A stretch of 64,000 nucleotides of DNA. It comes from Natronorubrum thiooxidans (GTDB taxonomy: Archaea > Halobacteriota > Halobacteria > Halobacteriales > Natrialbaceae). Below, piece after piece: positions 1-64,000 of this stretch. Numbering within the stretch: the stretch's first letter is position 1; each line of letters opens with the position of its first letter. A model generated the notes under the pieces. It was not told the DNA's origin. It ran no database searches and saw only the letters and a program-made list of their open reading frames with translations. The DNA lies in the NCBI RefSeq assembly GCF_900156475.1, contig NZ_FTNR01000001.1, positions 434,001 to 498,000 on the forward strand, read 5' to 3'. A program made the position numbers and the translations under genes.

Positions 1-689
1 TAGGCGTAGCCGAAGTAGCCGATCGCGTACGGGTCGTCCTGAAGCCCTTCGACGATGATGTTGTCGTCTTCCGTCGGCTCGTAGTCGGTACGGTGGTTGC
101 CGCCTTCGCCGACGACGTTTTCGGTGAACCAGTCGAACGTCCCTGAGGTCGTGTCGGGACCGTAGAGCGTAAACTCCTCGTCGGGCCACTCGGAGTTGAC
201 GTCGGCCCACGTCTCGGCGCCGTCTTCCTGCCAGATCTGGGCCATCTCGTCGAAGCTCATGCAGTCGACCCAGTCGTTTTCGGGGCTGACTGCCATCGTG
301 AGTGCGTCACCCGCGATCTGCATCTCCATCGGCGTGACGTCGTTTTCTGCACAGAGGCTCTCCTCTTCGGATTTGATCGGTCGGGAGGCACCGTTGATGT
401 CGGAGTCACCGGGACAGAAGTGGTTCTCGAAGCCGCCACCACTACCAGTCGAGTCGACCGTGACGTTTACAGCCTCATGTTCCTCCATGAACCGCTCGGC
501 CATCGCGTCCGAAACCGGGAATACCGTGCTGGATCCCTTGATGACGACCTCGCCGGAGAGCCCATCTTCGTCACTCGCCTCGTTCTCGGTACAGCCGGCA
601 ACCGCAAGTGCACCCGTTGCACCGGCCGTCGCGATAAACTTTCGTCGTGAGAGCGCATCGACCGTCCGTCCGAGCTGGTTATCTGCCAT
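1..689 (-). CDS. pstS: Phosphate ABC transporter substrate-binding protein PstS (C-terminus cut by window edge)
   Basis: This is the extracytoplasmic phosphate-binding lipoprotein of the Pst importer. The start is the ATG at 689-687; about 229 codons are visible and the rest lies left of base 1. The N-terminus carries a twin-arginine signal (SRRKF near residue 15) followed by a lipobox (AVAGC), the usual export and anchoring route for haloarchaeal binding proteins. The phosphate-binding loop GSSTVFPVSDAMAE and the downstream GSGGGFENHFCPGDSDINGA stretch are typical of PstS. It sits downstream of pstB and phoU on the same strand but behind a 304-bp gap with its own AT-rich promoter region. pstC and pstA are not in the window and may follow it to the left. 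Confidence 0.93.
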   Translation of the reverse strand, partial: MADNQLGRTVDALSRRKFIATAGATGALAVAGCTENEASDEDGLSGEVVIKGSSTVFPVSDAMAERFMEEHEAVNVTVDSTGSGGGFENHFCPGDSDINGASRPIKSEEESLCAENDVTPMEMQIAGDALTMAVSPENDWVDCMSFDEMAQIWQEDGAETWADVNSEWPDEEFTLYGPDTTSGTFDWFTENVVGEGGNHRTDYEPTEDDNIIVEGLQDDPYAIGYFGYA

Positions 690-993
690 CAACAGAAGGA
701 TACCACAGATTATAGAAAAGCGATGCTATGACTAATATATATTTGTATGTAGCTATATATTCAAGTACGTCTCGACAAAGCATAACCGAGCCGTGTGTCT
801 GCAGAGCCCCCGATAACGCCCAAATACACCGGTTTGAAAATCCTAGCCGATCCAGGGATTAATATATAGTGACGCCTGTTATGCGCACCGGCTGAGTAGC
901 CATCTTTTCGAACGCGAGACGGTTTCGGTGGCGGTGTCAGCTCCCTATTCGTTTGATGAGCACGATTCTCACTTGGAGTTCCCGGTGCTGATC
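690..993 (-). promoter_or_regulatory. Intergenic region upstream of pstS with AT-rich promoter elements
   Basis: This 304-bp gap between phoU and pstS contains no convincing gene. Two AT-rich blocks, around 733-762 and 862-869, have the look of haloarchaeal TATA/BRE elements and would serve leftward transcription of pstS. The one open frame here (761-997, minus) has a composition unlike its neighbours and was not accepted. Confidence 0.5.
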
Positions 994-1671
994 TCAATAG
1001 ATCAGTTCGTCGTCGTGGTCGACCATGTACAGCGTCCGCGCCGCGATGTTGACCGCGTGATCGCCGACGCGCTCAAGGTCGCGGATCGTCAACAGCATCC
1101 GCGAGACGTCCTCGAGGAGCGTATCGGTGTTCTCCGTGAGTTCGACACCCGTCTCGATCTCGAGGAGATCCCGAACGACGAGTTCACTTGCGCCTTCACA
1201 CAGCGTGTCGATATCGTCATCTGCAGCCGCGATTTCGCGTGCCGACGTCACGTCACTGCGTTTGTAGGCAGCCATCGCCCGCTCGACCATGTCGATCGTC
1301 TGCTCGCCGATGTAGGCGATGTCGATGTCCGAATAGCGGCGGTACTCGGTCTGGCGCGTGTACTCGCCCAGATTGACCGCGAGATCGCCGATTCGCTCTA
1401 GATCCGTGAGGATCTTGAACGAGGATGCGACGAACCGCAAGTCGCCTGCGACGGGCTGTTGGAGTGCGAACAGCTCGACGCAGTCCTGTTCCAACTCGAG
1501 ATACCGCTCGTTGATCTCCCCGTCGCCCGTAATGACGTCAGCCGCGAGAGAATCGTCGTTCGTTTCGAACGCCTCGAGTGCCTGTCGAAGCCGCTGACAG
1601 ACGAGCGTTCCCATCTCGTAGACGTCGCGTCGCAGTTGCTCGAGTTGCTGTTGAAATTCGGTTCGCGACAT
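994..1671 (-). CDS. phoU: Phosphate signalling complex protein PhoU
   Basis: A 225-residue, all-helical protein made of two PhoU repeats (roughly residues 10-110 and 115-215). Each repeat has the family's ERIGD/ERVGDHAVNIA-type signature: ERIGDLAVNLGEYTRQ near residue 92 and ERVGDHAVNIAAR near residue 200. PhoU proteins bind metal clusters, damp Pst transport and relay phosphate status. The gene starts 5 bp after the pstB stop on the same strand, so the two are surely co-transcribed. The length is normal for the family. Confidence 0.93.
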   Translation of the reverse strand: MSRTEFQQQLEQLRRDVYEMGTLVCQRLRQALEAFETNDDSLAADVITGDGEINERYLELEQDCVELFALQQPVAGDLRFVASSFKILTDLERIGDLAVNLGEYTRQTEYRRYSDIDIAYIGEQTIDMVERAMAAYKRSDVTSAREIAAADDDIDTLCEGASELVVRDLLEIETGVELTENTDTLLEDVSRMLLTIRDLERVGDHAVNIAARTLYMVDHDDELIY

Positions 1672-1676
1672 GGGAG

Positions 1677-2567
1677 TTACCCGAACTTGCCGGTGATGTA
1701 GTCTTCGACGCGGTCGTGTTCGGGGTTCTCGAAGATCTTGTTCGTGTCGTCGAACTCGACGAGTTCGCCGCCGGTCAGGAAGACGGCTGTCTTGTCGGAG
1801 ATGCGGGCGGCCTGTTGCATGTTGTGGGTGACGATGACGACCGTATACTCCTTCGAGAGGTCTTCGATCAGGTCCTCAATCTTCGAGGTCGCAACCGGGT
1901 CCAGCGCCGAGGCCGGTTCGTCCATCAGAATGACTTCCGGGTCGGGCGCGATTGCGCGAGCGATACAGAGTCGCTGCTGTTGCCCGCCGGAGAGATCCAG
2001 CCCACTCGAGTCGAGTTGGTCTTCGACCTCCTCGAGCAGTGCCGCGCGCTCGAGTGCCGTGCGAACCTTCTCGTCGACGTCGCCGTCGTCTTTGCCCTGG
2101 ACGCGAAGTCCGTAGGCGACGTTGTCCCGGATCGATTTCGGGAACGGATTCGGTTTCTGGAAGACCATGCCGATCTTCCGACGCAGGGCGACCGGATCAA
2201 CGTCCTCGTCGTAGACGTTCTTCCCCTGGAAGTAGAGGTCGCCGTCGACGCGTGCGACGTCGATAAGATCGTTCATGCGGTTGATCGAGCGCAGGAACGT
2301 CGACTTCCCACAGCCCGACGGGCCGATGAGTGCCGTCACCTGCCCCTCAGGAATCTGCATATCGATGCTCCGGAGCGCCTGGTCGTCGCCGTAGTACACG
2401 TCGAGATTTCGGGACTCGAGCGCGATCGAGTCCGAGCGTGATCGGTCGTCCGACTCCGAGACCATCCGCCCATCCGTCTGGGCTCCCGTGTCCGATGAGT
2501 CGCTAGAACTGGATTGAGGCGGCTCGTGCTGTGCGTCGGTTCCCATCAAGTCCCGGTAGTATTGCAT
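1677..2567 (-). CDS. pstB: Phosphate ABC transporter ATP-binding protein PstB
   Basis: This is the cytoplasmic ATPase of the Pst phosphate importer. From the ATG at 2567 it has 296 residues. Walker [10 protein letters not shown] is at about 82-90, the signature LSGGQ at 192-196 and Walker B VILMDEP at 212-218, followed by the H-loop in [10 protein letters not shown]. PstB-specific traits include [11 protein letters not shown] after the Q-loop. The first 50 residues are a Ser/Asp-rich extension without homology to the fold; an alternative ATG at 2546 removes part of it. A TTG lies just upstream at 2570. pstB and phoU precede pstS here instead of ending a pstSCAB-phoU operon, so the cluster is rearranged. 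Confidence 0.92.
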
Positions 2568-2752
2568 CAACTAAATACTCCACTATGTCTGCTATATAGT
2601 ACTATATGTGTGTATTGTTATTGGCATACGGATATGTGCCATTATGTGCAGTAACTCCGGCTCTATAGGCCAGTAGAGCAAAAATACACGGACATAGGGA
2701 TCTCTATATATGTTCGGGTAGATTTATGATCTCCCCATAGAAAGCGAGCCGT
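2568..2752. promoter_or_regulatory. Divergent promoter region between pstB and the AbrB-PhoU gene, with a 14-bp palindrome
   Basis: This 185-bp AT-rich spacer separates two divergent phosphate genes. A perfect 14-bp palindrome, atatagtactatat, lies at 2594-2607, about 30-40 bp from the pstB start. It could be both the pstB TATA element and an operator. On the other side, the box around 2720-2729 (gatttatgat) is about 27 nt from the ATG at 2753, the spacing of a leaderless haloarchaeal transcript. A further AT block, tctatatat, is at 2703-2711. Confidence 0.55.
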
Positions 2753-3748
2753 ATGGAGACACGCAAGGTCCAGGTGACAGGTGGATCGACATATACAGTG
2801 TCGCTTCCGAAGACGTGGGCACTCGAGAACGACGTTAGTAGTGGCACAACCGTCGAGATATATTCTGAAGACGACATGTTGTTCGTCACGCCACAGAGTG
2901 ACACTGACCATCAGGAAGGACAGCTCGATGTCTCCACACTCGAGGGCGAACAGCTGACGCGTGCCATCTTAACGATGTACGTCAGCGGGTTCGATATTAT
3001 TCGTCTCGAGTCAGGCGAGATTTCGACAACACAGCGGCGAGCGATTCGCAGTGCGATTCAGGGACTCATCGGCGTCGAAGTCGTTGAGGAAGGGACGAAT
3101 TGCGTCATCATCCAGGACTTACTCGACTCCTCAGAGCTGTCGATCGTCAACGCCGTCACCCGAATGCGCCTGATCGCCACCTCGATGCTCGAGGATGCAA
3201 TGACCGCACTCGTCGAGAACGATAACGAGATCGCAATCGACGTGGTCGACCGCGACGACGACGTTGACCGGCTCTGGCTGGTCGTCTCGCGGATCTTCCG
3301 GGCGACGCTGCGCTCGCCGCGGGCTGCGGAAGCGCTCGGCGTCTCCCGCGAGGACTGTTTCGACTACCACTCGAGTGCCCGCCAACTCGAGCGCGTCGCC
3401 GACCACGCCGTCAAAATCAGCCAGCTCGCGCGCAAACTCGACGAAATTCCCGAGGACGTCGCCGACGCGTTGCTCGAACTCAACGCTGATGCGTCTGCCA
3501 TCCTCGAGAAAGCGATGGACGCCCTGTTTGCCGACGACAGCGACGAGGCAGCGGCACTCGGTCACGACGCCCTCGAGTCCGTCCTCGAAATCGACGACCA
3601 CACGCGAACGATCGACGACATGCTCCGCGAACTCGACTCCGTGGAGGCCCAGTCGCTCGGCCTGATCCTCGACTCGCTCTCCCGGAGCGCCGACTACGGC
3701 GGGAACATCGCCGAAACGGCACTCCAGAAGGCCGCCCCACGACCGTAG
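2753..3748 (+). CDS. AbrB/SpoVT DNA-binding domain plus PhoU domains: phosphate regulator
   Basis: A 331-residue fusion. Residues 1-45 form a swapped-hairpin AbrB/SpoVT-type DNA-binding domain (METRKVQVTGGSTYTVSLPK, then DVSSGTTVEIY). The rest contains two PhoU-like helical repeats with RQLERVADHAVKISQLA near residue 210-225. This domain pairing suggests a transcription factor that reads phosphate status through its PhoU half. It diverges from pstB-phoU across a short spacer that carries a perfect palindrome, so control of the pst genes and of itself is a reasonable inference. The family is common in haloarchaea, annotated as PhoU domain-containing protein. Confidence 0.88.
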   Translation: METRKVQVTGGSTYTVSLPKTWALENDVSSGTTVEIYSEDDMLFVTPQSDTDHQEGQLDVSTLEGEQLTRAILTMYVSGFDIIRLESGEISTTQRRAIRSAIQGLIGVEVVEEGTNCVIIQDLLDSSELSIVNAVTRMRLIATSMLEDAMTALVENDNEIAIDVVDRDDDVDRLWLVVSRIFRATLRSPRAAEALGVSREDCFDYHSSARQLERVADHAVKISQLARKLDEIPEDVADALLELNADASAILEKAMDALFADDSDEAAALGHDALESVLEIDDHTRTIDDMLRELDSVEAQSLGLILDSLSRSADYGGNIAETALQKAAPRP

Positions 3749-3814
3749 TCCCGTCCGACGTCGCGGTAGTGCCACGACACGACATTTTTGGGTGCTCGCC
3801 CCCTCTCGACGCCC

Positions 3815-4798
3815 GTGAGTGAGTTCGCGTTCGAACTCGAGTTGTGTGCCCACCTCGAGGCTCGCCGTGAAGGAGTCGTCGCCCGCCAGCTCGGGGCTGG
3901 CGTCGCCGAACCCGGGGGACGGATTCTCGACGTCGTCTGTCTCGAGCCCGGGCCAGACTTCGCGACGCGTCTCGAGGTGACGAGTGCGTCCATTCCGGCG
4001 GTGGCGATCGAATCCGCCGTCGGGACCGGCCGCACACGCTACTGGAAAGACGCCTTCGACTGTCACCCGGATCGCGCCCGTCGCGCCACCGACCGGGCCT
4101 GCGAGATCGGCTTTTTCGAACGCGACCGACGGAAGGGCCGCGAGTACGTCCGGCAGGTCACACGCTATCCGGACTGGTACGACCGTCTCGTCGGCATCGA
4201 GAACAAACCCGACCTCGGACGGCCCGGCGACCTCGAGGCCCAACTGCGAACGGACGTCAGCCTCGCGCTAGTCGACGAGATCGTCCTCGCGACCGAGAGC
4301 TACGTCACGCGGGCACACCTGCATCGAATCCCCGAGGAAGTCGGTGTCTGGCGCGTCCACCGCGACGCCACGGCGGACGGCGACCTCGAGATCGAGATCG
4401 TTCGCGAACCGACGCCGCTGTCCGTCGACGAGCCAGGTATCGAACCCCTCGAGTACCAGCCGGGACGGACCGATATCGCCGTCGTCTCCCCCGAAGCGAA
4501 AGCCCAGCGACGGCGACGGATCGCCGAACGCGCCTACGGCAAAGGGTGGCGAACGTACGCGTTCCCCGACTGTGGGGCCTGTCGGGCCGAGGACTCGAGT
4601 GGCGCGACACTACCCTACTGCGAGCAGTACGACCGCGTCGTCGACGCCAGCGCGGAGTGTGGGCCGTCGTGTCCGGGCTACAAGCCTGCAGAAGTCCTGA
4701 AAGTCGATCTCGAGGCCGAACGCGACCGACGAACGCCGTGGGTAGCCGAGCCAGCAGGCAAGCGACGCCAGCAGTCGGGGCTGGACCAGTTCGGTTGA
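3815..4798 (+). CDS. DUF5787-like protein with PD-(D/E)XK nuclease-like pattern and Cys cluster
   Basis: A 327-residue protein starting at GTG 3815; an upstream GTG at 3788 would add nine residues. It resembles the haloarchaeal DUF5787 family, a match made from memory. The order of motifs recalls the PD-(D/E)XK nuclease fold: GGRILDVV (Asp39), then VGIENKPD (Glu129-x-Lys131), then Gln143 and a strand DEIVLATES. The C-terminal part has C-G-A-C near residue 260 followed by further cysteines (PYC, ECGPSC), a likely zinc site. Transcription is in the same direction as the AbrB-PhoU gene, 66 bp downstream. No catalytic role is established; the nuclease idea rests on motif spacing only. Confidence 0.75.
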   Translation: MSEFAFELELCAHLEARREGVVARQLGAGVAEPGGRILDVVCLEPGPDFATRLEVTSASIPAVAIESAVGTGRTRYWKDAFDCHPDRARRATDRACEIGFFERDRRKGREYVRQVTRYPDWYDRLVGIENKPDLGRPGDLEAQLRTDVSLALVDEIVLATESYVTRAHLHRIPEEVGVWRVHRDATADGDLEIEIVREPTPLSVDEPGIEPLEYQPGRTDIAVVSPEAKAQRRRRIAERAYGKGWRTYAFPDCGACRAEDSSGATLPYCEQYDRVVDASAECGPSCPGYKPAEVLKVDLEAERDRRTPWVAEPAGKRRQQSGLDQFG

Positions 4799-5037
4799 GT
4801 ACCCGCAGAGAGTGGTGCAGTTTTTATTATAATTATACTCGAAACGGAATAGGGCAATTCGGTAACGACAGCTGCTTATTGACCACTGAGATTCCTACCA
4901 ATCAGCGCATCTGTTCGAAGAGTCGTGATGAATACAGAGCGCGTGTATTGCGTGAAGCGCACCTATAATCCCCCATCTTAGAACACTACCTCCAACGGCG
5001 GAGACCTTATCGGTCGGTATCGCGAGTAACTGAAGTA
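4799..5037. other. Intergenic region upstream of the histidine kinase
   Basis: This 239-bp spacer holds no gene I can support. An AT-rich run at about 4817-4838 (gtttttattataattatac) directly after the DUF5787 gene could be its T-rich terminator and may also include a TATA box. Confidence 0.4.
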
Positions 5038-7473
5038 GTGACCGGCTCACAGTTGACGGACGCACTTCGAGAGACTCTTTCTCCCTTCGAAGCAGGAGGG
5101 GCACCAATGACGACAACTGAGGTAGCCGAACAACTCAATCTTGGCCGCCGAAGTACCTACGAGCGCCTCGAACGGCTCGTCGATCACGACCGGCTCGAAA
5201 CCAAGAAAGTTGGGGGAAACGGACGCGTGTGGTGGCAACCATCCACGAATGGACAAGCGTTTTCGAAGGAACGGGAAAGGGATGCGGTAGACAGCGACCT
5301 CGGCGAGGTCTTCGATCGAATCTCGGACAGCTTCTATGGCCTCGACGAAGAACTCCGTTTTCGCTATCTGAACGACACCGCAGCAGACCTTTTTGGACTG
5401 AATGAGGACGCAATTGGTTCGGACATTCGTAACGAGAATCTCACGGAGACGTACGAGAACGCACTGTATGAGGCTCTTGAAACACAAAAGGCCGTAGTCT
5501 TCGAAGACTACTATCCTCCGTGGGACAAGTGGTTTCTGAACGCCATCTATCCCTCTGAATCAGGCTTGTCGGTCTACTCCCGCGACATCACCGAACGGAA
5601 GCGACGTGAACAAGAACTGACTCGCTACGAAACGATCGTCGAAACGAATCCAATCGGCATCACGATCGTTGACAGTGACGGCGAAATGCAGTTCGCCAAC
5701 GACCGCGCTGAGGAGATCTACGGTCGGAGCAAAGACCAGATCAACGACCTCAGCTTTGACGATCCCGAGTGGACCGAAGTCGACGTTGACGGCGAACCAC
5801 TCCCGGATGACGAGAAGCCTTTCTCGCAAATTATGGAGTCCGGAGAACCCGTGTTCGATCATGTCAGTGGAATATCTAGTCCAGATGGAGAACGAGTCTG
5901 GATCTCCATCAATGGAGCGCCGGTCTACGACGACCGTGGAGAGATCGAGAGTGCTGTGTTCGCCATCGAAAACATCACCGAGCGCAAGGAGCGCGAACAG
6001 GCACTCAGGGAGAGCGAGGCGCGCTATCGGTCGCTGACGAATGACGTCCTCGACACATCAGACGTGGGAACGTTCATCCTGAATTCCGACTTCGAGGTCG
6101 TCTGGATCAACGAGGCCATCGAGGAGTTCTTCGGTCTCGATCGCGAGGCGATCGTTGGTCGCAACAAACGAACGCTCATCGAGGAAGAGATCGCGGGTAT
6201 CTTCGAGGAGCCCGAACGGTTCGCCAACCGCGTGACCGCCACCTACGAGGACAACACCTATACCGAGGAGTTCGAGAGCCACGTCCTCGAGGAGGGGAGC
6301 CTTGAGGAACGCTGGGTAAATCACTGGAGCCAGCCCATCGAGTCTGGGCTCTACGCCGGCGGCCGCATCGAACATTACACTGACATCACCGAACGAAAGG
6401 AGCGCGAACGTGCGCTCGAGGAGTCCGAACGGCGCTACCGGACACTCGTCAAAAACTTCCCAAACGGTGCGGTTGGCCTGTTCGACGATGACCTGCGGTA
6501 CACGGCCGTCGGTGGGGAGTTGCTGGACGCGACCGGTGTCTCTCCGGAGGATCGGATCGGAAACAGTGTCTACGACATCTATCCGGACAATATCGTCGAT
6601 GAGGTCGAACCGCACTTCGAGGCTGCGCTAGAGGGCGAGGCGAATTCATTCGAGGTCGAGTACAACGATCAAAATCTGTTCGCCTACACCTTGCCTCTCA
6701 GAAACGACGGCGGAGAGGTGTTTTCGGGGATGCTCGTCGTCCAAGACGTTACCGAACGACGGGAGTACCAGCGCAAACTCGAAGAGTCGAACGAACGGTT
6801 AGAGCAGTTCGCCTCCGCCGCCTCCCACGACCTCCAAGAGCCGTTGCGAATGGTTACGAGCTACCTCCAATTAATCGAGGATCGGTACGGCGATGCGCTC
6901 GATGAAGACGGTGAAGAATTCCTCGAGTTCGCCGTCGACGGCGCCGAGCGAATGCGCGAGATGATCGACGGACTGCTCGAGTACTCGCGCATCGAAACGC
7001 GTGGCGATCCATTCGAACCGGTCGACCTCGATGATGTCCTTGATGACGTTCGCGAAGATCTCCAAATGCGGATCGACGAGAGTAACGCTGGGATCACAAC
7101 CGACGATCTCCCGTGTGTAGATGGCGACGCCAGCCAGTTGCGCCAGGTCTTCCAGAACCTGCTGAGTAATGCGATTGAGTACAGCGGCGATGAGCCACCG
7201 CAGGTCGACATTTCCGCCACGCGTGATGACGACCGATGGATCATTTCAGTGCAGGATAACGGTATTGGGATCGATCCTGATGAACAGGAACATATCTTCG
7301 AGGTGTTCCAACGACTGCATACCTACGAGGAACACTCGGGGACGGGCATTGGCCTCGCGCTGTCCCGGCGGGTCGTCGAGCGCCACGGCGGCGAGATCTG
7401 GATCGACTCCGAACCCGGAGAGGGGTCGACGTTCTCGTTTACGCTTCCTGCAGTACAGAATCAGGATGGGTGA
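5038..7473 (+). CDS. HTH-PAS(x4) sensor histidine kinase
   Basis: An 811-residue cytoplasmic sensor kinase starting at GTG 5038. An N-terminal winged-helix segment (about residues 22-68, TTEVAEQLNLGRRSTYERL) is followed by four PAS domains at about 88-190, 197-320, 333-455 and 466-575, several ending in ITERKERE linkers. The HisKA dimerisation helix carries the phospho-acceptor His597 in ASHDLQEPLRM. The ATPase domain has an N-box (NLLSNAIEYS), G1 DNGIGID and G2 GTGIGLALSRR near 768. There are no membrane segments, so the signal should be intracellular (redox, light or a small ligand). No response regulator is adjacent, as is usual for haloarchaeal orphan kinases. The HTH at the start of a kinase is a less common addition. 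Confidence 0.92.
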   Translation: MTGSQLTDALRETLSPFEAGGAPMTTTEVAEQLNLGRRSTYERLERLVDHDRLETKKVGGNGRVWWQPSTNGQAFSKERERDAVDSDLGEVFDRISDSFYGLDEELRFRYLNDTAADLFGLNEDAIGSDIRNENLTETYENALYEALETQKAVVFEDYYPPWDKWFLNAIYPSESGLSVYSRDITERKRREQELTRYETIVETNPIGITIVDSDGEMQFANDRAEEIYGRSKDQINDLSFDDPEWTEVDVDGEPLPDDEKPFSQIMESGEPVFDHVSGISSPDGERVWISINGAPVYDDRGEIESAVFAIENITERKEREQALRESEARYRSLTNDVLDTSDVGTFILNSDFEVVWINEAIEEFFGLDREAIVGRNKRTLIEEEIAGIFEEPERFANRVTATYEDNTYTEEFESHVLEEGSLEERWVNHWSQPIESGLYAGGRIEHYTDITERKERERALEESERRYRTLVKNFPNGAVGLFDDDLRYTAVGGELLDATGVSPEDRIGNSVYDIYPDNIVDEVEPHFEAALEGEANSFEVEYNDQNLFAYTLPLRNDGGEVFSGMLVVQDVTERREYQRKLEESNERLEQFASAASHDLQEPLRMVTSYLQLIEDRYGDALDEDGEEFLEFAVDGAERMREMIDGLLEYSRIETRGDPFEPVDLDDVLDDVREDLQMRIDESNAGITTDDLPCVDGDASQLRQVFQNLLSNAIEYSGDEPPQVDISATRDDDRWIISVQDNGIGIDPDEQEHIFEVFQRLHTYEEHSGTGIGLALSRRVVERHGGEIWIDSEPGEGSTFSFTLPAVQNQDG

Positions 7474-7698
7474 CCCCGCTTCACGTATCGTTCCCTTTGT
7501 CCGAACTTGGATTGAACGATCACCACGCCGCTACGATTGGATACCAAGCGTGAACCATACGCGCTCTCTATTCAGCAGGCGGCTTTTGGCATAGTTCGGA
7601 TAGATCGATAGCTACTTCTATAACTGCTTGCCCTGTACTTACCGCGAGTTTCACCCCTCATTCGAGATAAAGGAATGGTATTATCGACTACTATTACG

Positions 7699-8919
7699 CT
7701 ACGCTGTCCCAACGAACTCGGCCATAGACGAGACGAGAATGCGGGTGACGTCGACGACCTCGTCGGTGTAGACGAACTCGCCAGTCCCGTGGATGTTCTC
7801 GCCGTCGGGGCCGATGATCACCGTCGGGAGGTCGGCCCGGTGGCCAAGGTAGTTGAAGTCCCCAATACTCGAGAAGTAGCCGATCGCGGGGCTCGTGCCG
7901 GTGACGGACTCGGTGCCGGCCTCGAGCGAGCGAACGAGCGGGTGGTCCTCGTCGGTGAGATACGGCCCATAGTAAACATCCGACGCGGGTGCGTCGCGGA
8001 AACCGATCTCAACCTCAGAGTCGAGTTCGAGGTCGTCGACGACGGCTCTCGCATCCTCGAGGACGTCCCCGGGTCCTTCGCCGAGGACGACGTGGCGGTC
8101 GACGAGCAGCCGACACTCATCGGGGACCGAGAGCGTCTCGCTGCCGCCCTCGATCAACAGCGGACAGACCGAGCCCGCGCCGAGTTTCGGGTGGGAGCCG
8201 ACGTCCATCTCCGACAGCGCGGTGGCCACCGTCCCGGCGTCGACGACGGCGTTCGTCCCCGTCTCTGGCTTCGAGCCGTGTGCAGCGCGGCCGTGGACGG
8301 TGATCTCGTAGAGAAATCGGCCGCGAGCACCGAGCAGAAGTGCAGGGTTCTCGAGGTCCGACTGGGCGAGGATGGGGCCGGGTTCGGTGACGATCGCGGC
8401 GTCGCAGTCGTCGGTGAGCCCGTCCCGAAGGAGTTGGTTCGTCCCGAGGCCGTAGGGGCCTTCCTCGTCGACGACCGCAGTGAAGAGCACGTCGCCGCGC
8501 AGATCGACGTCGGCCTCGGCGAGCGCCCGGAACGCGACCATCGCGGCCGCGAGCCCGCCTTTCATGTCACAGGCTCCCTGGCCGTAGCACTTCCCGTCCT
8601 CGAGTCGTCCCGAGAGCGGGTCTTCGTCCCAGCCGTCGACTAGCTGGACCGTGTCGACGTGGGCGTTCAACAAGAGCGTCGGAGCGTCGGGATCGCTCCC
8701 CTCGAGGCGGGCGATGACGTTATTTCCCTCGTAGCCAGTGAGCTCCGGCTCCGAAACTGGGTGGTACTCGGGCTCGAGGCCGTTGTCCGCGAGCCACTCG
8801 TAGACGAAGTCGACGATTTCGTCCTCCTCGAAGTAGGGGCTCTCGATTCGGACCAGCTCCTGGAGCAGGTCGATCGTCTCTGTCGGGTCGACCGCGTCCT
8901 CGATAGTGGTTGGTGTCAT
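7699..8919 (-). CDS. M20 family metallopeptidase / ArgE-DapE-type deacylase
   Basis: A 406-residue zinc amidohydrolase of the M20 family (carboxypeptidase G2, ArgE, DapE). Metal-binding motifs are NAHVDTV (His87, Asp89), GACDMKGG (Asp118) and the catalytic/ligand pair in VDEEGPYG (Glu152, Glu153). The central dimerisation domain shows GRFLYEITVHGRAAHGSKPE. It starts 14 bp after the permease stop and must belong to the same transcript. With a permease and a regulator upstream, it probably hydrolyses an imported N-acyl amino acid or small peptide. The exact substrate cannot be told from the sequence. Confidence 0.88.
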   Translation of the reverse strand: MTPTTIEDAVDPTETIDLLQELVRIESPYFEEDEIVDFVYEWLADNGLEPEYHPVSEPELTGYEGNNVIARLEGSDPDAPTLLLNAHVDTVQLVDGWDEDPLSGRLEDGKCYGQGACDMKGGLAAAMVAFRALAEADVDLRGDVLFTAVVDEEGPYGLGTNQLLRDGLTDDCDAAIVTEPGPILAQSDLENPALLLGARGRFLYEITVHGRAAHGSKPETGTNAVVDAGTVATALSEMDVGSHPKLGAGSVCPLLIEGGSETLSVPDECRLLVDRHVVLGEGPGDVLEDARAVVDDLELDSEVEIGFRDAPASDVYYGPYLTDEDHPLVRSLEAGTESVTGTSPAIGYFSSIGDFNYLGHRADLPTVIIGPDGENIHGTGEFVYTDEVVDVTRILVSSMAEFVGTA

Positions 8920-8933
8920 TGTCTCGTTCGTGT

Positions 8934-10379
8934 TCAGTCGTCGGCCGGCTCGTGGCCGTCAGGGGTGGTCGAATCGTCGGTCGCCTCGAGGTCGCCGCGG
9001 ATGTTCGGGTCGTACTCGTCGGTGGGCACGCCCGGCAGCGTGTCGAGGATCGCGTCGATGTCTGTGCCGGACTGCTGGCCGAGATACCAGTAGACGCCGA
9101 AGACCGCGAGGCCGACGGCGAGCCACGGCACGAAGACCGAAAGCGAGCCCTGGTAGGCCTGCGAGAGCAAGACGAGACAGCCGCCGAGCCCGATGACCCC
9201 CGGTACGAGAAGCAATGCACCCGGATCGAACGCGGCTTTCGACCGCAGCGTCGGTTTCTTGACGTAGACGTACATCGCGGTCAGCGACGCCGCGCCGTAG
9301 GCGATCAGGTAGCTAAACGTCGCGATCGCGATCACCTGATCGAGACCGCTGGTCCAGAAGGTGAGGCCGGTCGAGATCACGAAGAGGGTGAGCAGCGACC
9401 AGTGGGGCGTCCGCCAGCGCTCGTTGACTTCGGAAAACCGCGCCGGGAACACCTCGTCCCATCCCCAGCAGTAGGGGAGTTTGATGCCCGCAGCCATCAC
9501 GGCGTGGACGCTCGAGGCGGTTGCGAGCAGGCCGCCGAACGCGACGACGGCGGTCGCGTTCAGCGGCAGGAACGTCTCGGCAGCGGTCGCCAGCGGACGG
9601 TCCGAGCTCGCGAGAATCGTGTAGTCGCCGACGACGCCGTAGATGACGGCGGCGGTCCACATGTAGAGTGTGACGAGGATCAGCGTCCCGCCGATCATCG
9701 CCAGCGGCAGGTTCCGCGAGGGGTTTTTCACCTCCGCGCCGATCTCGCCGGCGACGGCGATCCCGATGTAGGCGTAAAACAGCGGCACTGCGGCGGCGAG
9801 TGCGCCGTCGAACCCGCCCGTGAAGAACGGCGTGTAGTTCGCGGACTCGACGGTGAACGAGCCCGGTACCACGAGCACCAGGATCGAAACGACCAGCAGG
9901 ATGAAGATCGCGTTCTGCGAGACGCTGTACCGGCGGATGCCGAGCATGTTCACCAGAAACAGCAGCGCGATCAGCCCCGCACCGGCGAGTCGCGGATCGA
10001 CGCCGGGGTAGAAGACCTGCAGGTAGCTGCCGAATCCGATGGCCAACACGGCTACGGCCGCCATATACCCAAGCCAGAGCGACCACGTCGCGACGAAGCC
10101 GCCCAGTCGGTTCCGAAACGCTCGAGAGACGTAGGAGTACGTCGACCCCGCCGCGGGAAAGATCGTCGCGAGCCAACTGTAGTTGACGGCGATCGCCATC
10201 GCGATGAGCCCCGAGAGGGCGATGATGAGGATTACGCTGGGACCGGTGGTCGAGCTCGCGGTCCCAAGCGTGACGAACAGTCCGGCACCGAGTGTCCCGG
10301 CGACCACGGTCGCGATCGCCGCGAACGGACCGACGTCCCGCGAGAGACTCTGGTCGGATTTCGAGTTCCCTGTTGACAT
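8934..10379 (-). CDS. APC superfamily amino acid permease
   Basis: A 481-residue integral membrane protein with about twelve hydrophobic helices. The first helix carries the APC glycine motif (AGTLGAGLFVTLG), as expected for amino-acid/cation symporters. Start ATG 10379 (MSTGNSKSD) is preferred over an upstream in-frame codon because it gives a normal short cytoplasmic N-terminus. The C-terminus is a hydrophilic acidic tail of about 45 residues. It lies between a Bat-type regulator gene and the M20 hydrolase on the same strand, suggesting import of the hydrolase's substrate. Confidence 0.88.
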   Translation of the reverse strand: MSTGNSKSDQSLSRDVGPFAAIATVVAGTLGAGLFVTLGTASSTTGPSVILIIALSGLIAMAIAVNYSWLATIFPAAGSTYSYVSRAFRNRLGGFVATWSLWLGYMAAVAVLAIGFGSYLQVFYPGVDPRLAGAGLIALLFLVNMLGIRRYSVSQNAIFILLVVSILVLVVPGSFTVESANYTPFFTGGFDGALAAAVPLFYAYIGIAVAGEIGAEVKNPSRNLPLAMIGGTLILVTLYMWTAAVIYGVVGDYTILASSDRPLATAAETFLPLNATAVVAFGGLLATASSVHAVMAAGIKLPYCWGWDEVFPARFSEVNERWRTPHWSLLTLFVISTGLTFWTSGLDQVIAIATFSYLIAYGAASLTAMYVYVKKPTLRSKAAFDPGALLLVPGVIGLGGCLVLLSQAYQGSLSVFVPWLAVGLAVFGVYWYLGQQSGTDIDAILDTLPGVPTDEYDPNIRGDLEATDDSTTPDGHEPADD

Positions 10380-10452
10380 ATGTACCCCTATCAATGCCCG
10401 GATCGGTTATCTCCCCTCCCTAGATACACAGGGGGTGGCAATATTTGAGCCG

Positions 10453-11175
10453 TCACTCTGGCCGATCGAGAAGCTTCGCTTCGGCCTTCCGGAGGTGTTC
10501 GAGAAACGTCGACTCGGCGATTTCGAGTTCCGCGGCGAGGTCGGCGGCCGAGACCTCCCGCGGCCAGCGGTAGTAGTGGCGGCTGCGGGCGAGTTCGAAC
10601 ACTTCCCGCTGGCGTTCCGAGAGGCGATCGGTCCGGAACATCCCGCTCACGACGTCGTTGCGAAGCGCCGTCATCAACTCCACCGTGATCGACGCTGACT
10701 GTTCGTCGCGGATCTCGTCCAGCTTTTTCCGGACGGTATCCCGATTCTCGTGGGTGACGACCGTCCAGTACTCGCGGCCGCCAGTGATGCGGACGGGTTC
10801 GTCGGGGATGAACCCGCGCGAGACGAGCGCGTCGTTGATACTGTTCGCGAGATCGTACTGGACGATGAGTCCGGTCGTCGCGTTCTCCGTCCGGGGTGTC
10901 GTCGCCGCTGTCGCTCGATGCTGGTCGATCGACCAAACCGAATCGACCAGCGACGACGCCTCGATCGCGTCGACGAGCGTCTCGAGGTCCGCCGTCGACC
11001 GCGCGTAGGCGGTAAACCGACCGGTCGCCATGCCGTCGATCCGGTGGACGCCGTGGCCGAGCAGTCCGCCGGCCGTGTTCGCGGTGACCTCGAGCGTCCA
11101 GCAGTCGGGATGCCAGATGTTGAGTTGTAACCGCGAGCCGACGTCGATCCGGTCGGTGGTGTTCGAGTTCGGCAA
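10453..11175 (-). CDS. Bat-type (HTH_10) transcriptional regulator
   Basis: A 240-residue haloarchaeal regulator. The N-terminal two-thirds is a sensing region typical of bacterio-opsin activator-like proteins, and the C-terminal 55 residues are the HTH_10 domain (LSERQREVFELARSRHYYRW then SAADLAAELEIAESTFLEHL). The only usable start is a TTG at 11175, since an in-frame stop lies eight codons upstream, so the N-terminus is uncertain. It is the first gene of a leftward regulator-permease-M20 array with 73 bp to the permease and probably controls that array. Confidence 0.85.
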   Translation of the reverse strand: MPNSNTTDRIDVGSRLQLNIWHPDCWTLEVTANTAGGLLGHGVHRIDGMATGRFTAYARSTADLETLVDAIEASSLVDSVWSIDQHRATAATTPRTENATTGLIVQYDLANSINDALVSRGFIPDEPVRITGGREYWTVVTHENRDTVRKKLDEIRDEQSASITVELMTALRNDVVSGMFRTDRLSERQREVFELARSRHYYRWPREVSAADLAAELEIAESTFLEHLRKAEAKLLDRPE

Positions 11176-11256
11176 GACGTTCCTGCTCTATGCAGAGCGG
11201 TCGAATAAACCTGTTCGTCGCCGGGAATCGTCCGTTCGGACGTGAAAGACCCGCAA

Positions 11257-12081
11257 TCAGAGATCGTACTGTTCGCCGTCGACTGCCAACGGCTCCGCGA
11301 ACGCCTCGTCGGCTGGGTAGTAGTGGGCGAGATGGACCAGCCGCGTCCGCTCGGCGTTCAGGTCGTCGGCCAACTCGAGGGCCCCCTCTCGCGTCATGTG
11401 TTTCGTCCCGAACGTTCGGGGGACTCCGGCCTCGTTCTCGTGGCGACCGCCCAGCGGATGGTACTCACAGAGGGCTGCGGGGACGATTGCGTCCGCGAGC
11501 AACAGATCGGGATCGGCGAGCACCCTCCGGGAGGGCTCAGGAATGTCGTAGCTCGTATCGCCGGATAGCGACAGTTTCGCGCCCGTTTCGGGGTCTTCGA
11601 TCGCAACGCCGTAACAGACCAGCGGTGGATGTTCGACCGGCACCAGCGTCACGTCGAAGCCACAGACTCGAACCGGCTCGAGCGGCGTCGTCGGATGGAC
11701 CTTGAGCATCTCAAGGTAGTGATAATCGTCGCGGACCGTCTCGGCGACGCTTTTGTCCGTCTTGGGATCGGTTTCGTCGGCTGCGTAGACGTCGAGTGCG
11801 TCCACGACACGAAAGACGTTGCCCAGCCCGTCGAGGTGGTCGAAGTGGATGTGCGTAATGACGGCAGCATCCGGCAGGGCCACGTCCTCGCGCAGGAACT
11901 GTGTGCGAAAGTCCGGGCTGAAATCGATCAGCAGCGACTCGCCGGTGCGTTCGTTCTCAACGTGGACCGAAAACCGGGTGCGTTCGATGTCGCGCTCGCG
12001 GGCCGTCTCGCAGGTGTCACAGTCACAGCCGACGGTCGGCGTGCCGGTCGTATCGCCCGTCCCGAGCAGCGTTACGCGCAC
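11257..12081 (-). CDS. PhnP-like metallo-beta-lactamase-fold phosphodiesterase
   Basis: A 274-residue MBL-fold hydrolase. The metal motif THIHFDHLDG (His77, His79, Asp81, His82) is intact, with later ligands in LSGDTSYD and the C-terminal HLAHYY. The N-terminal triad Cys19-x-Cys21-x2-Cys24 (GCDCDTCETA) matches the structural zinc site of PhnP, a phosphoribosyl cyclic phosphodiesterase. No other phn genes are nearby, so the substrate here may differ. Start is GTG 12081. The next gene upstream on this strand (DUF2237) is 130 bp away, so it likely has its own promoter. Confidence 0.82.
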   Translation of the reverse strand: MRVTLLGTGDTTGTPTVGCDCDTCETARERDIERTRFSVHVENERTGESLLIDFSPDFRTQFLREDVALPDAAVITHIHFDHLDGLGNVFRVVDALDVYAADETDPKTDKSVAETVRDDYHYLEMLKVHPTTPLEPVRVCGFDVTLVPVEHPPLVCYGVAIEDPETGAKLSLSGDTSYDIPEPSRRVLADPDLLLADAIVPAALCEYHPLGGRHENEAGVPRTFGTKHMTREGALELADDLNAERTRLVHLAHYYPADEAFAEPLAVDGEQYDL

Positions 12082-12211
12082 AGCTCGAGATCACCCCTGC
12101 ACTCGCCGGACGGTGCGACCGAATCGACGGCGTTCTCGTCTCTCGATTCATCGCTCATAGGATTCGATTGGCAGGCAGGGCATATGGGTTTTCCCCGCGG
12201 CGACGTAGCAA

Positions 12212-12595
12212 TCACCTCGCGTCGCCGTTGCCGTCGTACTCGTGGGCTCGCAACAGGTCCGGTTCGACGTCACGCAGGACCGCCTCGTGGGTCGCCTCGA
12301 GCACGACGGGCGGTGCACAGTCCGCCTCGACTGCGTCGAGCCACCGGCCAAGACAGAGACACCACCGATCACCGGGCTCGAGGCCGGGGAAGTCGAACTC
12401 GGGGTTGGGCGTGATGAGGTCGTTGCCGTTGGCCTTACTGAACTCGAGAAACGACTCGGTCATCACGGCACAGAGTTCGTGACGGCCCCGATCGCTCTCG
12501 ACGCGCCGACAGCAGCCATCTCGGAGAAACCCGGTCATGGGATCCGTGCTGCAGGGCTCGAGCTCCGTTCCGTAGACGTTCCGATCCGTAGTCAT
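12212..12595 (-). CDS. DUF2237 family protein (COG3651)
   Basis: A 127-residue protein that matches the DUF2237 family along its whole length. It has the expected sequence blocks: NVYGTELEPCSTDPMTGFLR, RDGCCRRVESDRGRHELCAV, then FPGLEPGDRWCLCLGRW and a closing PPVVLEATHEAVL. The conserved cysteines (CC, LC, CLC) are all present. Function is not known. ATG 12595 gives the family's normal N-terminus; an upstream in-frame start would add a non-conserved hydrophobic stretch. Confidence 0.88.
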   Translation of the reverse strand: MTTDRNVYGTELEPCSTDPMTGFLRDGCCRRVESDRGRHELCAVMTESFLEFSKANGNDLITPNPEFDFPGLEPGDRWCLCLGRWLDAVEADCAPPVVLEATHEAVLRDVEPDLLRAHEYDGNGDAR

Positions 12596-12676
12596 TGCCG
12601 GAGCGTTGGCTGCCGCGGGCAAAAGCAGTCGGGTACCGGACACGCCTCGCCTCGAGTGCCCGCTTGTGACTCACGC

Positions 12677-13459
12677 TCACTCGAGGCCCGGCGGACTGAC
12701 CGGCTCGAGGTCCCGGCTCGCGAGATACGCCTCGAGAAACGCGGCTCGGTCGCCGATTTCGGCCGGCCGATGGGAGTCGGTCCCAACGGTGACGGCCACG
12801 TCGTACTCCCGAAGCACCTCGAGAAACGCCTCGTCGGGGTGGACGATCGTCGTCTCCGCCGTTGCGCGCCCGGCGTTGATCTCGGGGACCGTCCGCGAGT
12901 CGGCCAGCGCTCGAGCGACGCGGTCGTAGTGATCCGTCGTCGCACGGCCGCGTAACGGTGGTGTCCGCTCGATCAGGTCGAGGTGGGCGGCGACGTCGAA
13001 CAGTTCCGACTCGATCAGCGAGACGAGCGTCTCGAAGTAGTCATCCACGACCGCGTCGAGGTCACCCTCGCTCAGCCCCGTAAAATTCCCCGGCACCTGC
13101 ACGTTCAGCCCGTCAACGGCGTGGACGCTACCGAGTGTGTACTCGAAGTCGGCCTCGGCGAGAAACTCCCGAATCGCGCGCTCGTCGCGGGGATCGTAAT
13201 CCATCTCGACGCTGTCGTAAATCTCGAGCGAGACGTCGCTGCGGTCACGAAGTTCGTCGATCGCCCGGCGGCGGCGCTCGTAGGTCAGATCCAGATTGAA
13301 GCCGTAGACGTTGCGAACGGTCGCCGGCCGGTCGCGAGCGGAGATCGTACAGTGGTCCGTCAGCCCGATTCCCTCGAGGCCGGCGCTGTCGGCGGCCTGT
13401 ACCATCCCCTCGAGAAACCGGCCGTCGGAGTAGTTCGTATGCGTATGGAAATCGTGCAT
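12677..13459 (-). CDS. PHP domain phosphoesterase, histidinol-phosphatase-like
   Basis: A 260-residue PHP-fold metal-dependent phosphatase. Motif 1 DFHTHTNYSDGR at the very N-terminus, GLTDHCT near residue 33, the central GSVHAV near 110 and the C-terminal TVGTDSHRPAEIG supply the metal ligands. The family includes HisK-type histidinol phosphatases and DNA polymerase X-associated domains. This stand-alone copy with no his gene neighbour could serve histidine synthesis or another phosphate ester. Its stop lies 81 bp upstream of DUF2237 on the same strand. Confidence 0.85.
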   Translation of the reverse strand: MHDFHTHTNYSDGRFLEGMVQAADSAGLEGIGLTDHCTISARDRPATVRNVYGFNLDLTYERRRRAIDELRDRSDVSLEIYDSVEMDYDPRDERAIREFLAEADFEYTLGSVHAVDGLNVQVPGNFTGLSEGDLDAVVDDYFETLVSLIESELFDVAAHLDLIERTPPLRGRATTDHYDRVARALADSRTVPEINAGRATAETTIVHPDEAFLEVLREYDVAVTVGTDSHRPAEIGDRAAFLEAYLASRDLEPVSPPGLE

Positions 13460-13522
13460 ACCCCGACGACAACAGGTGGGCAGTTGGGCGTTTCGCCCGG
13501 CACTGTCGACACCGCTGTCGGC

Positions 13523-14932
13523 TCAGTGGCTGTGGTCGTGATCGTGGTCGTGGTCGTGTGAGTGACCACCGTCGCCGCTGAGGTCGCCGCCGGCGACGAG
13601 TGCGTCGTGATCGCCGCCCATCATGTCCATGTTCTTCAGCGTATCCCGTTCTTCGAACTCCTCGACGGCGTCGAGCAGATCCTGCTGTGTCAGCGTCGTC
13701 CGGTCTTCGGTCAAGGCCTCGAGGACGGCTTCCCGGAGGACCATCCGGAGGTCGCTGCCGGTCAGTCCCTGGGTGACCTCGGCGATAAGCTGCGGGTCGA
13801 ACTCCTCGATATCCATCGTGCGGGTGATGAGACCGAGGATGTCCGCCCGCATGCCGCGGTCGGGTTTGGGGAAGTTGATGATCTCGTCGAAGCGCCGCCA
13901 GGCGGCGTCGTCTAACTGGTCGGGGTGGTTCGTCGCCCCGATGAGCAAGACGTCGTCATCGATCAGCGAGATGTTGTCGATGCTTTTGAGCAGGGTGTTG
14001 ACGGCGCGTTTGAGCGCGGCGTGTTCGTCGCTGCGACGGGTCTTGGCGACGAAGTCGAACTCGTCGATAAAGAGGATACACGGCGAGAGCCGTTTTGCGA
14101 CCTCGAACGTCTTGTCGACGTTTTTGGCCGTCTCGCCGAGATACTGGCTCGTGATCATCGAGAGTTTGACCTCGACGAACGGCAGATCCATGTCCTGAGC
14201 GAGTGCCTGTGCCGTCGACGTCTTGCCGGTTCCCGGCGGGCCAACGAACAGCAGTTTCCCGATCTCGCGCAGGCCGATGTTCGCGAGGTAATCGCGATGT
14301 TCGATCGCCTTCGCGATCTTGTCGAGTTCGTTCTCCTGGTCCTTGGTCAACACGAGGTCGTCCAGGGACATGTCGACCTCCTCTGGGGCGCGGACCTCGA
14401 CGAGGTCGAGCATCTCCTCGTCGTCTTCCTCATCGAAATACTCCTCGAGTAAGCCGTCGATCCAGACGCGGTCGGCCTGGATCGGGCGGTTCTGTTCCCG
14501 GGCTTCCTCGTGGGTGACGTCGAATGTGTCGCCGAACTCCTCGTGGGTCGTGAAGTGTTTGGCCAGCGTCGGGTTCTCGAGCAGGCGGTCGTCGTCGACG
14601 CGCTCGGCGAACCACTGTTCGGCCATCGCTTCCTCGACGAGGGTGATGGTCCCCGAGAACTCGTCGCGGTCGGTAAACATCAACTCCGAGACCGCCGCCC
14701 AGGGCTGGCCGATGCCAGTCGCTTCACGGGCGGTGTTGTTCGTGGCTGAGAGCGGCCGACTGATGCCGGCGTGTTTGCGGCCGCCTCCCTCGTCGCCGTC
14801 GTTGTCGACGCCACCGGACCAGTATACTTGCCGGTACGACGGTGGGAGATCGTTCTCATCCAGCGTTCGATCGTCCGAATACACGCTCGTCGTGAGCAGA
14901 AACTCCACGACATCGAGCGCCGCATCACTCAT
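13523..14932 (-). CDS. AAA+ ATPase with C-terminal poly-His/Asp tail
   Basis: A 469-residue AAA ATPase of the FtsH/Cdc48-like clade. Walker A GPPGTGKT is at 231-238, Walker B CILFIDE at 285-291 and sensor 1 GATNHPDQLDD follows, with the arginine-rich end WRRFDEIINF. The 200-residue N-terminal region is acidic and carries no domain I recognise. The last 15 residues are alternating His-Asp (HSHDHDHDHDHSH), a potential nickel/zinc/copper-binding tail. Start ATG 14932 is preferred over a codon at 14980. Haloarchaeal genomes commonly hold such CDC48-like proteins, but their substrates are unknown. Confidence 0.85.
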   Translation of the reverse strand: MSDAALDVVEFLLTTSVYSDDRTLDENDLPPSYRQVYWSGGVDNDGDEGGGRKHAGISRPLSATNNTAREATGIGQPWAAVSELMFTDRDEFSGTITLVEEAMAEQWFAERVDDDRLLENPTLAKHFTTHEEFGDTFDVTHEEAREQNRPIQADRVWIDGLLEEYFDEEDDEEMLDLVEVRAPEEVDMSLDDLVLTKDQENELDKIAKAIEHRDYLANIGLREIGKLLFVGPPGTGKTSTAQALAQDMDLPFVEVKLSMITSQYLGETAKNVDKTFEVAKRLSPCILFIDEFDFVAKTRRSDEHAALKRAVNTLLKSIDNISLIDDDVLLIGATNHPDQLDDAAWRRFDEIINFPKPDRGMRADILGLITRTMDIEEFDPQLIAEVTQGLTGSDLRMVLREAVLEALTEDRTTLTQQDLLDAVEEFEERDTLKNMDMMGGDHDALVAGGDLSGDGGHSHDHDHDHDHSH

Positions 14933-15044
14933 TCGGTCAACGTATTCACCACACGGTCTTAACGTCGTCGTCATACGCAACGCATGCGGGAGATACGCTT
15001 ACTCGCACTCGAGTCCCTCTCTAGTACCCTCCCACGCGTCGACC

Positions 15045-15084
15045 GCAGGGTCGAATCGATTTTCACCGCCAGATTCGACCCTGC
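15045..15084. repeat. Perfect 13-bp inverted repeat in the AAA-ATPase / UspA divergent spacer
   Basis: Arms gcagggtcgaatc (15045-15057) and gattcgaccctgc (15072-15084) are exact reverse complements separated by 14 bp. The outer flanks (cacgc..gacc on the left, ggtc..gcgtg on the right) continue the pairing with small bulges, giving a potential stem of more than 20 bp. It lies 59 bp upstream of the UspA ATG and could be a regulatory hairpin or operator. Confidence 0.6.
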
Positions 15085-15142
15085 AGGTCAGGCGTGCGAT
15101 GCCACTAGTGGCACAACGGTTTTCGTCCATCAGTGCACACGC

Positions 15143-15517
15143 ATGTGTATGAACGTCCTAGTGGGTCTCGTTGGAAGCGATGAATCGATCAAAACGCTTC
15201 GGCGGACGATCGATCGGACGGAGGAGGTCGGCGACGATCTCACCGTTGCTATCGTCGACAAACCCGAGGCGAAACGCTCACAAGCGGAGATGACACAGCA
15301 GGCGGAGACACTCCTCACGGACGCAGCCGTCGACGCGGAAGTCATCACGCTCGAGGGAGACCCGGGCAGCTCCCTGGTCGATTACGCCGAACAGGGCGAG
15401 TACGATCAGCTGGTAATCGGGGGCGGAACCCTGAGCCCGATGGGGAAGATTCAGCTTGGCCCGATCACCGAGTTCGTCCTTCTGAACGCACCGACAACGG
15501 TCAAACTGGTGCGATAA
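15143..15517 (+). CDS. Small universal stress protein (UspA fold)
   Basis: A 124-residue UspA-type protein from ATG 15143; ATG 15149 is equally possible. It has the first strand MNVLVGLVGSDES, then a DAEVITLEGDPGSSLVDYA turn and the nucleotide-binding end VIGGGTLSPMGKIQLGPITE, a variant of G-x2-G-x9-G-(S/T). The protein is shorter than its UspA neighbours. It is followed after two bases by a GNAT acetyltransferase, so the two are co-transcribed. Confidence 0.82.
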   Translation: MCMNVLVGLVGSDESIKTLRRTIDRTEEVGDDLTVAIVDKPEAKRSQAEMTQQAETLLTDAAVDAEVITLEGDPGSSLVDYAEQGEYDQLVIGGGTLSPMGKIQLGPITEFVLLNAPTTVKLVR

Positions 15518-15519
15518 CG

Positions 15520-16083
15520 ATGGCTGGAACACGACCGTATCCCGACGGGCCGTCCGGACCGTTCCCCTCCCCCACGACGACGTTCGAGGATGGGGACGGA
15601 CGATCTATCGAGATCAGCGCCGAAGCCGACTTCGAGGAGACCCTCGAGGACGCCGTCGACATGTACGATCAGTTCGATCCCACCGATCGAGCACAGGGGA
15701 TTCCACCGACTGGGCGATCACGCATCCGCAACTGGCTCGAGACGATCGCCGACGAGAGCGCCAACGTCGTCGCCCGCCACGGCGATGACGTCGTCGCACA
15801 TGCCACGCTGGTCCCCGACACCGACGATCCGTCGTCGGTCGCGGACAAGGGCGATATCGAGTGGGAACTCGCGATCTTCGTCTTACAGGACTACCAGCGC
15901 GCCGGGATCGGGACGGAACTCCTCAAGCATCTGCTCGGGCACGCGAGTGACATCGGGATCGAACGCGTGTGGTTGACCGTCGAACGCTGGAACAACCCAG
16001 CGATCGCCCTCTACGAACGCGTCGGCTTCGAGTCGACCGGTACCGAAAGCTTCGAACAAGAGATGGCGATCCGGCTCGAGTGA
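15520..16083 (+). CDS. GNAT family N-acetyltransferase
   Basis: A 187-residue acetyltransferase. The acetyl-CoA-binding motif A is clear: ELAIFVLQDYQRAGIGTELL near residues 123-142, followed by ERVWLTVERWNNPAIALYE and VGFESTG, the typical GNAT end. The N-terminal 60 residues are a variable substrate region. Start is 2 bp after the UspA stop. The acceptor (small molecule or protein N-terminus) cannot be deduced. Confidence 0.87.
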   Translation: MAGTRPYPDGPSGPFPSPTTTFEDGDGRSIEISAEADFEETLEDAVDMYDQFDPTDRAQGIPPTGRSRIRNWLETIADESANVVARHGDDVVAHATLVPDTDDPSSVADKGDIEWELAIFVLQDYQRAGIGTELLKHLLGHASDIGIERVWLTVERWNNPAIALYERVGFESTGTESFEQEMAIRLE

Positions 16084-16101
16084 CGTTCGGAGACGCCTGG
16101 A

Positions 16102-16563
16102 CTACACCGAGAGAACCGGCTGGCTCGCATACGCAAGCACGTACTCCGCGGCTTTCTCGAGGACTTCCGCCGAGGCGGCGTCGGTGACCGGTTCTCTCGG
16201 AAGCACAATAAAGTCGGCATCGATCGAATCGGCAGTGTCGAGAACGACGTTGCCGGGATGGCGCGTCTTGCGCGTCTGTGAGAAGCCGTCGTCGACGGCG
16301 GTCACGAGTGGAACGTCTGCCGTCTCTGCGACGGCCTGTATCTCGTCGAAGAAGCCCTGCGTATCCGCTGCGATGGCCTCTTCGTCGACGGTGCCGGCGT
16401 TCATCCCGCGAACGACGCCGCGGCCGAGCACGAACAGAGCGTGGACCGAGGCATCGTAGCGGTCAGCGACGGCAACGGCGTACTCAACGGCGGTCGCGGA
16501 TTCCTCGCTTCCGTCGACCGGCGCGAGAACAGTCTCGACGGTAAACGGCTCGCTGTCGTCCAT
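16102..16563 (-). CDS. Universal stress protein UspA
   Basis: A 153-residue UspA-fold protein starting at ATG 16563. It begins TVETVLAPVDGSEESATAVE and ends EYVLAYASQPVLSV, the family borders. The ATP-binding G-x2-G-x9-G motif is not clear (VLPREPVTDAASAEVLEKAA), suggesting a non-nucleotide-binding member. It converges on the GNAT gene with an 18-bp gap and diverges from another UspA gene to the right. Confidence 0.85.
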   Translation of the reverse strand: MDDSEPFTVETVLAPVDGSEESATAVEYAVAVADRYDASVHALFVLGRGVVRGMNAGTVDEEAIAADTQGFFDEIQAVAETADVPLVTAVDDGFSQTRKTRHPGNVVLDTADSIDADFIVLPREPVTDAASAEVLEKAAEYVLAYASQPVLSV

Positions 16564-16657
16564 ACGCGGTGGTGTGTTCCCCGGCGTCAAAAAGCCACCC
16601 GACAATCGCTCGTGACCGTTCCTGATTCTCGCGTCGGCTCACGATGAAGAGTCGCCG

Positions 16658-16666
16658 GTGTTTAAG
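16658..16666 (+). promoter_or_regulatory. TATA box for the rightward UspA gene
   Basis: The sequence gtgtttaag lies about 27 nt upstream of the ATG at 16691, the spacing expected for a leaderless haloarchaeal mRNA. Confidence 0.5.
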
Positions 16667-16690
16667 CCGTCTCGGTCGTAATCCCCACGT

Positions 16691-17158
16691 ATGTTCGACA
16701 CGGTTGTGGTCGCGACTGACGGCTCCGAGAGTGTCAAGCGGGCCATCGACGTTGCACTCGATCTCGCGGATCGATTCGACGCCGAGGTGCACGCGCTCTC
16801 GGTCGTCGACGCCAGCGAGGTCGACGCCTCACCCCAACAGCTTCGGGACGAACTGCGAACCGCCCTCGAGACGACCGCCGACGCCGCACTCGCGACCGTC
16901 GAGGAGCGTGCGGACGAGGATACCGAGATCACGACCGCCGTCCGCGAGGGCCGACCCGCAGCCGAGATCTGTGAGTACGCCCGCGAGATCGACGCCGATC
17001 TGGTCGCGACCGGGACCCGCGGCCGTCACGGCGAGAACCGCCTTCTGCTCGGCAGCGTCGCCGAACGAATCGTTCGCACCTCGCCCGCCCCCGTCCTCTC
17101 CGTTCGACAACTCGATCCGATGGCTGGAGACGAGGCCGACGGCGCGCCAGTCCGGTAA
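16691..17158 (+). CDS. Universal stress protein UspA, ATP-binding type
   Basis: A 155-residue UspA protein. The opening VVVATDGSESVKRAIDVALD and the ending TGTRGRHGENRLLLGSVAER contain the complete ATP-binding motif G-x2-G-x9-G-S, unlike the neighbour on the other strand. A short variable tail follows VLSVRQL. It is the third UspA gene within 2 kb and is followed 50 bp later by a DHH phosphoesterase in the same direction. Confidence 0.9.
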   Translation: MFDTVVVATDGSESVKRAIDVALDLADRFDAEVHALSVVDASEVDASPQQLRDELRTALETTADAALATVEERADEDTEITTAVREGRPAAEICEYAREIDADLVATGTRGRHGENRLLLGSVAERIVRTSPAPVLSVRQLDPMAGDEADGAPVR

Positions 17159-17208
17159 CGCCGCGCCAGAGGGCAAGTCACTTCCCCGCCCGACTCGCAA
17201 AACTACCC

Positions 17209-18453
17209 ATGTACGACGAACTCATCGATAGCGGCGATCTCTCGATCGCCCGGAAGTCGGTTCTGCCGGGCACTGGCTTTTTTCTGCCCGATACTCTCGA
17301 GGACGACCTCGAGGACGAACAGACGGCAGCCGCACTCGAGGGAGCCGACGTCGCCGTCATCGCCGACCCTGACGCCGACGGCCTAGCCTGCGTGGCGCTG
17401 ATTCGAGAGGCCTACAACGACGTCCAGCAGATCCCGGAACCCGACGGCGAACCGACTGACGCCTCGGACGCGGCCGATGCCGTCGACGACGCAGACGAGG
17501 AAACCGTCAGTCTCGCCGGCGAGGCCGACGAACCGCTCGGGGAGCCCGAACCCACGCCCCACACCGTCGCCCTGATTCCCGCAAGCCCGCACAACGTCGA
17601 GGACGCGCTGGCGCGGGTCGCCGAGTACGGCGACGAGGGGATCGACATCTTCGTCTGTGACCTCGCGCCGGACCGCTACGAGTACGTCGAGGAGGAACTT
17701 GAGGCAGCCCTCGAGACCGGGGCCAGCGTCGAATGGTACGACCACCACCAGTGGGGCGACGACGTCGCCGCGTCGGTGCGCGACGCCGGGGCAACGCTAG
17801 TCGTCGGCGACTCCGACAAGGAGTGTAGCGCGGACGTCGTCTACCGCTCGCTCGAGTACGAGTTCGGTCCGATGTACGAGGAACTGGCCACCGTGACACG
17901 GGATCACGACCTCTGGCTGCGCGAGGACCCACGCAGCGACGACCTCGCAGACTACGCCTACTGGACCGACCCTGTCGAGTACGTCGAGGTCGTCCGCGAG
18001 TACGGCGTCGACCTGCCCGATTGGGTTCGTGAGTTCCTCGAAGAACGCCGCGTCGAAAAGGAGGCGCTGATCGAGCAGGCAGTCGGTCGCTCGGAGTTCC
18101 GCGACATCGGCGGCTACTCGGTCGGGATCACCTACGGCCGCTGTTCACAGAACGAGGTCGCCGAAGCGATGCGTGAGCAGGGGGCCGACGCCTCTGTCGT
18201 CGTCAAACCCGCCGGCTCGGCCTCGATTCGGGGCACCGACGAGTTCCAGTTGTGTCACAAGGTCGCGGGCAAGGTCAACGGCGGCGGCCACCCGAAGGCT
18301 GCGGGCTGTAAACCCGACATCTACGACGATATGCTCGACTACGCGAACCACTGGACGACCCGCGGCGCGGTGACGAAACAGGTCATCCTCGATGCGTTCC
18401 GTGACGTCGTCGCCGAGGCCGACGCGGCGGACGACGAACAGGCCGACGAGTAG
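17209..18453 (+). CDS. DHH/DHHA1 family phosphoesterase
   Basis: A 414-residue DHH-superfamily phosphoesterase (RecJ/NrnA relatives that hydrolyse short oligonucleotides or cyclic dinucleotides). Manganese-binding motifs are DPDADG (53-58), CDLAPDR near residue 150 and the diagnostic YDHHQW near 178. The C-terminal DHHA1 substrate-binding domain ends with GGGHPKAAGC near residue 360. An acidic, low-complexity insertion at about 75-110 separates the first two motifs and looks like a halophilic decoration. The haloarchaeal family is conserved but its substrate is not settled. Confidence 0.87.
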   Translation: MYDELIDSGDLSIARKSVLPGTGFFLPDTLEDDLEDEQTAAALEGADVAVIADPDADGLACVALIREAYNDVQQIPEPDGEPTDASDAADAVDDADEETVSLAGEADEPLGEPEPTPHTVALIPASPHNVEDALARVAEYGDEGIDIFVCDLAPDRYEYVEEELEAALETGASVEWYDHHQWGDDVAASVRDAGATLVVGDSDKECSADVVYRSLEYEFGPMYEELATVTRDHDLWLREDPRSDDLADYAYWTDPVEYVEVVREYGVDLPDWVREFLEERRVEKEALIEQAVGRSEFRDIGGYSVGITYGRCSQNEVAEAMREQGADASVVVKPAGSASIRGTDEFQLCHKVAGKVNGGGHPKAAGCKPDIYDDMLDYANHWTTRGAVTKQVILDAFRDVVAEADAADDEQADE

Positions 18454-18489
18454 CTGACTCGAGAACCACCCCAAATCGAACCGAGAACG

Positions 18490-18510
18490 ACCCTCGAGCG
18501 TCTCGAGGGT
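18490..18510. terminator. Hairpin between convergent genes
   Basis: Perfect 9-bp arms accctcgag (18490-18498) and ctcgagggt (18502-18510) close a 3-nt loop in the 76-bp gap between the DHH gene and the convergent membrane protein gene. A bidirectional terminator is likely, though ctcgag itself is very common in this genome. Confidence 0.5.
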
Positions 18511-18529
18511 GTAAATTCGAACCTGCTGA

Positions 18530-19228
18530 CTACTCCTGAGAGAGCACGTACCGCATCACGAGCTGGAGGACGTGGACGAACACACCAGCGACAGCGATGT
18601 AGACGCCGATGGTCTGGAGAGCGACCGAGGCGTTGCGCTGATCGCGGACCTGCCAAATTTCGTAGCCCAGCCGGAGCAAAAAGCCAAGGAAGATGAGCAC
18701 GAAGCCGACCAGCAACAGCACCTGCAGGACGAACGTCCCGACGAGAATGACACCGATACCGCCGAGGAACGCGTAGTTCGCGAACCGACCCCAGTGTTCG
18801 AACGTCCTCGAGCGCGCGTAGACGTACCCCGAGACCAGTGCCGTCAGCAGTGCGGTGATGACGGCCGTCATTCCGAGCACCAGCAGCTGTGTCTCCTGTG
18901 GGACAAACGAGATGATTCCGGCACCGAAGATCCCGAAGGCCAGTTGCAACACGGCCATGCCGATGAAGGCCACTCCCATATCGCCGTTCGTCACCCCTCG
19001 CTCGGCGATCAGTTCTCCGCCCATGATCGCCGCCCCGTAGACAACCACGCCGATGATCGGAAACGCAAAGAGATAGTCGTTGACCACTGCAAGCGGCGTC
19101 ACCGCGAAGACGTACATCAACGCGACGGTGATCGTCATCAATCCGGTCGCGCCGCCGATCACCCGCACCTCGCGACTCGAGAGGCCGAAGCCACGGCCTG
19201 TCTCGTGTGGAGTTTCGAAAGAACTCAT
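18530..19228 (-). CDS. Seven-helix membrane protein, possibly Bax-inhibitor-1-like
   Basis: A 232-residue protein with about seven hydrophobic helices spread from residue 25 to the end and short loops. ATG 19228 (MSSFETPHE) is chosen because the longer frame upstream is non-hydrophobic and atypical. The layout, with a short hydrophilic N-terminus, tightly packed helices and a conserved Arg-Asp loop before the last helices (IWQVRDQRNAS), recalls BI-1/YccA family channels, but I see no decisive motif. The gene stands alone on its strand. Confidence 0.75.
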   Translation of the reverse strand: MSSFETPHETGRGFGLSSREVRVIGGATGLMTITVALMYVFAVTPLAVVNDYLFAFPIIGVVVYGAAIMGGELIAERGVTNGDMGVAFIGMAVLQLAFGIFGAGIISFVPQETQLLVLGMTAVITALLTALVSGYVYARSRTFEHWGRFANYAFLGGIGVILVGTFVLQVLLLVGFVLIFLGFLLRLGYEIWQVRDQRNASVALQTIGVYIAVAGVFVHVLQLVMRYVLSQE

Positions 19229-19302
19229 GACTCGAGTGTACGCCGTCTGGTCGCAAAAGAATGGTCTTTGCGCCCGACCAGTGTCTGCACCGCTTTCACC
19301 GC

Positions 19303-19731
19303 TTAGGCATCGGCGGGGTTCCAGCGGTCCGAGTACGCCGTTCCACACGTACACTGCGCGTACGCGTGAATGACGTCCCCCTCGGCGTAAATCCCGCCAA
19401 CGTCCTCGTTCTGTTCTTCTGCGAAGGCAAAGATGAACTGGACCTCGTGGTCGCCGTCGCCCGGCGTCTCCGGGCAGGTGCCGCCAGTGAGATCCGCATC
19501 GATGATGCCCTCGAGGTCCATCGCCGATTTGGCGAACTGCATCGCCTCCATCCCGGTCGCTGCCTGAAACGCGTTCCGGCCGCGCTCGCCGTCGACGACG
19601 ATCAAGACGCCGTCGTCGACGCGCTCGCCGAACTCCGCCAATCGGTCGTCGGAGACGTACGAGTCAGCCAGAAACAACGCGACGTCATCCGGACGGTCAC
19701 CGGCTAGGAACTCCTCGCGTGGGTCAGTCAT
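19303..19731 (-). CDS. DUF5807-like conserved haloarchaeal protein
   Basis: A 142-residue acidic soluble protein from ATG 19731 (MTDPREEFLAG). It resembles the haloarchaeal DUF5807 family as I remember it: PDDVALFLADSYV, then DDGVLIVVDGERGRNAFQAA and a C-terminal AQCTCGTAYSDRW with a C-x-C pair. Function is unknown. The open frame continues upstream in a weaker, basic composition, so the longer version was rejected. Confidence 0.75.
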   Translation of the reverse strand: MTDPREEFLAGDRPDDVALFLADSYVSDDRLAEFGERVDDGVLIVVDGERGRNAFQAATGMEAMQFAKSAMDLEGIIDADLTGGTCPETPGDGDHEVQFIFAFAEEQNEDVGGIYAEGDVIHAYAQCTCGTAYSDRWNPADA

Positions 19732-19864
19732 ACCCCCGTATTCCCGCTCGAGGTGGAAAAAAGGCGCTATACTGGTTCCCGCCGGCCGGCAGCTATCGGC
19801 AATCGAACAGCTATCGCTGTCGGTGGCGGCGGCGGTGGATTCGACCCTCGAATCTACAAGCGGG

Positions 19865-20302
19865 TTACTGCTCTTCGAGATCCGAGGCGATATCCTGCAA
19901 ACTACTGCTTGGGGGCTCGTGAGCGTCGTAGTAGACGGTCTCACCCGGGGAGCGAAGTCCGTAGAGGAACTCGGGTTCGATGACGTCGACGAGAACCGAG
20001 CCGCCCATCGCCACGCCGTGGTCGTCGACCCAGTCGGCGAGGCGATCGGTCGCTCCGGTTGGATCGCGAGCCAGATCGGGCGTGTCGTAGATACCGGGGA
20101 TCGAGAGGTCGTCACCGGTCAGCGCTCGTTCGACCCGTGCGAAACACTCGTCGCCGTCGAGGACGACGCGGACGACCTCGTCGGTCGGAAACGCGTCTCG
20201 ATCGTCGGCCGGTACCTCGAGACGGACGCCGGTTGCCGTCTCCGTACACGTTGACCTGACCGTCTGCACTGACGGGTGGTCACTCGAAATTCGGTCTGCC
20301 AT
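19865..20302 (-). CDS. Conserved haloarchaeal protein, possibly DUF7112-like
   Basis: A 145-residue acidic protein. It opens MADRISSDHPSVQTVRSTC and has a central block DEVVRVVLDGDECFARVERA, then SVLVDVIEPEFLYGLRSPGE. The beta-rich first half suggests a small barrel. I recall a similar haloarchaeal family (DUF7112) but cannot confirm it. It follows the S6e gene on the same strand after 26 bp, so it is probably co-transcribed with that ribosomal protein. Confidence 0.72.
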   Translation of the reverse strand: MADRISSDHPSVQTVRSTCTETATGVRLEVPADDRDAFPTDEVVRVVLDGDECFARVERALTGDDLSIPGIYDTPDLARDPTGATDRLADWVDDHGVAMGGSVLVDVIEPEFLYGLRSPGETVYYDAHEPPSSSLQDIASDLEEQ

Positions 20303-20328
20303 TGACGAACAAAGAATTCGGCTGGGGG

Positions 20329-20730
20329 TTACTCGTCGGCGTCTTCGGCGTCGCCGAGGAGCGTGTCGATGTCGGTGCTGCCGTGGTCGACGACCGAGGC
20401 GTTGATCTGTGCGACAGCGTCGGACACTTCGCGACCGCGAACCGTGATACGGCGGCGCTCGCCGTCACGCGATGGTTTGTAGCCCGTCTGTCGCTCGTTC
20501 ATCAGCACTTCTTTCAGGTTTGCGCCGGCGACGTCCGGGTTGAGTGGTCGCCCAGCTTCGTCCGAGCCACCGGTGATCTCGAGCGTGTAGCCGTCGAGGC
20601 CGACTGCCCCGCCGTCGACTTCCTCGCCGATCGACTTGCCGATGAACCGGTTTGCGTCCTGTTCTTCCGCCTCAAGCTGGTAGGACGACCCGGAATCGGG
20701 GTCGCCGACGACGACAGTGAAACTTACCAT
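20329..20730 (-). CDS. rps6e: 30S ribosomal protein S6e
   Basis: A 133-residue archaeal/eukaryotic-type small-subunit protein with no bacterial counterpart. Recognised by the start [20 protein letters not shown], the [12 protein letters not shown] strand, the [18 protein letters not shown] loop and the basic [15 protein letters not shown] segment. Start ATG 20730 removes a non-conserved extension. It is transcribed leftward with a 26-bp gap to the next gene. Confidence 0.94.
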
Positions 20731-20863
20731 GTGCAACGGAAGACGGCCGTCGCTCAAAAGAACATCGATACGACCTACGAGTGTGCCCTGTGATCGGGTT
20801 CGACTTCGACCGGCAGCGGCTTCGGCTCGAACAGTCAAGTACGTCGCCCGCCTACGAACAGCT

Positions 20864-21148
20864 GTGTTTATCGATCCCGAACGACTCGAGGCCCGGCTGC
20901 GCGACGAGTTCGACGGTACGGTGGGACAGGCTCGTGTCGTGGTTCGACAAGCCGTCGACCTCGCGGACGCTGGGCAGTATCAGGCCGATGTGGGTGCGAC
21001 ACTGACCACCGACGTCGTCATCGAGGAGCTCTCGGATGCCCCCGACGGGACGCCGCCGGAGCGGTGGAACTGGTGGATCGGCTCGCTCGAACTCGCCTAC
21101 GGCGGCTACAGTCAGTTCGGGATTCGACGGTATCGGGACCTCGACTGA
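20864..21148 (+). CDS. Small conserved haloarchaeal protein of unknown function
   Basis: A 94-residue acidic protein from GTG 20864. The open frame runs upstream to 20717 but overlaps the S6e promoter side and is basic, so the shorter start is preferred. The protein has an N-terminal helix ([15 protein letters not shown]), [16 protein letters not shown], and a C-terminal Trp/Tyr-rich stretch ([20 protein letters not shown]). I do not recognise a family. The amino-acid bias and codon use match the neighbours, which supports a real gene. Confidence 0.65.
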
Positions 21149-21457
21149 GTGTCGCTTCAATTGTAAATGTCGTAGTGCATCTCTCCGTTCAAAAAACCAA
21201 ATTCAATTTGTTTCCTCGAGTCGCTTGCAAGATACAGGGCGCGAATGTAGCATCTGGCAACGTTCAAGAACGTCTATGTACTTGACTGGCCGGTAGAATC
21301 ATCATAACTTACGGAGCAGAGTTCATCATCAAGTCAATACTATCCTCTTGTCATGATATAATTTCAAATTATCGTCAACGTATTATATAGGGCGCTGATG
21401 TGCGAGAGTGTGAGTCGATCCCATCCACGGTGTAGGGCACTCAGAGAGACATACGCC
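21149..21457. other. AT-rich intergenic region with promoter for the DUF1254 gene
   Basis: This 309-bp gap is clearly more AT-rich than the surroundings and has no credible ORF. A TATA-like tattatatag lies at 21381-21390. It would start an mRNA near 21412 and leave a leader of about 45 nt before ATG 21458, unlike the leaderless norm. Confidence 0.5.
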
Positions 21458-22582
21458 ATGAGCGATAAGACACACCACACGACGAGGAAATCGGATGCTG
21501 AACCGCTGCGAGCAACCCGCCGCACCGCGCTTCGCGGAGCGGGTCTCGCCGGCTTACTCGCGATGGGCGGCGGCAGCGCCACTGCCAGCCAACACTCCCC
21601 GAAGGCGAATACCCACCTGGCTGAAAACGAGACAGACGAGCCAGTCCCGGTAATGTGGGAGAACTACCCGCGCGCAGAGTCCGACACGTACCTCGCGCGA
21701 TACGCCGAACTGGGCGGGTTCGGAGCGTTCTATCACCTCCGAGAGCTGGTCCCCATCGACGAGCAGAACGTCATCCAGATGAATCGTGATACGCTCTACT
21801 CGGCTGGCGTCTTCGACCTGACCGAGCCGGTCACCGTCACCCAACCGGACACCGGTGACCGCTACCAGTTGCTGATCGTCATCAACCAGGATAACTACTT
21901 GCGGGGATCGTCCACAACCGCCGGCGAATACACGCTGACACAGGACGACGTCGGGACGCGGTACTGTCTGGTCCTGGTCCGCACCTTGTTCGATCCGAAC
22001 GATCCCGACGACGTCGAGACCGTCCACGCCATCCAGGACGAGATCACGGCAAGTCAGGAATCGATCGGGACGTTCGAGATCCCCAACTGGGATCAGGACT
22101 CACTCGAGGGAATCCGCGAGGCGCTCATCACGGTCGGAGAGACGATGGACGACTCCCGGGGCGTGTGGGGCGACGCCGACGAGGTCGATCCCGTCAAGCA
22201 TTTCCTCGGCACCGCGATCGCCTGGGGTGGCAGTCCAGAGACGGACGAGTTCGTTCTCTGGCGAACGCCCGAACAGAACGACGGCGAAACGTCATATACG
22301 CTCACCGTCGACGACGTCCCTGTCGACGGGTACTGGTCGGTCACCGTCTACAATAGCGAGTGGTACCTCGAAGAAAACGAGTACGACGCATACTCGATCA
22401 ACAACGTAACCGCAGAGCGAGACGACGACGGCAGCGTCACGATTCATTTCGGCGGTGATCACGACCAGCCGAACTTCCTCTACACACCAGAGGGGTGGAA
22501 CTATACGGTCCGGCTCTACGAGCCGCGCGAGGAGATTCTCGACGGGAGCTATCAATTCCCTGAAACCCAGCCTGTCGAGTAA
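21458..22582 (+). CDS. Tat-exported DUF1254/DUF1214 domain protein
   Basis: A 374-residue protein with a twin-arginine signal peptide (ATRRTALRGAGLAGLLAMG, residues about 24-43). The mature part has a DUF1254 domain (about 75-170: NRDTLYSAGVFDLTEPVTVT, then YLRGSSTTAGEYTL) and a C-terminal DUF1214 domain (about 250-370: YTLTVDDVPVDGYWSVTVYN, then GWNYTVRLYEPREEIL). The function of these beta-rich domains is not known. They are commoner in bacteria, and the AT-rich spacer upstream fits an acquired gene, but that is only inference. Confidence 0.85.
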   Translation: MSDKTHHTTRKSDAEPLRATRRTALRGAGLAGLLAMGGGSATASQHSPKANTHLAENETDEPVPVMWENYPRAESDTYLARYAELGGFGAFYHLRELVPIDEQNVIQMNRDTLYSAGVFDLTEPVTVTQPDTGDRYQLLIVINQDNYLRGSSTTAGEYTLTQDDVGTRYCLVLVRTLFDPNDPDDVETVHAIQDEITASQESIGTFEIPNWDQDSLEGIREALITVGETMDDSRGVWGDADEVDPVKHFLGTAIAWGGSPETDEFVLWRTPEQNDGETSYTLTVDDVPVDGYWSVTVYNSEWYLEENEYDAYSINNVTAERDDDGSVTIHFGGDHDQPNFLYTPEGWNYTVRLYEPREEILDGSYQFPETQPVE

Positions 22583-22794
22583 CAAGGGCGCGGCCATCGA
22601 TGTTCTGGCGACTGAACTGGCGTGACTTGACCGTCGCTCGTCTTCCACTTCGCACTGACGGTCGTGCTGAACTCCTGCTCTGCGTGTTGCAGGCGGTTAC
22701 TGCCTGTTATCAGTTCTATCTGCCACGATCTGAGCTGAGAGATGCATAAATTGAGGATTGAAGCACCACTGAGACCGAAACAGCTTTTCGGGAC
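22583..22794. other. Intergenic region between DUF1254 gene and TetR gene
   Basis: About 210 bp with no ORF or repeat I can support, apart from the operator-like palindrome that begins at 22795. Confidence 0.4.
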
Positions 22795-22814
22795 CTGACT
22801 GACTAGTCAGACAG
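22795..22814. promoter_or_regulatory. Palindromic operator candidate at the TetR start codon
   Basis: A 20-bp palindrome, ctgactgactagtcagacag, with 18 of 20 symmetric bases. Its 12-bp core (22799-22810) is perfect. The right end overlaps the GTG start codon of the TetR gene at 22814. Position and symmetry are those expected for autorepression by a TetR dimer. Confidence 0.7.
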
Positions 22815-23497
22815 TGACCAACCCCGACATCCGTGATGCGATCATGACTGCGACGTACGAAGCACTCTGTGAGGAGGGATACAGCGATCTCACCGCCCAG
22901 GCGATCGCCGACCGGACCGATCGGAGCAAGTCCGCGCTGTTCTATCACTACGGCTCGAGAGAAGCGATCGTCGCCGAGTTCATCGAGTACCTGATCGAGG
23001 GGATCGAATTGCGAGTCGCCAAAACGCGGGATCGACCGGCACTCGAGCGGCTCGCGGCCTTCGTCGACTGGTTTCTCTCCGAGCCGGACGACGACGAGCG
23101 AGCGTTTCACACCGCGTTGCTCGAACTCCGAGCACAGGCACCCTACAACGACGTGTTCCGGGCGAAACTCCGCGAGAGCAACGACCGTCTTCAACGTGCC
23201 CTCGAGGAGATCCTCCGGGACGGGCTCGAGGAGGGAGTCTTTCAGGCACACGACCCGGAAGCCGTCGCGGCACTCCTCCTTGCGGCGTTCGACGGCGCAC
23301 AGATCCGTCAGGTAACGCTCGGGCGAAACGAATACCTCGAGACGATCCGTGCTGGAACGGTCGATCACGTCCTCGCGGACATCCTCAAGCCGGACGTCGA
23401 GTTTCCGGAGACAGTCGCGTTCGAATTCCCGCCCGACGAGCGGCTGCGTGATTCGAGTACCGCCGATGAACGAACCGAACGAGATACGGTGAGATGA
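22814..23497 (+). CDS. TetR/AcrR family transcriptional regulator
   Basis: A 227-residue repressor. The N-terminal 60 residues are the TetR HTH (AIMTATYEALCEEGYSDLTA, then DRTDRSKSALFYHYGSREAI). The C-terminal part is a helical ligand and dimerisation domain. GTG 22814 is used as start. A near-perfect 20-bp palindrome overlaps this codon, so self-repression is likely. The stop overlaps the next gene's ATG by 4 bp, so the regulator and the two genes after it form an operon. Confidence 0.9.
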   Translation: MTNPDIRDAIMTATYEALCEEGYSDLTAQAIADRTDRSKSALFYHYGSREAIVAEFIEYLIEGIELRVAKTRDRPALERLAAFVDWFLSEPDDDERAFHTALLELRAQAPYNDVFRAKLRESNDRLQRALEEILRDGLEEGVFQAHDPEAVAALLLAAFDGAQIRQVTLGRNEYLETIRAGTVDHVLADILKPDVEFPETVAFEFPPDERLRDSSTADERTERDTVR

Positions 23498-24429
23498 CTG
23501 GCACCACTTCAAACACGATCCGACGTTTCGCCCGCTCGAGTACTGACGGGTCGGCGACCGAACTGCCGTCGTCGGTCCGGACCGTCGTCGACGAGTCGTT
23601 GTCGCCGCCCGACCGGTCGCTTCCTGCCGCGTTGTGTACGGTCGCCGGCGAGTGCAGCGACGACGCGGCCGATCACAGGGTAAATCCGGACATCGACCGT
23701 CTCGAGCGGGTCCTCGAACCGGTCGGTGACGCGGTCAGATACCTCGAGGGATACGTTCGGCTTCGACTCGCGATGGGTTCGGTTGGTGGCAACGCTGGTG
23801 TGACAGCCGAGCCGGCGACTGACTGGCTCGCGGAGCCGTCAGTCGATCGGGACGCGGCGATTCTCGCCAGCGATTCGCTTCACGCGACAGCCTATGCGAC
23901 GATTGCCGAGACGCCGCTACCCGACGACCGACTGCTCGAACTGTACCGACTCCTGACACAGGGATCGACGGCGCTTGCCCACCGGTCGTTCCCCCAGTTC
24001 GACACGGAGACGCCAGTCAACGCTCGAGTCAGTGTGGAGGCGACGCTTGCGGGTGTTGCCGGCGCACTCGGCGTGACCGCTGTCGGTGGATCGACCGAAA
24101 CACGCAGATGCCTGCGGCGCTACAGCCATGCAATAATGATCGCACTCGCGTCCCAGTCGACGGTCGGGACCGACGACACCAGACCTCGAGCGACGGCCAT
24201 CGCTGTCCTTTCTGGGCAACGGACACCGCGTATCGTGGAACCACGGGCTCGCGTCAAGCACTGTAGTTCGACCGTCACGAACGCCCTCGAGCGAGCGCGA
24301 ACAGCCCTCGAACCGCTCGATTCGGATGCGATTTCGAGGGAGGTCGACCGTGTATCCGCCGAGACACTGCCACCGCTCGTCCGCCTCGAGCGAGCGACAC
24401 GACTGCCGTTTCAGGACGGTCGAACGTAG
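23494..24429 (+). CDS. Degenerate polyprenyl-synthetase-like protein
   Basis: A 311-residue helical protein with weak resemblance to the trans-isoprenyl diphosphate synthase fold. The segment DRDAAILASDSLHATAYATI matches the family's ALLAGDALLA-type helix, and LYRLLTQGSTALAHRSF follows as in that fold. Neither of the two Asp-rich DDxxD motifs needed for magnesium diphosphate binding is present, so it is unlikely to be an active prenyltransferase. It is translationally coupled (4-bp overlap) to the TetR gene, which suggests a regulatory or lipid-binding role. Confidence 0.7.
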   Translation: MTGTTSNTIRRFARSSTDGSATELPSSVRTVVDESLSPPDRSLPAALCTVAGECSDDAADHRVNPDIDRLERVLEPVGDAVRYLEGYVRLRLAMGSVGGNAGVTAEPATDWLAEPSVDRDAAILASDSLHATAYATIAETPLPDDRLLELYRLLTQGSTALAHRSFPQFDTETPVNARVSVEATLAGVAGALGVTAVGGSTETRRCLRRYSHAIMIALASQSTVGTDDTRPRATAIAVLSGQRTPRIVEPRARVKHCSSTVTNALERARTALEPLDSDAISREVDRVSAETLPPLVRLERATRLPFQDGRT

Positions 24430-24433
24430 TCCA

Positions 24434-24775
24434 ATGCGCGCGTGTACACGGCCGATCTGGCCCGCATACATCCTGTCGGCGTTCGTTGCCGGCCTCGGCC
24501 ACTGGTATTTCGGCGAGTGGAAACGCGGCGTGAGCTGGTTTCTCCTCTATGCGCTCGCGCTTGCGTTCCTGAGCGCTCGGACGCTTTCGGGTGCACTCGA
24601 GGTCGACGAGCCGTTTTTCGTGACGGCGCTACAGTTCGAATCGGTCAGTTACACTGACGTCGCCGTTCCGCTTGCCGTCCTGATCGTCTGTTTGCTCGAC
24701 GTCTATCTTATCGGGCTGACGAAACGGGCAGCGGAGGCGACGCCATCGAACGAATCCCACTCAAATGACTGCTGA
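24434..24775 (+). CDS. Small membrane protein, third gene of the TetR operon
   Basis: A 113-residue protein from ATG 24434, only 4 bp after the previous stop. It has an N-terminal hydrophobic pair of helices around a Gly/Trp/Tyr turn (AGLGHWYFGEWKRGVSWFLL), a short loop and a third helix near 75-100. The shape recalls TM2-domain proteins, but the match is loose. Function unknown; its expression is probably controlled by the upstream TetR. Confidence 0.7.
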   Translation: MRACTRPIWPAYILSAFVAGLGHWYFGEWKRGVSWFLLYALALAFLSARTLSGALEVDEPFFVTALQFESVSYTDVAVPLAVLIVCLLDVYLIGLTKRAAEATPSNESHSNDC

Positions 24776-24866
24776 CGTGTCCGGTCACAAAACTGTATGT
24801 TGCCGCTCCGACCGCTTCAGACGGACTGCTGTCCGTTAGGTCCGGCGCGATCGCGACCCCGCGTGC

Positions 24867-24893
24867 GGTTGCCGGGACACGGGGACGGCAACC
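24867..24893. terminator. Hairpin between convergent genes
   Basis: Arms ggttgccg (24867-24874) and cggcaacc (24886-24893) pair perfectly across an 11-nt loop in the 122-bp gap between the small membrane protein gene and the convergent APC permease. A shared terminator is plausible. Confidence 0.4.
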
Positions 24894-24897
24894 CGTC

Positions 24898-26307
24898 TTA
24901 GTCGTCGTTTAACGCGTTGATTCTCTGGACCACTTCTTCGGATGTCTCGACCGATGTTTCGCCCGAGAGCGCATAGAAGACGACACCGAGAACACACCAG
25001 CCGAGGACGATGAGCCACTCGTATGGCCAGACCAGTGCAGATTGGCCGCCGGGCAGGTAGAGCGAGATGAAAATCGCCGTCAGCACGAACGCAACGATGC
25101 CGACGACGGAGCCACCCGGAACCTTGTATGGTCGTTCCATCTCGGGTTCACGGTAGCGAAGCACCAGGAAGGAGACGACGACGAGGAACCAGGCGACGAC
25201 GATGCCGAGTCCACCGGCGTTGACGATCCACGTGAGCATCTGTTCGCCGAAGAACGGGGCAATCGCGGACAGTCCGCCGACCAGTAGGATCGCGTTGCTC
25301 GGGGTGTTATGTTCCGGATGGACTTTCCCGAGCGATTTCGGAATCATCCCCGATTCGGCGAGTGCAAAGAGGGCACGACTGCCGCCGATGATGAACGCGT
25401 TCCAGCTCGTCATGATCCCTGCAACGCCTGCAAGTGCCATCAGCTGCCCAGCAGCGGTACTGCTGTACAGCACCTCCATTGCCGTCGCCGCGGGGAGGGC
25501 GCTGTCGACGAGTTCCGTACCCGGAAGCGCACGACTGGAGCCCCAGATGACGGCCATATAAAACAGCGCAGCCATGCTAACTGACAGTATGATCAAGAGC
25601 CCCAGCGTTCGGGCCGGAATGTCGGCTTCTTCCGCTGACTGTGGAATAACGTCGAACCCGACAAACATGAACGGCGTCATCAACACGACAGCGAAGATAC
25701 CGGCCGTTCCAGCCCCGAAGGATGGATCGGGCGATGGCTGCCCGTTGGTCACCGCACCGGCGATCAACACGACACCGGCGAACGCGATGACGACGGTCAT
25801 GATGATCTGGAACTGTGCAGCGATTCGAATGCCGATGTAGTTCAGGTACGTAATACCGATCGTTCCCAGCACACCGACGAGGATCCAGGTGGCGTACACC
25901 GGCTCGCCGGCGACCTCCCAGAGCGGGATCGCATCGAACCCGGGAACGATAAACGCCATCGCGGACGGAAGAGCCACCGCCTCGAAGGCAGCGACTGTGA
26001 CGTAGCCAAAGATGATCGCCCAGGTACAGACGAACGAGCCGATCGGACCCAGCGCACGAAGGCTGTAGACGTGTTCGCCACCGACCAACGGCATCGACGA
26101 CGCCAGTTCACTGTAAATGATCGCCACGATACCGACGACAATCCCCCCTGCAACGAACGCGGTGATCGCACCCAGTGGACCTCCTTCATTGACCCAATCC
26201 CCTGCGAGAATGATCCATCCCCAGCCGATCATCGCGCCAAACGCCAAGATCAGCATTTCCTTGCTCCCCAACGCCTTTTCTAATCCGCTTTGTGTTGTAT
26301 CTGACAT
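24898..26307 (-). CDS. APC superfamily amino acid permease of the aminotransferase/GcdH cluster
   Basis: A 469-residue, twelve-helix permease. The first helix has the APC signature (AFGAMIGWGWIILAGDW). It carries a C-terminal cytoplasmic tail after the last helix. The gene diverges from the aminotransferase-acyl-CoA dehydrogenase operon across a 452-bp AT-rich spacer, which fits uptake of the amino acid or amine that those enzymes degrade. Confidence 0.87.
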   Translation of the reverse strand: MSDTTQSGLEKALGSKEMLILAFGAMIGWGWIILAGDWVNEGGPLGAITAFVAGGIVVGIVAIIYSELASSMPLVGGEHVYSLRALGPIGSFVCTWAIIFGYVTVAAFEAVALPSAMAFIVPGFDAIPLWEVAGEPVYATWILVGVLGTIGITYLNYIGIRIAAQFQIIMTVVIAFAGVVLIAGAVTNGQPSPDPSFGAGTAGIFAVVLMTPFMFVGFDVIPQSAEEADIPARTLGLLIILSVSMAALFYMAVIWGSSRALPGTELVDSALPAATAMEVLYSSTAAGQLMALAGVAGIMTSWNAFIIGGSRALFALAESGMIPKSLGKVHPEHNTPSNAILLVGGLSAIAPFFGEQMLTWIVNAGGLGIVVAWFLVVVSFLVLRYREPEMERPYKVPGGSVVGIVAFVLTAIFISLYLPGGQSALVWPYEWLIVLGWCVLGVVFYALSGETSVETSEEVVQRINALNDD

Positions 26308-26759
26308 AGTTGTCGTCCTTGACTTCCGTTACCGTATGGGCCATAAATACGATACCTAATGTATCTTTCGTAGGTGTTGTATATTCATCAAGAAGTGTAC
26401 TATATAGTGTATTAGATCCTATTTCTTTCCGTTTTGTTGGGTCAAATACAGCAATTTAGAAACATTTCTGCTATTCTACCGGTAAAACAGATGTTACTCA
26501 GAGCCGTGACTGTGGTTGACACTGGTCTACATATATTCTGTCGAACATGTTTGTTCCGACCGCCCGACTTGGTGCCGAGGAGCACGCGAGACGCCGTCGA
26601 GCAGACAGCATTTCACCCACACAGCGTCCCTTCGCCACCACAATCTCTCGATGTTGGATTAGGTCCAATATCTATTCCGGCTTTTAGATTATTGCTGTCT
26701 AACGCAAACTACGTGAGATTTCGCATCAAATATATATGTGACGCTGGAAATAGTATCAT
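26308..26759. promoter_or_regulatory. AT-rich divergent regulatory region between permease and aminotransferase
   Basis: This 452-bp spacer has no credible gene; the single long frame (26434-26769, plus) has an atypical Cys/Phe-rich composition. A leftward TATA element for the permease is likely near 26341-26349 (ccataaata). A perfect 10-bp palindrome, actatatagt, sits at 26399-26408. The rightward TATA box is at 26728-26736. The unusual length suggests binding sites for a regulator such as the nearby Lrp protein. Confidence 0.55.
26728..26736 (+). promoter_or_regulatory. TATA box for the aminotransferase operon
   Basis: aaatatata centred 28 nt before the ATG at 26760, a textbook spacing for a leaderless haloarchaeal transcript. 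It supports 26760 as the true start. Confidence 0.6.
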
Positions 26760-28172
26760 ATGGCAGTAGGCCCGCCAATCGACGACCTTCACTTCGCGAT
26801 GGAACCATCCGTTGATAAGATTCCAGGACCGAACTCACGGAAACTCCTGGAGCGTCAACAGGAGATCGACAGTAGCGCCGTTGCGTATCCGAAACGGATC
26901 CCGATCGCCCTCGAGGAAGCCCGCGGGGCGACGGTTCGTGACGTCGACGGCAACACCTTCCTCGACTTCTTCGCCGGGATCGGCGTGTTGAACGTCGGCC
27001 ACTCGAACCCCTACGTTCTCGAGGGGACTCAGGAACAACTCGAGTCGGTCGCCCATACGATCGACTTCCCGACCGAAGCGCGGCTCGATCTCATCGACAA
27101 GCTTCGAGAGATCGCTCCCGGCGGGCTGGCTGGCGCGAGTAACGTCGTTTTCGGCGGCCCGAGTGGGAGCGACGCGATCGAAGGGTCGATCAAACTCGCC
27201 AAACACAACACGGGTCGACACGGCCTGCTCGCCTTCGAAGGCTCCTACCACGGCACGACCGCCGGTGCACTCAGCCTCACTGCGGGCAAGAAGTACAAGA
27301 AAGGCTATGCGCCGCTGCTTGCGGACACCGTCCACGTGCCCTATCCCTACCCCGCCCAGGATCCCGACACCGGCGACGCCGGCGCACTTTGTCCGGCCGA
27401 CGACTGCTGTATGAACGACGGTTGTGCCCGCGCGCTCGACGCCGTCAAGCGGAAGTTCGAGGCCCCCTACGGCGGCCACGAGACGCCGGCCGGCATCTGG
27501 GTCGAACCGATTCAGGGCGAAGGCGGCGTCATCGTGCCGCCGGAGGGCTTCCTGCAGGGGCTTCGTGACATCGCAGACGACAACGATGCGATGTTGATCG
27601 TCGACGAGATCCAGACCGGACTGGGTCGAACCGGCGAGTGGTTCGCAACGGACCACTTCGACGTGACCCCGGACGCGATCACGATGGCGAAAGCACTCGG
27701 CGGTACCGGGCTGCCGATCGGTGCGATGCTCTACCACGAGAAGTTCGACACCTGGGGGCCGGGCGGCCACGTTGGCACGTTCCGCGGCAACGCGCCCGCG
27801 ATGGTCGGCGGCCTGCGTGCGATCGAGTACATCGAATCACACGACCTGCTCGCACACGCGACGGAACTCGGGCGCTACCTTCGCGACCGCATCGGCGAGG
27901 TCGCAGAAACCACCCCGGAGATCATCGACGTGCGCGGGAAGGGGCTGTTCGTCGGCGTCGAGTTCGAAGACGCGGACGGCAACCCGGACGCCGACATCGT
28001 CAAAGCGATCCAGCAGTACTGTTATGAGAACGGCGTTCTCGTCTGGAGCGCCGGCCGACACGGGAACGTGTTGCGGCTCATCCCGCCGCTCGTTCTCACC
28101 CACGAACAAGCGGAATTCGGCATGGACGTCCTCTGTGAGGCCGTTCGTGCAACAACGGAGGATTCACACTAA
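26760..28172 (+). CDS. Class III aminotransferase (omega-amino acid / lysine-type candidate)
   Basis: A 470-residue PLP-dependent aminotransferase of the GABA/ornithine/lysine class. It has [16 protein letters not shown] (133-148), [20 protein letters not shown] (245-264), the PLP-ring-contacting Asp in [12 protein letters not shown] (281-292) and the Schiff-base Lys311 in [12 protein letters not shown]. An unusual insertion carries four cysteines (211, 216, 217, 222; [12 protein letters not shown]), possibly a metal site. It overlaps the glutaryl-CoA dehydrogenase start by one base (TAATG). That partner favours 5-aminovalerate, lysine or a related omega-amino acid as substrate over simple GABA; the exact substrate is inference. 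Confidence 0.88.
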
Positions 28173-29335
28173 TGCTCGACTACCTTGACCTCGAAGCAGA
28201 ACTCACCGACGAAGAACGACTGATCCGCGATACGGCACGCGAGTTCGTCGACGAACAGGTTCGCCCGGATATCGGCGAGCACTTCGAAAACGGCACGTTC
28301 CCGAAAGAACTGATCCCAGAGATGGGCGAGATGGGCTTTTACGCCCCCAACCTCGAGGGCTACGGCTCGCCGAACGTCTCCGAGACGGCCTACGGCCTGT
28401 TGATGCAGGAACTCGAGGCCTGTGACTCGGGGCTGCGCTCGATGGCGTCGGTCCAGGGCGCACTCGTCATGTATCCGATCCACGCCTACGGCAGCGAGGA
28501 GCAGAAAGAAGAATGGCTCCCCAAACTCGGCGCTGGCGAGGCTGTCGGCTGTTTCGGCCTCACCGAACCCGAACACGGCTCGAACCCGACGGCGATGGAA
28601 ACCCACGCCGAACGCGACGCCGACGGCTACGTGCTCAACGGCTCGAAGACGTGGATCACGAACTCCCCCATCGCCGACGTCGCGATCGTCTGGGCGCGTG
28701 ATCGCTCGAGCGACGACACCCCAGTTCGGGGCTTCCTCGTCGAGACCGACCGCGACGGCGTCTCGACCAACAAAATCACCGAAAAGCTCTCGCTTCGCGC
28801 CTCGATCACTGGCGAGATCGGTCTGAACGACGTCCACGTTCCCGAGGAGAACGTCCTCCCCGGCGTCTCCGGCATGAAAGGACCGCTGTCCTGTCTCACG
28901 CAGGCGCGCTTTGGTATCGCCTGGGGAGCTGTCGGCGCGGCTCGAAACTGCTTCGAGACAGCCCGCCAGTACGCGACGGACCGCGAGCAGTTCGGCGGCC
29001 CGATCGGGCGCTTCCAGCTCCAACAGCAGAAACTCGCGGAGATGGCGACCCAGATCTCACTCGCACAACTGCTTATCCACCGCCTGACGGAGCTCAAAGA
29101 GCGCGGCGACTTGCGCCCACAGCACGTCTCGATGGCCAAACGAAACAACGTGCGCATGGCCCGCGACCAGTCCCGGATCGCCCGTGAGATGCTCGGTGGG
29201 AACGGGATCACGACCGACTACTCGCCGATGCGTCACCTGGCGAACATGGAAACGGTCTACACCTACGAGGGCACCCACGACATCCATACCCTCATCCTCG
29301 GCGAGGATCTGACCGGGATCGCCGCCTACGAGTAA
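28172..29335 (+). CDS. gcdH: Glutaryl-CoA dehydrogenase-like acyl-CoA dehydrogenase
   Basis: A 387-residue FAD enzyme that oxidises and decarboxylates glutaryl-CoA to crotonyl-CoA in lysine, tryptophan and 5-aminovalerate breakdown. The C-terminal signature NMETVYTYEGTHDIHTLILG places the catalytic base at Glu366, as in glutaryl-CoA dehydrogenases. Arg89 in SGLRSMASVQ matches the arginine that holds the substrate's terminal carboxylate in that subfamily. FTLTEP-type flavin contacts appear as CFGLTEPEHGSNP and TWITNSPIADV. It is translationally coupled to the aminotransferase. A general acyl-CoA dehydrogenase is the alternative, but the Arg and C-terminal motif favour GcdH. Confidence 0.87.
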   Translation: MLDYLDLEAELTDEERLIRDTAREFVDEQVRPDIGEHFENGTFPKELIPEMGEMGFYAPNLEGYGSPNVSETAYGLLMQELEACDSGLRSMASVQGALVMYPIHAYGSEEQKEEWLPKLGAGEAVGCFGLTEPEHGSNPTAMETHAERDADGYVLNGSKTWITNSPIADVAIVWARDRSSDDTPVRGFLVETDRDGVSTNKITEKLSLRASITGEIGLNDVHVPEENVLPGVSGMKGPLSCLTQARFGIAWGAVGAARNCFETARQYATDREQFGGPIGRFQLQQQKLAEMATQISLAQLLIHRLTELKERGDLRPQHVSMAKRNNVRMARDQSRIAREMLGGNGITTDYSPMRHLANMETVYTYEGTHDIHTLILGEDLTGIAAYE

Positions 29336-29346
29336 GCGACTCGTCC

Positions 29347-29871
29347 TTACTCCGCTTCGTCGCCAGTGGGCAACTCATGTGAGTCGAGCAGCGACTCCTG
29401 ACTGTAATCACGCAGCGTGCCGATCCCCGTGTTCGTCTTGATCGTCGAGATGACGAACTTCGAACTCGTGCGACGAATTTCGTCGATCGACTCGTAGTCG
29501 TCGACGAGCTCTTCGACCATATCCCGCGAGGTGAGTCGCCCAATGACAATGAAGTCAGTATCGCCCATCGTGAAATAGACCTGATTGACGCCCTCGATAT
29601 CGGCGAGCTGTTCGCCGACCCGTTCGTGATAGCCCTCGCCGAACTCCGCCCAGATTTCGGAGATGATCGTGATTCCGAGGCCGACCTTTTCGAGGTCGAG
29701 TTCGTACAGTTCGTTCGTGATGACGCCGTCCTCTTTGAGACTCTGCAATCGGTAGTGCACCGTCGACTTCGGAATACCGGTCTGTTCGTGGATGACTTCC
29801 GTGTTGTCGGTCTCCTGTTCTGCGATTGCGAAGATGATCTTGATGTCCCGCTCGTCCAGTGTGGCACTCAT
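29347..29871 (-). CDS. Lrp/AsnC family transcriptional regulator
   Basis: A 174-residue regulator with an N-terminal AsnC-type HTH (LDERDIKIIFAIAEQETDNT, then TGIPKSTVHYRLQSLKEDGV) and a C-terminal RAM ligand-binding domain (about residues 70-150, VYFTMGDTDFIVIGRL). A 25-residue acidic tail follows. It converges on gcdH with an 11-bp gap and is the obvious candidate to sense the amino acid and control the permease/aminotransferase promoters. Confidence 0.9.
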   Translation of the reverse strand: MSATLDERDIKIIFAIAEQETDNTEVIHEQTGIPKSTVHYRLQSLKEDGVITNELYELDLEKVGLGITIISEIWAEFGEGYHERVGEQLADIEGVNQVYFTMGDTDFIVIGRLTSRDMVEELVDDYESIDEIRRTSSKFVISTIKTNTGIGTLRDYSQESLLDSHELPTGDEAE

Positions 29872-29997
29872 CTATGTGTCCGTTTGACGTAGCCCACCCT
29901 ATGCCTTTTCGGTGACAGGCTGTCCGCCGCTGTCCGTGTCATATTCGCTGGCCGAACGAACGGAAACGATGGAGGAAAACGGCTCGAGGACCCAGCG

Positions 29998-31296
29998 ATG
30001 GTAATGGACATCCGATTTCTCGGCGGTGCTCGTGAGGTCGGGCGCAGCGCGATCCTCGTCAACGACGCGCTGTTGCTCGATTTCGGGATGCTGACCGCCA
30101 ACCCGCCCCAGTTTCCGCTCGAGACGCCCGATCCCGAGGCGGTCGTCGTCTCCCATGGCCACCTCGACCACGTCGGGACGATTCCGACCCTTCTCTCTGG
30201 TGACGGGCGACCGCCGATCCACTGGACGCCGCCGACGGCCGAACTCGCGCAGACGCTCGCTCGAGACACGCTGAAACTGCACGGCGGTTCGTACAACTGC
30301 CCGTTTACTGAACCCGACCTCAAACGCGTCACGCAGGTCTCGGAGACACACGGCTATCGGGAGCCCTTTGAAGCCGCTGGCCACGAGATCACGTTTTATA
30401 ATGCCGGCCATATTCCGGGCAGCGCCCACGTCCTCGTCGATGACGGCGACACGCGACTGCTCTATACGGGCGATTTCCACATCGACGCCGATGTCGACTC
30501 GAGCGGTTCGAACGGCCACGCCAGCTCCGTGGCTGGACAGCGGCTGGTGTCGGGGACGACCGCGCGTCCCGACGCCGATATTGTCCTCTGTGAGAGTACG
30601 TACTCCGACGTCGACCACGAGCCTCGAGCTACGGTCGAGGAGCGATTCGTCGAAAGCGTCGAGACGACGCTCTGGGACGGCGGCACGGTCGTTGTCCCGG
30701 CGTTCGCGATCGGGCGCACACAAGAGTTGATGCTCGTCTGTGCAGCCCACGACATCCCGTGTTATGTCGATGGGATGGGGACACAGGTCACCGAGATGCT
30801 CCGCCAGTATCCCGACTACGTCCGCGACGCCGAGGCGTTTCGGCGAGCGATCTCACACGCCCGCTTCGTTACCGGCCGGGACGGCCAGCGCAAGCGAATC
30901 GTCGACCAGAAAGCCGCGATCATCACCACCAGCGGGATGCTCTCGGGCGGGCCGGCGATGACCTACATCCCCGAAATCCGGCGGAATCCGGCGAACAAGA
31001 TCACCATGACGGGATATCAGGTCGAGGGGACGCCCGGACGCGACCTCCTCGAGACCGGCAGCGCCGAGATCGACGGGCGAGTGATGCCCGTCAGCGCCCA
31101 GGTCGAACAGTACGACTTCTCGGCCCACGCGGATCGAGACGGCATTCTCGAGTTTCTCGCATCCTACCGCGACAGTTCAGTCCTGATCAACCACGGCGAC
31201 CGCTGTGAGGCATTCGCCGAAGAGTTGCGAGGCGATGGGTTCGACGCGAGTGCGCCCGAACTCGGCGACGTTGTATCGGTGGAAGCGTCGACGTAA
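29998..31296 (+). CDS. Beta-CASP metallo-beta-lactamase nuclease (archaeal CPSF2/RNase J-like)
   Basis: A 432-residue MBL/beta-CASP enzyme of the archaeal CPSF family, acting on RNA. Motif 2 SHGHLDHVG gives His53, His55, Asp57 and His58. Later motifs are GHIPGSAHVL, LLYTGDFH, the beta-CASP block (CESTYSDVDHE, PAFAIGRTQELML) and the C-terminal FSAHADRDGI. It lacks the N-terminal KH domains of aCPSF1, so it fits the shorter aCPSF2 type. Start is ATG 29998 or ATG 30004. A 126-bp spacer separates it from the divergent Lrp gene. Confidence 0.88.
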   Translation: MVMDIRFLGGAREVGRSAILVNDALLLDFGMLTANPPQFPLETPDPEAVVVSHGHLDHVGTIPTLLSGDGRPPIHWTPPTAELAQTLARDTLKLHGGSYNCPFTEPDLKRVTQVSETHGYREPFEAAGHEITFYNAGHIPGSAHVLVDDGDTRLLYTGDFHIDADVDSSGSNGHASSVAGQRLVSGTTARPDADIVLCESTYSDVDHEPRATVEERFVESVETTLWDGGTVVVPAFAIGRTQELMLVCAAHDIPCYVDGMGTQVTEMLRQYPDYVRDAEAFRRAISHARFVTGRDGQRKRIVDQKAAIITTSGMLSGGPAMTYIPEIRRNPANKITMTGYQVEGTPGRDLLETGSAEIDGRVMPVSAQVEQYDFSAHADRDGILEFLASYRDSSVLINHGDRCEAFAEELRGDGFDASAPELGDVVSVEAST

Positions 31297-31337
31297 CACC
31301 CGTGAGATGAGAAGCGGGATGCGAAACGTAGTGTGCG

Positions 31338-32078
31338 TCAGTTAACAGTCGCCCGACGGTCTGCAAGCCGACCACCGACGTACCCGCCGAGCGCGCCGAG
31401 GCCGGCCCCGACGGTCGCGACGAGCAACACCGAAAGGAGCACCACTGTTCCGACGACGATTGCGTTCCCTGCCTGCTCGATGGCCAGCAGTCCGGTTACC
31501 AGGCCGCCGAACACGAACAGGAGGATCGCGATTACTGGCAGCATGGGCAAGAGCCCCGCGAGCGTCCCGACGCTGACCGTCCGATCGGACTCGCCACGCT
31601 CGAGATAGCCCGCCAGCGCACCGCCGACGGCGGGCGAGACGGGGATAAAAGAGAGCACGACAGTCGTCACAGCGCCGAGAACGGCGAACGTACCATACGA
31701 ACTGACGGGGTCGTCCGTCCCGGCCTGACGGTGCGCGCGGTGTCTCGCGACGACGTACCCGACGGCGAACAGAACCAGCCCAACGCCGGTCAGTAGCAGT
31801 CCTGGCCCCGTCCACGAGACGACGGCGTCGGCGACAGTCAGCGTCTCGGCGTCGGTGAGTTCGGTCGTGCCGACGGTGACCGTGATCGTTCCGTCTTCGA
31901 CGCCCTCCGCGAGGAGCGTTCGGTCGACCAGAAACACGAGCGCGCTCCCACCGACGACCAGAAACAGTCCGCTCAGCGCGATGATAGCCCCGAAGAGCCA
32001 GTCGACGAACTCCGGGAGCGGACTCCTGCCAACAGGGTGCCCCTCCGCAGTCGCACTTTCAGTCGGTGTCGACACCAT
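31338..32078 (-). CDS. DUF5518-like integral membrane protein
   Basis: A 246-residue membrane protein with about six hydrophobic helices (near 28-52, 88-108, 128-150, 176-198 and 206-235). The C-terminus is Gly-rich (GAGLGALGGYVGGRLADRR), a glycine-zipper pattern common in haloarchaeal DUF5518-type proteins. No enzyme motif is visible. It lies 29 bp downstream of a small zinc-finger gene on the same strand, so the two may share a transcript. Confidence 0.72.
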   Translation of the reverse strand: MVSTPTESATAEGHPVGRSPLPEFVDWLFGAIIALSGLFLVVGGSALVFLVDRTLLAEGVEDGTITVTVGTTELTDAETLTVADAVVSWTGPGLLLTGVGLVLFAVGYVVARHRAHRQAGTDDPVSSYGTFAVLGAVTTVVLSFIPVSPAVGGALAGYLERGESDRTVSVGTLAGLLPMLPVIAILLFVFGGLVTGLLAIEQAGNAIVVGTVVLLSVLLVATVGAGLGALGGYVGGRLADRRATVN

Positions 32079-32107
32079 GACACCGTGTACTGTCGTCGTT
32101 CAACCAC

Positions 32108-32254
32108 TTAAACCACTGCCGCAACCCAGTCTGCGGTGACGAACTTGTGACGACATCCTTCACAGAGCGCAAACTCGACGACTTGGCCCGTGGACAGATG
32201 AACGTGATAGCGCTCGACTGGGTACTCCGTCGCTCCGCAGTTGGTGCATGTCAC
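32108..32254 (-). CDS. 48-residue zinc-finger small protein
   Basis: A 48-residue protein starting at GTG 32254. It has two CxxC knuckles, Cys3-x2-Cys6 (CTNC) and Cys31-x2-Cys34 (CEGC), separated by a short amphipathic stretch, and fits the one-zinc small-protein type known in haloarchaea. The frame is open further upstream but the extra sequence is basic and unlike haloarchaeal protein. Role unknown; related tiny zinc proteins influence motility, biofilm and stress in Haloferax. Confidence 0.7.
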   Translation of the reverse strand: MTCTNCGATEYPVERYHVHLSTGQVVEFALCEGCRHKFVTADWVAAVV

Positions 32255-32441
32255 AGGTTGTCCCCTCCGTTGGATACGTCGACTACGGTCACAACCGACA
32301 TAATTCCCACGTGGGTGCAGCGATGATCGCCACTGGCCGTCACTGCACAGCCGACACACGGCAAGAAGCGATCGGGGTGCCATCCGGTCGATACGACCGG
32401 TATAGCAACCTACTCCATGTGTCGGCACACACCCCGACTCC

Positions 32442-33656
32442 ATGAGAACTAATGGCAGTGGATACCGACAGGAGTACGGCCTCGTCGTGCTCGGGGCAGG
32501 GAGTTATACCTGTCTCATGTTCGTCTGGTTCTCGCTGCCGGCGTTTCTCTCGACGATTATCGCGGAGCTCGACCTCTCGAGTACGCAAGCTGGGATTCTC
32601 GCTGGGGCGGTGCCGTTGACGTACATCCCGCTTGCGCTGTTTTCCGGGCTCGCCGTCGACCGAGTCGGGCCTGGCCGAAGCCTCGCTGTCGGTGTGCTGA
32701 TCTACGGCGTCGCCCAGATCGGTCGAAGCACGGCCGGCAGCTTTCCGTCGCTGCTGGCCACAACGCTCCTGCTCGGCGTCGGCGCGACCGCGATTACGTT
32801 CGGCCTCCCGAAGCTGGTCGGGGTCCTGTTCCCGCCAGCGGCAACCGGTCGCCCATCGGCGATCTATCTCATCGGAGCCTCGACGGGCTCGGCGCTCGTC
32901 TTCGCCGTCGGTCGGCCGATTCTGGGACCGTGGCTCGGCGGCTGGCGACCGCTGTTTTTCTGGAGTGGTGTCGTCGCCATCGGCTACGGGCTCTGCTGGC
33001 TCCTCGTGACGTGGCACGTCGGCATCGACGACCGGATGGCCGACAACGACCCGTTTTCCCTCGAGTCGGTCGTCGACGACCTGCGGCTGGTGCTGTCCCA
33101 CCGCGACCTCCAGTTGATCGTCGTCATTGGGACGATGTACCTGCTGTTACACCACGGCCTGCAGGGGTGGCTGCCGACGGTACTCGAGTCGCGCGGGCTC
33201 GCGGCCGGTGTGGCTGGACAGGCCACGAGCCTGTTGATCGGATCCTACGTCGTCGGCGTGTTGTTCATCCCCACGCTTGCAGACCGGTTCGCTGCCCGGC
33301 GACTCGCACTGATGGGCTGTGGCAGCGTCGCGTTCCTCGGCGTTGCCGGGGTGATCGCGGGCGGGTCCGGGACACTGGCCGTCATTGGAATCGTTTTCGC
33401 CGGGCTGGGAATTGGCGGTGTGTCGCCGCTCATCCGGGCGATTCCGCCGACACTCGAAGGGATCGGCGCGCGGCTGACCGGGACGGCGGTCGGCTTCATT
33501 TTCGCCGTCGGCGAGATCGGCGGCTTCTTCGGCCCAATGTTGATCGGCGTCTTTCACGACGTGACGGGCTCGTACGTTCCCGGACTGGCCATGCTTTCGG
33601 GTGGTACACTCGTGATCGTCCTCGCTGGGACCATGCTTCGATACGAGCGCCAGTAG
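32442..33656 (+). CDS. MFS transporter (CynX/NimT-type)
   Basis: A 404-residue major-facilitator protein with twelve predicted helices in two bundles. The loop 2-3 motif appears as GLAVDRVGPGRSLAVG near residue 66, and its second-half counterpart is TLADRFAARRLALMG near 280. No substrate-specific residue is obvious; the helices most resemble the cyanate/2-nitroimidazole/nitrate group. It runs in the direction of the HpcH-type aldolase 121 bp downstream and might import an organic acid for that enzyme. Confidence 0.83.
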   Translation: MRTNGSGYRQEYGLVVLGAGSYTCLMFVWFSLPAFLSTIIAELDLSSTQAGILAGAVPLTYIPLALFSGLAVDRVGPGRSLAVGVLIYGVAQIGRSTAGSFPSLLATTLLLGVGATAITFGLPKLVGVLFPPAATGRPSAIYLIGASTGSALVFAVGRPILGPWLGGWRPLFFWSGVVAIGYGLCWLLVTWHVGIDDRMADNDPFSLESVVDDLRLVLSHRDLQLIVVIGTMYLLLHHGLQGWLPTVLESRGLAAGVAGQATSLLIGSYVVGVLFIPTLADRFAARRLALMGCGSVAFLGVAGVIAGGSGTLAVIGIVFAGLGIGGVSPLIRAIPPTLEGIGARLTGTAVGFIFAVGEIGGFFGPMLIGVFHDVTGSYVPGLAMLSGGTLVIVLAGTMLRYERQ

Positions 33657-33777
33657 GTGTCCACAGTCGCCGAGATGTCCCGTTCGAGGCTGGCGAACCG
33701 ACGAGCGGACCAACTGCTCGAGCCGACGGTGCTTACTCACCGCGAAGCTTTATTGCGGTTCTGCTGGTCCGTCGCCT

Positions 33778-34566
33778 ATGCCGACCACACCCCGCAGCAA
33801 CCGGCTTCAGCGAACGCTCGAGGACGGCGGTGTCGCCCTTGGAATCCTCGAGAACACGTACAACCCAACGCTCGTCGAGTTCTACGGCGAGCTCGGGCTC
33901 GACTTCGTCTGGATCGATCTCGAACACGCCGGCCCGAGTCCGTGGGACGGCGACCGACTCGAGGACCTGCTTCGGGCCGCGGACGTAACCGAGACGGAAC
34001 TGCTCGTTCGCCTGCCCGAACCCGACCCGGGGATGATCCGAAAAGCGCTCGACGCCGGCGTCCGCTCGCTGTTCGTCTCGCGGATCGAGACGGCCGACGA
34101 GGTCCAGCAGGCGCTCGAGGCCGCCCGGTTCGAGTACGACGGCGACCCCGGAAGACGCGGTTTTGCAAGCCCCCGTGCGAGTCGCTGGGGGACGGCCGAC
34201 GACTACGTCGGCACCGAAGACGACGAGATCGTCCTCGGCGTGACGATCGAGAATCCGACGGCGGTCGACAACATCGACGACATCCTCGCGGTGCCCGAAC
34301 TGGGCTTCGTCTTCGCCGGCCCGCTCGATCTCGCCGTCTCAACGGGCCATCCTGGGGAGCCGACCCACAAGGACGTCGAGCACCACGTCGACCGGATTCG
34401 AGAGGCAGCGCTCGAGGCCGATGTCCCACTCGGCGGGCTCGGCTTCGGGATGGACGATGTCAACGAGAAGGCCGCGTCGGGCTACCAAATCCTGAATATC
34501 GGAAGTACCACCGGTGCCCTGCAGGGGACGGTACAGTCGTGGCTCGGCGAGTACGACGGTGGCTGA
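33778..34566 (+). CDS. HpcH/HpaI family class II aldolase
   Basis: A 262-residue TIM-barrel aldolase that cleaves 2-keto-3-deoxy or 4-hydroxy-2-ketoacids to pyruvate plus an aldehyde. The typical sequence blocks are GLDFVWIDLEHAGPS (residues 40-54), the metal-ligand pair region VSRIETADEV and LGVTIENPTAVDNIDDI, and FAGPLDLAVSTGHPG near 180. It belongs with rhamnonate/4-hydroxy-2-oxoheptanedioate aldolases. The substrate cannot be fixed because no other sugar-acid gene is adjacent. Confidence 0.87.
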   Translation: MPTTPRSNRLQRTLEDGGVALGILENTYNPTLVEFYGELGLDFVWIDLEHAGPSPWDGDRLEDLLRAADVTETELLVRLPEPDPGMIRKALDAGVRSLFVSRIETADEVQQALEAARFEYDGDPGRRGFASPRASRWGTADDYVGTEDDEIVLGVTIENPTAVDNIDDILAVPELGFVFAGPLDLAVSTGHPGEPTHKDVEHHVDRIREAALEADVPLGGLGFGMDDVNEKAASGYQILNIGSTTGALQGTVQSWLGEYDGG

Positions 34567-34614
34567 CAGGCCAGAGCAAGCACGCGATGGGACGGCTGGG
34601 TCGTATACGGGCTC

Positions 34615-35016
34615 TCAGCGGCTCCCGTCGTCGGCCGCATCTTGCCTCGCTGGCGGCGTCTTCGAGACGAGTTGGCCCCACGTCTCGCGGTTGTTCGCTA
34701 CCTGCCGGTAGGCCCACTCGCGGACGCGTTCGTACTCTTCGAAGTGGCGACCGAACTCGATGACGTCGCGAACGGTGTTGTTGGCAGTCGTCCGACGGAG
34801 TGCCTCTTCGATCGATGCCCCACAGGAGTAGACCGCATCATCGGTCACGAGATGCGAACACTGCTCGTAGTGCGTCGGCAGCCGCCCGTGGAGTTCGGGT
34901 TCGGCCGACAGATCGCTAAAGCCGACGAGACGCAGTTCGCCATGTCGATCGACGTAGTCCGCCCACCACGTACAGAACCCACAGTCGTCGTCGTAGACGA
35001 GCGTTGGCTCGGTCAT
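34615..35016 (-). CDS. DCC family thiol-disulfide protein (DUF393)
   Basis: A 133-residue thioredoxin-like protein of the DUF393/DCC family, defined by the N-terminal DxDCxxC motif, here VYDDDCGFCTWW (Cys at about 12 and 15). The rest follows the family: LRLVGFSDLSAEPE, and GASIEEALRR in the middle. Such proteins are predicted oxidoreductases with unknown targets. The gene converges on the aldolase with a 48-bp gap. Confidence 0.87.
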   Translation of the reverse strand: MTEPTLVYDDDCGFCTWWADYVDRHGELRLVGFSDLSAEPELHGRLPTHYEQCSHLVTDDAVYSCGASIEEALRRTTANNTVRDVIEFGRHFEEYERVREWAYRQVANNRETWGQLVSKTPPARQDAADDGSR

Positions 35017-35198
35017 ACACGACGTTGACGGACTCGAGGCACAAACGCCTGTCCTCGACCCTCGAGGCAGTGCTTGGGGTGGGCGGGTGACGTGTCAGCG
35101 GTCCGCTCGAGCGCTCGGCTCGTGTGGTCACCGGGCCGTAACCGTCGTCGGGTGTGGCTCACCACGCTGTTTCTGATCCTGTAACTGGATGCGGCCCT

Positions 35199-35206
35199 CT
35201 TTACTA
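35199..35206 (+). promoter_or_regulatory. TATA box upstream of the sensor-domain protein
   Basis: ctttacta centred about 27 nt before ATG 35230, consistent with a leaderless mRNA. Confidence 0.45.
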
Positions 35207-35229
35207 GAGCGAGACAACAGTCAGTCAAA

Positions 35230-35919
35230 ATGTCATCTACAGACCGTCCAAGCCGCGAGCGGAGCTATTCGGTTGCCAATTTCGTCGGCGTCGTCGCCGA
35301 GCGACAGACGTACAAAAACCTCTGCTATCTGGCTGTGGCGTTTCCACTCGGAATGGTGTACTCGGTGGTGTTTCTCGTCGGCTTCGGGTTCGGAACCGTC
35401 CTCTCTGCGCTCGGCATCGGCATCCTGCTGTTGATCGGCACCGTCATCGGCTCGCGACTGCTTGTGCGGTTCGAACGATGGCTCGCAAACGCGTTGCTTT
35501 CGGTCGATCTCGAGACGATCGACGACGTCCGGTCCTCGTCGGCCGGGTTGCTGGCGACGGTGAGACGATATTTCGACGCTCCCTCGACCTGGCGCGGACT
35601 GGGCTTTCTCATGGTGAAGTTCTGGTTCGGGTTCGTCGCAATCGTGTTGCTCGTCGTGTTCGTCACCGCGCTCTCGTTTCTCACTATCCCGTTCCGGTAT
35701 CCACACGAGGAGGAACTGTTCAGGGTCAACGACGAGCCGATCGTCTGGACGATCGACACGCTCCCGGAAGCAGCCCTCGCGGTGGTGCTCGGTGCAGGTC
35801 TCGGACTCGCGTTTTTCCACCTTTCGAACGCCTTTGCGTACGTCGCTGGCCGAATCGCGATTGCCCTGCTCGATTACTCGAGCGAGGCGGCGGCGACACC
35901 GACCGAGCCGATGGATTGA
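35230..35919 (+). CDS. Sensor domain-containing membrane protein
   Basis: A 229-residue protein with two pairs of membrane helices (about 33-80 and 130-165, plus 185-215) flanking a soluble segment. The arrangement, especially RQTYKNLCYLAVAFPLGMVY at the start and the later ITIPFRYPHEEE-like loop, matches the putative Sensor domain seen at the N-terminus of some haloarchaeal and actinobacterial histidine kinases. Here the domain stands alone, with no kinase attached. Confidence 0.8.
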   Translation: MSSTDRPSRERSYSVANFVGVVAERQTYKNLCYLAVAFPLGMVYSVVFLVGFGFGTVLSALGIGILLLIGTVIGSRLLVRFERWLANALLSVDLETIDDVRSSSAGLLATVRRYFDAPSTWRGLGFLMVKFWFGFVAIVLLVVFVTALSFLTIPFRYPHEEELFRVNDEPIVWTIDTLPEAALAVVLGAGLGLAFFHLSNAFAYVAGRIAIALLDYSSEAAATPTEPMD

Positions 35920-36014
35920 GACGCCCCTCGAGCCGAACCCACTCGAACACTGGCGTCCGGCCCGACCGATCTCGGTGCCAGAACATTCTTGATCGCTGTC
36001 TCGAATCACAAGTC

Positions 36015-37262
36015 ATGAGCACCGCGGCAGGGCCGCTGTCGGAACCACAGGTGTTGGCCCACACCAAGCGACGGCTCTTTCCGAGCCAGTCCGCGGACGA
36101 CTCGCCGTCCTACGCAGTCGCCGACACGCAGTTCTCGAAAGCCGAATGGCTCCCTGGCCACCCCGTCGATCCGGCCGTTCGAGACTGTCTCGCGCCGTTC
36201 AACCACGTTCGGATCGGTGGCGGCTACCCGGATCTCGTCGGCGTGCGCGCCCTCGAGTCCGATCTGCTCGCTGTCGACCGGCTCGGCGACGAGCCGCCGC
36301 TGATCGCCATCGAAGCGAAAGGGGAGACGAGCGGCGGCGTCGACACGCAACGCGGGATCGTCCAGGCCTACGACCGGCTTCACGAGGCGAACGCGGCGTA
36401 TCTCGCCGCGCCGGCAGCCGCGGTTTCGGAAACCGATCGCACGCTCGCCCGGGAGTTGAACGTCGGCGTCCTCGGCGTTGCCGAGTCGGGGACGGTCGAC
36501 GCCCTCGAGGTGCCCCGTGTCGTCGGTAACCGAACCTCGAGCGAGGCGACGGCGCTGCGATTCCAGGCTGGCGCACAGGGCGTCACCGACGCCTCGTTCG
36601 GGCTGAATCATCCGAAAAACTATCTGGGCTATCCGCTCGCGCAGTACGCAGACGGGGACACCGCAACGGTGCTCTCAGACTACAAGATCGTCGGCGCGGC
36701 CGACGATGCCAGACGCGGCGCTACCTTTCTCGGATTGATCGAACCCGGCCCCGCCCCGGCGCTGACGTCGCTCGGTCAGGAGGTCGTTCGATTCGCGACG
36801 GCACAGTACGGCTCCGTGGAGGCGGCGCTTGCCGAGTTCGAGAACTGGTATCGGTCGTCAAAACGGTTCGTCGACGTCGCCCCGGCGTGGGGGCGGCTGG
36901 CTCGACGCGTCCTGTTCGAGTATCCCGCGACGGAGTTGCTCGTGACCGAACTCCAGACCATGCACGACGACTGGCAGCCCGAGCCCTCGCTCGTCGATCT
37001 GGTCGTCCACATGCACGAACTCCATCCGACCTTTACCGTCGAACTGTTCGTCCGCGGCGACGAGGCGGTTCGACGACGAGTCCTGACCGAAGACGGCGAG
37101 CTTCGGCGCTCAGCGCTCGAGGATGGGTCCGTCTATCACTCGCCGACCGTCTTCCAACTGAAGGCGATGTTGTACCACGCTGGGATTCTGACTGCTCGAG
37201 GGGCAGAGCCGCATCGCCTCGAGCCGACCGAGGACGTCTGGGCGCTTCGGGAGTCCGTGTGA
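36015..37262 (+). CDS. PD-(D/E)XK nuclease-like protein of unknown role
   Basis: A 415-residue protein from ATG 36015. Residues 66-102 hold a clear nuclease-like signature: GGGYPDLVGV (Asp73), a hydrophobic strand and LIAIEAKGE (Glu100-x-Lys102), followed by a Gln-containing helix (DTQRGIVQAYDRLHEANAAY). That is the restriction-endonuclease fold's D...ExK...Q order. The C-terminal 250 residues are alpha-helical with no recognised domain and may bind DNA or a partner. No methyltransferase or helicase is adjacent, so a classical restriction system is not indicated. Confidence 0.78.
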   Translation: MSTAAGPLSEPQVLAHTKRRLFPSQSADDSPSYAVADTQFSKAEWLPGHPVDPAVRDCLAPFNHVRIGGGYPDLVGVRALESDLLAVDRLGDEPPLIAIEAKGETSGGVDTQRGIVQAYDRLHEANAAYLAAPAAAVSETDRTLARELNVGVLGVAESGTVDALEVPRVVGNRTSSEATALRFQAGAQGVTDASFGLNHPKNYLGYPLAQYADGDTATVLSDYKIVGAADDARRGATFLGLIEPGPAPALTSLGQEVVRFATAQYGSVEAALAEFENWYRSSKRFVDVAPAWGRLARRVLFEYPATELLVTELQTMHDDWQPEPSLVDLVVHMHELHPTFTVELFVRGDEAVRRRVLTEDGELRRSALEDGSVYHSPTVFQLKAMLYHAGILTARGAEPHRLEPTEDVWALRESV

Positions 37263-37326
37263 GTCAGTTTGGACCGTTTTGATCGGCTATCTGGAACGTA
37301 TACTCTGGCTTGACAAAGCGGGAGAT

Positions 37327-38526
37327 TCACTTCGCCAGTGCCCTGTTATGTCGACGCCGTCTGCCCAGCACGGCCGCGAGTGCGAGCGTACCGAGTGTGG
37401 CTGCTGTCGCCGCCGCACCGAACACTCCACGGACGCCGAACAGCGGGACCAGTGGACCGAACAACACTGGTGAGAGGAACTGGCCCGTATAGCCTGCTGA
37501 TGCGAGATAGGAGCTGAACTGTCCCTGTCGATCGACGGGTGCGAGTGCCTCGATCCACGCGAACGCCGAGGGGAAGACCAGCCCCAGTCCCAGCCCAAAC
37601 GCGACCACCGACGGGACTGCGGTCAGCGCCGATCCCGCGACGGTCGCACCCGTGAACGCGACGATCCAGAGGACGAGCGCCGTCGCGACGAGGACGTGCC
37701 GGCTCGTCCGTTCGACGAGTCGATCGTAGAGCGCAGCCGAAATCCCACCGGCAAGCCCGTTGGCGGCGAGATAGTAGCTGATCGACAGCGAGGAGGTGAT
37801 CCCCAGCCCCGAAAGCAGTTGGGGGTAAAAGACGACGATACTGTAGAGGAGTGTGTTCGCCCCGAAGTATAGCAGGTAGACCGACAGCAGCGCGGGCCGC
37901 CGTCGGAAGACGGCGACGACACCGGCGACACCCGCATCCGACTCCACCTCGTCGCTGGTTTCGTTTCGTCCCGTCTCGGGAACAGTCACGATCGCGAGGA
38001 GACCAAGCGGGACCGCGATCAAGTAGACACCGAAGGGGGCCTGCCACGAGAGGGTGCCGAGCGCACCGCCGACCAACGGCCAGATAACCGCACCGACGCT
38101 GTTGGCGCTGCTCCGTAAGCCGAGCGCACGGTTCATCCGCTGGCCCTCGTAGAGATCGTAAATAAGTACCGTGATCCCGGTGTAGACCAAGGCCACGCCG
38201 ACGCCCAGCACTGCCCTCGAGGCGAGCAGCGGGCCAAACGAGTCGATGACGAGTCCGGCCCCGCCACCGGCTGCATACAGCAAGAGCCCGATAATGAAGG
38301 GCCGGCGAGGCCCGATACGGTCGATGAGCGCGCCCGCAATCGGACTAACGAGAACAATGAGTGCCCCGTGGGTCGTAATAATGAGGCCGGCGTTCGACTC
38401 CGAAACGCCCAGACTCGACTGGATCGCCGGCACGATCGGCCCGAGGATCGCCCCGGCCATCACGGTCAGCGTTGCCGACGCCAGAATAACCCACAGTGTC
38501 TCTCGGCTCCCGGACGCGTTCGTCAT
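37327..38526 (-). CDS. MFS transporter (drug/sugar-efflux type)
   Basis: A 399-residue twelve-helix major-facilitator protein. The motif between helices 2 and 3 is GALIDRIGPRRPFIIG (about 66-81) and motif B/C elements follow (LASRAVLGVGVALVYTG). The C-terminus is basic (GRRRRHNRALAK). The sequence recalls multidrug or sugar efflux carriers of the Bmr/AraJ type. It converges on the PD-(D/E)XK-like gene. Confidence 0.85.
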   Translation of the reverse strand: MTNASGSRETLWVILASATLTVMAGAILGPIVPAIQSSLGVSESNAGLIITTHGALIVLVSPIAGALIDRIGPRRPFIIGLLLYAAGGGAGLVIDSFGPLLASRAVLGVGVALVYTGITVLIYDLYEGQRMNRALGLRSSANSVGAVIWPLVGGALGTLSWQAPFGVYLIAVPLGLLAIVTVPETGRNETSDEVESDAGVAGVVAVFRRRPALLSVYLLYFGANTLLYSIVVFYPQLLSGLGITSSLSISYYLAANGLAGGISAALYDRLVERTSRHVLVATALVLWIVAFTGATVAGSALTAVPSVVAFGLGLGLVFPSAFAWIEALAPVDRQGQFSSYLASAGYTGQFLSPVLFGPLVPLFGVRGVFGAAATAATLGTLALAAVLGRRRRHNRALAK

Positions 38527-38711
38527 CGGGCCCTACTCACGAGGGCAGCGTCAACACGGTTGTGATTTCTTCGTCACTCGCTCTCGAGGGTGTCAGCACC
38601 GAGGTCGCCCTCGAGAAACACTGTCGATAGCTATCCCGACGCACAGCCGTCGTGTGTAGGCGTGCGGCGACAGTCGGTGGAGACGCTATTCATCCGGGCC
38701 GTGACAGAGGG

Positions 38712-38828
38712 CTACCGGAGATCTTGCAGTTGTCGCTCGAGGCGGTGTAACTGGCGCTGCATGTAGAGGATGTACGCGAACAGCGCGACGAATATCGCGC
38801 CGTATCCGGCGAGGAGGAACGGTTCCAT
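38712..38828 (-). CDS. ccmD: Heme exporter protein CcmD
   Basis: A 38-residue protein starting at ATG 38828, two bases after the ccmC stop. It has one membrane helix (YGAIFVALFAYILYMQ) followed by a charged amphipathic tail (RQLHRLERQLQDLR), exactly the CcmD plan. CcmD holds the heme-CcmE complex together with CcmC and helps release holo-CcmE. Position directly after ccmC is the classical order. Confidence 0.85.
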   Translation of the reverse strand: MEPFLLAGYGAIFVALFAYILYMQRQLHRLERQLQDLR

Positions 38829-38830
38829 GG

Positions 38831-39565
38831 TTACGCCACCTCCTCTTTTTTGAGGACGACTTTGTCCTCGAGTTCGTGCAGGCGGATACGAATCGCCATC
38901 AGGTAGATGTAGAGCAGTCCCAGTGCGAGCAACGAGATGCCGAGCGTCAGTGGGTCGATGTTTGCACTCACGTCTGGATTTGCCACGGTCGGTTCGTGAA
39001 ACGTCGGTGTCCAGAGACGGCCAGCAGTGTAGGTGATCGGAACGGTGATGAACGCGACTGTTCCGTAGACTGCCGCAAATCGTTCGTCGGCACCCCGTTC
39101 TGTCGAGGCGTACACGACGAGATACCCCGCGTAAATGAACCAGACCATGAGAAACGTGACGAGTCGAACGTCACTCCACTCCCACCACGAGTTCCAGACG
39201 ACGCGTCCCCACAGGCTCCCCGTAACGAGCGTCAGCGTTGCGAACAGGAATCCGATCTCGCCGCCGCTGTGTGCGAGCCGGTTCCAGAATCGGCCCTCGT
39301 ATTTGAGATAGAGCACACTCCCGACGAACGTCGCAGAGAGGGCGCCGGCAGTCAGAAACGCGAGCGGAATGTGCCAGTAGGCGATGAGGTTGATACCGTG
39401 ATCGATGCCGTACATCGTTCGGGAGGCGAATCCGAATATGAGAGTCAACGAGGTCAAGCCAAGAACGAACGCGCCCCAGCGAACAAACCGACTCCACATG
39501 ATTCGGTGGAACAGCGCGATGAGTGTGCCAAGGCGTCTCGAGAGTGTACGCATACGAGCATGCAT
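38831..39565 (-). CDS. ccmC: Cytochrome c maturation heme-lyase subunit CcmC
   Basis: A 244-residue membrane protein with six helices. It passes heme to CcmE in System I cytochrome c maturation. The two external heme-ligand histidines are present as His65 (IAYWHIPLAF) and His190 (TPTFHEP), flanking the tryptophan-rich WWD-type loop SLWGRVVWNSWWEWSDVRL (117-135). That loop has one extra residue compared with the usual WGTWWVWDARL. Start ATG 39565 or 39553. It follows ccdA by 31 bp and is followed by ccmD with a 2-bp gap. Confidence 0.9.
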   Translation of the reverse strand: MHARMRTLSRRLGTLIALFHRIMWSRFVRWGAFVLGLTSLTLIFGFASRTMYGIDHGINLIAYWHIPLAFLTAGALSATFVGSVLYLKYEGRFWNRLAHSGGEIGFLFATLTLVTGSLWGRVVWNSWWEWSDVRLVTFLMVWFIYAGYLVVYASTERGADERFAAVYGTVAFITVPITYTAGRLWTPTFHEPTVANPDVSANIDPLTLGISLLALGLLYIYLMAIRIRLHELEDKVVLKKEEVA

Positions 39566-39596
39566 TCAACGAGTATGACTTAATTTTTTCCAACAA

Positions 39597-40283
39597 TTAC
39601 TGGACGAGTGCTGCCAGCAACGCCTTGTCGACTTCGAACAACAGTCCGATACCTGTCACGACGAGCGCGTACCCGCTCAGCCGTCGTACCAGCGCCGGTC
39701 GATCGAGCGACCGCACGCGGTCGGTCAGCACACTGCCGGCCCGTTTCCCGCCGTACGCGACGACCAACAGTGGTCCGGAGAAGCCGACCCCGTACGTAAA
39801 AAGCAGCGTTGCACTCTGTGCCGTCTCTCCGGACGCACCGACGAACGCGAGCACGCTCCCGAGTACGGGCCCGACACACGGCAACCAGATGACGCCGAGA
39901 AACAGTCCGAGCACGAAGCCACCGACGAGTGGGTGGTGGGACGTTTCGATGGCGGTCGTAAACCGCGTCACCGGACCGGTAACTCTCGATGCGTACGTCG
40001 TGTACGCGGTGTGAAGATCGTCATCGGCCATCACCGCACCGAAGACGATGATCATTGCCACGAACGGCAGCCGAAACGAATCGGGCGTCAACGAGCCGAC
40101 CAGCGCCGTGGCGATTCCGAGCACGGTAAACGACGCGATACTCCCGGCGACGATCGCGAGCGGCCGAAACCGGTGTCCGGTGCTTCCCGCGAGTAACGGG
40201 GGGATCATCGGGAGACAACACGGTGTGAGTGCAGTGAGTACCCCTGCGACGAAAACTGCAACCAGTCCCGGCGTCTCGAGCAT
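39597..40283 (-). CDS. ccdA: Cytochrome c biogenesis protein CcdA
   Basis: A 228-residue, six-helix thiol reductant transporter. The paired redox cysteines are Cys22/Cys23 in TPCCLPMIPP and Cys136 in IWLPCVGPVLGS, in the two symmetry-related helices of the DsbD-beta/CcdA fold. It moves electrons from cytoplasmic thioredoxin outward to keep apocytochrome heme-binding cysteines reduced. Position between the TsdA-like cytochrome and ccmC supports that role. Confidence 0.88.
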   Translation of the reverse strand: MLETPGLVAVFVAGVLTALTPCCLPMIPPLLAGSTGHRFRPLAIVAGSIASFTVLGIATALVGSLTPDSFRLPFVAMIIVFGAVMADDDLHTAYTTYASRVTGPVTRFTTAIETSHHPLVGGFVLGLFLGVIWLPCVGPVLGSVLAFVGASGETAQSATLLFTYGVGFSGPLLVVAYGGKRAGSVLTDRVRSLDRPALVRRLSGYALVVTGIGLLFEVDKALLAALVQ

Positions 40284-40342
40284 TGATGACTCTATATCCC
40301 GAGATGGAAATAAAGAACGTGGTGAATCTTCGACGGCTTCGT

Positions 40343-41524
40343 TCAGTCGCCCGTCTCGTCGACCGACTCCTCCCGGAGCGGCTGGTCGTACCGATCGACG
40401 TCGTCCGGGATGTCGTCCTCGCTAAGCGACTCGGTACCCGTCGGGATGCCAGCTAACTCGAGTTTCTTCTGCATCGGGTTCATCTCGTAGCCGAGATCCC
40501 CCTGCGTCCGTTCGTAGTAGACTCCCTCCTCCGGTGGACCCGTCGTCGGGAAGTCGTCTTCTTTGCCAACGAACTCGGGACGGTCGTGGCCGTTCATGAA
40601 TCCAGCGATGTCCTGTACGTCACGCCAGTCAGTCAGCGTGTGTGGTGCACCGTATGGCATGGCTTCACGGATGAACGCCGACGACGTGTAGACGCGGGAC
40701 ATTCCGGCACCGTCGTTGAACGAGTCAGGGCCCCACAGTGCTGTGGCAGTGCCCTCGATTCCCTGTCCGTCGTCACCGTGACAGGACGCACAGTTCTCAA
40801 GGTAGAGTTCTGCACCCCGGACAGGGTTGATCTCTTCGACCGGAACGCGTTCGTCACCCTCTGCTTTGTTCAGGTGTGACCAGTACGGCTGGGCCTTCGT
40901 CGGCACGCCCTCGCTCAGCCACTGCATGTACGCCTCCATGGCTTGCATCTCTCTGCTGTCGTACTCGGGTGTGCCCTCCTCGGAGTCCTGGGAGTTCATA
41001 CTCCGGTCGAAACAGCCCATCAGCCGCTGGCGACTGTCACGCATCCGGTCGCGCCGGTTGGTCCACTCGGGTAGGTCTGCATGGGTCCCGACGAGCGGAA
41101 TCATGGTGATATCCTGGCCGACCATTCCCTGCGTCATACCGAGATCGCTGCCGCCGTGACAGCTCGCACACGACAGTTCGTTACCGACGTGCTCTGGAAG
41201 TTCTTCGGAGGTGTTCTCCATGATCTCGCGCCCGTAGATGACGAGTTCCCGCTCGTTTTCGTTCTCGGGAAGCGTCGACTCGTTCATCTCCTTGGGGGAG
41301 AACTGGATCTCCTCGCCGGCCGTTTCGTTCCGGTACTCGAGGTCGTCTTTCGACTCACCCTCCCGAAGATCTTCGTCCAACACGTTGCGGTCCGGCCATT
41401 CTGCCGGCGCCTCTATCGGATCACTCGTTTCGCCGTTGCTATCATCAGGTGCTGTCGGAGCGGAACAACCGGCCAGAACGGCCAGTACGAGCACTCCTGA
41501 CAAGATGAGTAGTTTTCGCTTCAT
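40343..41524 (-). CDS. tsdA: TsdA-like di-heme c-type cytochrome (thiosulfate dehydrogenase family), lipoprotein
   Basis: A 393-residue exported cytochrome from ATG 41524, with a lipoprotein signal (VLAGC, Cys20). Heme 1 is C119-A-S-C122-H123; Cys171 in MGCFDRSMN, 48 residues later, matches the unusual Cys axial ligand of TsdA. Heme 2 is C245-A-S-C248-H249, with Met289 (EAMPYG) as a candidate ligand. LWGPDSFNDGAGM (263-275) is a TsdA hallmark. TsdA couples thiosulfate and tetrathionate in either direction; direction here is unknown. It leads a leftward operon with ccdA, ccmC and ccmD, and diverges from the trx-ccmF operon. Confidence 0.8.
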   Translation of the reverse strand: MKRKLLILSGVLVLAVLAGCSAPTAPDDSNGETSDPIEAPAEWPDRNVLDEDLREGESKDDLEYRNETAGEEIQFSPKEMNESTLPENENERELVIYGREIMENTSEELPEHVGNELSCASCHGGSDLGMTQGMVGQDITMIPLVGTHADLPEWTNRRDRMRDSRQRLMGCFDRSMNSQDSEEGTPEYDSREMQAMEAYMQWLSEGVPTKAQPYWSHLNKAEGDERVPVEEINPVRGAELYLENCASCHGDDGQGIEGTATALWGPDSFNDGAGMSRVYTSSAFIREAMPYGAPHTLTDWRDVQDIAGFMNGHDRPEFVGKEDDFPTTGPPEEGVYYERTQGDLGYEMNPMQKKLELAGIPTGTESLSEDDIPDDVDRYDQPLREESVDETGD

Positions 41525-41696
41525 GGCCCAGAAGATCCTCTTTCCGGACACCTTCTGCATGATGCACTCACTGGCATGAGTCATAATGATGGAAACTAAT
41601 GATTAAAGATTTATGGTCGATGAAATCCCATGGGAAAATTAGTATCTATCGTATGGTCACATCAATCGATCCACTAGTAATGAGCCCGCCGAATCC

Positions 41697-42170
41697 GTGA
41701 CGCCACGAAAAATCTTCACGATTGTTCTTGTTATCATGGCCCTCGGAATCGGATACTACTCGATGAACACGGCATCCGTACTGAGTGATGAGTCACACAC
41801 GTATCACGGAGACACTGCATGGCAAACAGACGTAGACGAAGCGCTGGAAACCGCTGCCGCGGAAGACAAACCGGTGCTCGTCTACTTCTGGACGACGTGG
41901 TGTACCTACTGTGAAGATTACAACGAGAACGCCTACGTCGAGCCGGATGTTCACGACCGGCTCGATAACTTCGTTCTCCTCGCGGTGAATCTCGACGATA
42001 GCAGTTCGGAAGCGAAAGACCTCCAGCGACGGTACAATGCGAACTACCCGCCCCAGCATGTCGCGATCACACCTGACGGAGAACTGTTGGTGGACATCAA
42101 TGGATACGCCGAGACGGACTCGTTTATCGCGTATCTCGACGAAGCGCAATCGGAGTGGAAGAGTCGATGA
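41697..42170 (+). CDS. Membrane-anchored thioredoxin-like protein (DsbD-gamma/CcmG-type role)
   Basis: A 157-residue protein starting at GTG 41697, with one N-terminal membrane anchor (about residues 6-24) and an outward thioredoxin domain. The redox motif is Cys69-T-Y-Cys72 (FWTTWCTYCEDY) and the cis-Pro region is NYPPQH (117-121). The sequence around KPVLVYFWTTWC and LQRRYNANYPP is nearer to the DsbD C-terminal domain than to CcmG. It probably takes electrons from CcdA and reduces apocytochrome. Its stop overlaps the ccmF start (ATGA). Confidence 0.85.
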   Translation: MTPRKIFTIVLVIMALGIGYYSMNTASVLSDESHTYHGDTAWQTDVDEALETAAAEDKPVLVYFWTTWCTYCEDYNENAYVEPDVHDRLDNFVLLAVNLDDSSSEAKDLQRRYNANYPPQHVAITPDGELLVDINGYAETDSFIAYLDEAQSEWKSR

Positions 42171-44578
42171 TTGGATCTGCGCTCATCGCCGGCGCGATGG
42201 TTACGGGACTCGTGGCAACGGTGCTCCTGTTTCGTGGCTATCTCCGCCGTAACAACGACTACGTCACCGTCATTGCACCGTTGATCGGTGCGACTGCCGG
42301 ACTGTTGACACTCGCACTCGGGTATCTCACGTACCAGTTTGTCGTCACCGATTACGCGAATGCGTACGTTTGGAACAACACCGCGAATTACATTCCACTG
42401 CTCTATCGCATCACCGGCGTCTACGCAGGTAACGAAGGCTCCGTTCTCCTGTGGGCAGCACTGGCTGCCGTCGTCGCCTTCTGGGCGGCTGTCCGCCGTG
42501 GAGTAGCGTCGCCCGATGCGAAACTCGTGCAGGGACTCACGGTCGGGATTGTCACGTACTTCGCGGCCATGCTATTCTTCGATAGTCCCTTCACCTCGAT
42601 CACCGACGAGTTCCCCGAGATGGGCGAGGGGGTCACGCCGCTCGATGGGACGGGACTTAATCCGCTTCTGGTCGATCCGTATATGGCGATCCATCCACCG
42701 GTGATGTTCATCGCCTACGCGCTTCTGACGATGCCGTTTGCCATCGCCGTTGCCCATTTTATTTCGACGATCCGTGGTAACGGAGGACTGTTCAGCGACT
42801 GGATCGGAAGCATCACGCGCTGGCTCCGCATCTCGTGGCTCTTTCTCACCGCTGCAATCGTCCTCGGGTCGCTGTGGTCGTATCGAGTCCTCGGCTGGGG
42901 TGGGATCTGGGCGTGGGATCCCGTCGAGACTGCCGTGTTGATCCCGTGGATCTTCCTCACTGCGACGTTACACGCCGTAATGAACTACCGGTCGCGATCG
43001 ACGTACGCAACGCTTGCACCGGCGATGACGGCGACGACACTTGCGCTCGTCATCTACGCGACCGCGATCGTCAGAAGTGGCGTCTTCCGAAGCGTTCACT
43101 CGTTTGCCGACGACGGAATTGGGTTCGCGCTGCTCGTGTTGCTCGCAGTGACGACGATACTCGGCGTCTGTCTCCCGCTTGGCTACTGGCTTCTGAGGGA
43201 GCCAGCGGAGCCAGCCGACGACTCACAGCCATGGCTCACTCGAGCGAATGTGTTACACCTTGCCATCCTCGGTATCGGACTGCTCGGTTTCGTCTCCGTC
43301 TGGGGGCTTTCGTTCCCCGTCCTCAACAGCTACATCACGGGGATGGAAGTCGAAGTGACGGGCGACTACTATAACCTCTGGAGCTATCCGATCGTGCTCG
43401 CGATGCTGTTGCTCCTCGGGTTCTACATGGATTACGACGTAGAGGGTCGCCGCCGTGCACTGCTCTCGCTTGGTGTCTTCACGACGGCGACCGTTCTGGC
43501 TGCGCTGATCGCGCCGACCGACTCGTGGTTGCTTGCGAGTGACACGAACGATGCGCTATTCTACCAACTCATCGGCAGCGTGAGTGCCCTCTCGCTGCTC
43601 CCGCCAGCGGCGTACGTCTGTCTCACGGTCATCAATCGCGCACTCGAGTACGTTCCCGGTTCGCCGAGTCGAAACTATCAGTTCAAACAGGTGGGCGTCG
43701 CGATGGTTCACATCGGCTTCGTGATCCTCGTGGTCGCCGTCGCGTTCTCCTATCTGTTTACCGCCCAGTCGTCGGTGATCATCGCCGATGCCGAACAGGA
43801 GGCAGCACTGGACGACTCCGGTGTCCACGACGTCCCCGACTCCGCTTACGCCGTCGAAGTGACTGACTATCGTGAGTATCAGCGTCCGGAGGATCCGGAC
43901 ATTCGAAACGTCGCCTTCTCGGTCGACGAGGTGACTGCTCGAGGTGATTCGATTCACGAGACGGTACAGCCGGTGTACGGAACGGTAACGGAGGTTAATC
44001 AGGGGCCGGAGGCGACGATCGTCCAACTCGACGACTCGCAAATCTGGCTCGGCGTCGTCGGCGACGGGCAGGCAGACGTTGACGTTTCCGAGGGCGACCA
44101 GGTCGTCGGCGTCGGCTACGTGATGTGGGATTACCTTCCGGAGCTATCGCAAACCGATGCGGTCGTCGTCACCGACCCGGCGGACATCGGGTCGGTGACG
44201 AATCCGCCTGCTGCACTCGACCAGACGCGCGTCCAGGGCAGTGCCGTTGGACTCACCGTCTACGACGGTGGCGAACGACTCGCCAGCGGCGAAGCCGGCC
44301 AGGAGCGCTACCTCCGGCAGGGCGGGATGGAAGTCAGAAACGTCTTTGTCGATCGTGGACTGGCCCACGACACGTACGTCATCGCAGCGGTCGACGACGG
44401 AACCGCCTCACTGACGATCCGACAGATTCCGCTGATGAATCTCATGCGAGTTAGTACCGGCGTGTTGCTCGCAGGAATGTTGGTTATCATCCTGTTCGAC
44501 CCGGCCTACGGGCTCGTTCGCACGTGGTCACGCCGGACCGAACAGCCGAACACCACTGAAACACCATCCGACGACTAA
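42167..44578 (+). CDS. ccmF: Cytochrome c heme lyase CcmF
   Basis: An 803-residue polytopic protein, the heme lyase of System I that ligates heme to apocytochrome. The WWD motif GWGGIWAWDPVE lies near residue 245, and conserved histidines occur in AIHPPVMFIAYA and RSVHSFADDG. About 14 helices are followed by a large external domain (about residues 560-760) and a last helix. Start ATG 42167 gives a 4-bp overlap with the thioredoxin gene. Length is in the upper range for CcmF. Confidence 0.93.
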   Translation: MIGSALIAGAMVTGLVATVLLFRGYLRRNNDYVTVIAPLIGATAGLLTLALGYLTYQFVVTDYANAYVWNNTANYIPLLYRITGVYAGNEGSVLLWAALAAVVAFWAAVRRGVASPDAKLVQGLTVGIVTYFAAMLFFDSPFTSITDEFPEMGEGVTPLDGTGLNPLLVDPYMAIHPPVMFIAYALLTMPFAIAVAHFISTIRGNGGLFSDWIGSITRWLRISWLFLTAAIVLGSLWSYRVLGWGGIWAWDPVETAVLIPWIFLTATLHAVMNYRSRSTYATLAPAMTATTLALVIYATAIVRSGVFRSVHSFADDGIGFALLVLLAVTTILGVCLPLGYWLLREPAEPADDSQPWLTRANVLHLAILGIGLLGFVSVWGLSFPVLNSYITGMEVEVTGDYYNLWSYPIVLAMLLLLGFYMDYDVEGRRRALLSLGVFTTATVLAALIAPTDSWLLASDTNDALFYQLIGSVSALSLLPPAAYVCLTVINRALEYVPGSPSRNYQFKQVGVAMVHIGFVILVVAVAFSYLFTAQSSVIIADAEQEAALDDSGVHDVPDSAYAVEVTDYREYQRPEDPDIRNVAFSVDEVTARGDSIHETVQPVYGTVTEVNQGPEATIVQLDDSQIWLGVVGDGQADVDVSEGDQVVGVGYVMWDYLPELSQTDAVVVTDPADIGSVTNPPAALDQTRVQGSAVGLTVYDGGERLASGEAGQERYLRQGGMEVRNVFVDRGLAHDTYVIAAVDDGTASLTIRQIPLMNLMRVSTGVLLAGMLVIILFDPAYGLVRTWSRRTEQPNTTETPSDD

Positions 44579-44581
44579 TTC

Positions 44582-45772
44582 ATGTCTCACAAACACACAC
44601 TTCTCACAGTACTCGCATCGCTTGCACTCGTCGTACTCGTCTCGATCGCGCTGGTTCCCGGCGCTGTCGCCGAGGAGTCGTATTCCGGCACCGTGACCGT
44701 CGCAGACGGCTCCGCGGAGGGAGATAACATCACCATTACGCCGCTCGATGCGGGGTACAACGCAGTCGATGATCCAACCGAGACGATCATCGAGAACGGC
44801 TCGTTCAGCTACGAACGGGCTGACAACGCGTCAGTGTACTTCATCAAACTCGAGCACGCCGGCGCGTCTCACTACGAACTCGTCACCGACGGCCAGGAGC
44901 CGACGATCACCCTAAACGAAACGGCAACCGGAACGCTCGTCGACGAGGATGGCGATCCTGTCTCGAACGCGACCATCGACGTCATGAGCGAGCACGGTCC
45001 GCCAGTCGATCAGCTGGCGGTCGATACCGGCTCGTTTACCCTCGAGCCACTCCAGCCCGATCAAACGTATCCGATTCGTATCGAGGCGAACGGCGCTGTC
45101 TACGAGCGGATGCTCTCGACCGGTGATGGATCCGTCGACGCCACGTACGAGCTTCCGGAGCCGACTGCCGACCAAGACGTGTTACACCTCGGCGGTGGAC
45201 AACCCGTAAACCATCTGCTGCGGGTCGGACCCACTCAGGACGGGTCGAGACTGTTCGTCGTCGAGACCGTTTCGTTCGAGAACAGTGCCGCTCGCCCCTT
45301 CGCCGGTCCAGTCGAGTTTGCGGTGCCGTCGGATGCCGAAGTCGTCACGGGAATGGTCCAAGAGGAGCGTACTGAGGTCACCGTCGAGAACGGAACGGCA
45401 ACGGTCGACGCCTCGATCGAGGGCGGCGAGACGGCCGACGTATCGGTATTCTATCAGCTTGAAGACCGAGAACTCGAGAAACCGGTCGGATACGACGTCG
45501 AGCAGTTCGCCATCTCGTTTGTCGAGTACGACCTGAGTCAGGTCGAGTTCTCGGACAACCTCGTCGAAGCGGACGCGCCGATGCCGATGGTGATGAACAC
45601 CAACGCCCTCGAAGCGGACGAACGGATCGCCGTGAGCATTGACGAGCGCGGGGCGGTCGCCGGCGACGAACTGGATAACGACTCGCAGGGTGATGACCTT
45701 CCTGTCGGTCTTCTAAGCGCTGCGTTCGTCGGAATCGTGGTCGTCGGGCTACTTGCGTACCGACGGCTGTAG
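44582..45772 (+). CDS. Exported membrane-anchored protein of unknown function in the ccm operon
   Basis: A 396-residue protein 3 bp downstream of ccmF. It has a Sec signal peptide (about 6-30), an extracellular beta-rich region including a carboxypeptidase-regulatory-like fold (TGTLVDEDGDPVSNATIDVM near 120) and a single C-terminal helix (GLLSAAFVGIVVVGLLAY). It contains no cysteine, so it is neither CcmH nor a redox protein. The operon position suggests a role in cytochrome maturation or substrate presentation, but this is inference. Its stop abuts the convergent ccmB stop. Confidence 0.78.
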   Translation: MSHKHTLLTVLASLALVVLVSIALVPGAVAEESYSGTVTVADGSAEGDNITITPLDAGYNAVDDPTETIIENGSFSYERADNASVYFIKLEHAGASHYELVTDGQEPTITLNETATGTLVDEDGDPVSNATIDVMSEHGPPVDQLAVDTGSFTLEPLQPDQTYPIRIEANGAVYERMLSTGDGSVDATYELPEPTADQDVLHLGGGQPVNHLLRVGPTQDGSRLFVVETVSFENSAARPFAGPVEFAVPSDAEVVTGMVQEERTEVTVENGTATVDASIEGGETADVSVFYQLEDRELEKPVGYDVEQFAISFVEYDLSQVEFSDNLVEADAPMPMVMNTNALEADERIAVSIDERGAVAGDELDNDSQGDDLPVGLLSAAFVGIVVVGLLAYRRL

Positions 45773-46459
45773 CTACCGTTCGACCACGTATTCGAACGTC
45801 ACTAATCCAGTGAGAAACAGCAGTCCATCGTACACGAGCAAGAGCTGAAGCCACTGCCACGTCACGTACCCCTCCGTGAGCACGCGCGTGAGTTCGACAC
45901 CGGCGAGCAACACGGGGACGACGAGCGGCACGAGCAAGAGCGGCAACAGGAGTTCGCGAAGCCGGGCCCGGGCGGTCATCGTCGCGATGAGGACGCCGGT
46001 CGACGTGAATCCGAACGCGGCCAGCACGAAGACCACCAGCAGTATCGGAACGACGTCAAGCGGGACGGTAAACTCGAGGAAGATGACGGTACAGACGAAC
46101 GTAATGACCGCAACGGCCGTGGTAAAGACGGTGTTGCTCAGCACTTTTCCGACGTAGATCGCCGATCGGTCGACGGGCAACAGGAGAAGGCCGTCGAGTC
46201 CCGCGTCGGCCGTCTCTGCCGTTGCACTCTGGCTGACGCCGAAGGTCCCCGCGAAGACGAACGCGATCCAGAGTGCGCCGCTTCCGACGACGCCAACGTC
46301 CGTAAACGATCTGGCGAAACTGAACGCGAAGATGACGACGACCAGCAACGCGAACACGACCGCCGTGTTGAGTACCTGCTTCGAGCGCAACTCGAGGAGC
46401 AGGTCCTTGCGCACGACCTCGAGCACGACGCGGTTGTACTTGCGAAGGCCGTCGATCAT
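45773..46459 (-). CDS. ccmB: Heme exporter membrane subunit CcmB
   Basis: A 228-residue, six-helix permease of the CcmAB ABC complex, which uses ATP to release holo-CcmE from CcmC-CcmD. The N-terminal cytoplasmic VVRKDLLLELRSKQ stretch and the later DGLLLLPVDRSAIYVGK region are typical. Start overlaps the ccmA stop by 4 bp (ATGA). The gene end touches the stop of the convergent exported-protein gene with no spacer at all. Confidence 0.87.
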   Translation of the reverse strand: MIDGLRKYNRVVLEVVRKDLLLELRSKQVLNTAVVFALLVVVIFAFSFARSFTDVGVVGSGALWIAFVFAGTFGVSQSATAETADAGLDGLLLLPVDRSAIYVGKVLSNTVFTTAVAVITFVCTVIFLEFTVPLDVVPILLVVFVLAAFGFTSTGVLIATMTARARLRELLLPLLLVPLVVPVLLAGVELTRVLTEGYVTWQWLQLLLVYDGLLFLTGLVTFEYVVER

Positions 46460-47160
46460 CGTTGATCAGCCGGGTCGGTTGCTCGCTGGTAGACGGTCTC
46501 GAGTGCGTCCGTTGCCGAATCTTCGATTTGAACGTCACGCGAAACGGTGCCGTCAACGAGCACGAGTGCGCGGTCACAGTCGGTAGCGCCCCGTGCTAAG
46601 TCGTGGGTCGCGAGCACGACCGTTCGGTCGTCGAACTGGTCGAGAATCCGTTGCAGATCCGCAGCCGAGCGTTGATCCAGCCCGGCATAGGGTTCGTCGA
46701 GCAATAGCACTGTCGGATCGTGAAGCACTGCGCGAGCGATAGCGAGTCGCTTCTTCATCCCGTGGGAGAACGTTTCCACGCGCGTCGACGCCTGCGTCCG
46801 GAGATTGACCTGCCCGAGGACCTCCTCGACGCGGTCGGTACTGACGCCTCGGAGTCGAGCGTGAAGACGGAGGTTTTCACGGGCGGTGAGGGTGCCGTAC
46901 AGCATCGGTCGGTGGCCCATGACACCGAGGTCGCGTCGGACGCGCGTCGCATCGGGTGTGACGTCGCGTCCACCGATCTGAATGGAGCCGTCACTGGGGA
47001 ACGAAAGCGTGGCCAGCATCTGCATCAGGGTCGTTTTGCCGGCGCCGTTCGGACCGAACAGTCCGACGTGTTCGCCTGATTCAACGGTGAAACTGACGTC
47101 GCGGACGGCGACCGTCGAACCGAGTCGCTTCGTGACACCCTCGGCGGTAATCGACGCCAT
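46456..47160 (-). CDS. ccmA: Heme exporter ATPase CcmA
   Basis: A 234-residue ABC ATPase. Walker A GPNGAGKT is at 36-43, the signature FSHGMKKRLAIA at 131-142 and Walker B VLLLDEP at 151-157, with the H-loop in VLATHDLARGA. The SHGM variant of the signature is common in CcmA. It follows ccmE by 3 bp and overlaps ccmB, so ccmE-ccmA-ccmB is one leftward operon. Confidence 0.9.
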   Translation of the reverse strand: MASITAEGVTKRLGSTVAVRDVSFTVESGEHVGLFGPNGAGKTTLMQMLATLSFPSDGSIQIGGRDVTPDATRVRRDLGVMGHRPMLYGTLTARENLRLHARLRGVSTDRVEEVLGQVNLRTQASTRVETFSHGMKKRLAIARAVLHDPTVLLLDEPYAGLDQRSAADLQRILDQFDDRTVVLATHDLARGATDCDRALVLVDGTVSRDVQIEDSATDALETVYQRATDPADQR

Positions 47161-47163
47161 CGG

Positions 47164-47544
47164 TTAGGTGTGTTCTTCCGGCGGGTCACCGTCTTCGTCG
47201 TTGTGGGCCCTGACCGAGAGTTCGGTCGCCTGTAGTGTTCCATCCTCGACAGCGCCTTTTGCAACGACGATTCGGTTTTCGGCCATCGTCTCGGGCATGG
47301 TTCCCTCGTAGACCACATCGACCGACGTGTTGTTATCAGATATGGCGAACGTGATTTTCTCACCCGTCTGTTCGATGTCAGTCGCTTGGCCCTCAAGATT
47401 TACCCACTCACCCTCATAGTCGCCGTCGTCGACAGCCGTTGGTGTAACGAACTCTGCAGACGCGTTCATTACCGTCACGCCCAGGGCACCAAGGAGCAAT
47501 AGAATACCGACGCCCACAAAAAGGAGTTTGTTCCTTCGTTTCAC
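47164..47544 (-). CDS. ccmE: Heme chaperone CcmE with divergent C-terminal motif
   Basis: A 126-residue protein from GTG 47544: a short basic N-terminus, one membrane helix (LLFVGVGILLLLGALGVTVM) and an external OB-fold (GEWVNLEGQATDIEQTGEKI, then SVDVVYEGTMPETM). In bacterial CcmE the heme-linking His lies in an H-D-E-x-Y motif before Pro-Pro-Glu. Here the corresponding end reads RAHNDEDGDPPEE: the His is displaced by one position and the Tyr is missing. CXXXY-type archaeal variants also do not fit. Heme binding is probably retained through this His but needs testing. Confidence 0.82.
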   Translation of the reverse strand: MKRRNKLLFVGVGILLLLGALGVTVMNASAEFVTPTAVDDGDYEGEWVNLEGQATDIEQTGEKITFAISDNNTSVDVVYEGTMPETMAENRIVVAKGAVEDGTLQATELSVRAHNDEDGDPPEEHT

Positions 47545-47890
47545 ATCACAGTATCGAGAATATGTATAGTTGAATCTTTTGTGTTTATCAATGATGGTTG
47601 CGACGGAACCTGCGCTGGTATCAACTACCCAGTATAAAATCAAAGGGCGCGAACTCTCACACATATCTCGAGTACACACGATTAACAGAACACATATTTA
47701 AAATGAGACTACAACTCGAGAACGAGGCCATGCTGACGTCGGGGCAGTGAATATCGTACTCACGCTCGAACGGGAGCACGAAGCGGAAATCTGCGAGTAG
47801 GGTAATGAGGACCGTCAAGCGGACACCTAGCCGGCGCCGTCGCTGTCGTTTCGGGCGAGTGGACTATCGTATGTGTTGATAAAATCAGTG
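47545..47890. other. Intergenic region upstream of ccmE
   Basis: A 346-bp spacer with no supported gene. Its left half, next to ccmE, is AT-rich and should contain the leftward ccmE promoter. A TATA-like catatttaaaat near 47691 points rightward, but only very short ORFs (15-17 codons) follow. Confidence 0.4.
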
Positions 47891-48202
47891 TTACGCTGAC
47901 GATCCGGAATCGGCAACCTCCTGAGCGCTCCCGTCACCGACTGTGATCGGTTCGAGCGAGATTTCGACGTCGTCACCAGACTGTTCGACAACGACGGTAT
48001 ACCCCTCATACTCGAACTCGAGGGACGAAACGCAAGCGTCGGGTGTACAGAGCGAATCGAGTGCGTCGGGATCGATCGCGTCGTAGAGCGGAGCGAGAGC
48101 GAGCGGATCAGTGTCGGTTACCGCTGCGACGAGGTCGACAACGGCCATACTTGGCCGGTGTTCGTCTACAGCCGTCACTATCGTCGAGTGATCAGAGTCC
48201 AT
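47891..48202 (-). CDS. HalOD1 output-domain protein
   Basis: A 103-residue acidic protein from ATG 48202 (MDSDHSTIVTAVDEHRPS). It matches the haloarchaeal HalOD1 output domain: STIVTAVDEH at the start, then LYDAIDPDALDSL in the middle and a beta-strand end VSSLEFEYEGYTVVVEQSG. HalOD1 is often fused to signalling proteins; stand-alone copies like this are frequent in haloarchaea and of unknown function. Confidence 0.83.
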   Translation of the reverse strand: MDSDHSTIVTAVDEHRPSMAVVDLVAAVTDTDPLALAPLYDAIDPDALDSLCTPDACVSSLEFEYEGYTVVVEQSGDDVEISLEPITVGDGSAQEVADSGSSA

Positions 48203-48424
48203 CACTGGTGACGTCGATATCGGGAATAAAGAAAATACCTCAATATTCCACCCCCAGTTCGACAAGCAAAATTACAATCCATTCCCGTGATATCGACAGT
48301 ATCAGTGACCTGTCGAGAGTTCGCCCGTGTTTCGGGCTCGCAGAGATGCGGTTTAGTATTGTACAAACCGCTCAGATACCGGTCGAATCGCGTGCGCTCG
48401 CTACTGGAAGCGCCGTCGTTCTCG

Positions 48425-49324
48425 TTACTCTCGACGTGGGACTTCGTGACGACCGAAGCCGTACCGGAGTCGGTTCGCCAGTCGCCGCGAGAAGCGGCCG
48501 TCGTCGGCTCGCGAGCCGAAGCGTTCGCCGAGCGCGGTGTAGATGAGCGGCAGCGGCACCTCCTGCTCGAGACCTTCTTGAACGGTCCAGGTCCCCGTCG
48601 AGCCGCCTTCGATGCGGTCCGCGACGTCGCCAAGATCGGTGCCCTCCTCGCGGAACGCCTCTTCACAGAGTTCGAGCAGCCACGAGCGGATCACTGCGCC
48701 GTTGTTCCAGACCGAGGCGACCGACTCGAGGTCGAGGTCGTAGCGGCCCTCGTGGAGGAGTTCGAACCCTTCGCCGTAGGCCTGCATCAGCGCGTACTCG
48801 ACGCCGTTGTGGACCATTTTCACGTAGTGACCCGAGCCCGCAGGCCCCATGCGCTCGTGGCCGTCCGGGCCGGTCGCGACGGCGTCGAAGACGGGGGTGA
48901 GCTCGTCGTAGGCCCACTCGGGGCCGCCGACCATCAGCGAGAAGCCCAGATGTGCGCCTGCCGGGCCGCCCGAGGTCCCACAGTCGAGATACGCTGCCGG
49001 CGTGCTTTCGGCTCGCCGCACGGAGTCCTCGAAGTAGGAGTTGCCGCCGTCGACGACGACGTCGTCTTCGTCGAGGTGGCCCTCGAGTTCCTCGAGCGTC
49101 GCGTCGACGGCTGCACCCGCCGGGACCATTAGCCAGATGCATTTGTCGTCGCCGAGTCGGTCGACGAGATCCGCGACCGAGTCAGCCGGCTCTGCGCCCG
49201 CGTCGGCAGCCGTCGCGACGGCTTCCGGCTCGAGGTCGAAGGCGACGACGTCGTGGCCTGCCTCGAGGGTGCGGTCGACGACGATTTGTCCCATGCGTCC
49301 GAGTCCGATTACGCCTAGTTCCAT
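48425..49324 (-). CDS. gnd: 6-phosphogluconate dehydrogenase (decarboxylating)
   Basis: A 299-residue enzyme of the short 6-phosphogluconate dehydrogenase type, converting 6-phosphogluconate to ribulose 5-phosphate and CO2. The Rossmann motif LGVIGLGRMG opens the protein at residues 3-12. The active-site helices contain DCGTSGGPAGA (near 117) and the catalytic Lys in GSGHYVKMVHNGVEY (near 167). ATG 49324 is the better start because it places the glycine motif correctly. No other pentose-phosphate gene is adjacent. Confidence 0.92.
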   Translation of the reverse strand: MELGVIGLGRMGQIVVDRTLEAGHDVVAFDLEPEAVATAADAGAEPADSVADLVDRLGDDKCIWLMVPAGAAVDATLEELEGHLDEDDVVVDGGNSYFEDSVRRAESTPAAYLDCGTSGGPAGAHLGFSLMVGGPEWAYDELTPVFDAVATGPDGHERMGPAGSGHYVKMVHNGVEYALMQAYGEGFELLHEGRYDLDLESVASVWNNGAVIRSWLLELCEEAFREEGTDLGDVADRIEGGSTGTWTVQEGLEQEVPLPLIYTALGERFGSRADDGRFSRRLANRLRYGFGRHEVPRRE

Positions 49325-49484
49325 GGGCGTCACTCTGCGGGGGGGTGAGGTAGTGGTTATGATTTATTGCTCGCGACGGGTGTCGACTCGAGGCAGCGAT
49401 CGGCCGCTGGAAACCAACGATAGATCGGCTGTCAACCGACAAGAGAGAACTGCAGTGCGGACTCACACAGGATCGACCGTGCTG

Positions 49485-49922
49485 TTACTGAAGTGGCTCC
49501 TCGAGTCGGGCCCAGCCGATCGCATCGAGGACGACGATTTGGTCTCCCGAGTGAACGAAGACGCCATTGTACTCGCTTCGATCACCGTCGTAGTACGGCA
49601 GCGAGCCACGAACGGCGTCGACGACAGACCAGGCACCATCACGTTCGATGGTGACGTGTTCCCACTCGTTGGCCGCGTCGTTACGAACGGCGCGGTCGAT
49701 CGCACGCCGTGCACCAGGGATCTCGCGCAGTTGGCGAGACGTGCTGTCGACGATCGTAGCCTCGTCCGGGACCGCGTCGTGGTCGACGATCCGTGCGCCG
49801 AGGTCGGCTTTCGATCGTGACTCGCAGTCGGCCCGCCCGCTCGAGCGAAGCGCGTAGCCGACGACCGCCGCCGTACCGACTGCAAGGACCGACAGCGCCA
49901 GTTCTTTTCCCCTGATCATCAT
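49485..49922 (-). CDS. Hypothetical protein with N-terminal membrane anchor
   Basis: A 145-residue protein with a single N-terminal hydrophobic segment (ELALSVLAVGTAAVVGYAL) and an acidic soluble domain. The later part (EWEHVTIERDGAWSVVDAVR, NGVFVHSGDQIVVLDAIGW) is beta-rich. I do not recognise a family. Codon use and acidity agree with a real haloarchaeal gene. Confidence 0.65.
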   Translation of the reverse strand: MMIRGKELALSVLAVGTAAVVGYALRSSGRADCESRSKADLGARIVDHDAVPDEATIVDSTSRQLREIPGARRAIDRAVRNDAANEWEHVTIERDGAWSVVDAVRGSLPYYDGDRSEYNGVFVHSGDQIVVLDAIGWARLEEPLQ

Positions 49923-50010
49923 GGGAGTACGTTACAGTAACTGACTAAGTATCTTTCGTAAGAATGTTGTCTTCTAATATGTCACTTCCAGAACTAAACA
50001 CCCCGTTCGG

Positions 50011-50475
50011 TCAGATGAGACGGGCGATGTTCGTCGTGATCATCCCGCCGACCACGAGCAACGCGATGGAGACGACCGCCGCTGCCCGGTACAGTGGCAA
50101 GGCATCACCGGCCGGTTCACGCAGTTTCTTCCCGTTGAGCCCCGACTCGAAGCGCTTCGCGCCGACTTCGACGAGTCCGGCCAGGGCGGCCCAGAGCGCA
50201 ACCATCGCGAGCACGAGGTGTCCGTTGGTCGTCCCAAAAAGACTCTCGGAGGTATATCGCATGCCCGCGAGGTGACCACCAGTCAGCAACAGGACGAGCG
50301 CGCTCACACGCGACAGCATCGTGAGCTTTCCCGAGATAACCTCGAGCGGCTTCGTCGTGTTGAACGCGCCGTCGCGGGCGAGTGGTAGTACGACGAGCGC
50401 AACGTAACAGACGCTGCCAGCCCAGAGCGCGGCGAATATCAGGTGAATCGTCTGGGCGAGGAACATATCAACCAT
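50011..50475 (-). CDS. CopD-like four-helix membrane protein
   Basis: A 154-residue protein with four hydrophobic helices and the pattern of CopD-domain proteins: a leading HLIFAALWAGSVCYVALVVL helix, a second helix with SALVLLLTGGHLAGMRY, and two more ending VVSIALLVVGGMITTNIA. CopD-type proteins are linked to copper import or heme/copper handling. Only one His (His11) plus a second (His67) could be ligands. Assignment is moderate. Confidence 0.72.
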   Translation of the reverse strand: MVDMFLAQTIHLIFAALWAGSVCYVALVVLPLARDGAFNTTKPLEVISGKLTMLSRVSALVLLLTGGHLAGMRYTSESLFGTTNGHLVLAMVALWAALAGLVEVGAKRFESGLNGKKLREPAGDALPLYRAAAVVSIALLVVGGMITTNIARLI

Positions 50476-50554
50476 ATCGAGTCCCTCGGAGAGGTGGAGT
50501 ATCAGCGTTCCGACTCACAGCCGAGCGGCGGTGGCTGTCCACCGACCGACGTGG

Positions 50555-51109
50555 CTACTCGAGCCAGTCGGGAACCCACGCGACGAGCTCCCGGCGAACG
50601 AGTGCATACACGAGCGACACGGCGACGCCGCCGAGGACAACGGCGCTGATCCAGCCGTCGAAGACGAGCACCACGGGGACGGCGAGTGCGACCGCGAGCG
50701 CGGCGTCTTCGGGCGCGCCGTCGTAGCGAATCCACCGTCGCGGTCGGATCCAGCGCCCGCGAACGTGGTCGTAGACCGCCCGCTCGCTCCGGTCGTTCCA
50801 CGGATCCATCTCGGGGCCGCCACCGAGCGCGTCGCTCGCGGCGTGAACCCACGCGGCGACGGCGAACGCCGCGACTGTGACCGTGCCACTCGAGGGAACA
50901 CTGATTGCGATGGCGGCGGCCGGAGCGGCGACTGCGAGCCCGCTAAACGGGAAATGGAACGTCCGCCGGTGAACACCGACGAGGTCGAAATCGGGTGCGA
51001 GCCCGCCGAGGATTGCCCCGACCGCCAGCGGCACCGCGAACTCGGGGCGGGCGTAGGCAATCGGGGCGACAATAGCGAGCCCGGCGAAGACGTGCGTGGT
51101 CGCCATCAT
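50555..51109 (-). CDS. YdjM-type membrane-bound metal-dependent hydrolase
   Basis: A 184-residue membrane protein with ATG 51109. It opens MMATTHVFAGLAIV, and continues with GAILGGLAPDFDLVGVHRRT and AWVHAASDALGG, which hold the His and Asp residues of the YdjM/PF04307 family. Four or five helices span the membrane. Family function is unclear; some members act near LexA or phospholipid metabolism. Confidence 0.82.
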   Translation of the reverse strand: MMATTHVFAGLAIVAPIAYARPEFAVPLAVGAILGGLAPDFDLVGVHRRTFHFPFSGLAVAAPAAAIAISVPSSGTVTVAAFAVAAWVHAASDALGGGPEMDPWNDRSERAVYDHVRGRWIRPRRWIRYDGAPEDAALAVALAVPVVLVFDGWISAVVLGGVAVSLVYALVRRELVAWVPDWLE

Positions 51110-51168
51110 ACCCGAATCCTCCGACGGGAACCGATAAAACAGTACGCGAACCGGCGGTCCATCGCGCG

Positions 51169-51651
51169 TTACTCGAGGTTCTCGCCCTGATAGCTGCCGT
51201 CGTAGACGTCCTCGTGGTCGGCCTCGGCGAGGACGAGCTGGGCGATCCGAGCACCCCGTGCGATCTCGATGTCGTGATGGACCTGCAGTAGCCCCTCGCC
51301 ACGGCCCTCGTAGCCGGCGTCCCAGACGGCCGTATTCAGCATACACGAGTTGCGCATCAGCGACGATCGAGGGTAGACGAAGCCGATGTGGCCCTCCGGA
51401 ATCCGAATCCGTTCGTCGTAGCGGGCGACGTAGGCTCCTTCGGGCAGATAGTAGGTGTCGGGATCTTTCTGCTCGAGTTCCTCTAGTGGGCGGGCGATAC
51501 GGTCACCGATCTCTTTGCCATCCCGACCGATCCGACCTGGCTCGAGTTGTTCGAAGACGACGTCTAAGGTGAGGTCGACGCCGTTGGGCTGGACCTGATC
51601 GGCAGCCGTCGGCGAGACGTGTTCAGAGACGAACGCACCGGAACGGAACAT
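51169..51651 (-). CDS. dut: dUTPase / dCTP deaminase family protein
   Basis: A 160-residue trimeric-dUTPase-fold protein. The nucleotide-binding motif 2 is VYPRSSLMRN and motif 3 is TAVWDAGYEGRGEGLLQV, followed by GARIAQLVLAEAD. The WDAGYEGRGEGLLQV form is typical of archaeal deoxyuridine 5'-triphosphate hydrolases. It keeps dUTP low during DNA synthesis. It diverges from the aconitase gene across 263 bp. Confidence 0.85.
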   Translation of the reverse strand: MFRSGAFVSEHVSPTAADQVQPNGVDLTLDVVFEQLEPGRIGRDGKEIGDRIARPLEELEQKDPDTYYLPEGAYVARYDERIRIPEGHIGFVYPRSSLMRNSCMLNTAVWDAGYEGRGEGLLQVHHDIEIARGARIAQLVLAEADHEDVYDGSYQGENLE

Positions 51652-51914
51652 GTGGGCACAACACCGCGGCGCAGAGAAAAGCGTATCCGTTCACGACGGG
51701 CCGTTCGGGACGGGTACGCGTGGCAAACGGATCGACAACCAACCATCGTTTCATCGACTCGTCGAAGGAGTCCACCGGTTCTCTGACAGCTGTCCACGCC
51801 GATGGCAATAATTACATGAAACACGGTGAGTTTTCCGGTGGGGGGCTCGAAACGGCCGCTTCCTCGCAGAAACACGCTGGATTTATCAGGACGGAAAGCG
51901 CATTTCGTAGTGCT
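51652..51914. promoter_or_regulatory. Divergent dut / aconitase promoter region
   Basis: A 263-bp spacer. A TATA-like tggattta (about 51888-51895) lies 20-27 nt before the aconitase ATG at 51915. The frame of the aconitase gene is open across the spacer to 51720, but nothing there looks like aconitase. Confidence 0.45.
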
Positions 51915-53885
51915 ATGGGACAGACTCTCACCGAAAAGATTCTCGACGACCACCTCGTCGAGGGCGAACTCGAGACCGGCGAGGAGATCGGGATCGAGAT
52001 CGATCAGGTACTTACCCAGGACACGACCGGCACGATGGTCTGGCTCCAGTTCGAAGCGATGGGACTGGACGAGGTCCAGACCGAAATCGCGGCCCAGTAC
52101 TGTGACCACCAGACCTACCAGTTCGACTTCAAGAACACGGACGACCACCGTTTCCTCCGCTCTGCTGCCGGTACATATGGCGCTCATTTCTCTCGCCCCG
52201 GCAACGGCATTTGTCACAACGTCCACCGCGAGAACTTCGCGGCCCCCGGCAAGACACTGCTCGGATCGGACAGCCACACCCCAACGCCCGGTGGCATCGG
52301 CGAACTCGCCATCGGTTCCGGCGGGATCGACGTCACCGTCGCGATGGGTGGCGCACCCTACTACATCGAGATGCCCGAAATCGTCAGCGTCCGTCTCGAG
52401 GGCGAACTCCCCGAGTGGGCCACCGCGAAAGACGTCATCCTCGAACTGCTCCGCCGACTGAGCGTTAAGGGCGGCGTCGGCAAGATTCTCGAGTACACCG
52501 GCCCCGGCGTCGAGACGCTTACCGCCCCCGAGCGGATGACGATCACGAACATGGGCACGGAACTCGGCGCGACGACGTCGATCTTCCCGACCGACGAGCA
52601 GACCGAAGACTACCTCGAACGTGTCGGCCGCGGCGAGGAGTACGTCGAACTCCAGCCCGACGACGACGCCGAGTACGACGACGAGATCGTCGTCGACCTT
52701 TCGGATCTCGAGCCGCTGATCGCACAGCCCTCGATGCCCGACAAGGTCGTCCCCGTCAGCGAAGTCGAGGGCGAATCCGTCGAGCAGGTCATGGTCGGCT
52801 CCTGTACGAACGGTGGCTACGAGGACATCCTCCCCGTCGCCAAGATGCTCGAGGGTCGCGAGACCTCGATGGAGACCGAGACGATCGTCGCCCCTGGCTC
52901 CAAGCAGGCCTCCGAGATGCTCGCCCGTGAGGGCTGGGTCGCAGAGATGATGGCCGCCGGCGTCAACTTCTCGGAAGCCACGTGTGGTGCCTGTATCGGC
53001 ATCGGTCACGTGCCAGCCTCCGATTCGGTCTCGCTGCGAACCTTCAACCGGAACTTCGAGGGTCGCTCGGGGATCGAAGACGACAACGTCTACCTCTGCT
53101 CGCCAGAGGTCGCGGCCGCAGCCGCGCTCAAGGGCGAAATCATCGATCCACGGAACCTTGCCGACGAACTCGGCGACCTCGAGGCACCCGGCGTCGAGCT
53201 CCCAGAGGAGTACGACGGCTCCAAGACGGACCTCATCAGTCCCGACGAGGCCGTCGACGACGAACTCATCAAGGGCCCGAACATCGGCGACGTCCCGCTG
53301 AAAGACCAGCTCGGCTCCGAGATCGAAGGCGAAGCGCTGCTCAAGATGGCGGACAACATCACGACCGACCACATCATCCCGGCGACGCAGGACATCCTGA
53401 TGTACCGGTCGAACGTCCCCAAACTGAGCGAGTTTACGCTCTCGCGTGTCGACGACACCTTCGCACAGCGCGCACTCGACGCCGACGGTGGCTTCCTCGT
53501 CGCTGGCGAGAACTACGGCCAGGGCTCCTCGCGAGAACACGCCGCGCTCTGTCCGATGTATCTCGGCATCGAGGGCGTCCTCGCACAGAGCTTCGCCCGC
53601 ATCCACCGTGCGAACCTCTTCAACTTCGGGATCATCCCGCTGACGATCGACGAGGACACCTACGAGTCGATTGATCAGGGCGACGAGATCGAGATCGTCG
53701 ACGACGTCTACGAGGCCGTCACGAGCGGGCAGGAAGAGTTCACGGTCCGCGTCGGTGACGAGGAGTACACCGCGACGCTGGACGCCTCCGAGCGCGAGCG
53801 CGATATCCTCGCCGCCGGTGGCAAACTCGCCTGGACGAAAGAACAGGCCGAAGGCGGCAGCGGCGCTGCCCCCGCCGACGACTGA
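51915..53885 (+). CDS. acn: Aconitate hydratase
   Basis: A 656-residue aconitase that isomerises citrate and isocitrate in the citric acid cycle. Iron-sulfur cluster cysteines are found in VGSCTNGGYEDI and in TCGACIGIGHVP, and the C-terminal swivel domain has GENYGQGSSREHAAL. DSHTPTPGGIGELAIGSGG is the conserved substrate loop. ATG 51915 (MGQTLTEKIL) is preferred over upstream in-frame codons because family proteins begin there. The opposite strand also stays open for over 800 codons, a by-product of GC-rich coding. Confidence 0.95.
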   Translation: MGQTLTEKILDDHLVEGELETGEEIGIEIDQVLTQDTTGTMVWLQFEAMGLDEVQTEIAAQYCDHQTYQFDFKNTDDHRFLRSAAGTYGAHFSRPGNGICHNVHRENFAAPGKTLLGSDSHTPTPGGIGELAIGSGGIDVTVAMGGAPYYIEMPEIVSVRLEGELPEWATAKDVILELLRRLSVKGGVGKILEYTGPGVETLTAPERMTITNMGTELGATTSIFPTDEQTEDYLERVGRGEEYVELQPDDDAEYDDEIVVDLSDLEPLIAQPSMPDKVVPVSEVEGESVEQVMVGSCTNGGYEDILPVAKMLEGRETSMETETIVAPGSKQASEMLAREGWVAEMMAAGVNFSEATCGACIGIGHVPASDSVSLRTFNRNFEGRSGIEDDNVYLCSPEVAAAAALKGEIIDPRNLADELGDLEAPGVELPEEYDGSKTDLISPDEAVDDELIKGPNIGDVPLKDQLGSEIEGEALLKMADNITTDHIIPATQDILMYRSNVPKLSEFTLSRVDDTFAQRALDADGGFLVAGENYGQGSSREHAALCPMYLGIEGVLAQSFARIHRANLFNFGIIPLTIDEDTYESIDQGDEIEIVDDVYEAVTSGQEEFTVRVGDEEYTATLDASERERDILAAGGKLAWTKEQAEGGSGAAPADD

Positions 53886-54022
53886 TCGGCATTCCGACTT
53901 CGATTCTCTGCTTTTTTGGGTCGCTCGAGCGACGGCCACGTTGTCGCTCCGCTTTCCGTCGATATCGCCATCGCGGCCGTACAACGGCATCGTCATAGGG
54001 CTGCGCCCGATAGCGCACTCGA

Positions 54023-54952
54023 ATGGCAACCGGTGGACGCGACTACGAGAACGCGGGGTATCGACGGCTGTTCGACCACGAGGGGCTGACCTTTGGGGCC
54101 GGCTTTCCGCTGACGGGGGCGAACCGTTCGACGCCGGACATCACCGAGGAACTGCGACTCGCGACTCACGCCGAATCGGTCGGCTTCGACGGCCTCTGGG
54201 CGCGGGACGTCCCGACCTACTGGCCGAAGTTCGGCGATGCCGGCCAGACGTTCGACACGTGGCCGTGGCTCTCACACGTTGCCGCACACACTGACGACAT
54301 CGCGCTCGGCACCTCGAGCGTCGTGCTCACACTCCGGCATCCGCTTCACGTCGCGAAGTCCGCGGCGACGGTCGACCAGCTGTCGGATGGCCGACTCGTC
54401 CTCGGCGTCGCCTCCGGGGACCGGGACCCCGAGTTTCCGGCGTTCGACGTCGACCGCGAGAATCGCGGCCAGCTCTTTCGTGAGTCTGTCGAGGCGATGC
54501 GAACGGTCTGGCGCGAGGACTTCCCGGAACTCGAGGGCGAGTGGGGTTCCCTCGAGGGTGATCTCGAGATCGTTCCGAAACCGACGACGGAGACCATTCC
54601 GCTGCTCCCGACGGGTCATGCCCGCCAGTCGACGGAGTGGATCGCCGACCACGGCGACGGCTGGCTGTTCTATCACCTGCCCGAGCGCACTCTCCAAAAC
54701 TATCTCGTAGACTGGCGCGAGGCAGCGGGCGAGAAACCGTTCGCGATCGCGATCCGCGTCGAGTTGGCCGACGACCCGACCGCGGAGCCGGAGCCGCTCC
54801 ATCTGGGCTTTCACGCCGGCGTTGAGTGGTTCAGCGAGTACTTCCGGCGGCTCGAGGACTACGGGCTGGATCACGCGATCGTCGGGATCCAAAACGACGA
54901 TCGAGAGGCAGCGCTGTCGACGTTCGCCGACGAGATCATTGGGACGCTGTAG
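54023..54952 (+). CDS. Luciferase-like (LLM class) flavin/F420 monooxygenase
   Basis: A 309-residue TIM-barrel oxidoreductase of the luciferase-like family. It begins LTFGAGFPLTGANRSTPDIT and includes HAESVGFDGLWARDVP, ALGTSSVVLTLRHPLHVAKS, and GRLVLGVASGDRDPE, the family's cofactor-binding loops. Haloarchaea carry several F420-dependent members of this class. The substrate is unknown. The start is 137 bp after the aconitase stop, so it is likely a separate transcript. Confidence 0.88.
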   Translation: MATGGRDYENAGYRRLFDHEGLTFGAGFPLTGANRSTPDITEELRLATHAESVGFDGLWARDVPTYWPKFGDAGQTFDTWPWLSHVAAHTDDIALGTSSVVLTLRHPLHVAKSAATVDQLSDGRLVLGVASGDRDPEFPAFDVDRENRGQLFRESVEAMRTVWREDFPELEGEWGSLEGDLEIVPKPTTETIPLLPTGHARQSTEWIADHGDGWLFYHLPERTLQNYLVDWREAAGEKPFAIAIRVELADDPTAEPEPLHLGFHAGVEWFSEYFRRLEDYGLDHAIVGIQNDDREAALSTFADEIIGTL

Positions 54953-54970
54953 GCCGGCTGTTTCGCCGGC
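54953..54970. terminator. Small hairpin after the LLM-oxidoreductase stop
   Basis: gccggc (54953-54958) and gccggc (54965-54970) pair across a 6-nt loop immediately after the stop codon. Short but well placed for a terminator. Confidence 0.3.
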
Positions 54971-55078
54971 GAGCGTACGGTCGGTCAGCGTTCCGCCTGG
55001 TCTGTGCGTTCGTCGCTCGAGCGCGACTCGTCCGCGAGGACGGAGCCTTCCGGGCAGTTTCGTATCCGTGTGCGGCGT

Positions 55079-55483
55079 TCAGTCGTCGTCTCGCTTGGCC
55101 CGCTCGCGCAACTGTCGCTTCTGGCGGCGTTCGGTCACGTGGTCGATACCGTCGGCTAACTCCGCTCTGACCTCGTCTTCGAACGCATCGACCTCCTCGA
55201 GAAACGCGGTCGAAAACTCCTCGACGAGTTCGAACGTCCACTGGTCGCTGACCGCCCCCGCGGGCAGGTGGTCGTCCCGGAGGTCGTCTGCCCACCCCTC
55301 GTGACCGGCCTCACGAAGTCGGTCTTCGGCGTTTCCCATCCGGTCCATCGCGTGGCCGAGTTCGTGGTGGAACTCGAGCAAGTTGCCGTACGCTCGGTAG
55401 ATGTACTCGATACCGAGTTGCATCTCGTGGAGTGCCTCAGCTTCGGCGTCGCTCAACTCGAGGTCGTCGAGATCGGTGGTCAT
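55079..55483 (-). CDS. Conserved haloarchaeal helical protein, unknown function
   Basis: A 134-residue, highly acidic protein that is almost entirely helical (LSDAEAEALHEMQLGIEYIY, then LEFHHELGHAMDRMGNAEDR). The C-terminus is basic (RRQKRQLRERAKR). Several His and Glu residues in the first helices (HEMQ, FHHELGHAMD) could bind a metal, as in four-helix-bundle proteins, but I recognise no family. Confidence 0.7.
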   Translation of the reverse strand: MTTDLDDLELSDAEAEALHEMQLGIEYIYRAYGNLLEFHHELGHAMDRMGNAEDRLREAGHEGWADDLRDDHLPAGAVSDQWTFELVEEFSTAFLEEVDAFEDEVRAELADGIDHVTERRQKRQLRERAKRDDD

Positions 55484-55517
55484 AGTTGGAAAACCACGAG
55501 CGCAGGTAAAGACGTTT

Positions 55518-55690
55518 CATACGATCTGATCTGCTGTACCGATGTCCTGGTGCACCCGCAGGGTGGGCGCGAGTGCACCGGAACGGACTGCTGTCATACG
55601 ATCTGCTGTACGTCATTTCCGGTGTGACCGCGAGTCGCCCTGTGGTCGCGCCGGTAAATCGTTACAGCAGACCGTATCAGTCCGTATCAG
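55518..55690. repeat. Direct and inverted repeats in a divergent promoter region
   Basis: In the 297-bp gap between two divergent genes, gatctgctgtac occurs at 55528-55539 and 55600-55611, and catacgatctg at 55518-55528 and 55595-55605. An inverted copy (tacagcagaccgtat, 55663-55677) matches the reverse complement of 55596-55610 at 14 of 15 positions, and ccgtatcag is repeated at 55672-55680 and 55682-55690. The pattern looks like multiple binding sites for one regulator. Confidence 0.6.
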
Positions 55691-55780
55691 ATGTGACAAT
55701 GGGTTCCGATAGTCGGCCATCGAGACTGTCTCGAGTCGAAACGCTATCGGCGGTCGACTTGGTAGTCGGTCGTGAACGCG

Positions 55781-57139
55781 ATGGCGATACTCGACGATCT
55801 CTCGGGCTACGAGTTCGAGGACCTGATGGAGGACGTGTTTCGACACCTCGGCTACGGGAACGTCCGCCAATCACGACGGACAGCCGACGAGGGCCGGGAC
55901 ATCCTGATGGAAGAGGTCGTCGACGGGACCCGACGGGCGGTCGTCGTCGAATGCAAACACACGGCGACAGTGAGTCGCCCGGTGATCCAGAAGCTCCACT
56001 CGGCGGCGACGACGTACGACTACGACGGCCCGGTCCGGGGGATGGTGGCGACGACCGGGCGTTTTACCGCGCCGGCTCGCGAGTATGCACGACAGTTGGG
56101 CGACGGTGACGGCGGCGTCGAACTCCTCGACGGGCAGGACCTCCGAACGATCGGCGAGGAGATCGGGATGAATCTCTACAACGGGCGGATCGAGATCCTC
56201 TGTACCGAGACCCTCCAGCCGGTCCACCCCACCGCCGGCCGAGACGCCCCCGTTTTCGCGGCCGTCCGGGAGATCGCCAATCTCGAGGCCGTGACGATTC
56301 CGACACCGGAGACGACGGTCTCTCTCGAGCCAATGGTGACCGTCCGTGCGACGACGGATGCGACGTTCGAGACCTCCGTCGGCGTCATCCACCGGATCGA
56401 CGAGGTGAACGACCTCGTCGTCCACGCTGACCGCGACGCGCCCGCCGTGGCGACCGGCGACGTTCGAGACCTCGTCGCGACGCCGACAGCACCCCGGATC
56501 GATATCGAGGACGCCGCCCTCGAAGCGACGTTCGACGGCGTCGAGCGCAAGCGCTTCGGCCAGACCGAGACGGCCTACAAGGAGTGGGCGATCGACCGCC
56601 TCCGGCAGGCCCACACGACGACAGTTCACTACACGGGCGGGAACAACGTCGACTACGAGAAGACCTGTACGCCGACGCGCTCGGATATCTCGGTCCAGGC
56701 GATCGATCCGGTCTACGTCCCACACGTCCGCTCGCAGCTCTCGCTCGGTGAGTACGAGTACGAATACGCCTACTACGCCGCCGGCCCCTCGCGATCGACC
56801 ACGACCAACGATCTTCAGGGGTGTGTCCACTGCGAGACCGCCGGCTCGAGCGAGTCCTACACCTACTGTGCCAACTGCGGCAGCATCAACTGCGACGCCC
56901 ACATCGAAACGGAGCGACTCGAGGGTGAGCCGATCTGTCTCGGCTGTGCCGTGACCGAACGCTTCGCGCTCAAGACGAAATATTTCTACGACGAGACCAA
57001 TCTCGAGGCGTTCCGCGCGGAGTACGACGACATGTCCGTCCTCGAGAAAGCAAGAGAAAACGTCCCGCTGGCCGTCGGGACTGTTCTCGCCCTACTGGTC
57101 GTGGCGCTGCTGATCGCGAGTTCGGTCGGGGCCGTCTGA
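55781..57139 (+). CDS. Mrr-like restriction endonuclease with zinc ribbon and C-terminal membrane helix
   Basis: A 452-residue protein from ATG 55781; a GTG at 55772 would add three residues. The N-terminal domain is a PD-(D/E)XK Mrr fold: LSGYEFEDLMEDVFRHLGYG, then Asp40 in DEGRDI and Glu57-x-Lys59 in VVVECKH, with a Gln in VIQKLHSA. Residues about 347-385 hold CVHC, YCANCG, CDAH and CLGC cysteine motifs, a double zinc-ribbon. The last 25 residues form a membrane helix (VPLAVGTVLALLVVALLIAS). A nuclease tethered to the membrane is unusual; its target is unknown. Confidence 0.85.
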   Translation: MAILDDLSGYEFEDLMEDVFRHLGYGNVRQSRRTADEGRDILMEEVVDGTRRAVVVECKHTATVSRPVIQKLHSAATTYDYDGPVRGMVATTGRFTAPAREYARQLGDGDGGVELLDGQDLRTIGEEIGMNLYNGRIEILCTETLQPVHPTAGRDAPVFAAVREIANLEAVTIPTPETTVSLEPMVTVRATTDATFETSVGVIHRIDEVNDLVVHADRDAPAVATGDVRDLVATPTAPRIDIEDAALEATFDGVERKRFGQTETAYKEWAIDRLRQAHTTTVHYTGGNNVDYEKTCTPTRSDISVQAIDPVYVPHVRSQLSLGEYEYEYAYYAAGPSRSTTTNDLQGCVHCETAGSSESYTYCANCGSINCDAHIETERLEGEPICLGCAVTERFALKTKYFYDETNLEAFRAEYDDMSVLEKARENVPLAVGTVLALLVVALLIASSVGAV

Positions 57140-57141
57140 GA

Positions 57142-57705
57142 TCAGCGCGGATCCGGTTCGGATGCGTCGGGGAGCAACGTCGTAAACTCCTCGGCGAACG
57201 CCTCGATCTCGTCCCAGTCGGTGTACTCATAGTCCTGGGCGGTATCGGTGTCGCCGCCTTCACTCCTCGCGATTCGGCGCATCATGAACCGTTTGAGCAG
57301 GCCGTACTCGCGATACTTGAGCGCGCCCGCGACGAGCAACGTGGCGTCCGGTTCCCAGCCCGTCTCCTCGAGAAAGTCCTCAAGCAGGTCCCGGGCCGGC
57401 TTGCGCTCGGCGGGGTCGTCGTGAGCTGCCGTTAGGCTCACCGAGAAAAACGCCGACGGGAGGCGGTTTAGCGCCTCGCTGTGCGTGTCGACGAACGATT
57501 CGACGTACGACTGGTGTGAGCCCATGTGGATCGACGCACCGACGATCACTCCCTCGTACGTGCCCGGATCGAGCTCCGCCGGCGGGTGTTTCGCGTGGAC
57601 GACCACCACGTCGTGGCCCGCCGCCTCGAGGACGTCGCCGATCCGCTCGGCGATTGTCGCCGTCTGGCCCTCGCTCGAGCCGAAGGCGACGAGTACGCGG
57701 GCCAT
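57142..57705 (-). CDS. Flavodoxin-domain protein, HemG-like
   Basis: A 187-residue flavodoxin-fold protein. The FMN phosphate-binding loop is GSSEGQTATIAERIG (residues 7-21) and the aromatic-side loop is YEGVIVGASIHMGSHQS. The layout, with a C-terminal LLKRFMMRRIARSEGG, matches menaquinone-dependent protoporphyrinogen oxidase (HemG) and related flavodoxins in haloarchaea. Heme synthesis could tie it to the cytochrome genes in this window. It converges on the Mrr-like gene with 2 bp between the stops. Confidence 0.83.
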   Translation of the reverse strand: MARVLVAFGSSEGQTATIAERIGDVLEAAGHDVVVVHAKHPPAELDPGTYEGVIVGASIHMGSHQSYVESFVDTHSEALNRLPSAFFSVSLTAAHDDPAERKPARDLLEDFLEETGWEPDATLLVAGALKYREYGLLKRFMMRRIARSEGGDTDTAQDYEYTDWDEIEAFAEEFTTLLPDASEPDPR

Positions 57706-57866
57706 CACCGCTCACCCCGACGCGGTCGGCTTGCGTGGTCGACCGGGACGATCCGCGCACGTGAACGAGCCGTCTCGAGGGCAGCCATACGTCTCCTACG
57801 GAACGGAGCGCTATCAAACGATGCCGTTGACGAGGTGACCGTGGGGCGGGACGTTTCGACCCCTGT

Positions 57867-60410
57867 TCACTCGCGGTCGGCCTCGAGCAGCGGTCGCGAG
57901 GCGTTGCCGACGATCAACAGGCCACTGGCAGCCAGCGCCGCGGTCGTGATGACGGGACTCAACAGCCCCGCCAGCGCGACGGGAATCACGATCGCGTTGT
58001 AGACGAGCGCGAGCCAGAGGTTCTGGACGACACGCCTGCGAGCGCCGCGCGCGAGTGCGAACGCCCGCTCGACGGCAGCGAGGTCGTCCTCGACGATCGC
58101 GAGATCGGCCGCGTCGGCGGCGAGTGCCGTCCCGCCACCGAGCGAGATGCCCAGATCCGCCGCGGCGAGGGCGGGTGCATCGTTCGTCCCGTCGCCGACC
58201 ATCGCCACGCGGTTGTCGGCCCGTAGCCGCCGGATCGCCGCCGTCTTTCCCTCGGGTGAGACGTTTGCGAAGACGTGATCGATACTCGAGTGCGCGCGAA
58301 AGCGGGCCGCAGCCGAGTCGTCGTCGCCGGTCAGGACCACGACGTCGACGCCGCCGTCGGCAAGCGCCGTCACCGTCCGTTCCCACTCCCCGCGCGGTTC
58401 GTCGCCGACGGTAATGATCCCCGCTGCGTGGCCATCACGCCCGACGACGACGGGGAGGTGGCCGTCCGCCCGGACGGTCGCAACGCGCTGTTCGAGGCCG
58501 TCCTCGAGCGCCCAGCCCTGCTCGCGAAAGAGGTCGGGATGACCGACGAGCACGCGCTGGCCGTCGACGACGCCCTCGACGCCGGTCGCGTGGCGTTCGA
58601 ACGCCCGTAGCTGGCCGTCTCCTCGCTCACCGTCTGCCTCCTCGTCCGTGACGCCGCCGTCGGTCCGTGCCGACGCGCGTGCGCCGTCGTCGGCGAACGC
58701 AGTCTCGATCGCCGCGGCAGCGGGGTGTGCGCCGCGCCGTTCGATCGTGCCGGCCGCGGAGAGGAGGTCGTCCGGAGCGTCCGCCTCGAGGACAGTCATC
58801 TCGCCGGTCGTCAGCGTCCCGGTTTTGTCGAAGACGACGATGTCGACCGCGCGGAGCCGCTCGAAAACGCTCTCGTCGAAAACGACGATTCCGGCCTCGA
58901 GGGCGTCGCGGATGCTGGTCGCGATCGAATACGGCGTCGCGAGCGCGAGCGCCCACGGACTCACGGCGATAATCGCCACGAGTGCGGCCGTCGTGGTGGT
59001 CAGTGGCCCGTTGCCAAGCACCACTGCTCCCAGCCCGACGGCGACGACGGCGACGGCGACGACCGGGAGCAGTCGCCCGGCGAGGGCGTCCGCCCGGCGT
59101 TGGACGCCGTGATCGGCGCTCTGGAGATTCCAGACAGTTCGTGTTAGCTGGTCGATACTACTCGTCGTCCGTTCGCCAACGGCGACGACGGCGGCGTTCC
59201 CCGTCACGACCGAGCCACCGACCACTTCGTCGCCCGCGGCTTTCGAGACCGGGAGCGATTCCCCGGTGATGACCGCCTCGTCGACCGTACACTCGCCCTC
59301 GGCGATCGTCCCGTCGACAGGGATTCGCTCGCCCGCCCGAACCAGCAGGCGGTCGTCGGCCTCGATTTCCTCGACCGGACGCTCGCGAGTCGTGCCGTCG
59401 GCCTCGAGGACGCGAGCCGTCCCGACCTGCGAGACCGTGAGCTCGGTGAGCCGGTTCACCGCTGTCCGCTTGATCAGTTCCTCGTAGAAGATCGCGGCCA
59501 TGACGGTGGCGGCGACGAGAATCGTCAGGTCGTAGTAGATCTGGGGATCACCAACGACGAACGAGATCGTGCCATAACAGAAGGCGGCAACGATCGACAG
59601 CGCCGCGAACAGGTGCGTACTCGGTCGTCGGAGCGTCAGGCTCACGTACGCACCGCGCAACAGTGGCATCCCGGTCAGATAGAGGACGGCCCCAGTTACC
59701 ACGAGAAAAATGGGGAGGAACAGCATGCCGTCGAACGTCGCAAACGTCTCGCCGTAGCGCTCGAACAGCCAGTAGTCAGTGTACGCGGAGAGATACACCG
59801 GATACAACACCGTGACGTACGGTACGAGCAGAAACGAGCCGAAGACGATTCCAATGATGTACCGGACCTCGAGCATGTCTTCCGAGCGGCGCTTTCGCAT
59901 CCCCTGCATCTCGCGGGATCGCCGTGTGCTACTCGAGTCGTCCGCCGTCTCGTCAGCTTTGGCCGCGTCCGTGGCCTTCTCGCGACGATATGCCGTGTAG
60001 CCGGTCGTAGTCAGGGCATCCTCGAGTGTCGCCGCCGAGACGCGATCGGGGTCGTGGTCGACTCGAACGCTTTCCGTGACGTAACTCGCCGCGACAGCCG
60101 AGACGCCGGCGTGACCCTCGGCGATCGACTCGAGATATTTCTCACAGAGCGCCGAGTGCATGCCGTCGACCCGGAAGAACGTACGCGTCAACGCGTCGTC
60201 TCGGTCGTCGGGGTCGGTATCGGGACTCGCACCACTCTCGGCGGTACTGTCAGCACTGTCGGGCTTGCCGAGTGTTGCGGCGACGTCACGACAGCCCGTC
60301 GAGCAGAACGGGCCGTCCCCGCCCGTCTCCGAGCCAGTCTCGGTGTTCGATTCGGTGATCGCCGTCCCACAGAGGCAACAGCGATCGCGGTCCGTTCGCT
60401 GATCGCTCAC
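57867..60410 (-). CDS. P1B-type (CcoI/CopA-like) heavy-metal ATPase with SPW in place of CPC
   Basis: An 847-residue P-type ATPase from GTG 60410. The N-terminus has C11-C-x-C14-G and FCSTGC, like the metal-binding ends of FixI/CcoI ATPases, then an HMA-like domain in which GMxCxxC is reduced to GMHSALC. The phosphorylated Asp528 is in VFDKTGTLTTGE, with TGES and GDGTND motifs intact. The membrane CPC metal site is replaced by Ser484-Pro485-Trp486 (AVSPWALALATPYS). ERRGAHP retains the P1B His-Pro pair. Copper export or copper delivery for cytochrome oxidase would be the normal role, but the metal site here is atypical. Confidence 0.82.
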   Translation of the reverse strand: MSDQRTDRDRCCLCGTAITESNTETGSETGGDGPFCSTGCRDVAATLGKPDSADSTAESGASPDTDPDDRDDALTRTFFRVDGMHSALCEKYLESIAEGHAGVSAVAASYVTESVRVDHDPDRVSAATLEDALTTTGYTAYRREKATDAAKADETADDSSSTRRSREMQGMRKRRSEDMLEVRYIIGIVFGSFLLVPYVTVLYPVYLSAYTDYWLFERYGETFATFDGMLFLPIFLVVTGAVLYLTGMPLLRGAYVSLTLRRPSTHLFAALSIVAAFCYGTISFVVGDPQIYYDLTILVAATVMAAIFYEELIKRTAVNRLTELTVSQVGTARVLEADGTTRERPVEEIEADDRLLVRAGERIPVDGTIAEGECTVDEAVITGESLPVSKAAGDEVVGGSVVTGNAAVVAVGERTTSSIDQLTRTVWNLQSADHGVQRRADALAGRLLPVVAVAVVAVGLGAVVLGNGPLTTTTAALVAIIAVSPWALALATPYSIATSIRDALEAGIVVFDESVFERLRAVDIVVFDKTGTLTTGEMTVLEADAPDDLLSAAGTIERRGAHPAAAAIETAFADDGARASARTDGGVTDEEADGERGDGQLRAFERHATGVEGVVDGQRVLVGHPDLFREQGWALEDGLEQRVATVRADGHLPVVVGRDGHAAGIITVGDEPRGEWERTVTALADGGVDVVVLTGDDDSAAARFRAHSSIDHVFANVSPEGKTAAIRRLRADNRVAMVGDGTNDAPALAAADLGISLGGGTALAADAADLAIVEDDLAAVERAFALARGARRRVVQNLWLALVYNAIVIPVALAGLLSPVITTAALAASGLLIVGNASRPLLEADRE

Positions 60411-60459
60411 ACCTCGAGATACCACCCTCGAGTACAATAACTGTAAGCGACGACCGGCG

Positions 60460-61662
60460 TCACCGTCGCCCCCGTTCGACGATGAGTCCGTCCGCGCCGA
60501 CTGCGACAGAGCGATCAGGGCCGAGCGAGACCGCGACCAGCCCGCCGGAGACGTCGGTATCGAGCCGTTCCCACGCAGCCTCCGGCGACGGCCGCTCGAA
60601 CACACTGCCGTCCGCAGTACACGCGACCGTCCGTTCCTCGTGACGCGCGACACCGGACACCGACCCCGTGGCGACGCGTTCTGGCGTCCACCTCGAGCCG
60701 TCGTAGCGGTGAACGGTTCCGTCGTCGTCGCTGACGACGCAGTCCCCACGTCCGGCCGTCGCGACGTCGGTAAGCGTTCCGTCCGCTCCCTCGAGGCCGA
60801 CGCGGTCGAACGACTCACCGCCGTTGGTCGTCTCGAAGACGCCGTCGTTGGTGTCACAGCAGTAGCCGACCGCCGCGTCGGCGAGCGAAACGGCACGCAG
60901 ACTCGATCCGCTGCCGGGCTTTTTAGGGCCGGACCACTCGAGGTCGCCCTCGTGATACGTGCCGCGAACGACGCCGCCGGAGCCAGTTATCAAAACGATC
61001 GTCTCCTCGCCGCTCGAGCCGTCAACGGCGACGCCTAGCCAGTTGCCGGTAATCTCCGCTGGGGCCGTATAATCCGTGTGGCGGCCGGTCTCGCCGTCGA
61101 CGCGACCGAGGGAGCCGCTGTCGCCGGCGATCCAGATTGCCTCGCCGTCTGCCGTCGCATCCGCTCCGCGGAGGTTGTTGCCCTGGGCTGCCGGTCCGTC
61201 CTCGAGGACGGTCTCCCATTCGTCGCCCTCGCTCGCGAGAACGAGCCCGCCGTCGCCAACAGCGTAGCCGTCGTTCGACGTGGTGACGGTCACGTCGTGC
61301 AACGTCGCGTCCGTGGGTGTCTCGGCCGTGTTCCAGCCGACGGGCGAAGCGTCGTTCTGGTCGGCCCGTCGTTCGCCCTCACTGGGGGGTCGCTCGTCGT
61401 CGAGTTCGGAGTGCTCGCGTGGTGTCGCTTCCGCTCGAGACTCGCTGTCGTCCTCGACACGTCCTCGCTGGCGGAGATAGAGTACGATAGGCGGAACGAC
61501 GTACGCTGCGAGCGCGAGGCCGGCAAACCAGCGGTGAACGATCGTTAGCGTCCCGAACGCGGTCAGCCCGGCCGTCGCGACGGCGTGGATCCACGTCCTC
61601 GTGTACGACCGGAAAAACGGGACGAACCCGCCTGCCTCGAGTCGGACAGTCTGTGATGTCAT
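60460..61662 (-). CDS. Membrane-anchored propeller-like (YCF48/WD-type) protein
   Basis: A 400-residue protein with two N-terminal membrane helices (about 25-60, HAVATAGLTAFGTLTIVHRW and LALAAYVVPPIVLYLRQRG). A charged linker follows, then six or so beta-propeller repeats of the YCF48/photosystem-stability type (GWNTAETPTDATLHDVTVTT, SNDGYAVGDGGLVLASEGDE, AIWIAGDSGSLGRVDGETG). It lies between the P-type ATPase and the sulfatase gene on the same strand. Propellers of this sort often assist assembly of membrane enzymes; no specific partner is indicated. Confidence 0.75.
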   Translation of the reverse strand: MTSQTVRLEAGGFVPFFRSYTRTWIHAVATAGLTAFGTLTIVHRWFAGLALAAYVVPPIVLYLRQRGRVEDDSESRAEATPREHSELDDERPPSEGERRADQNDASPVGWNTAETPTDATLHDVTVTTSNDGYAVGDGGLVLASEGDEWETVLEDGPAAQGNNLRGADATADGEAIWIAGDSGSLGRVDGETGRHTDYTAPAEITGNWLGVAVDGSSGEETIVLITGSGGVVRGTYHEGDLEWSGPKKPGSGSSLRAVSLADAAVGYCCDTNDGVFETTNGGESFDRVGLEGADGTLTDVATAGRGDCVVSDDDGTVHRYDGSRWTPERVATGSVSGVARHEERTVACTADGSVFERPSPEAAWERLDTDVSGGLVAVSLGPDRSVAVGADGLIVERGRR

Positions 61663-61791
61663 TGGTCGAAGCGTCGATGATCGCCGTTTTTCCCGTCGCT
61701 CGAGCCGAACTCGGTGTGGCAACTCGTCGTCGTCCGGTGTAGCGGACTGCCAATCAAACGGGTACTGCAGGCACGGCCGCGATGTGGCCGA

Positions 61792-63279
61792 CTACAGGTA
61801 GCCCAGATCCGCGAGTCGCTCTTTCGTCCCCTCACGCATCGCAACCTCGCCTGTCGTGCCGACGTCCGCGAGCGGCTCGAATCGCTCCTCGAGGCGCTCA
61901 CGGAGCGCTCGAACCCGTTCTGGCTCGTCCGCCGCGATGTCGACGTGCTCGAGCGGATCCGATTCGATCTCGTGCAGCCGTTCGAAGCCGTCGTCACCCC
62001 GGACATACTTGTGCCTCGCCGTGCGGATGGCCCGTAGTCGCCGGTCGAACGCTCGTACGCGAGCAGGAATGTCGCCGAACCGGGCCTCGAGGCGCTCGAT
62101 CGACGGTTGGGGAGCGACGTACTCGGCGAAGACGGCGTCTCGCGGCGTCGCCGTCGAATTCGGATGCATCGATCGGCTCGAGCCCTGCGCTCGGAGCGCT
62201 GGATCGTCGATGCCGACAGTCTCGAGCAGCGTCGCGGGGAGGTCGAGCAACTGGACGAGATCGCGTCGTCGCCCGCCGTCGGTAAACGGCCCCCCGTGGA
62301 CGACCAGCGGCACGTTAAGCAGGGTGTCATAGAGGTTGTACTGGTGGCCGAAAAAACCGTGCTCGCCGACGTGCTCGCCGTGGTCGCCACAGACGACGAA
62401 CAGGGTGTCCTCCCACATCCCGGCGTCCTCGAGTCCCGTCCGAAGCTCGGCGAGTTGGCCGTCGACGTAGGCGAGTTCCGCCCGGTAGAGGCCGCGAAGC
62501 AGCGCGAAGTCACGATCGGAGAGGACGTAGTCCTCGCAGTCGTAGGCACGAGGATCCTGCCGGATCGCGGCTGCCTCCTCGTAGCTCGCGTCCTCGGGGA
62601 GAAACTGCTCGGCGTACGCCTTCGGGGGGTCGTACTCGACGTGTGGCTCGATGAAGTTACAGAACAGAAAAAACGGGCGGTCGTCCGTCCGCCTCTCGAG
62701 CCAGTCGGTGACCCAGGTCGTCGCTCGGTCGGCCCCGTCGTCACCCGCTGGCTGAAGCAGTTCGCTGTAGAGGATGTTCGCCGCGTTGACCATTGGATTG
62801 CCGTCGAAGAGCCGACGCCGCGTGGCCTGGAGCTTCTCCCGGAGGTCCTCGCCGCGGACGACCGCCCCCATATCCGCGTCGGACTGGACGTACTGCCAGC
62901 CTTTCCGCAACTCCTCGAAGCCCCGATCGAAGCCGAACTCCTCGGTGATCCAGGTGTTGTTCGAGACGCCGACGGTCTCGTACCCCGCGTCGGCAAACGC
63001 CTCGGGGAGTGTCCGCAGTTCATCGTCGAGATAGGTGTGTCCGCCGTGCGTGCCGTGTTCGGAGGGATAGGTCCCCGTGAATATCGAGGCGTGAGAGGGC
63101 AGGGTCCACGGGGCAGTCGCAAACGCGTTGTCGAAGGTCGTGCCCTCCGCCGCAAGCTGGGTCAGCGCTGGCGTCGTTTCCGGGCCAACGCTTTTTGCTC
63201 GAGCCGTATCGAGGACGACGAGAACGACGTTCCGCACAGTTGAATGTAACTCCGGGTCACGTCCGTTAGATTCCGCCAT
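61792..63279 (-). CDS. Sulfatase-fold hydrolase (Thr-type active site)
   Basis: A 495-residue alkaline-phosphatase superfamily enzyme. The active-site pentad reads Thr59-L-P-S-His63 (APWTLPSHASIFTGTYPSEHG) where classical sulfatases have Cys/Ser-x-P-S-Arg, so it is more likely a phosphatase or phosphoglycerol/ethanolamine transferase-type enzyme than a true sulfatase. Metal ligands are VVLDTAR near the start and VVCGDHGEHVGEHG near 320. The C-terminus is typical (ERLADLGYL). Start ATG 63279 removes a short N-terminal extension. It has a second, broken sulfatase as divergent neighbour. Confidence 0.85.
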   Translation of the reverse strand: MAESNGRDPELHSTVRNVVLVVLDTARAKSVGPETTPALTQLAAEGTTFDNAFATAPWTLPSHASIFTGTYPSEHGTHGGHTYLDDELRTLPEAFADAGYETVGVSNNTWITEEFGFDRGFEELRKGWQYVQSDADMGAVVRGEDLREKLQATRRRLFDGNPMVNAANILYSELLQPAGDDGADRATTWVTDWLERRTDDRPFFLFCNFIEPHVEYDPPKAYAEQFLPEDASYEEAAAIRQDPRAYDCEDYVLSDRDFALLRGLYRAELAYVDGQLAELRTGLEDAGMWEDTLFVVCGDHGEHVGEHGFFGHQYNLYDTLLNVPLVVHGGPFTDGGRRRDLVQLLDLPATLLETVGIDDPALRAQGSSRSMHPNSTATPRDAVFAEYVAPQPSIERLEARFGDIPARVRAFDRRLRAIRTARHKYVRGDDGFERLHEIESDPLEHVDIAADEPERVRALRERLEERFEPLADVGTTGEVAMREGTKERLADLGYL

Positions 63280-63443
63280 GGGTGGCACAACTCCGCTCCT
63301 CGAAGGGAAGGTCATCGGCCCGGAGTATGCAGGTGGATCACTCGATTGGAGACTACTGATAGACTGACAATCGTTTCCGAGAGATGCTTACGCGTCCGTA
63401 TTCGTCCGAACGCTTACTCTCGTCGTCGCCGTAGCCTGTTGGC

Positions 63444-64000
63444 ATGCCCTCGCCACACATCGTCCTCATCCACTGTCACGACTTGGGGACGTACGTCGGC
63501 TGTTACGGCGCGGCCGTCGACACGCCACGGCTCGACAGCCTCGCCGCCGACGGCGTTCGCTTCGACCGCCACTTCGTGACCGCACCCCAGTGTTCGCCCA
63601 GTCGCTCGAGTCTGTTCACCGGACGCCATCCACACCAGAACGGGATGCTCGGGCTTGCCCACGCCGACTGGGAGCTTCACGACGATGAGCGACTCCTCCC
63701 CGAACTGCTCGCCGAGGCCGGCTACGAGACCCATCTGTTCGGGCTGCAACACGTCACCGAGTCCCCCGCCCGGCTCGGCTACGATCGAATCCACACCGAC
63801 CAGCCACTGACCGCGGACACGCCGCCGTCGGTTCACGAGACCGCTCGTGCCCGAACCGTCGCCGACGAGTTCGCACGGCTATCTCACGACCGACATCTAC
63901 TGTAGCGACGCCGGCCGCGAGGTGCGTGAGGCGTGTTACGGCGAGCAACGAGCCTACGAGGAACTGTACGACCTCGAGGCCGATCCGCTCGAACAGGACA
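63444..64000 (+). pseudogene. Sulfatase pseudogene with internal deletion and frameshift (continues past window)
   Basis: The first 150 codons from ATG 63444 encode a classical sulfatase N-terminus: IVLIHCHDLGTYVGCYGAAV and the catalytic CSPSR at Cys50 (PQCSPSRSSLFTGRHPH). The frame ends at a TAG at 63903. In the +1 frame the sequence continues from about 63874 (SHGYLTTDIYCSDAGREVRE, then YEELYDLEADPLEQD), which is the family's C-terminal end. The middle of about 200 residues is gone and the reading frame changes at the joint, around 63865-63880. This looks like a deletion that destroyed the gene. Confidence 0.8.

Follow-up and report, generated by a model that had tools for sequence, protein, structure and literature searches.

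A probable client-dedicated cytochrome c maturation locus for a TsdA-type di-heme cytochrome in haloarchaea

Our analysis indicates, with a probability that we put at about 0.78, that the locus at 38712-47544 of the window (the whole 64,000-nucleotide stretch of Natronorubrum thiooxidans DNA analysed here) is a System I cytochrome c maturation (Ccm) module dedicated to one client; its single product would be a di-heme TsdA-type thiosulfate dehydrogenase/tetrathionate reductase at the outer face of the membrane. This reading draws on observations of which genes are present, how they co-occur and how they were inherited along with the client, on the active-site residues and on the plasmid location. 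The first-pass annotation had listed ten adjacent genes comprising ccmABCDEF, ccdA, a thioredoxin and TsdA, and all were found where it had placed them. Assigned with curated models, they comprise ccmABCDEF and ccdA, genes for two exported proteins (a thioredoxin and a beta-sandwich protein) and, at the centre, one di-heme TsdA-type cytochrome (Table 1). We compared 28 TsdA loci (27 of them from other haloarchaeal genomes) with 15 other ccm loci. The same gene set was clustered in most of the 27 other TsdA loci, which excludes a chance grouping. The block GGAAACTAATGATTAAAGATTTATGG between tsdA and trx was kept across four aligned loci, and this divergent region is a probable two-way promoter. 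Clustering of flanking ORFs, searching for neighbours shared by TsdA loci, returned, for the most part, ORFs antisense to these genes themselves.

Table 1 Features of the ccm/tsdA locus, in window coordinates.
Feature	Position	Strand	Description
ccmD	38712..38828	-	38 aa; TIGR04391; one N-terminal hydrophobic helix, charged tail
ccmC	38831..39565	-	244 aa; heme-handling membrane protein; PF01578, TIGR01191; WWD-type segment WNSWWEWSD
ccdA	39597..40283	-	DsbD transmembrane domain; PF02683 5.9e-16; predicted electron supply to exterior thioredoxin
tsdA-type di-heme cytochrome	40343..41584	-	SCASCH, NCASCH; Cys ligand within GCFDRSMN; 4v2k match
tsdA/trx divergent intergenic region	41585..41696	none	conserved block GGAAACTAATGATTAAAGATTTATGG, probable two-way promoter
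thioredoxin-like, exported, membrane-anchored	41697..42170	+	PF13899 8.1e-14; WTTWCTYC; 16-base overlap with ccmF
ccmF	42155..44578	+	807 aa; heme lyase; TIGR00353; WWD as WGGIWAWDPVE
exported Ig-like beta-sandwich protein	44582..45772	+	C-terminal membrane anchor; no Cys; only TsdA loci
ccmB	45773..46459	-	PF03379 6e-24
ccmA, ABC ATPase	46456..47160	-	TIGR01189 over cut-off
ccmE, heme chaperone	47164..47544	-	GTG start; PF03100 6.4e-12; AF2 model resembles CcmE structures
CcmE Arg112-Ala113-His114	47203..47211	-	haloarchaeal stand-in for HxxxY/CxxxY heme site

We surveyed 391 haloarchaeal genomes for ccm genes and their possible clients. Only 40 carried ccmE; the scarcity of ccm in haloarchaea supports the earlier interpretation. 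All 26 genomes with TsdA were among these 40, and TsdA without ccm was never seen. The chance of such nesting is ~1e-30 on the assumption of independent genomes, although the genomes share phylogeny. All 14 genomes with an above-cut-off MauG also fell within the 40 and formed a subset complementary to that with TsdA; one of the 40 carried both clients, and one carried neither but had multiheme cytochromes. In the window's own genome, TsdA was the sole match to PF00034, PF13442, PF21342 and PF03150, which supports its description as the single apparent client. The picture that the first-pass annotation had set against its own, with ccm widespread in haloarchaea and serving many clients, is rejected on the count of 40 of 391 and on the four family searches. 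CcmH was found in 0 of the 391 genomes, ruling out a copy hidden elsewhere in the genome.

The cytochrome matched TsdA of Allochromatium vinosum (4v2k) at 2.6e-36 across 233 residues and contains PF00034 and PF21342 (SoxA-TsdA) domains. Its true start is likely at 41524, which would yield the lipobox VLAGC. Two CxxCH motifs, the Cys heme ligand and Arg82, Arg92 and Ser100 (A. vinosum mature numbering) were found in 28 homologs, across which positions R82, R92, C96, S100, R197 and M209 are invariant. The roles of these residues come from published work (PMC4423706, PMC5146829), in which Ser100 distinguishes TsdA from SoxA (PMC4423706). With the SoxA model TIGR04484, whose cut-off is 110 bits, the score was 37.7 bits, and the Ser is present, so that a SoxA identity was rejected. 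Judged by alignment, the known thiosulfate-contacting residues are kept, and the putative thiosulfate/tetrathionate activity is predicted from such residues.

Most haloarchaea are aerobic heterotrophs, which speaks against an in vivo role as a tetrathionate reductase in anaerobic respiration, as opposed to a thiosulfate dehydrogenase. The Halorussus halophilus copy, moreover, adjoins sulfur-oxidation-type genes (DsrE, TusA, metallo-hydrolase, YeeE/YedE and TauE). We nonetheless regard the reductive role as possible, if not favoured, since the Lys208 at heme 2 of A. vinosum TsdA, which oxidises thiosulfate, is missing (Ala in 25 and Ser in 3 of the 28 homologs) and His/Met ligation is expected there, as in the tetrathionate-reducing Campylobacter jejuni enzyme; the heme ligand alone, however, does not tell the direction of TsdA (PMC5146829). 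No other sulfur-metabolism genes were recognised among the window proteins tested.

The exported protein was present in 28 of 28 TsdA loci and in 0 of the 15 other ccm loci. Its AF2 model is all-beta (pLDDT 84.8). Profile searches gave only a sub-threshold match to a carboxypeptidase-regulatory domain, and a fold search gave no specific relative: its hits were Ig-like, pilin and aminopeptidase beta domains of a generic kind, with low TM-scores. It was rejected as a CcmH homolog, with no family over cut-off and no Cys in the window copy. Could it still replace CcmH/CcmI as the part of the lyase that presents the apocytochrome? Its gene lies directly 3' of ccmF, in the same unit, and CcmH is absent class-wide. 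We entertain this replacement only tentatively, because no MauG locus has the protein, and CcmF lacks CcmH there too, the window copy has no Cys to offer, Methanosarcina acetivorans manages without such a protein (PMC9084895), and the protein could equally anchor or protect TsdA. The first-pass annotation was silent on the TsdA-only link of this protein and on the parallel MauG version of the locus.

The remaining Ccm parts were assigned with differing margins. CcmA scored 132.0 bits with TIGR01189 (cut-off 131.6). CcmC matched PF01578 (3.8e-21) and TIGR01191 (1.7e-24, but under its cut-off), and CcmF matched TIGR00353 at 1.2e-61, also under its cut-off. CcmF keeps the WWD motif and the four heme-ligand residues His180, His273, His315 and His519, spaced as in Escherichia coli; the His and Trp residues are conserved across 41 sequences. 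The thioredoxin motif WCTYC occurs in every locus except that of genome G346, and the protein gave no match over cut-off as CcmG/DsbE. CcmD scored 40.3 bits with TIGR04391 (CcmD_alt_fam; cut-off 24), its gene adjoins ccmC in nearly all examined haloarchaeal ccm loci, and the Halobacterium noricense copy is annotated "CcmD family protein". Thus, CcmD is present in haloarchaea, contrary to its stated absence from archaea (PMC9084895, PMC3601427).

CcmE is the exception to the earlier statement that motifs are seen in every member. It scored 46 bits with PF03100 (cut-off 24.6) and its AF2 model matches CcmE structures 8ce8, 1sr3 and 1j6q, yet it has neither HxxxY nor CxxxY, the latter stated to be universal for archaeal CcmE (PMC9084895, PMC3601427). 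All 42 haloarchaeal copies instead carry (R/K)(A/S)H, with Ala or Ser at the canonical heme position, the His shifted by +1 and the Tyr missing; the CxxxY Cys was found in 0 of the 42. By comparison, 50 of 50 other archaeal CcmEs sampled retain Cys where the haloarchaeal Ala aligns, and in four other archaeal CcmEs the two residues in question read Cys-His (the CHTEY form). Loss of the canonical residue and of Tyr could mean that covalent capacity went with them and that heme is held non-covalently, with RAH as a surface or axial-ligand site; the G346 protein even terminates two residues past the His. We consider this unlikely, given that the His (His114 here) is invariant over deeply diverged copies, the G346 outlier among them, that no other heme-capable residue is invariant in the C-terminal part of CcmE, that bacterial CcmE bonds heme via His, and that Cys-His occurs at those two positions in the four other archaeal proteins.

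The tested Ccm genes form two lineages that track the client, TsdA or MauG, and not the host family. The CcmF tree splits by client with 100/100 support, with three host families (f1, f3, f4) on both sides, and ccmC, ccdA, trx, ccmE and ccmB each require 1 client-label change versus 9-10 family-label changes. Each ccm kit appears to serve one kind of cytochrome only. The two lineages are not biochemically exclusive, since genome G037 has a TsdA-type CcmF, a second CcmF that accompanies TsdA, alongside only a MauG-type CcmE. System I is usually general, one CcmABCDE set must supply both TsdA and MauG in G037, and two multiheme proteins lie beside ccmE in G346, but a general maturation system with TsdA as one of several clients is improbable here, given the lack of further matches to the four families in the window's own genome and the single ccm genome of 40 that combines TsdA with MauG. 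On balance, we lean towards haloarchaeal CcmE being a third class, with its site moved to His +1, no Tyr and plausibly a Cys-His ancestor such as CHTEY, and towards Ccm machines having been inherited with one client and not with the host.

The module is plasmid-borne in H. noricense and H. halophilus, and these two locations make the earlier proposal of a portable module plausible. A halocyanin gene adjoins both plasmid copies of the module and is also found next to other TsdA loci; none lies beside the locus in the window.

We propose a client-dedicated pathway in which all biochemical steps of TsdA maturation and turnover are inferred. CcmA-CcmB-CcmC-CcmD would carry heme across the membrane and load CcmE, most likely on its invariant His, one residue from the usual position and with no Tyr, as a third type of this chaperone. 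Electrons from CcdA would pass to the exported thioredoxin, keeping both CxxCH motifs of apo-TsdA reduced, and CcmF, without any CcmH, would attach heme to them. The exported beta-sandwich protein may be a TsdA-specific partner in assembly or anchoring. Mature TsdA would oxidise thiosulfate to tetrathionate, or reduce tetrathionate to thiosulfate, at Cys-ligated heme 1 and exchange electrons via His/Met heme 2, probably with halocyanin.

Two published archaeal rules, that CcmE always has CxxxY and that CcmD is never present (PMC9084895, PMC3601427), fail in haloarchaea. Haloarchaeal CcmE offers a testable case of heme hold and release without the usual covalent residue and without Tyr. The one-machine-one-client pattern and the plasmid copies provide a compact natural model of System I in a class that includes genetically workable species.

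The core TsdA-ccm pairing has been known since 2015. Kletzin et al. (2015; PMC4429474), in the accessible part of that paper, described a TsdA-like di-heme cytochrome (TDH homologs, cluster 28) that in five haloarchaea is encoded together with CCM genes in an operon-like layout, and a MauG-type cluster 29 likewise with ccm genes. A ccm module next to its TsdA client, as first annotated, is therefore real but not new, being the same pairing in outline. Relative to that part of the paper, we add the motif of CcmE, the presence of CcmD, the exported partner of TsdA, the strict TsdA/MauG partition, client co-inheritance and the plasmids. With System I*/archaeal Ccm (Allen 2006; PMC3601427; M. acetivorans, PMC9084895) the locus shares CcmABCEF without CcmH and a patchy presence; it differs in its CcmE motif, (R/K)(A/S)H in place of CxxxY, in having CcmD, and in including CcdA and a thioredoxin. 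CcmF is split in M. acetivorans (PMC9084895), whereas the haloarchaeal protein is in one piece. Like the E. coli CcmABCDEFGH system, the locus has all of CcmA-F, a CcmE fold resembling 8ce8 and 1sr3 and an available His, not Cys. Unlike it, the locus lacks CcmH, its thioredoxin is not CcmG/DsbE over cut-off, the CcmE His is shifted by one residue with no Tyr, and the genes lie in three transcription units around the client. A lyase bound to one client cytochrome is shared with the dedicated NrfEFG system, but the haloarchaeal locus brings a whole set of Ccm genes and its CxxCH motifs are of the standard kind; its CcmF is no additional lyase for an unusual motif, and a second CcmF accompanies TsdA in G037 only. 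Finally, the cytochrome shares two CxxCH motifs, the Cys ligand, substrate-contact Arg/Ser and heme 2 Met with the A. vinosum (4v2k) and C. jejuni TsdA enzymes, and differs from them in lacking Lys208, in its conserved C-terminal tail of ~65 residues and in having its maturation genes adjacent.

The first-pass annotation described a cytochrome c maturation (ccm) locus of ten genes in three units around a di-heme cytochrome, TsdA. This organization was borne out, with family models backing each Ccm member: a minus-strand unit (tsdA-ccdA-ccmC-ccmD), a plus-strand unit (trx-ccmF-exported protein) and a second minus-strand unit (ccmE-ccmA-ccmB). The WWD segment and His residues of CcmF are retained across 41 sequences. 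The divergent tsdA and trx genes are separated by a 112-base gap, inside which a block is conserved among four aligned loci.

Coordinates of the window locus and of features in other haloarchaeal ccm regions
Feature	Region	Position	Remarks
Ten-gene locus	window	38712-47544	three units
TsdA C-terminal tail	window	40343-40550	about 65 residues
PF00174 protein	L070 (MauG-type locus)	7991-9637	near ccmE or ccmD; an equivalent in each of 13 further TsdA-free loci
Multiheme cytochromes of genome G346	L075 (G346:C1:2688700-2708600)	6590-8413, 10922-11830	PF13447, PF14522

We sought to determine the distribution of ccm and its client cytochromes in 391 haloarchaeal genomes, one per species. We found ccmE in 40 genomes from 20 of 86 genera, counts from which model cut-offs may hide diverged members. 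All 26 genomes with TsdA (PF21342) and all 14 with a MauG-type peroxidase (PF03150 over cut-off) fell within these 40; the probability of this by chance is ~1e-30 and ~1e-15, respectively, assuming independent genomes, and since the genomes are related these figures are only a guide. Both clients were found together in a single genome, G037, and only G346 carried neither. In the window's own genome TsdA was the sole match to PF00034 and PF13442, and the PF03150 search found no MauG. Thus the opposite possibility raised with the annotation, that ccm would be widespread in haloarchaea and serve many other clients, does not describe these genomes.

The regions surrounding ccmE in all 40 genomes were read for synteny. 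The CcmF tree split with full support into TsdA-type and MauG-type sequences, with host families f1, f3 and f4 on both sides. Trees of CcmC, CcdA, thioredoxin, CcmE and CcmB, from short searches without the long-branched G346, each required one change of client label versus 9-10 changes of family label. In G037 (L060 and L076), a MauG-type ccm locus lies 164 kb from a TsdA-type set (ccdA-tsdA-trx-ccmF-exported protein) that has its own second CcmF and lacks ccmABCDE. As this genome has one ccmE, the MauG-type CcmE must feed both lyases; G037 thus offers a natural experiment on the ability of CcmE to supply a CcmF outside its own lineage.

MauG loci have in common, in 14 cases, a membrane-anchored molybdopterin oxidoreductase of the sulfite-oxidase family (PF00174), which suggests that here too a module is dedicated to one client and has a partner of its own. 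In G346, two proteins with eight and four CxxCH motifs adjoin its divergent ccmE and ccmC-ccmD; multiheme cytochromes are said to be absent from haloarchaea (PMC4429474). The Halobacterium noricense plasmid NZ_CP089469.1 (368639 bases) carries the whole TsdA-ccm module twice, ~166 kb apart (L038, L039), with transposase genes near one copy.

The window cytochrome matched Allochromatium vinosum TsdA over 233 residues (2.6e-36). Arg82, Arg92, Ser100, Arg197, Cys96 and Met209 (A. vinosum mature numbering) are invariant in 28 haloarchaeal homologs; Arg82, Arg92 and Ser100 contact thiosulfate, Arg197 lies near it and Cys96 is a ligand (PMC4423706, PMC5146829). A SoxA identity was rejected, with the SoxA equivalog model scoring far under cut-off and the Ser, which TsdA has and SoxA does not (PMC4423706), being present. 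Met209 is kept and Lys208 is replaced by Ala or Ser, and heme 2 is therefore predicted to be His/Met, as in the tetrathionate-reducing enzyme of C. jejuni, although direction is not deducible from the ligand alone. The haloarchaeal proteins also share a conserved C-terminal tail with invariant GY..NPM..K residues, located past the region that could be aligned to A. vinosum TsdA.

Two plasmid-borne loci, in H. noricense and in Halorussus halophilus, have a halocyanin gene after the ccmC-ccmD end of the module; farther along the H. halophilus plasmid lie TusA, DsrE, metallo-hydrolase, YeeE/YedE and TauE genes. Halocyanin-like genes occur in 8 of 28 TsdA loci and in four MauG loci; no such gene was found in the window, nor any further sulfur gene among the window proteins tested.

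The exported protein was present in 28/28 TsdA loci versus 0/15 other ccm loci. It was assigned to no family. Structure prediction gives beta-sandwich domains in series, with a single membrane helix at the end, for which a search of solved structures returned no specific relative. It may help assembly or anchor TsdA.

From these genes we infer the chemical steps of the most likely scheme. Heme would be loaded onto CcmE via its His by CcmABCD, apo-TsdA would be held reduced by CcdA and thioredoxin, and CcmF would ligate heme without CcmH. The resulting TsdA would act at the cell surface, either as a thiosulfate dehydrogenase or as a tetrathionate reductase; its probable partner is halocyanin.

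The last beta strand of CcmE ends in (R/K)(A/S)H in 42/42 haloarchaeal copies. In 50/50 CcmEs of non-haloarchaeal members of the phylum a Cys aligns gap-free with the haloarchaeal Ala/Ser, in most followed by PSKY; 47 have CxxxY and the others CPSRL, CPSKF and CPSKR. Four non-haloarchaeal copies (L115, L116, L117, L127) have Cys-His at the two positions within Cys-His-x-x-Tyr, e.g. CHTEY, a possible intermediate between the CxxxY and haloarchaeal AH forms. In a profile alignment the haloarchaeal His instead pairs with E. coli His130 through a one-residue gap; under either alignment a His is present and the Tyr missing. The AlphaFold model predicts an OB fold matching E. coli CcmE. CcmD (38 residues) scored over the TIGR04391 cut-off, and NCBI annotation already names haloarchaeal CcmD. 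Published rules that Cys occurs in all archaeal CcmEs (PMC3601427), and that CxxxY is universal in them and CcmD absent from archaea (PMC9084895), do not hold in haloarchaea.

A 2015 report (PMC4429474) already paired TsdA homologs and CCM genes in five haloarchaea, and the main point of the annotation is thus not new. Relative to the available part of that report, the novel elements are the strict partition of ccm loci by client, the CcmE site, the occurrence of CcmD contrary to the literature, the exported partner and the plasmid copies. The haloarchaeal locus does not fit classic System I in its CcmE and CcmH features. Nor does it fit the CcmE feature of System I*, the variant reportedly first described by Allen et al. 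(2006), where an exception to CxxxY in archaea may already be mentioned. We therefore class the locus as a variant of System I that is itself new.
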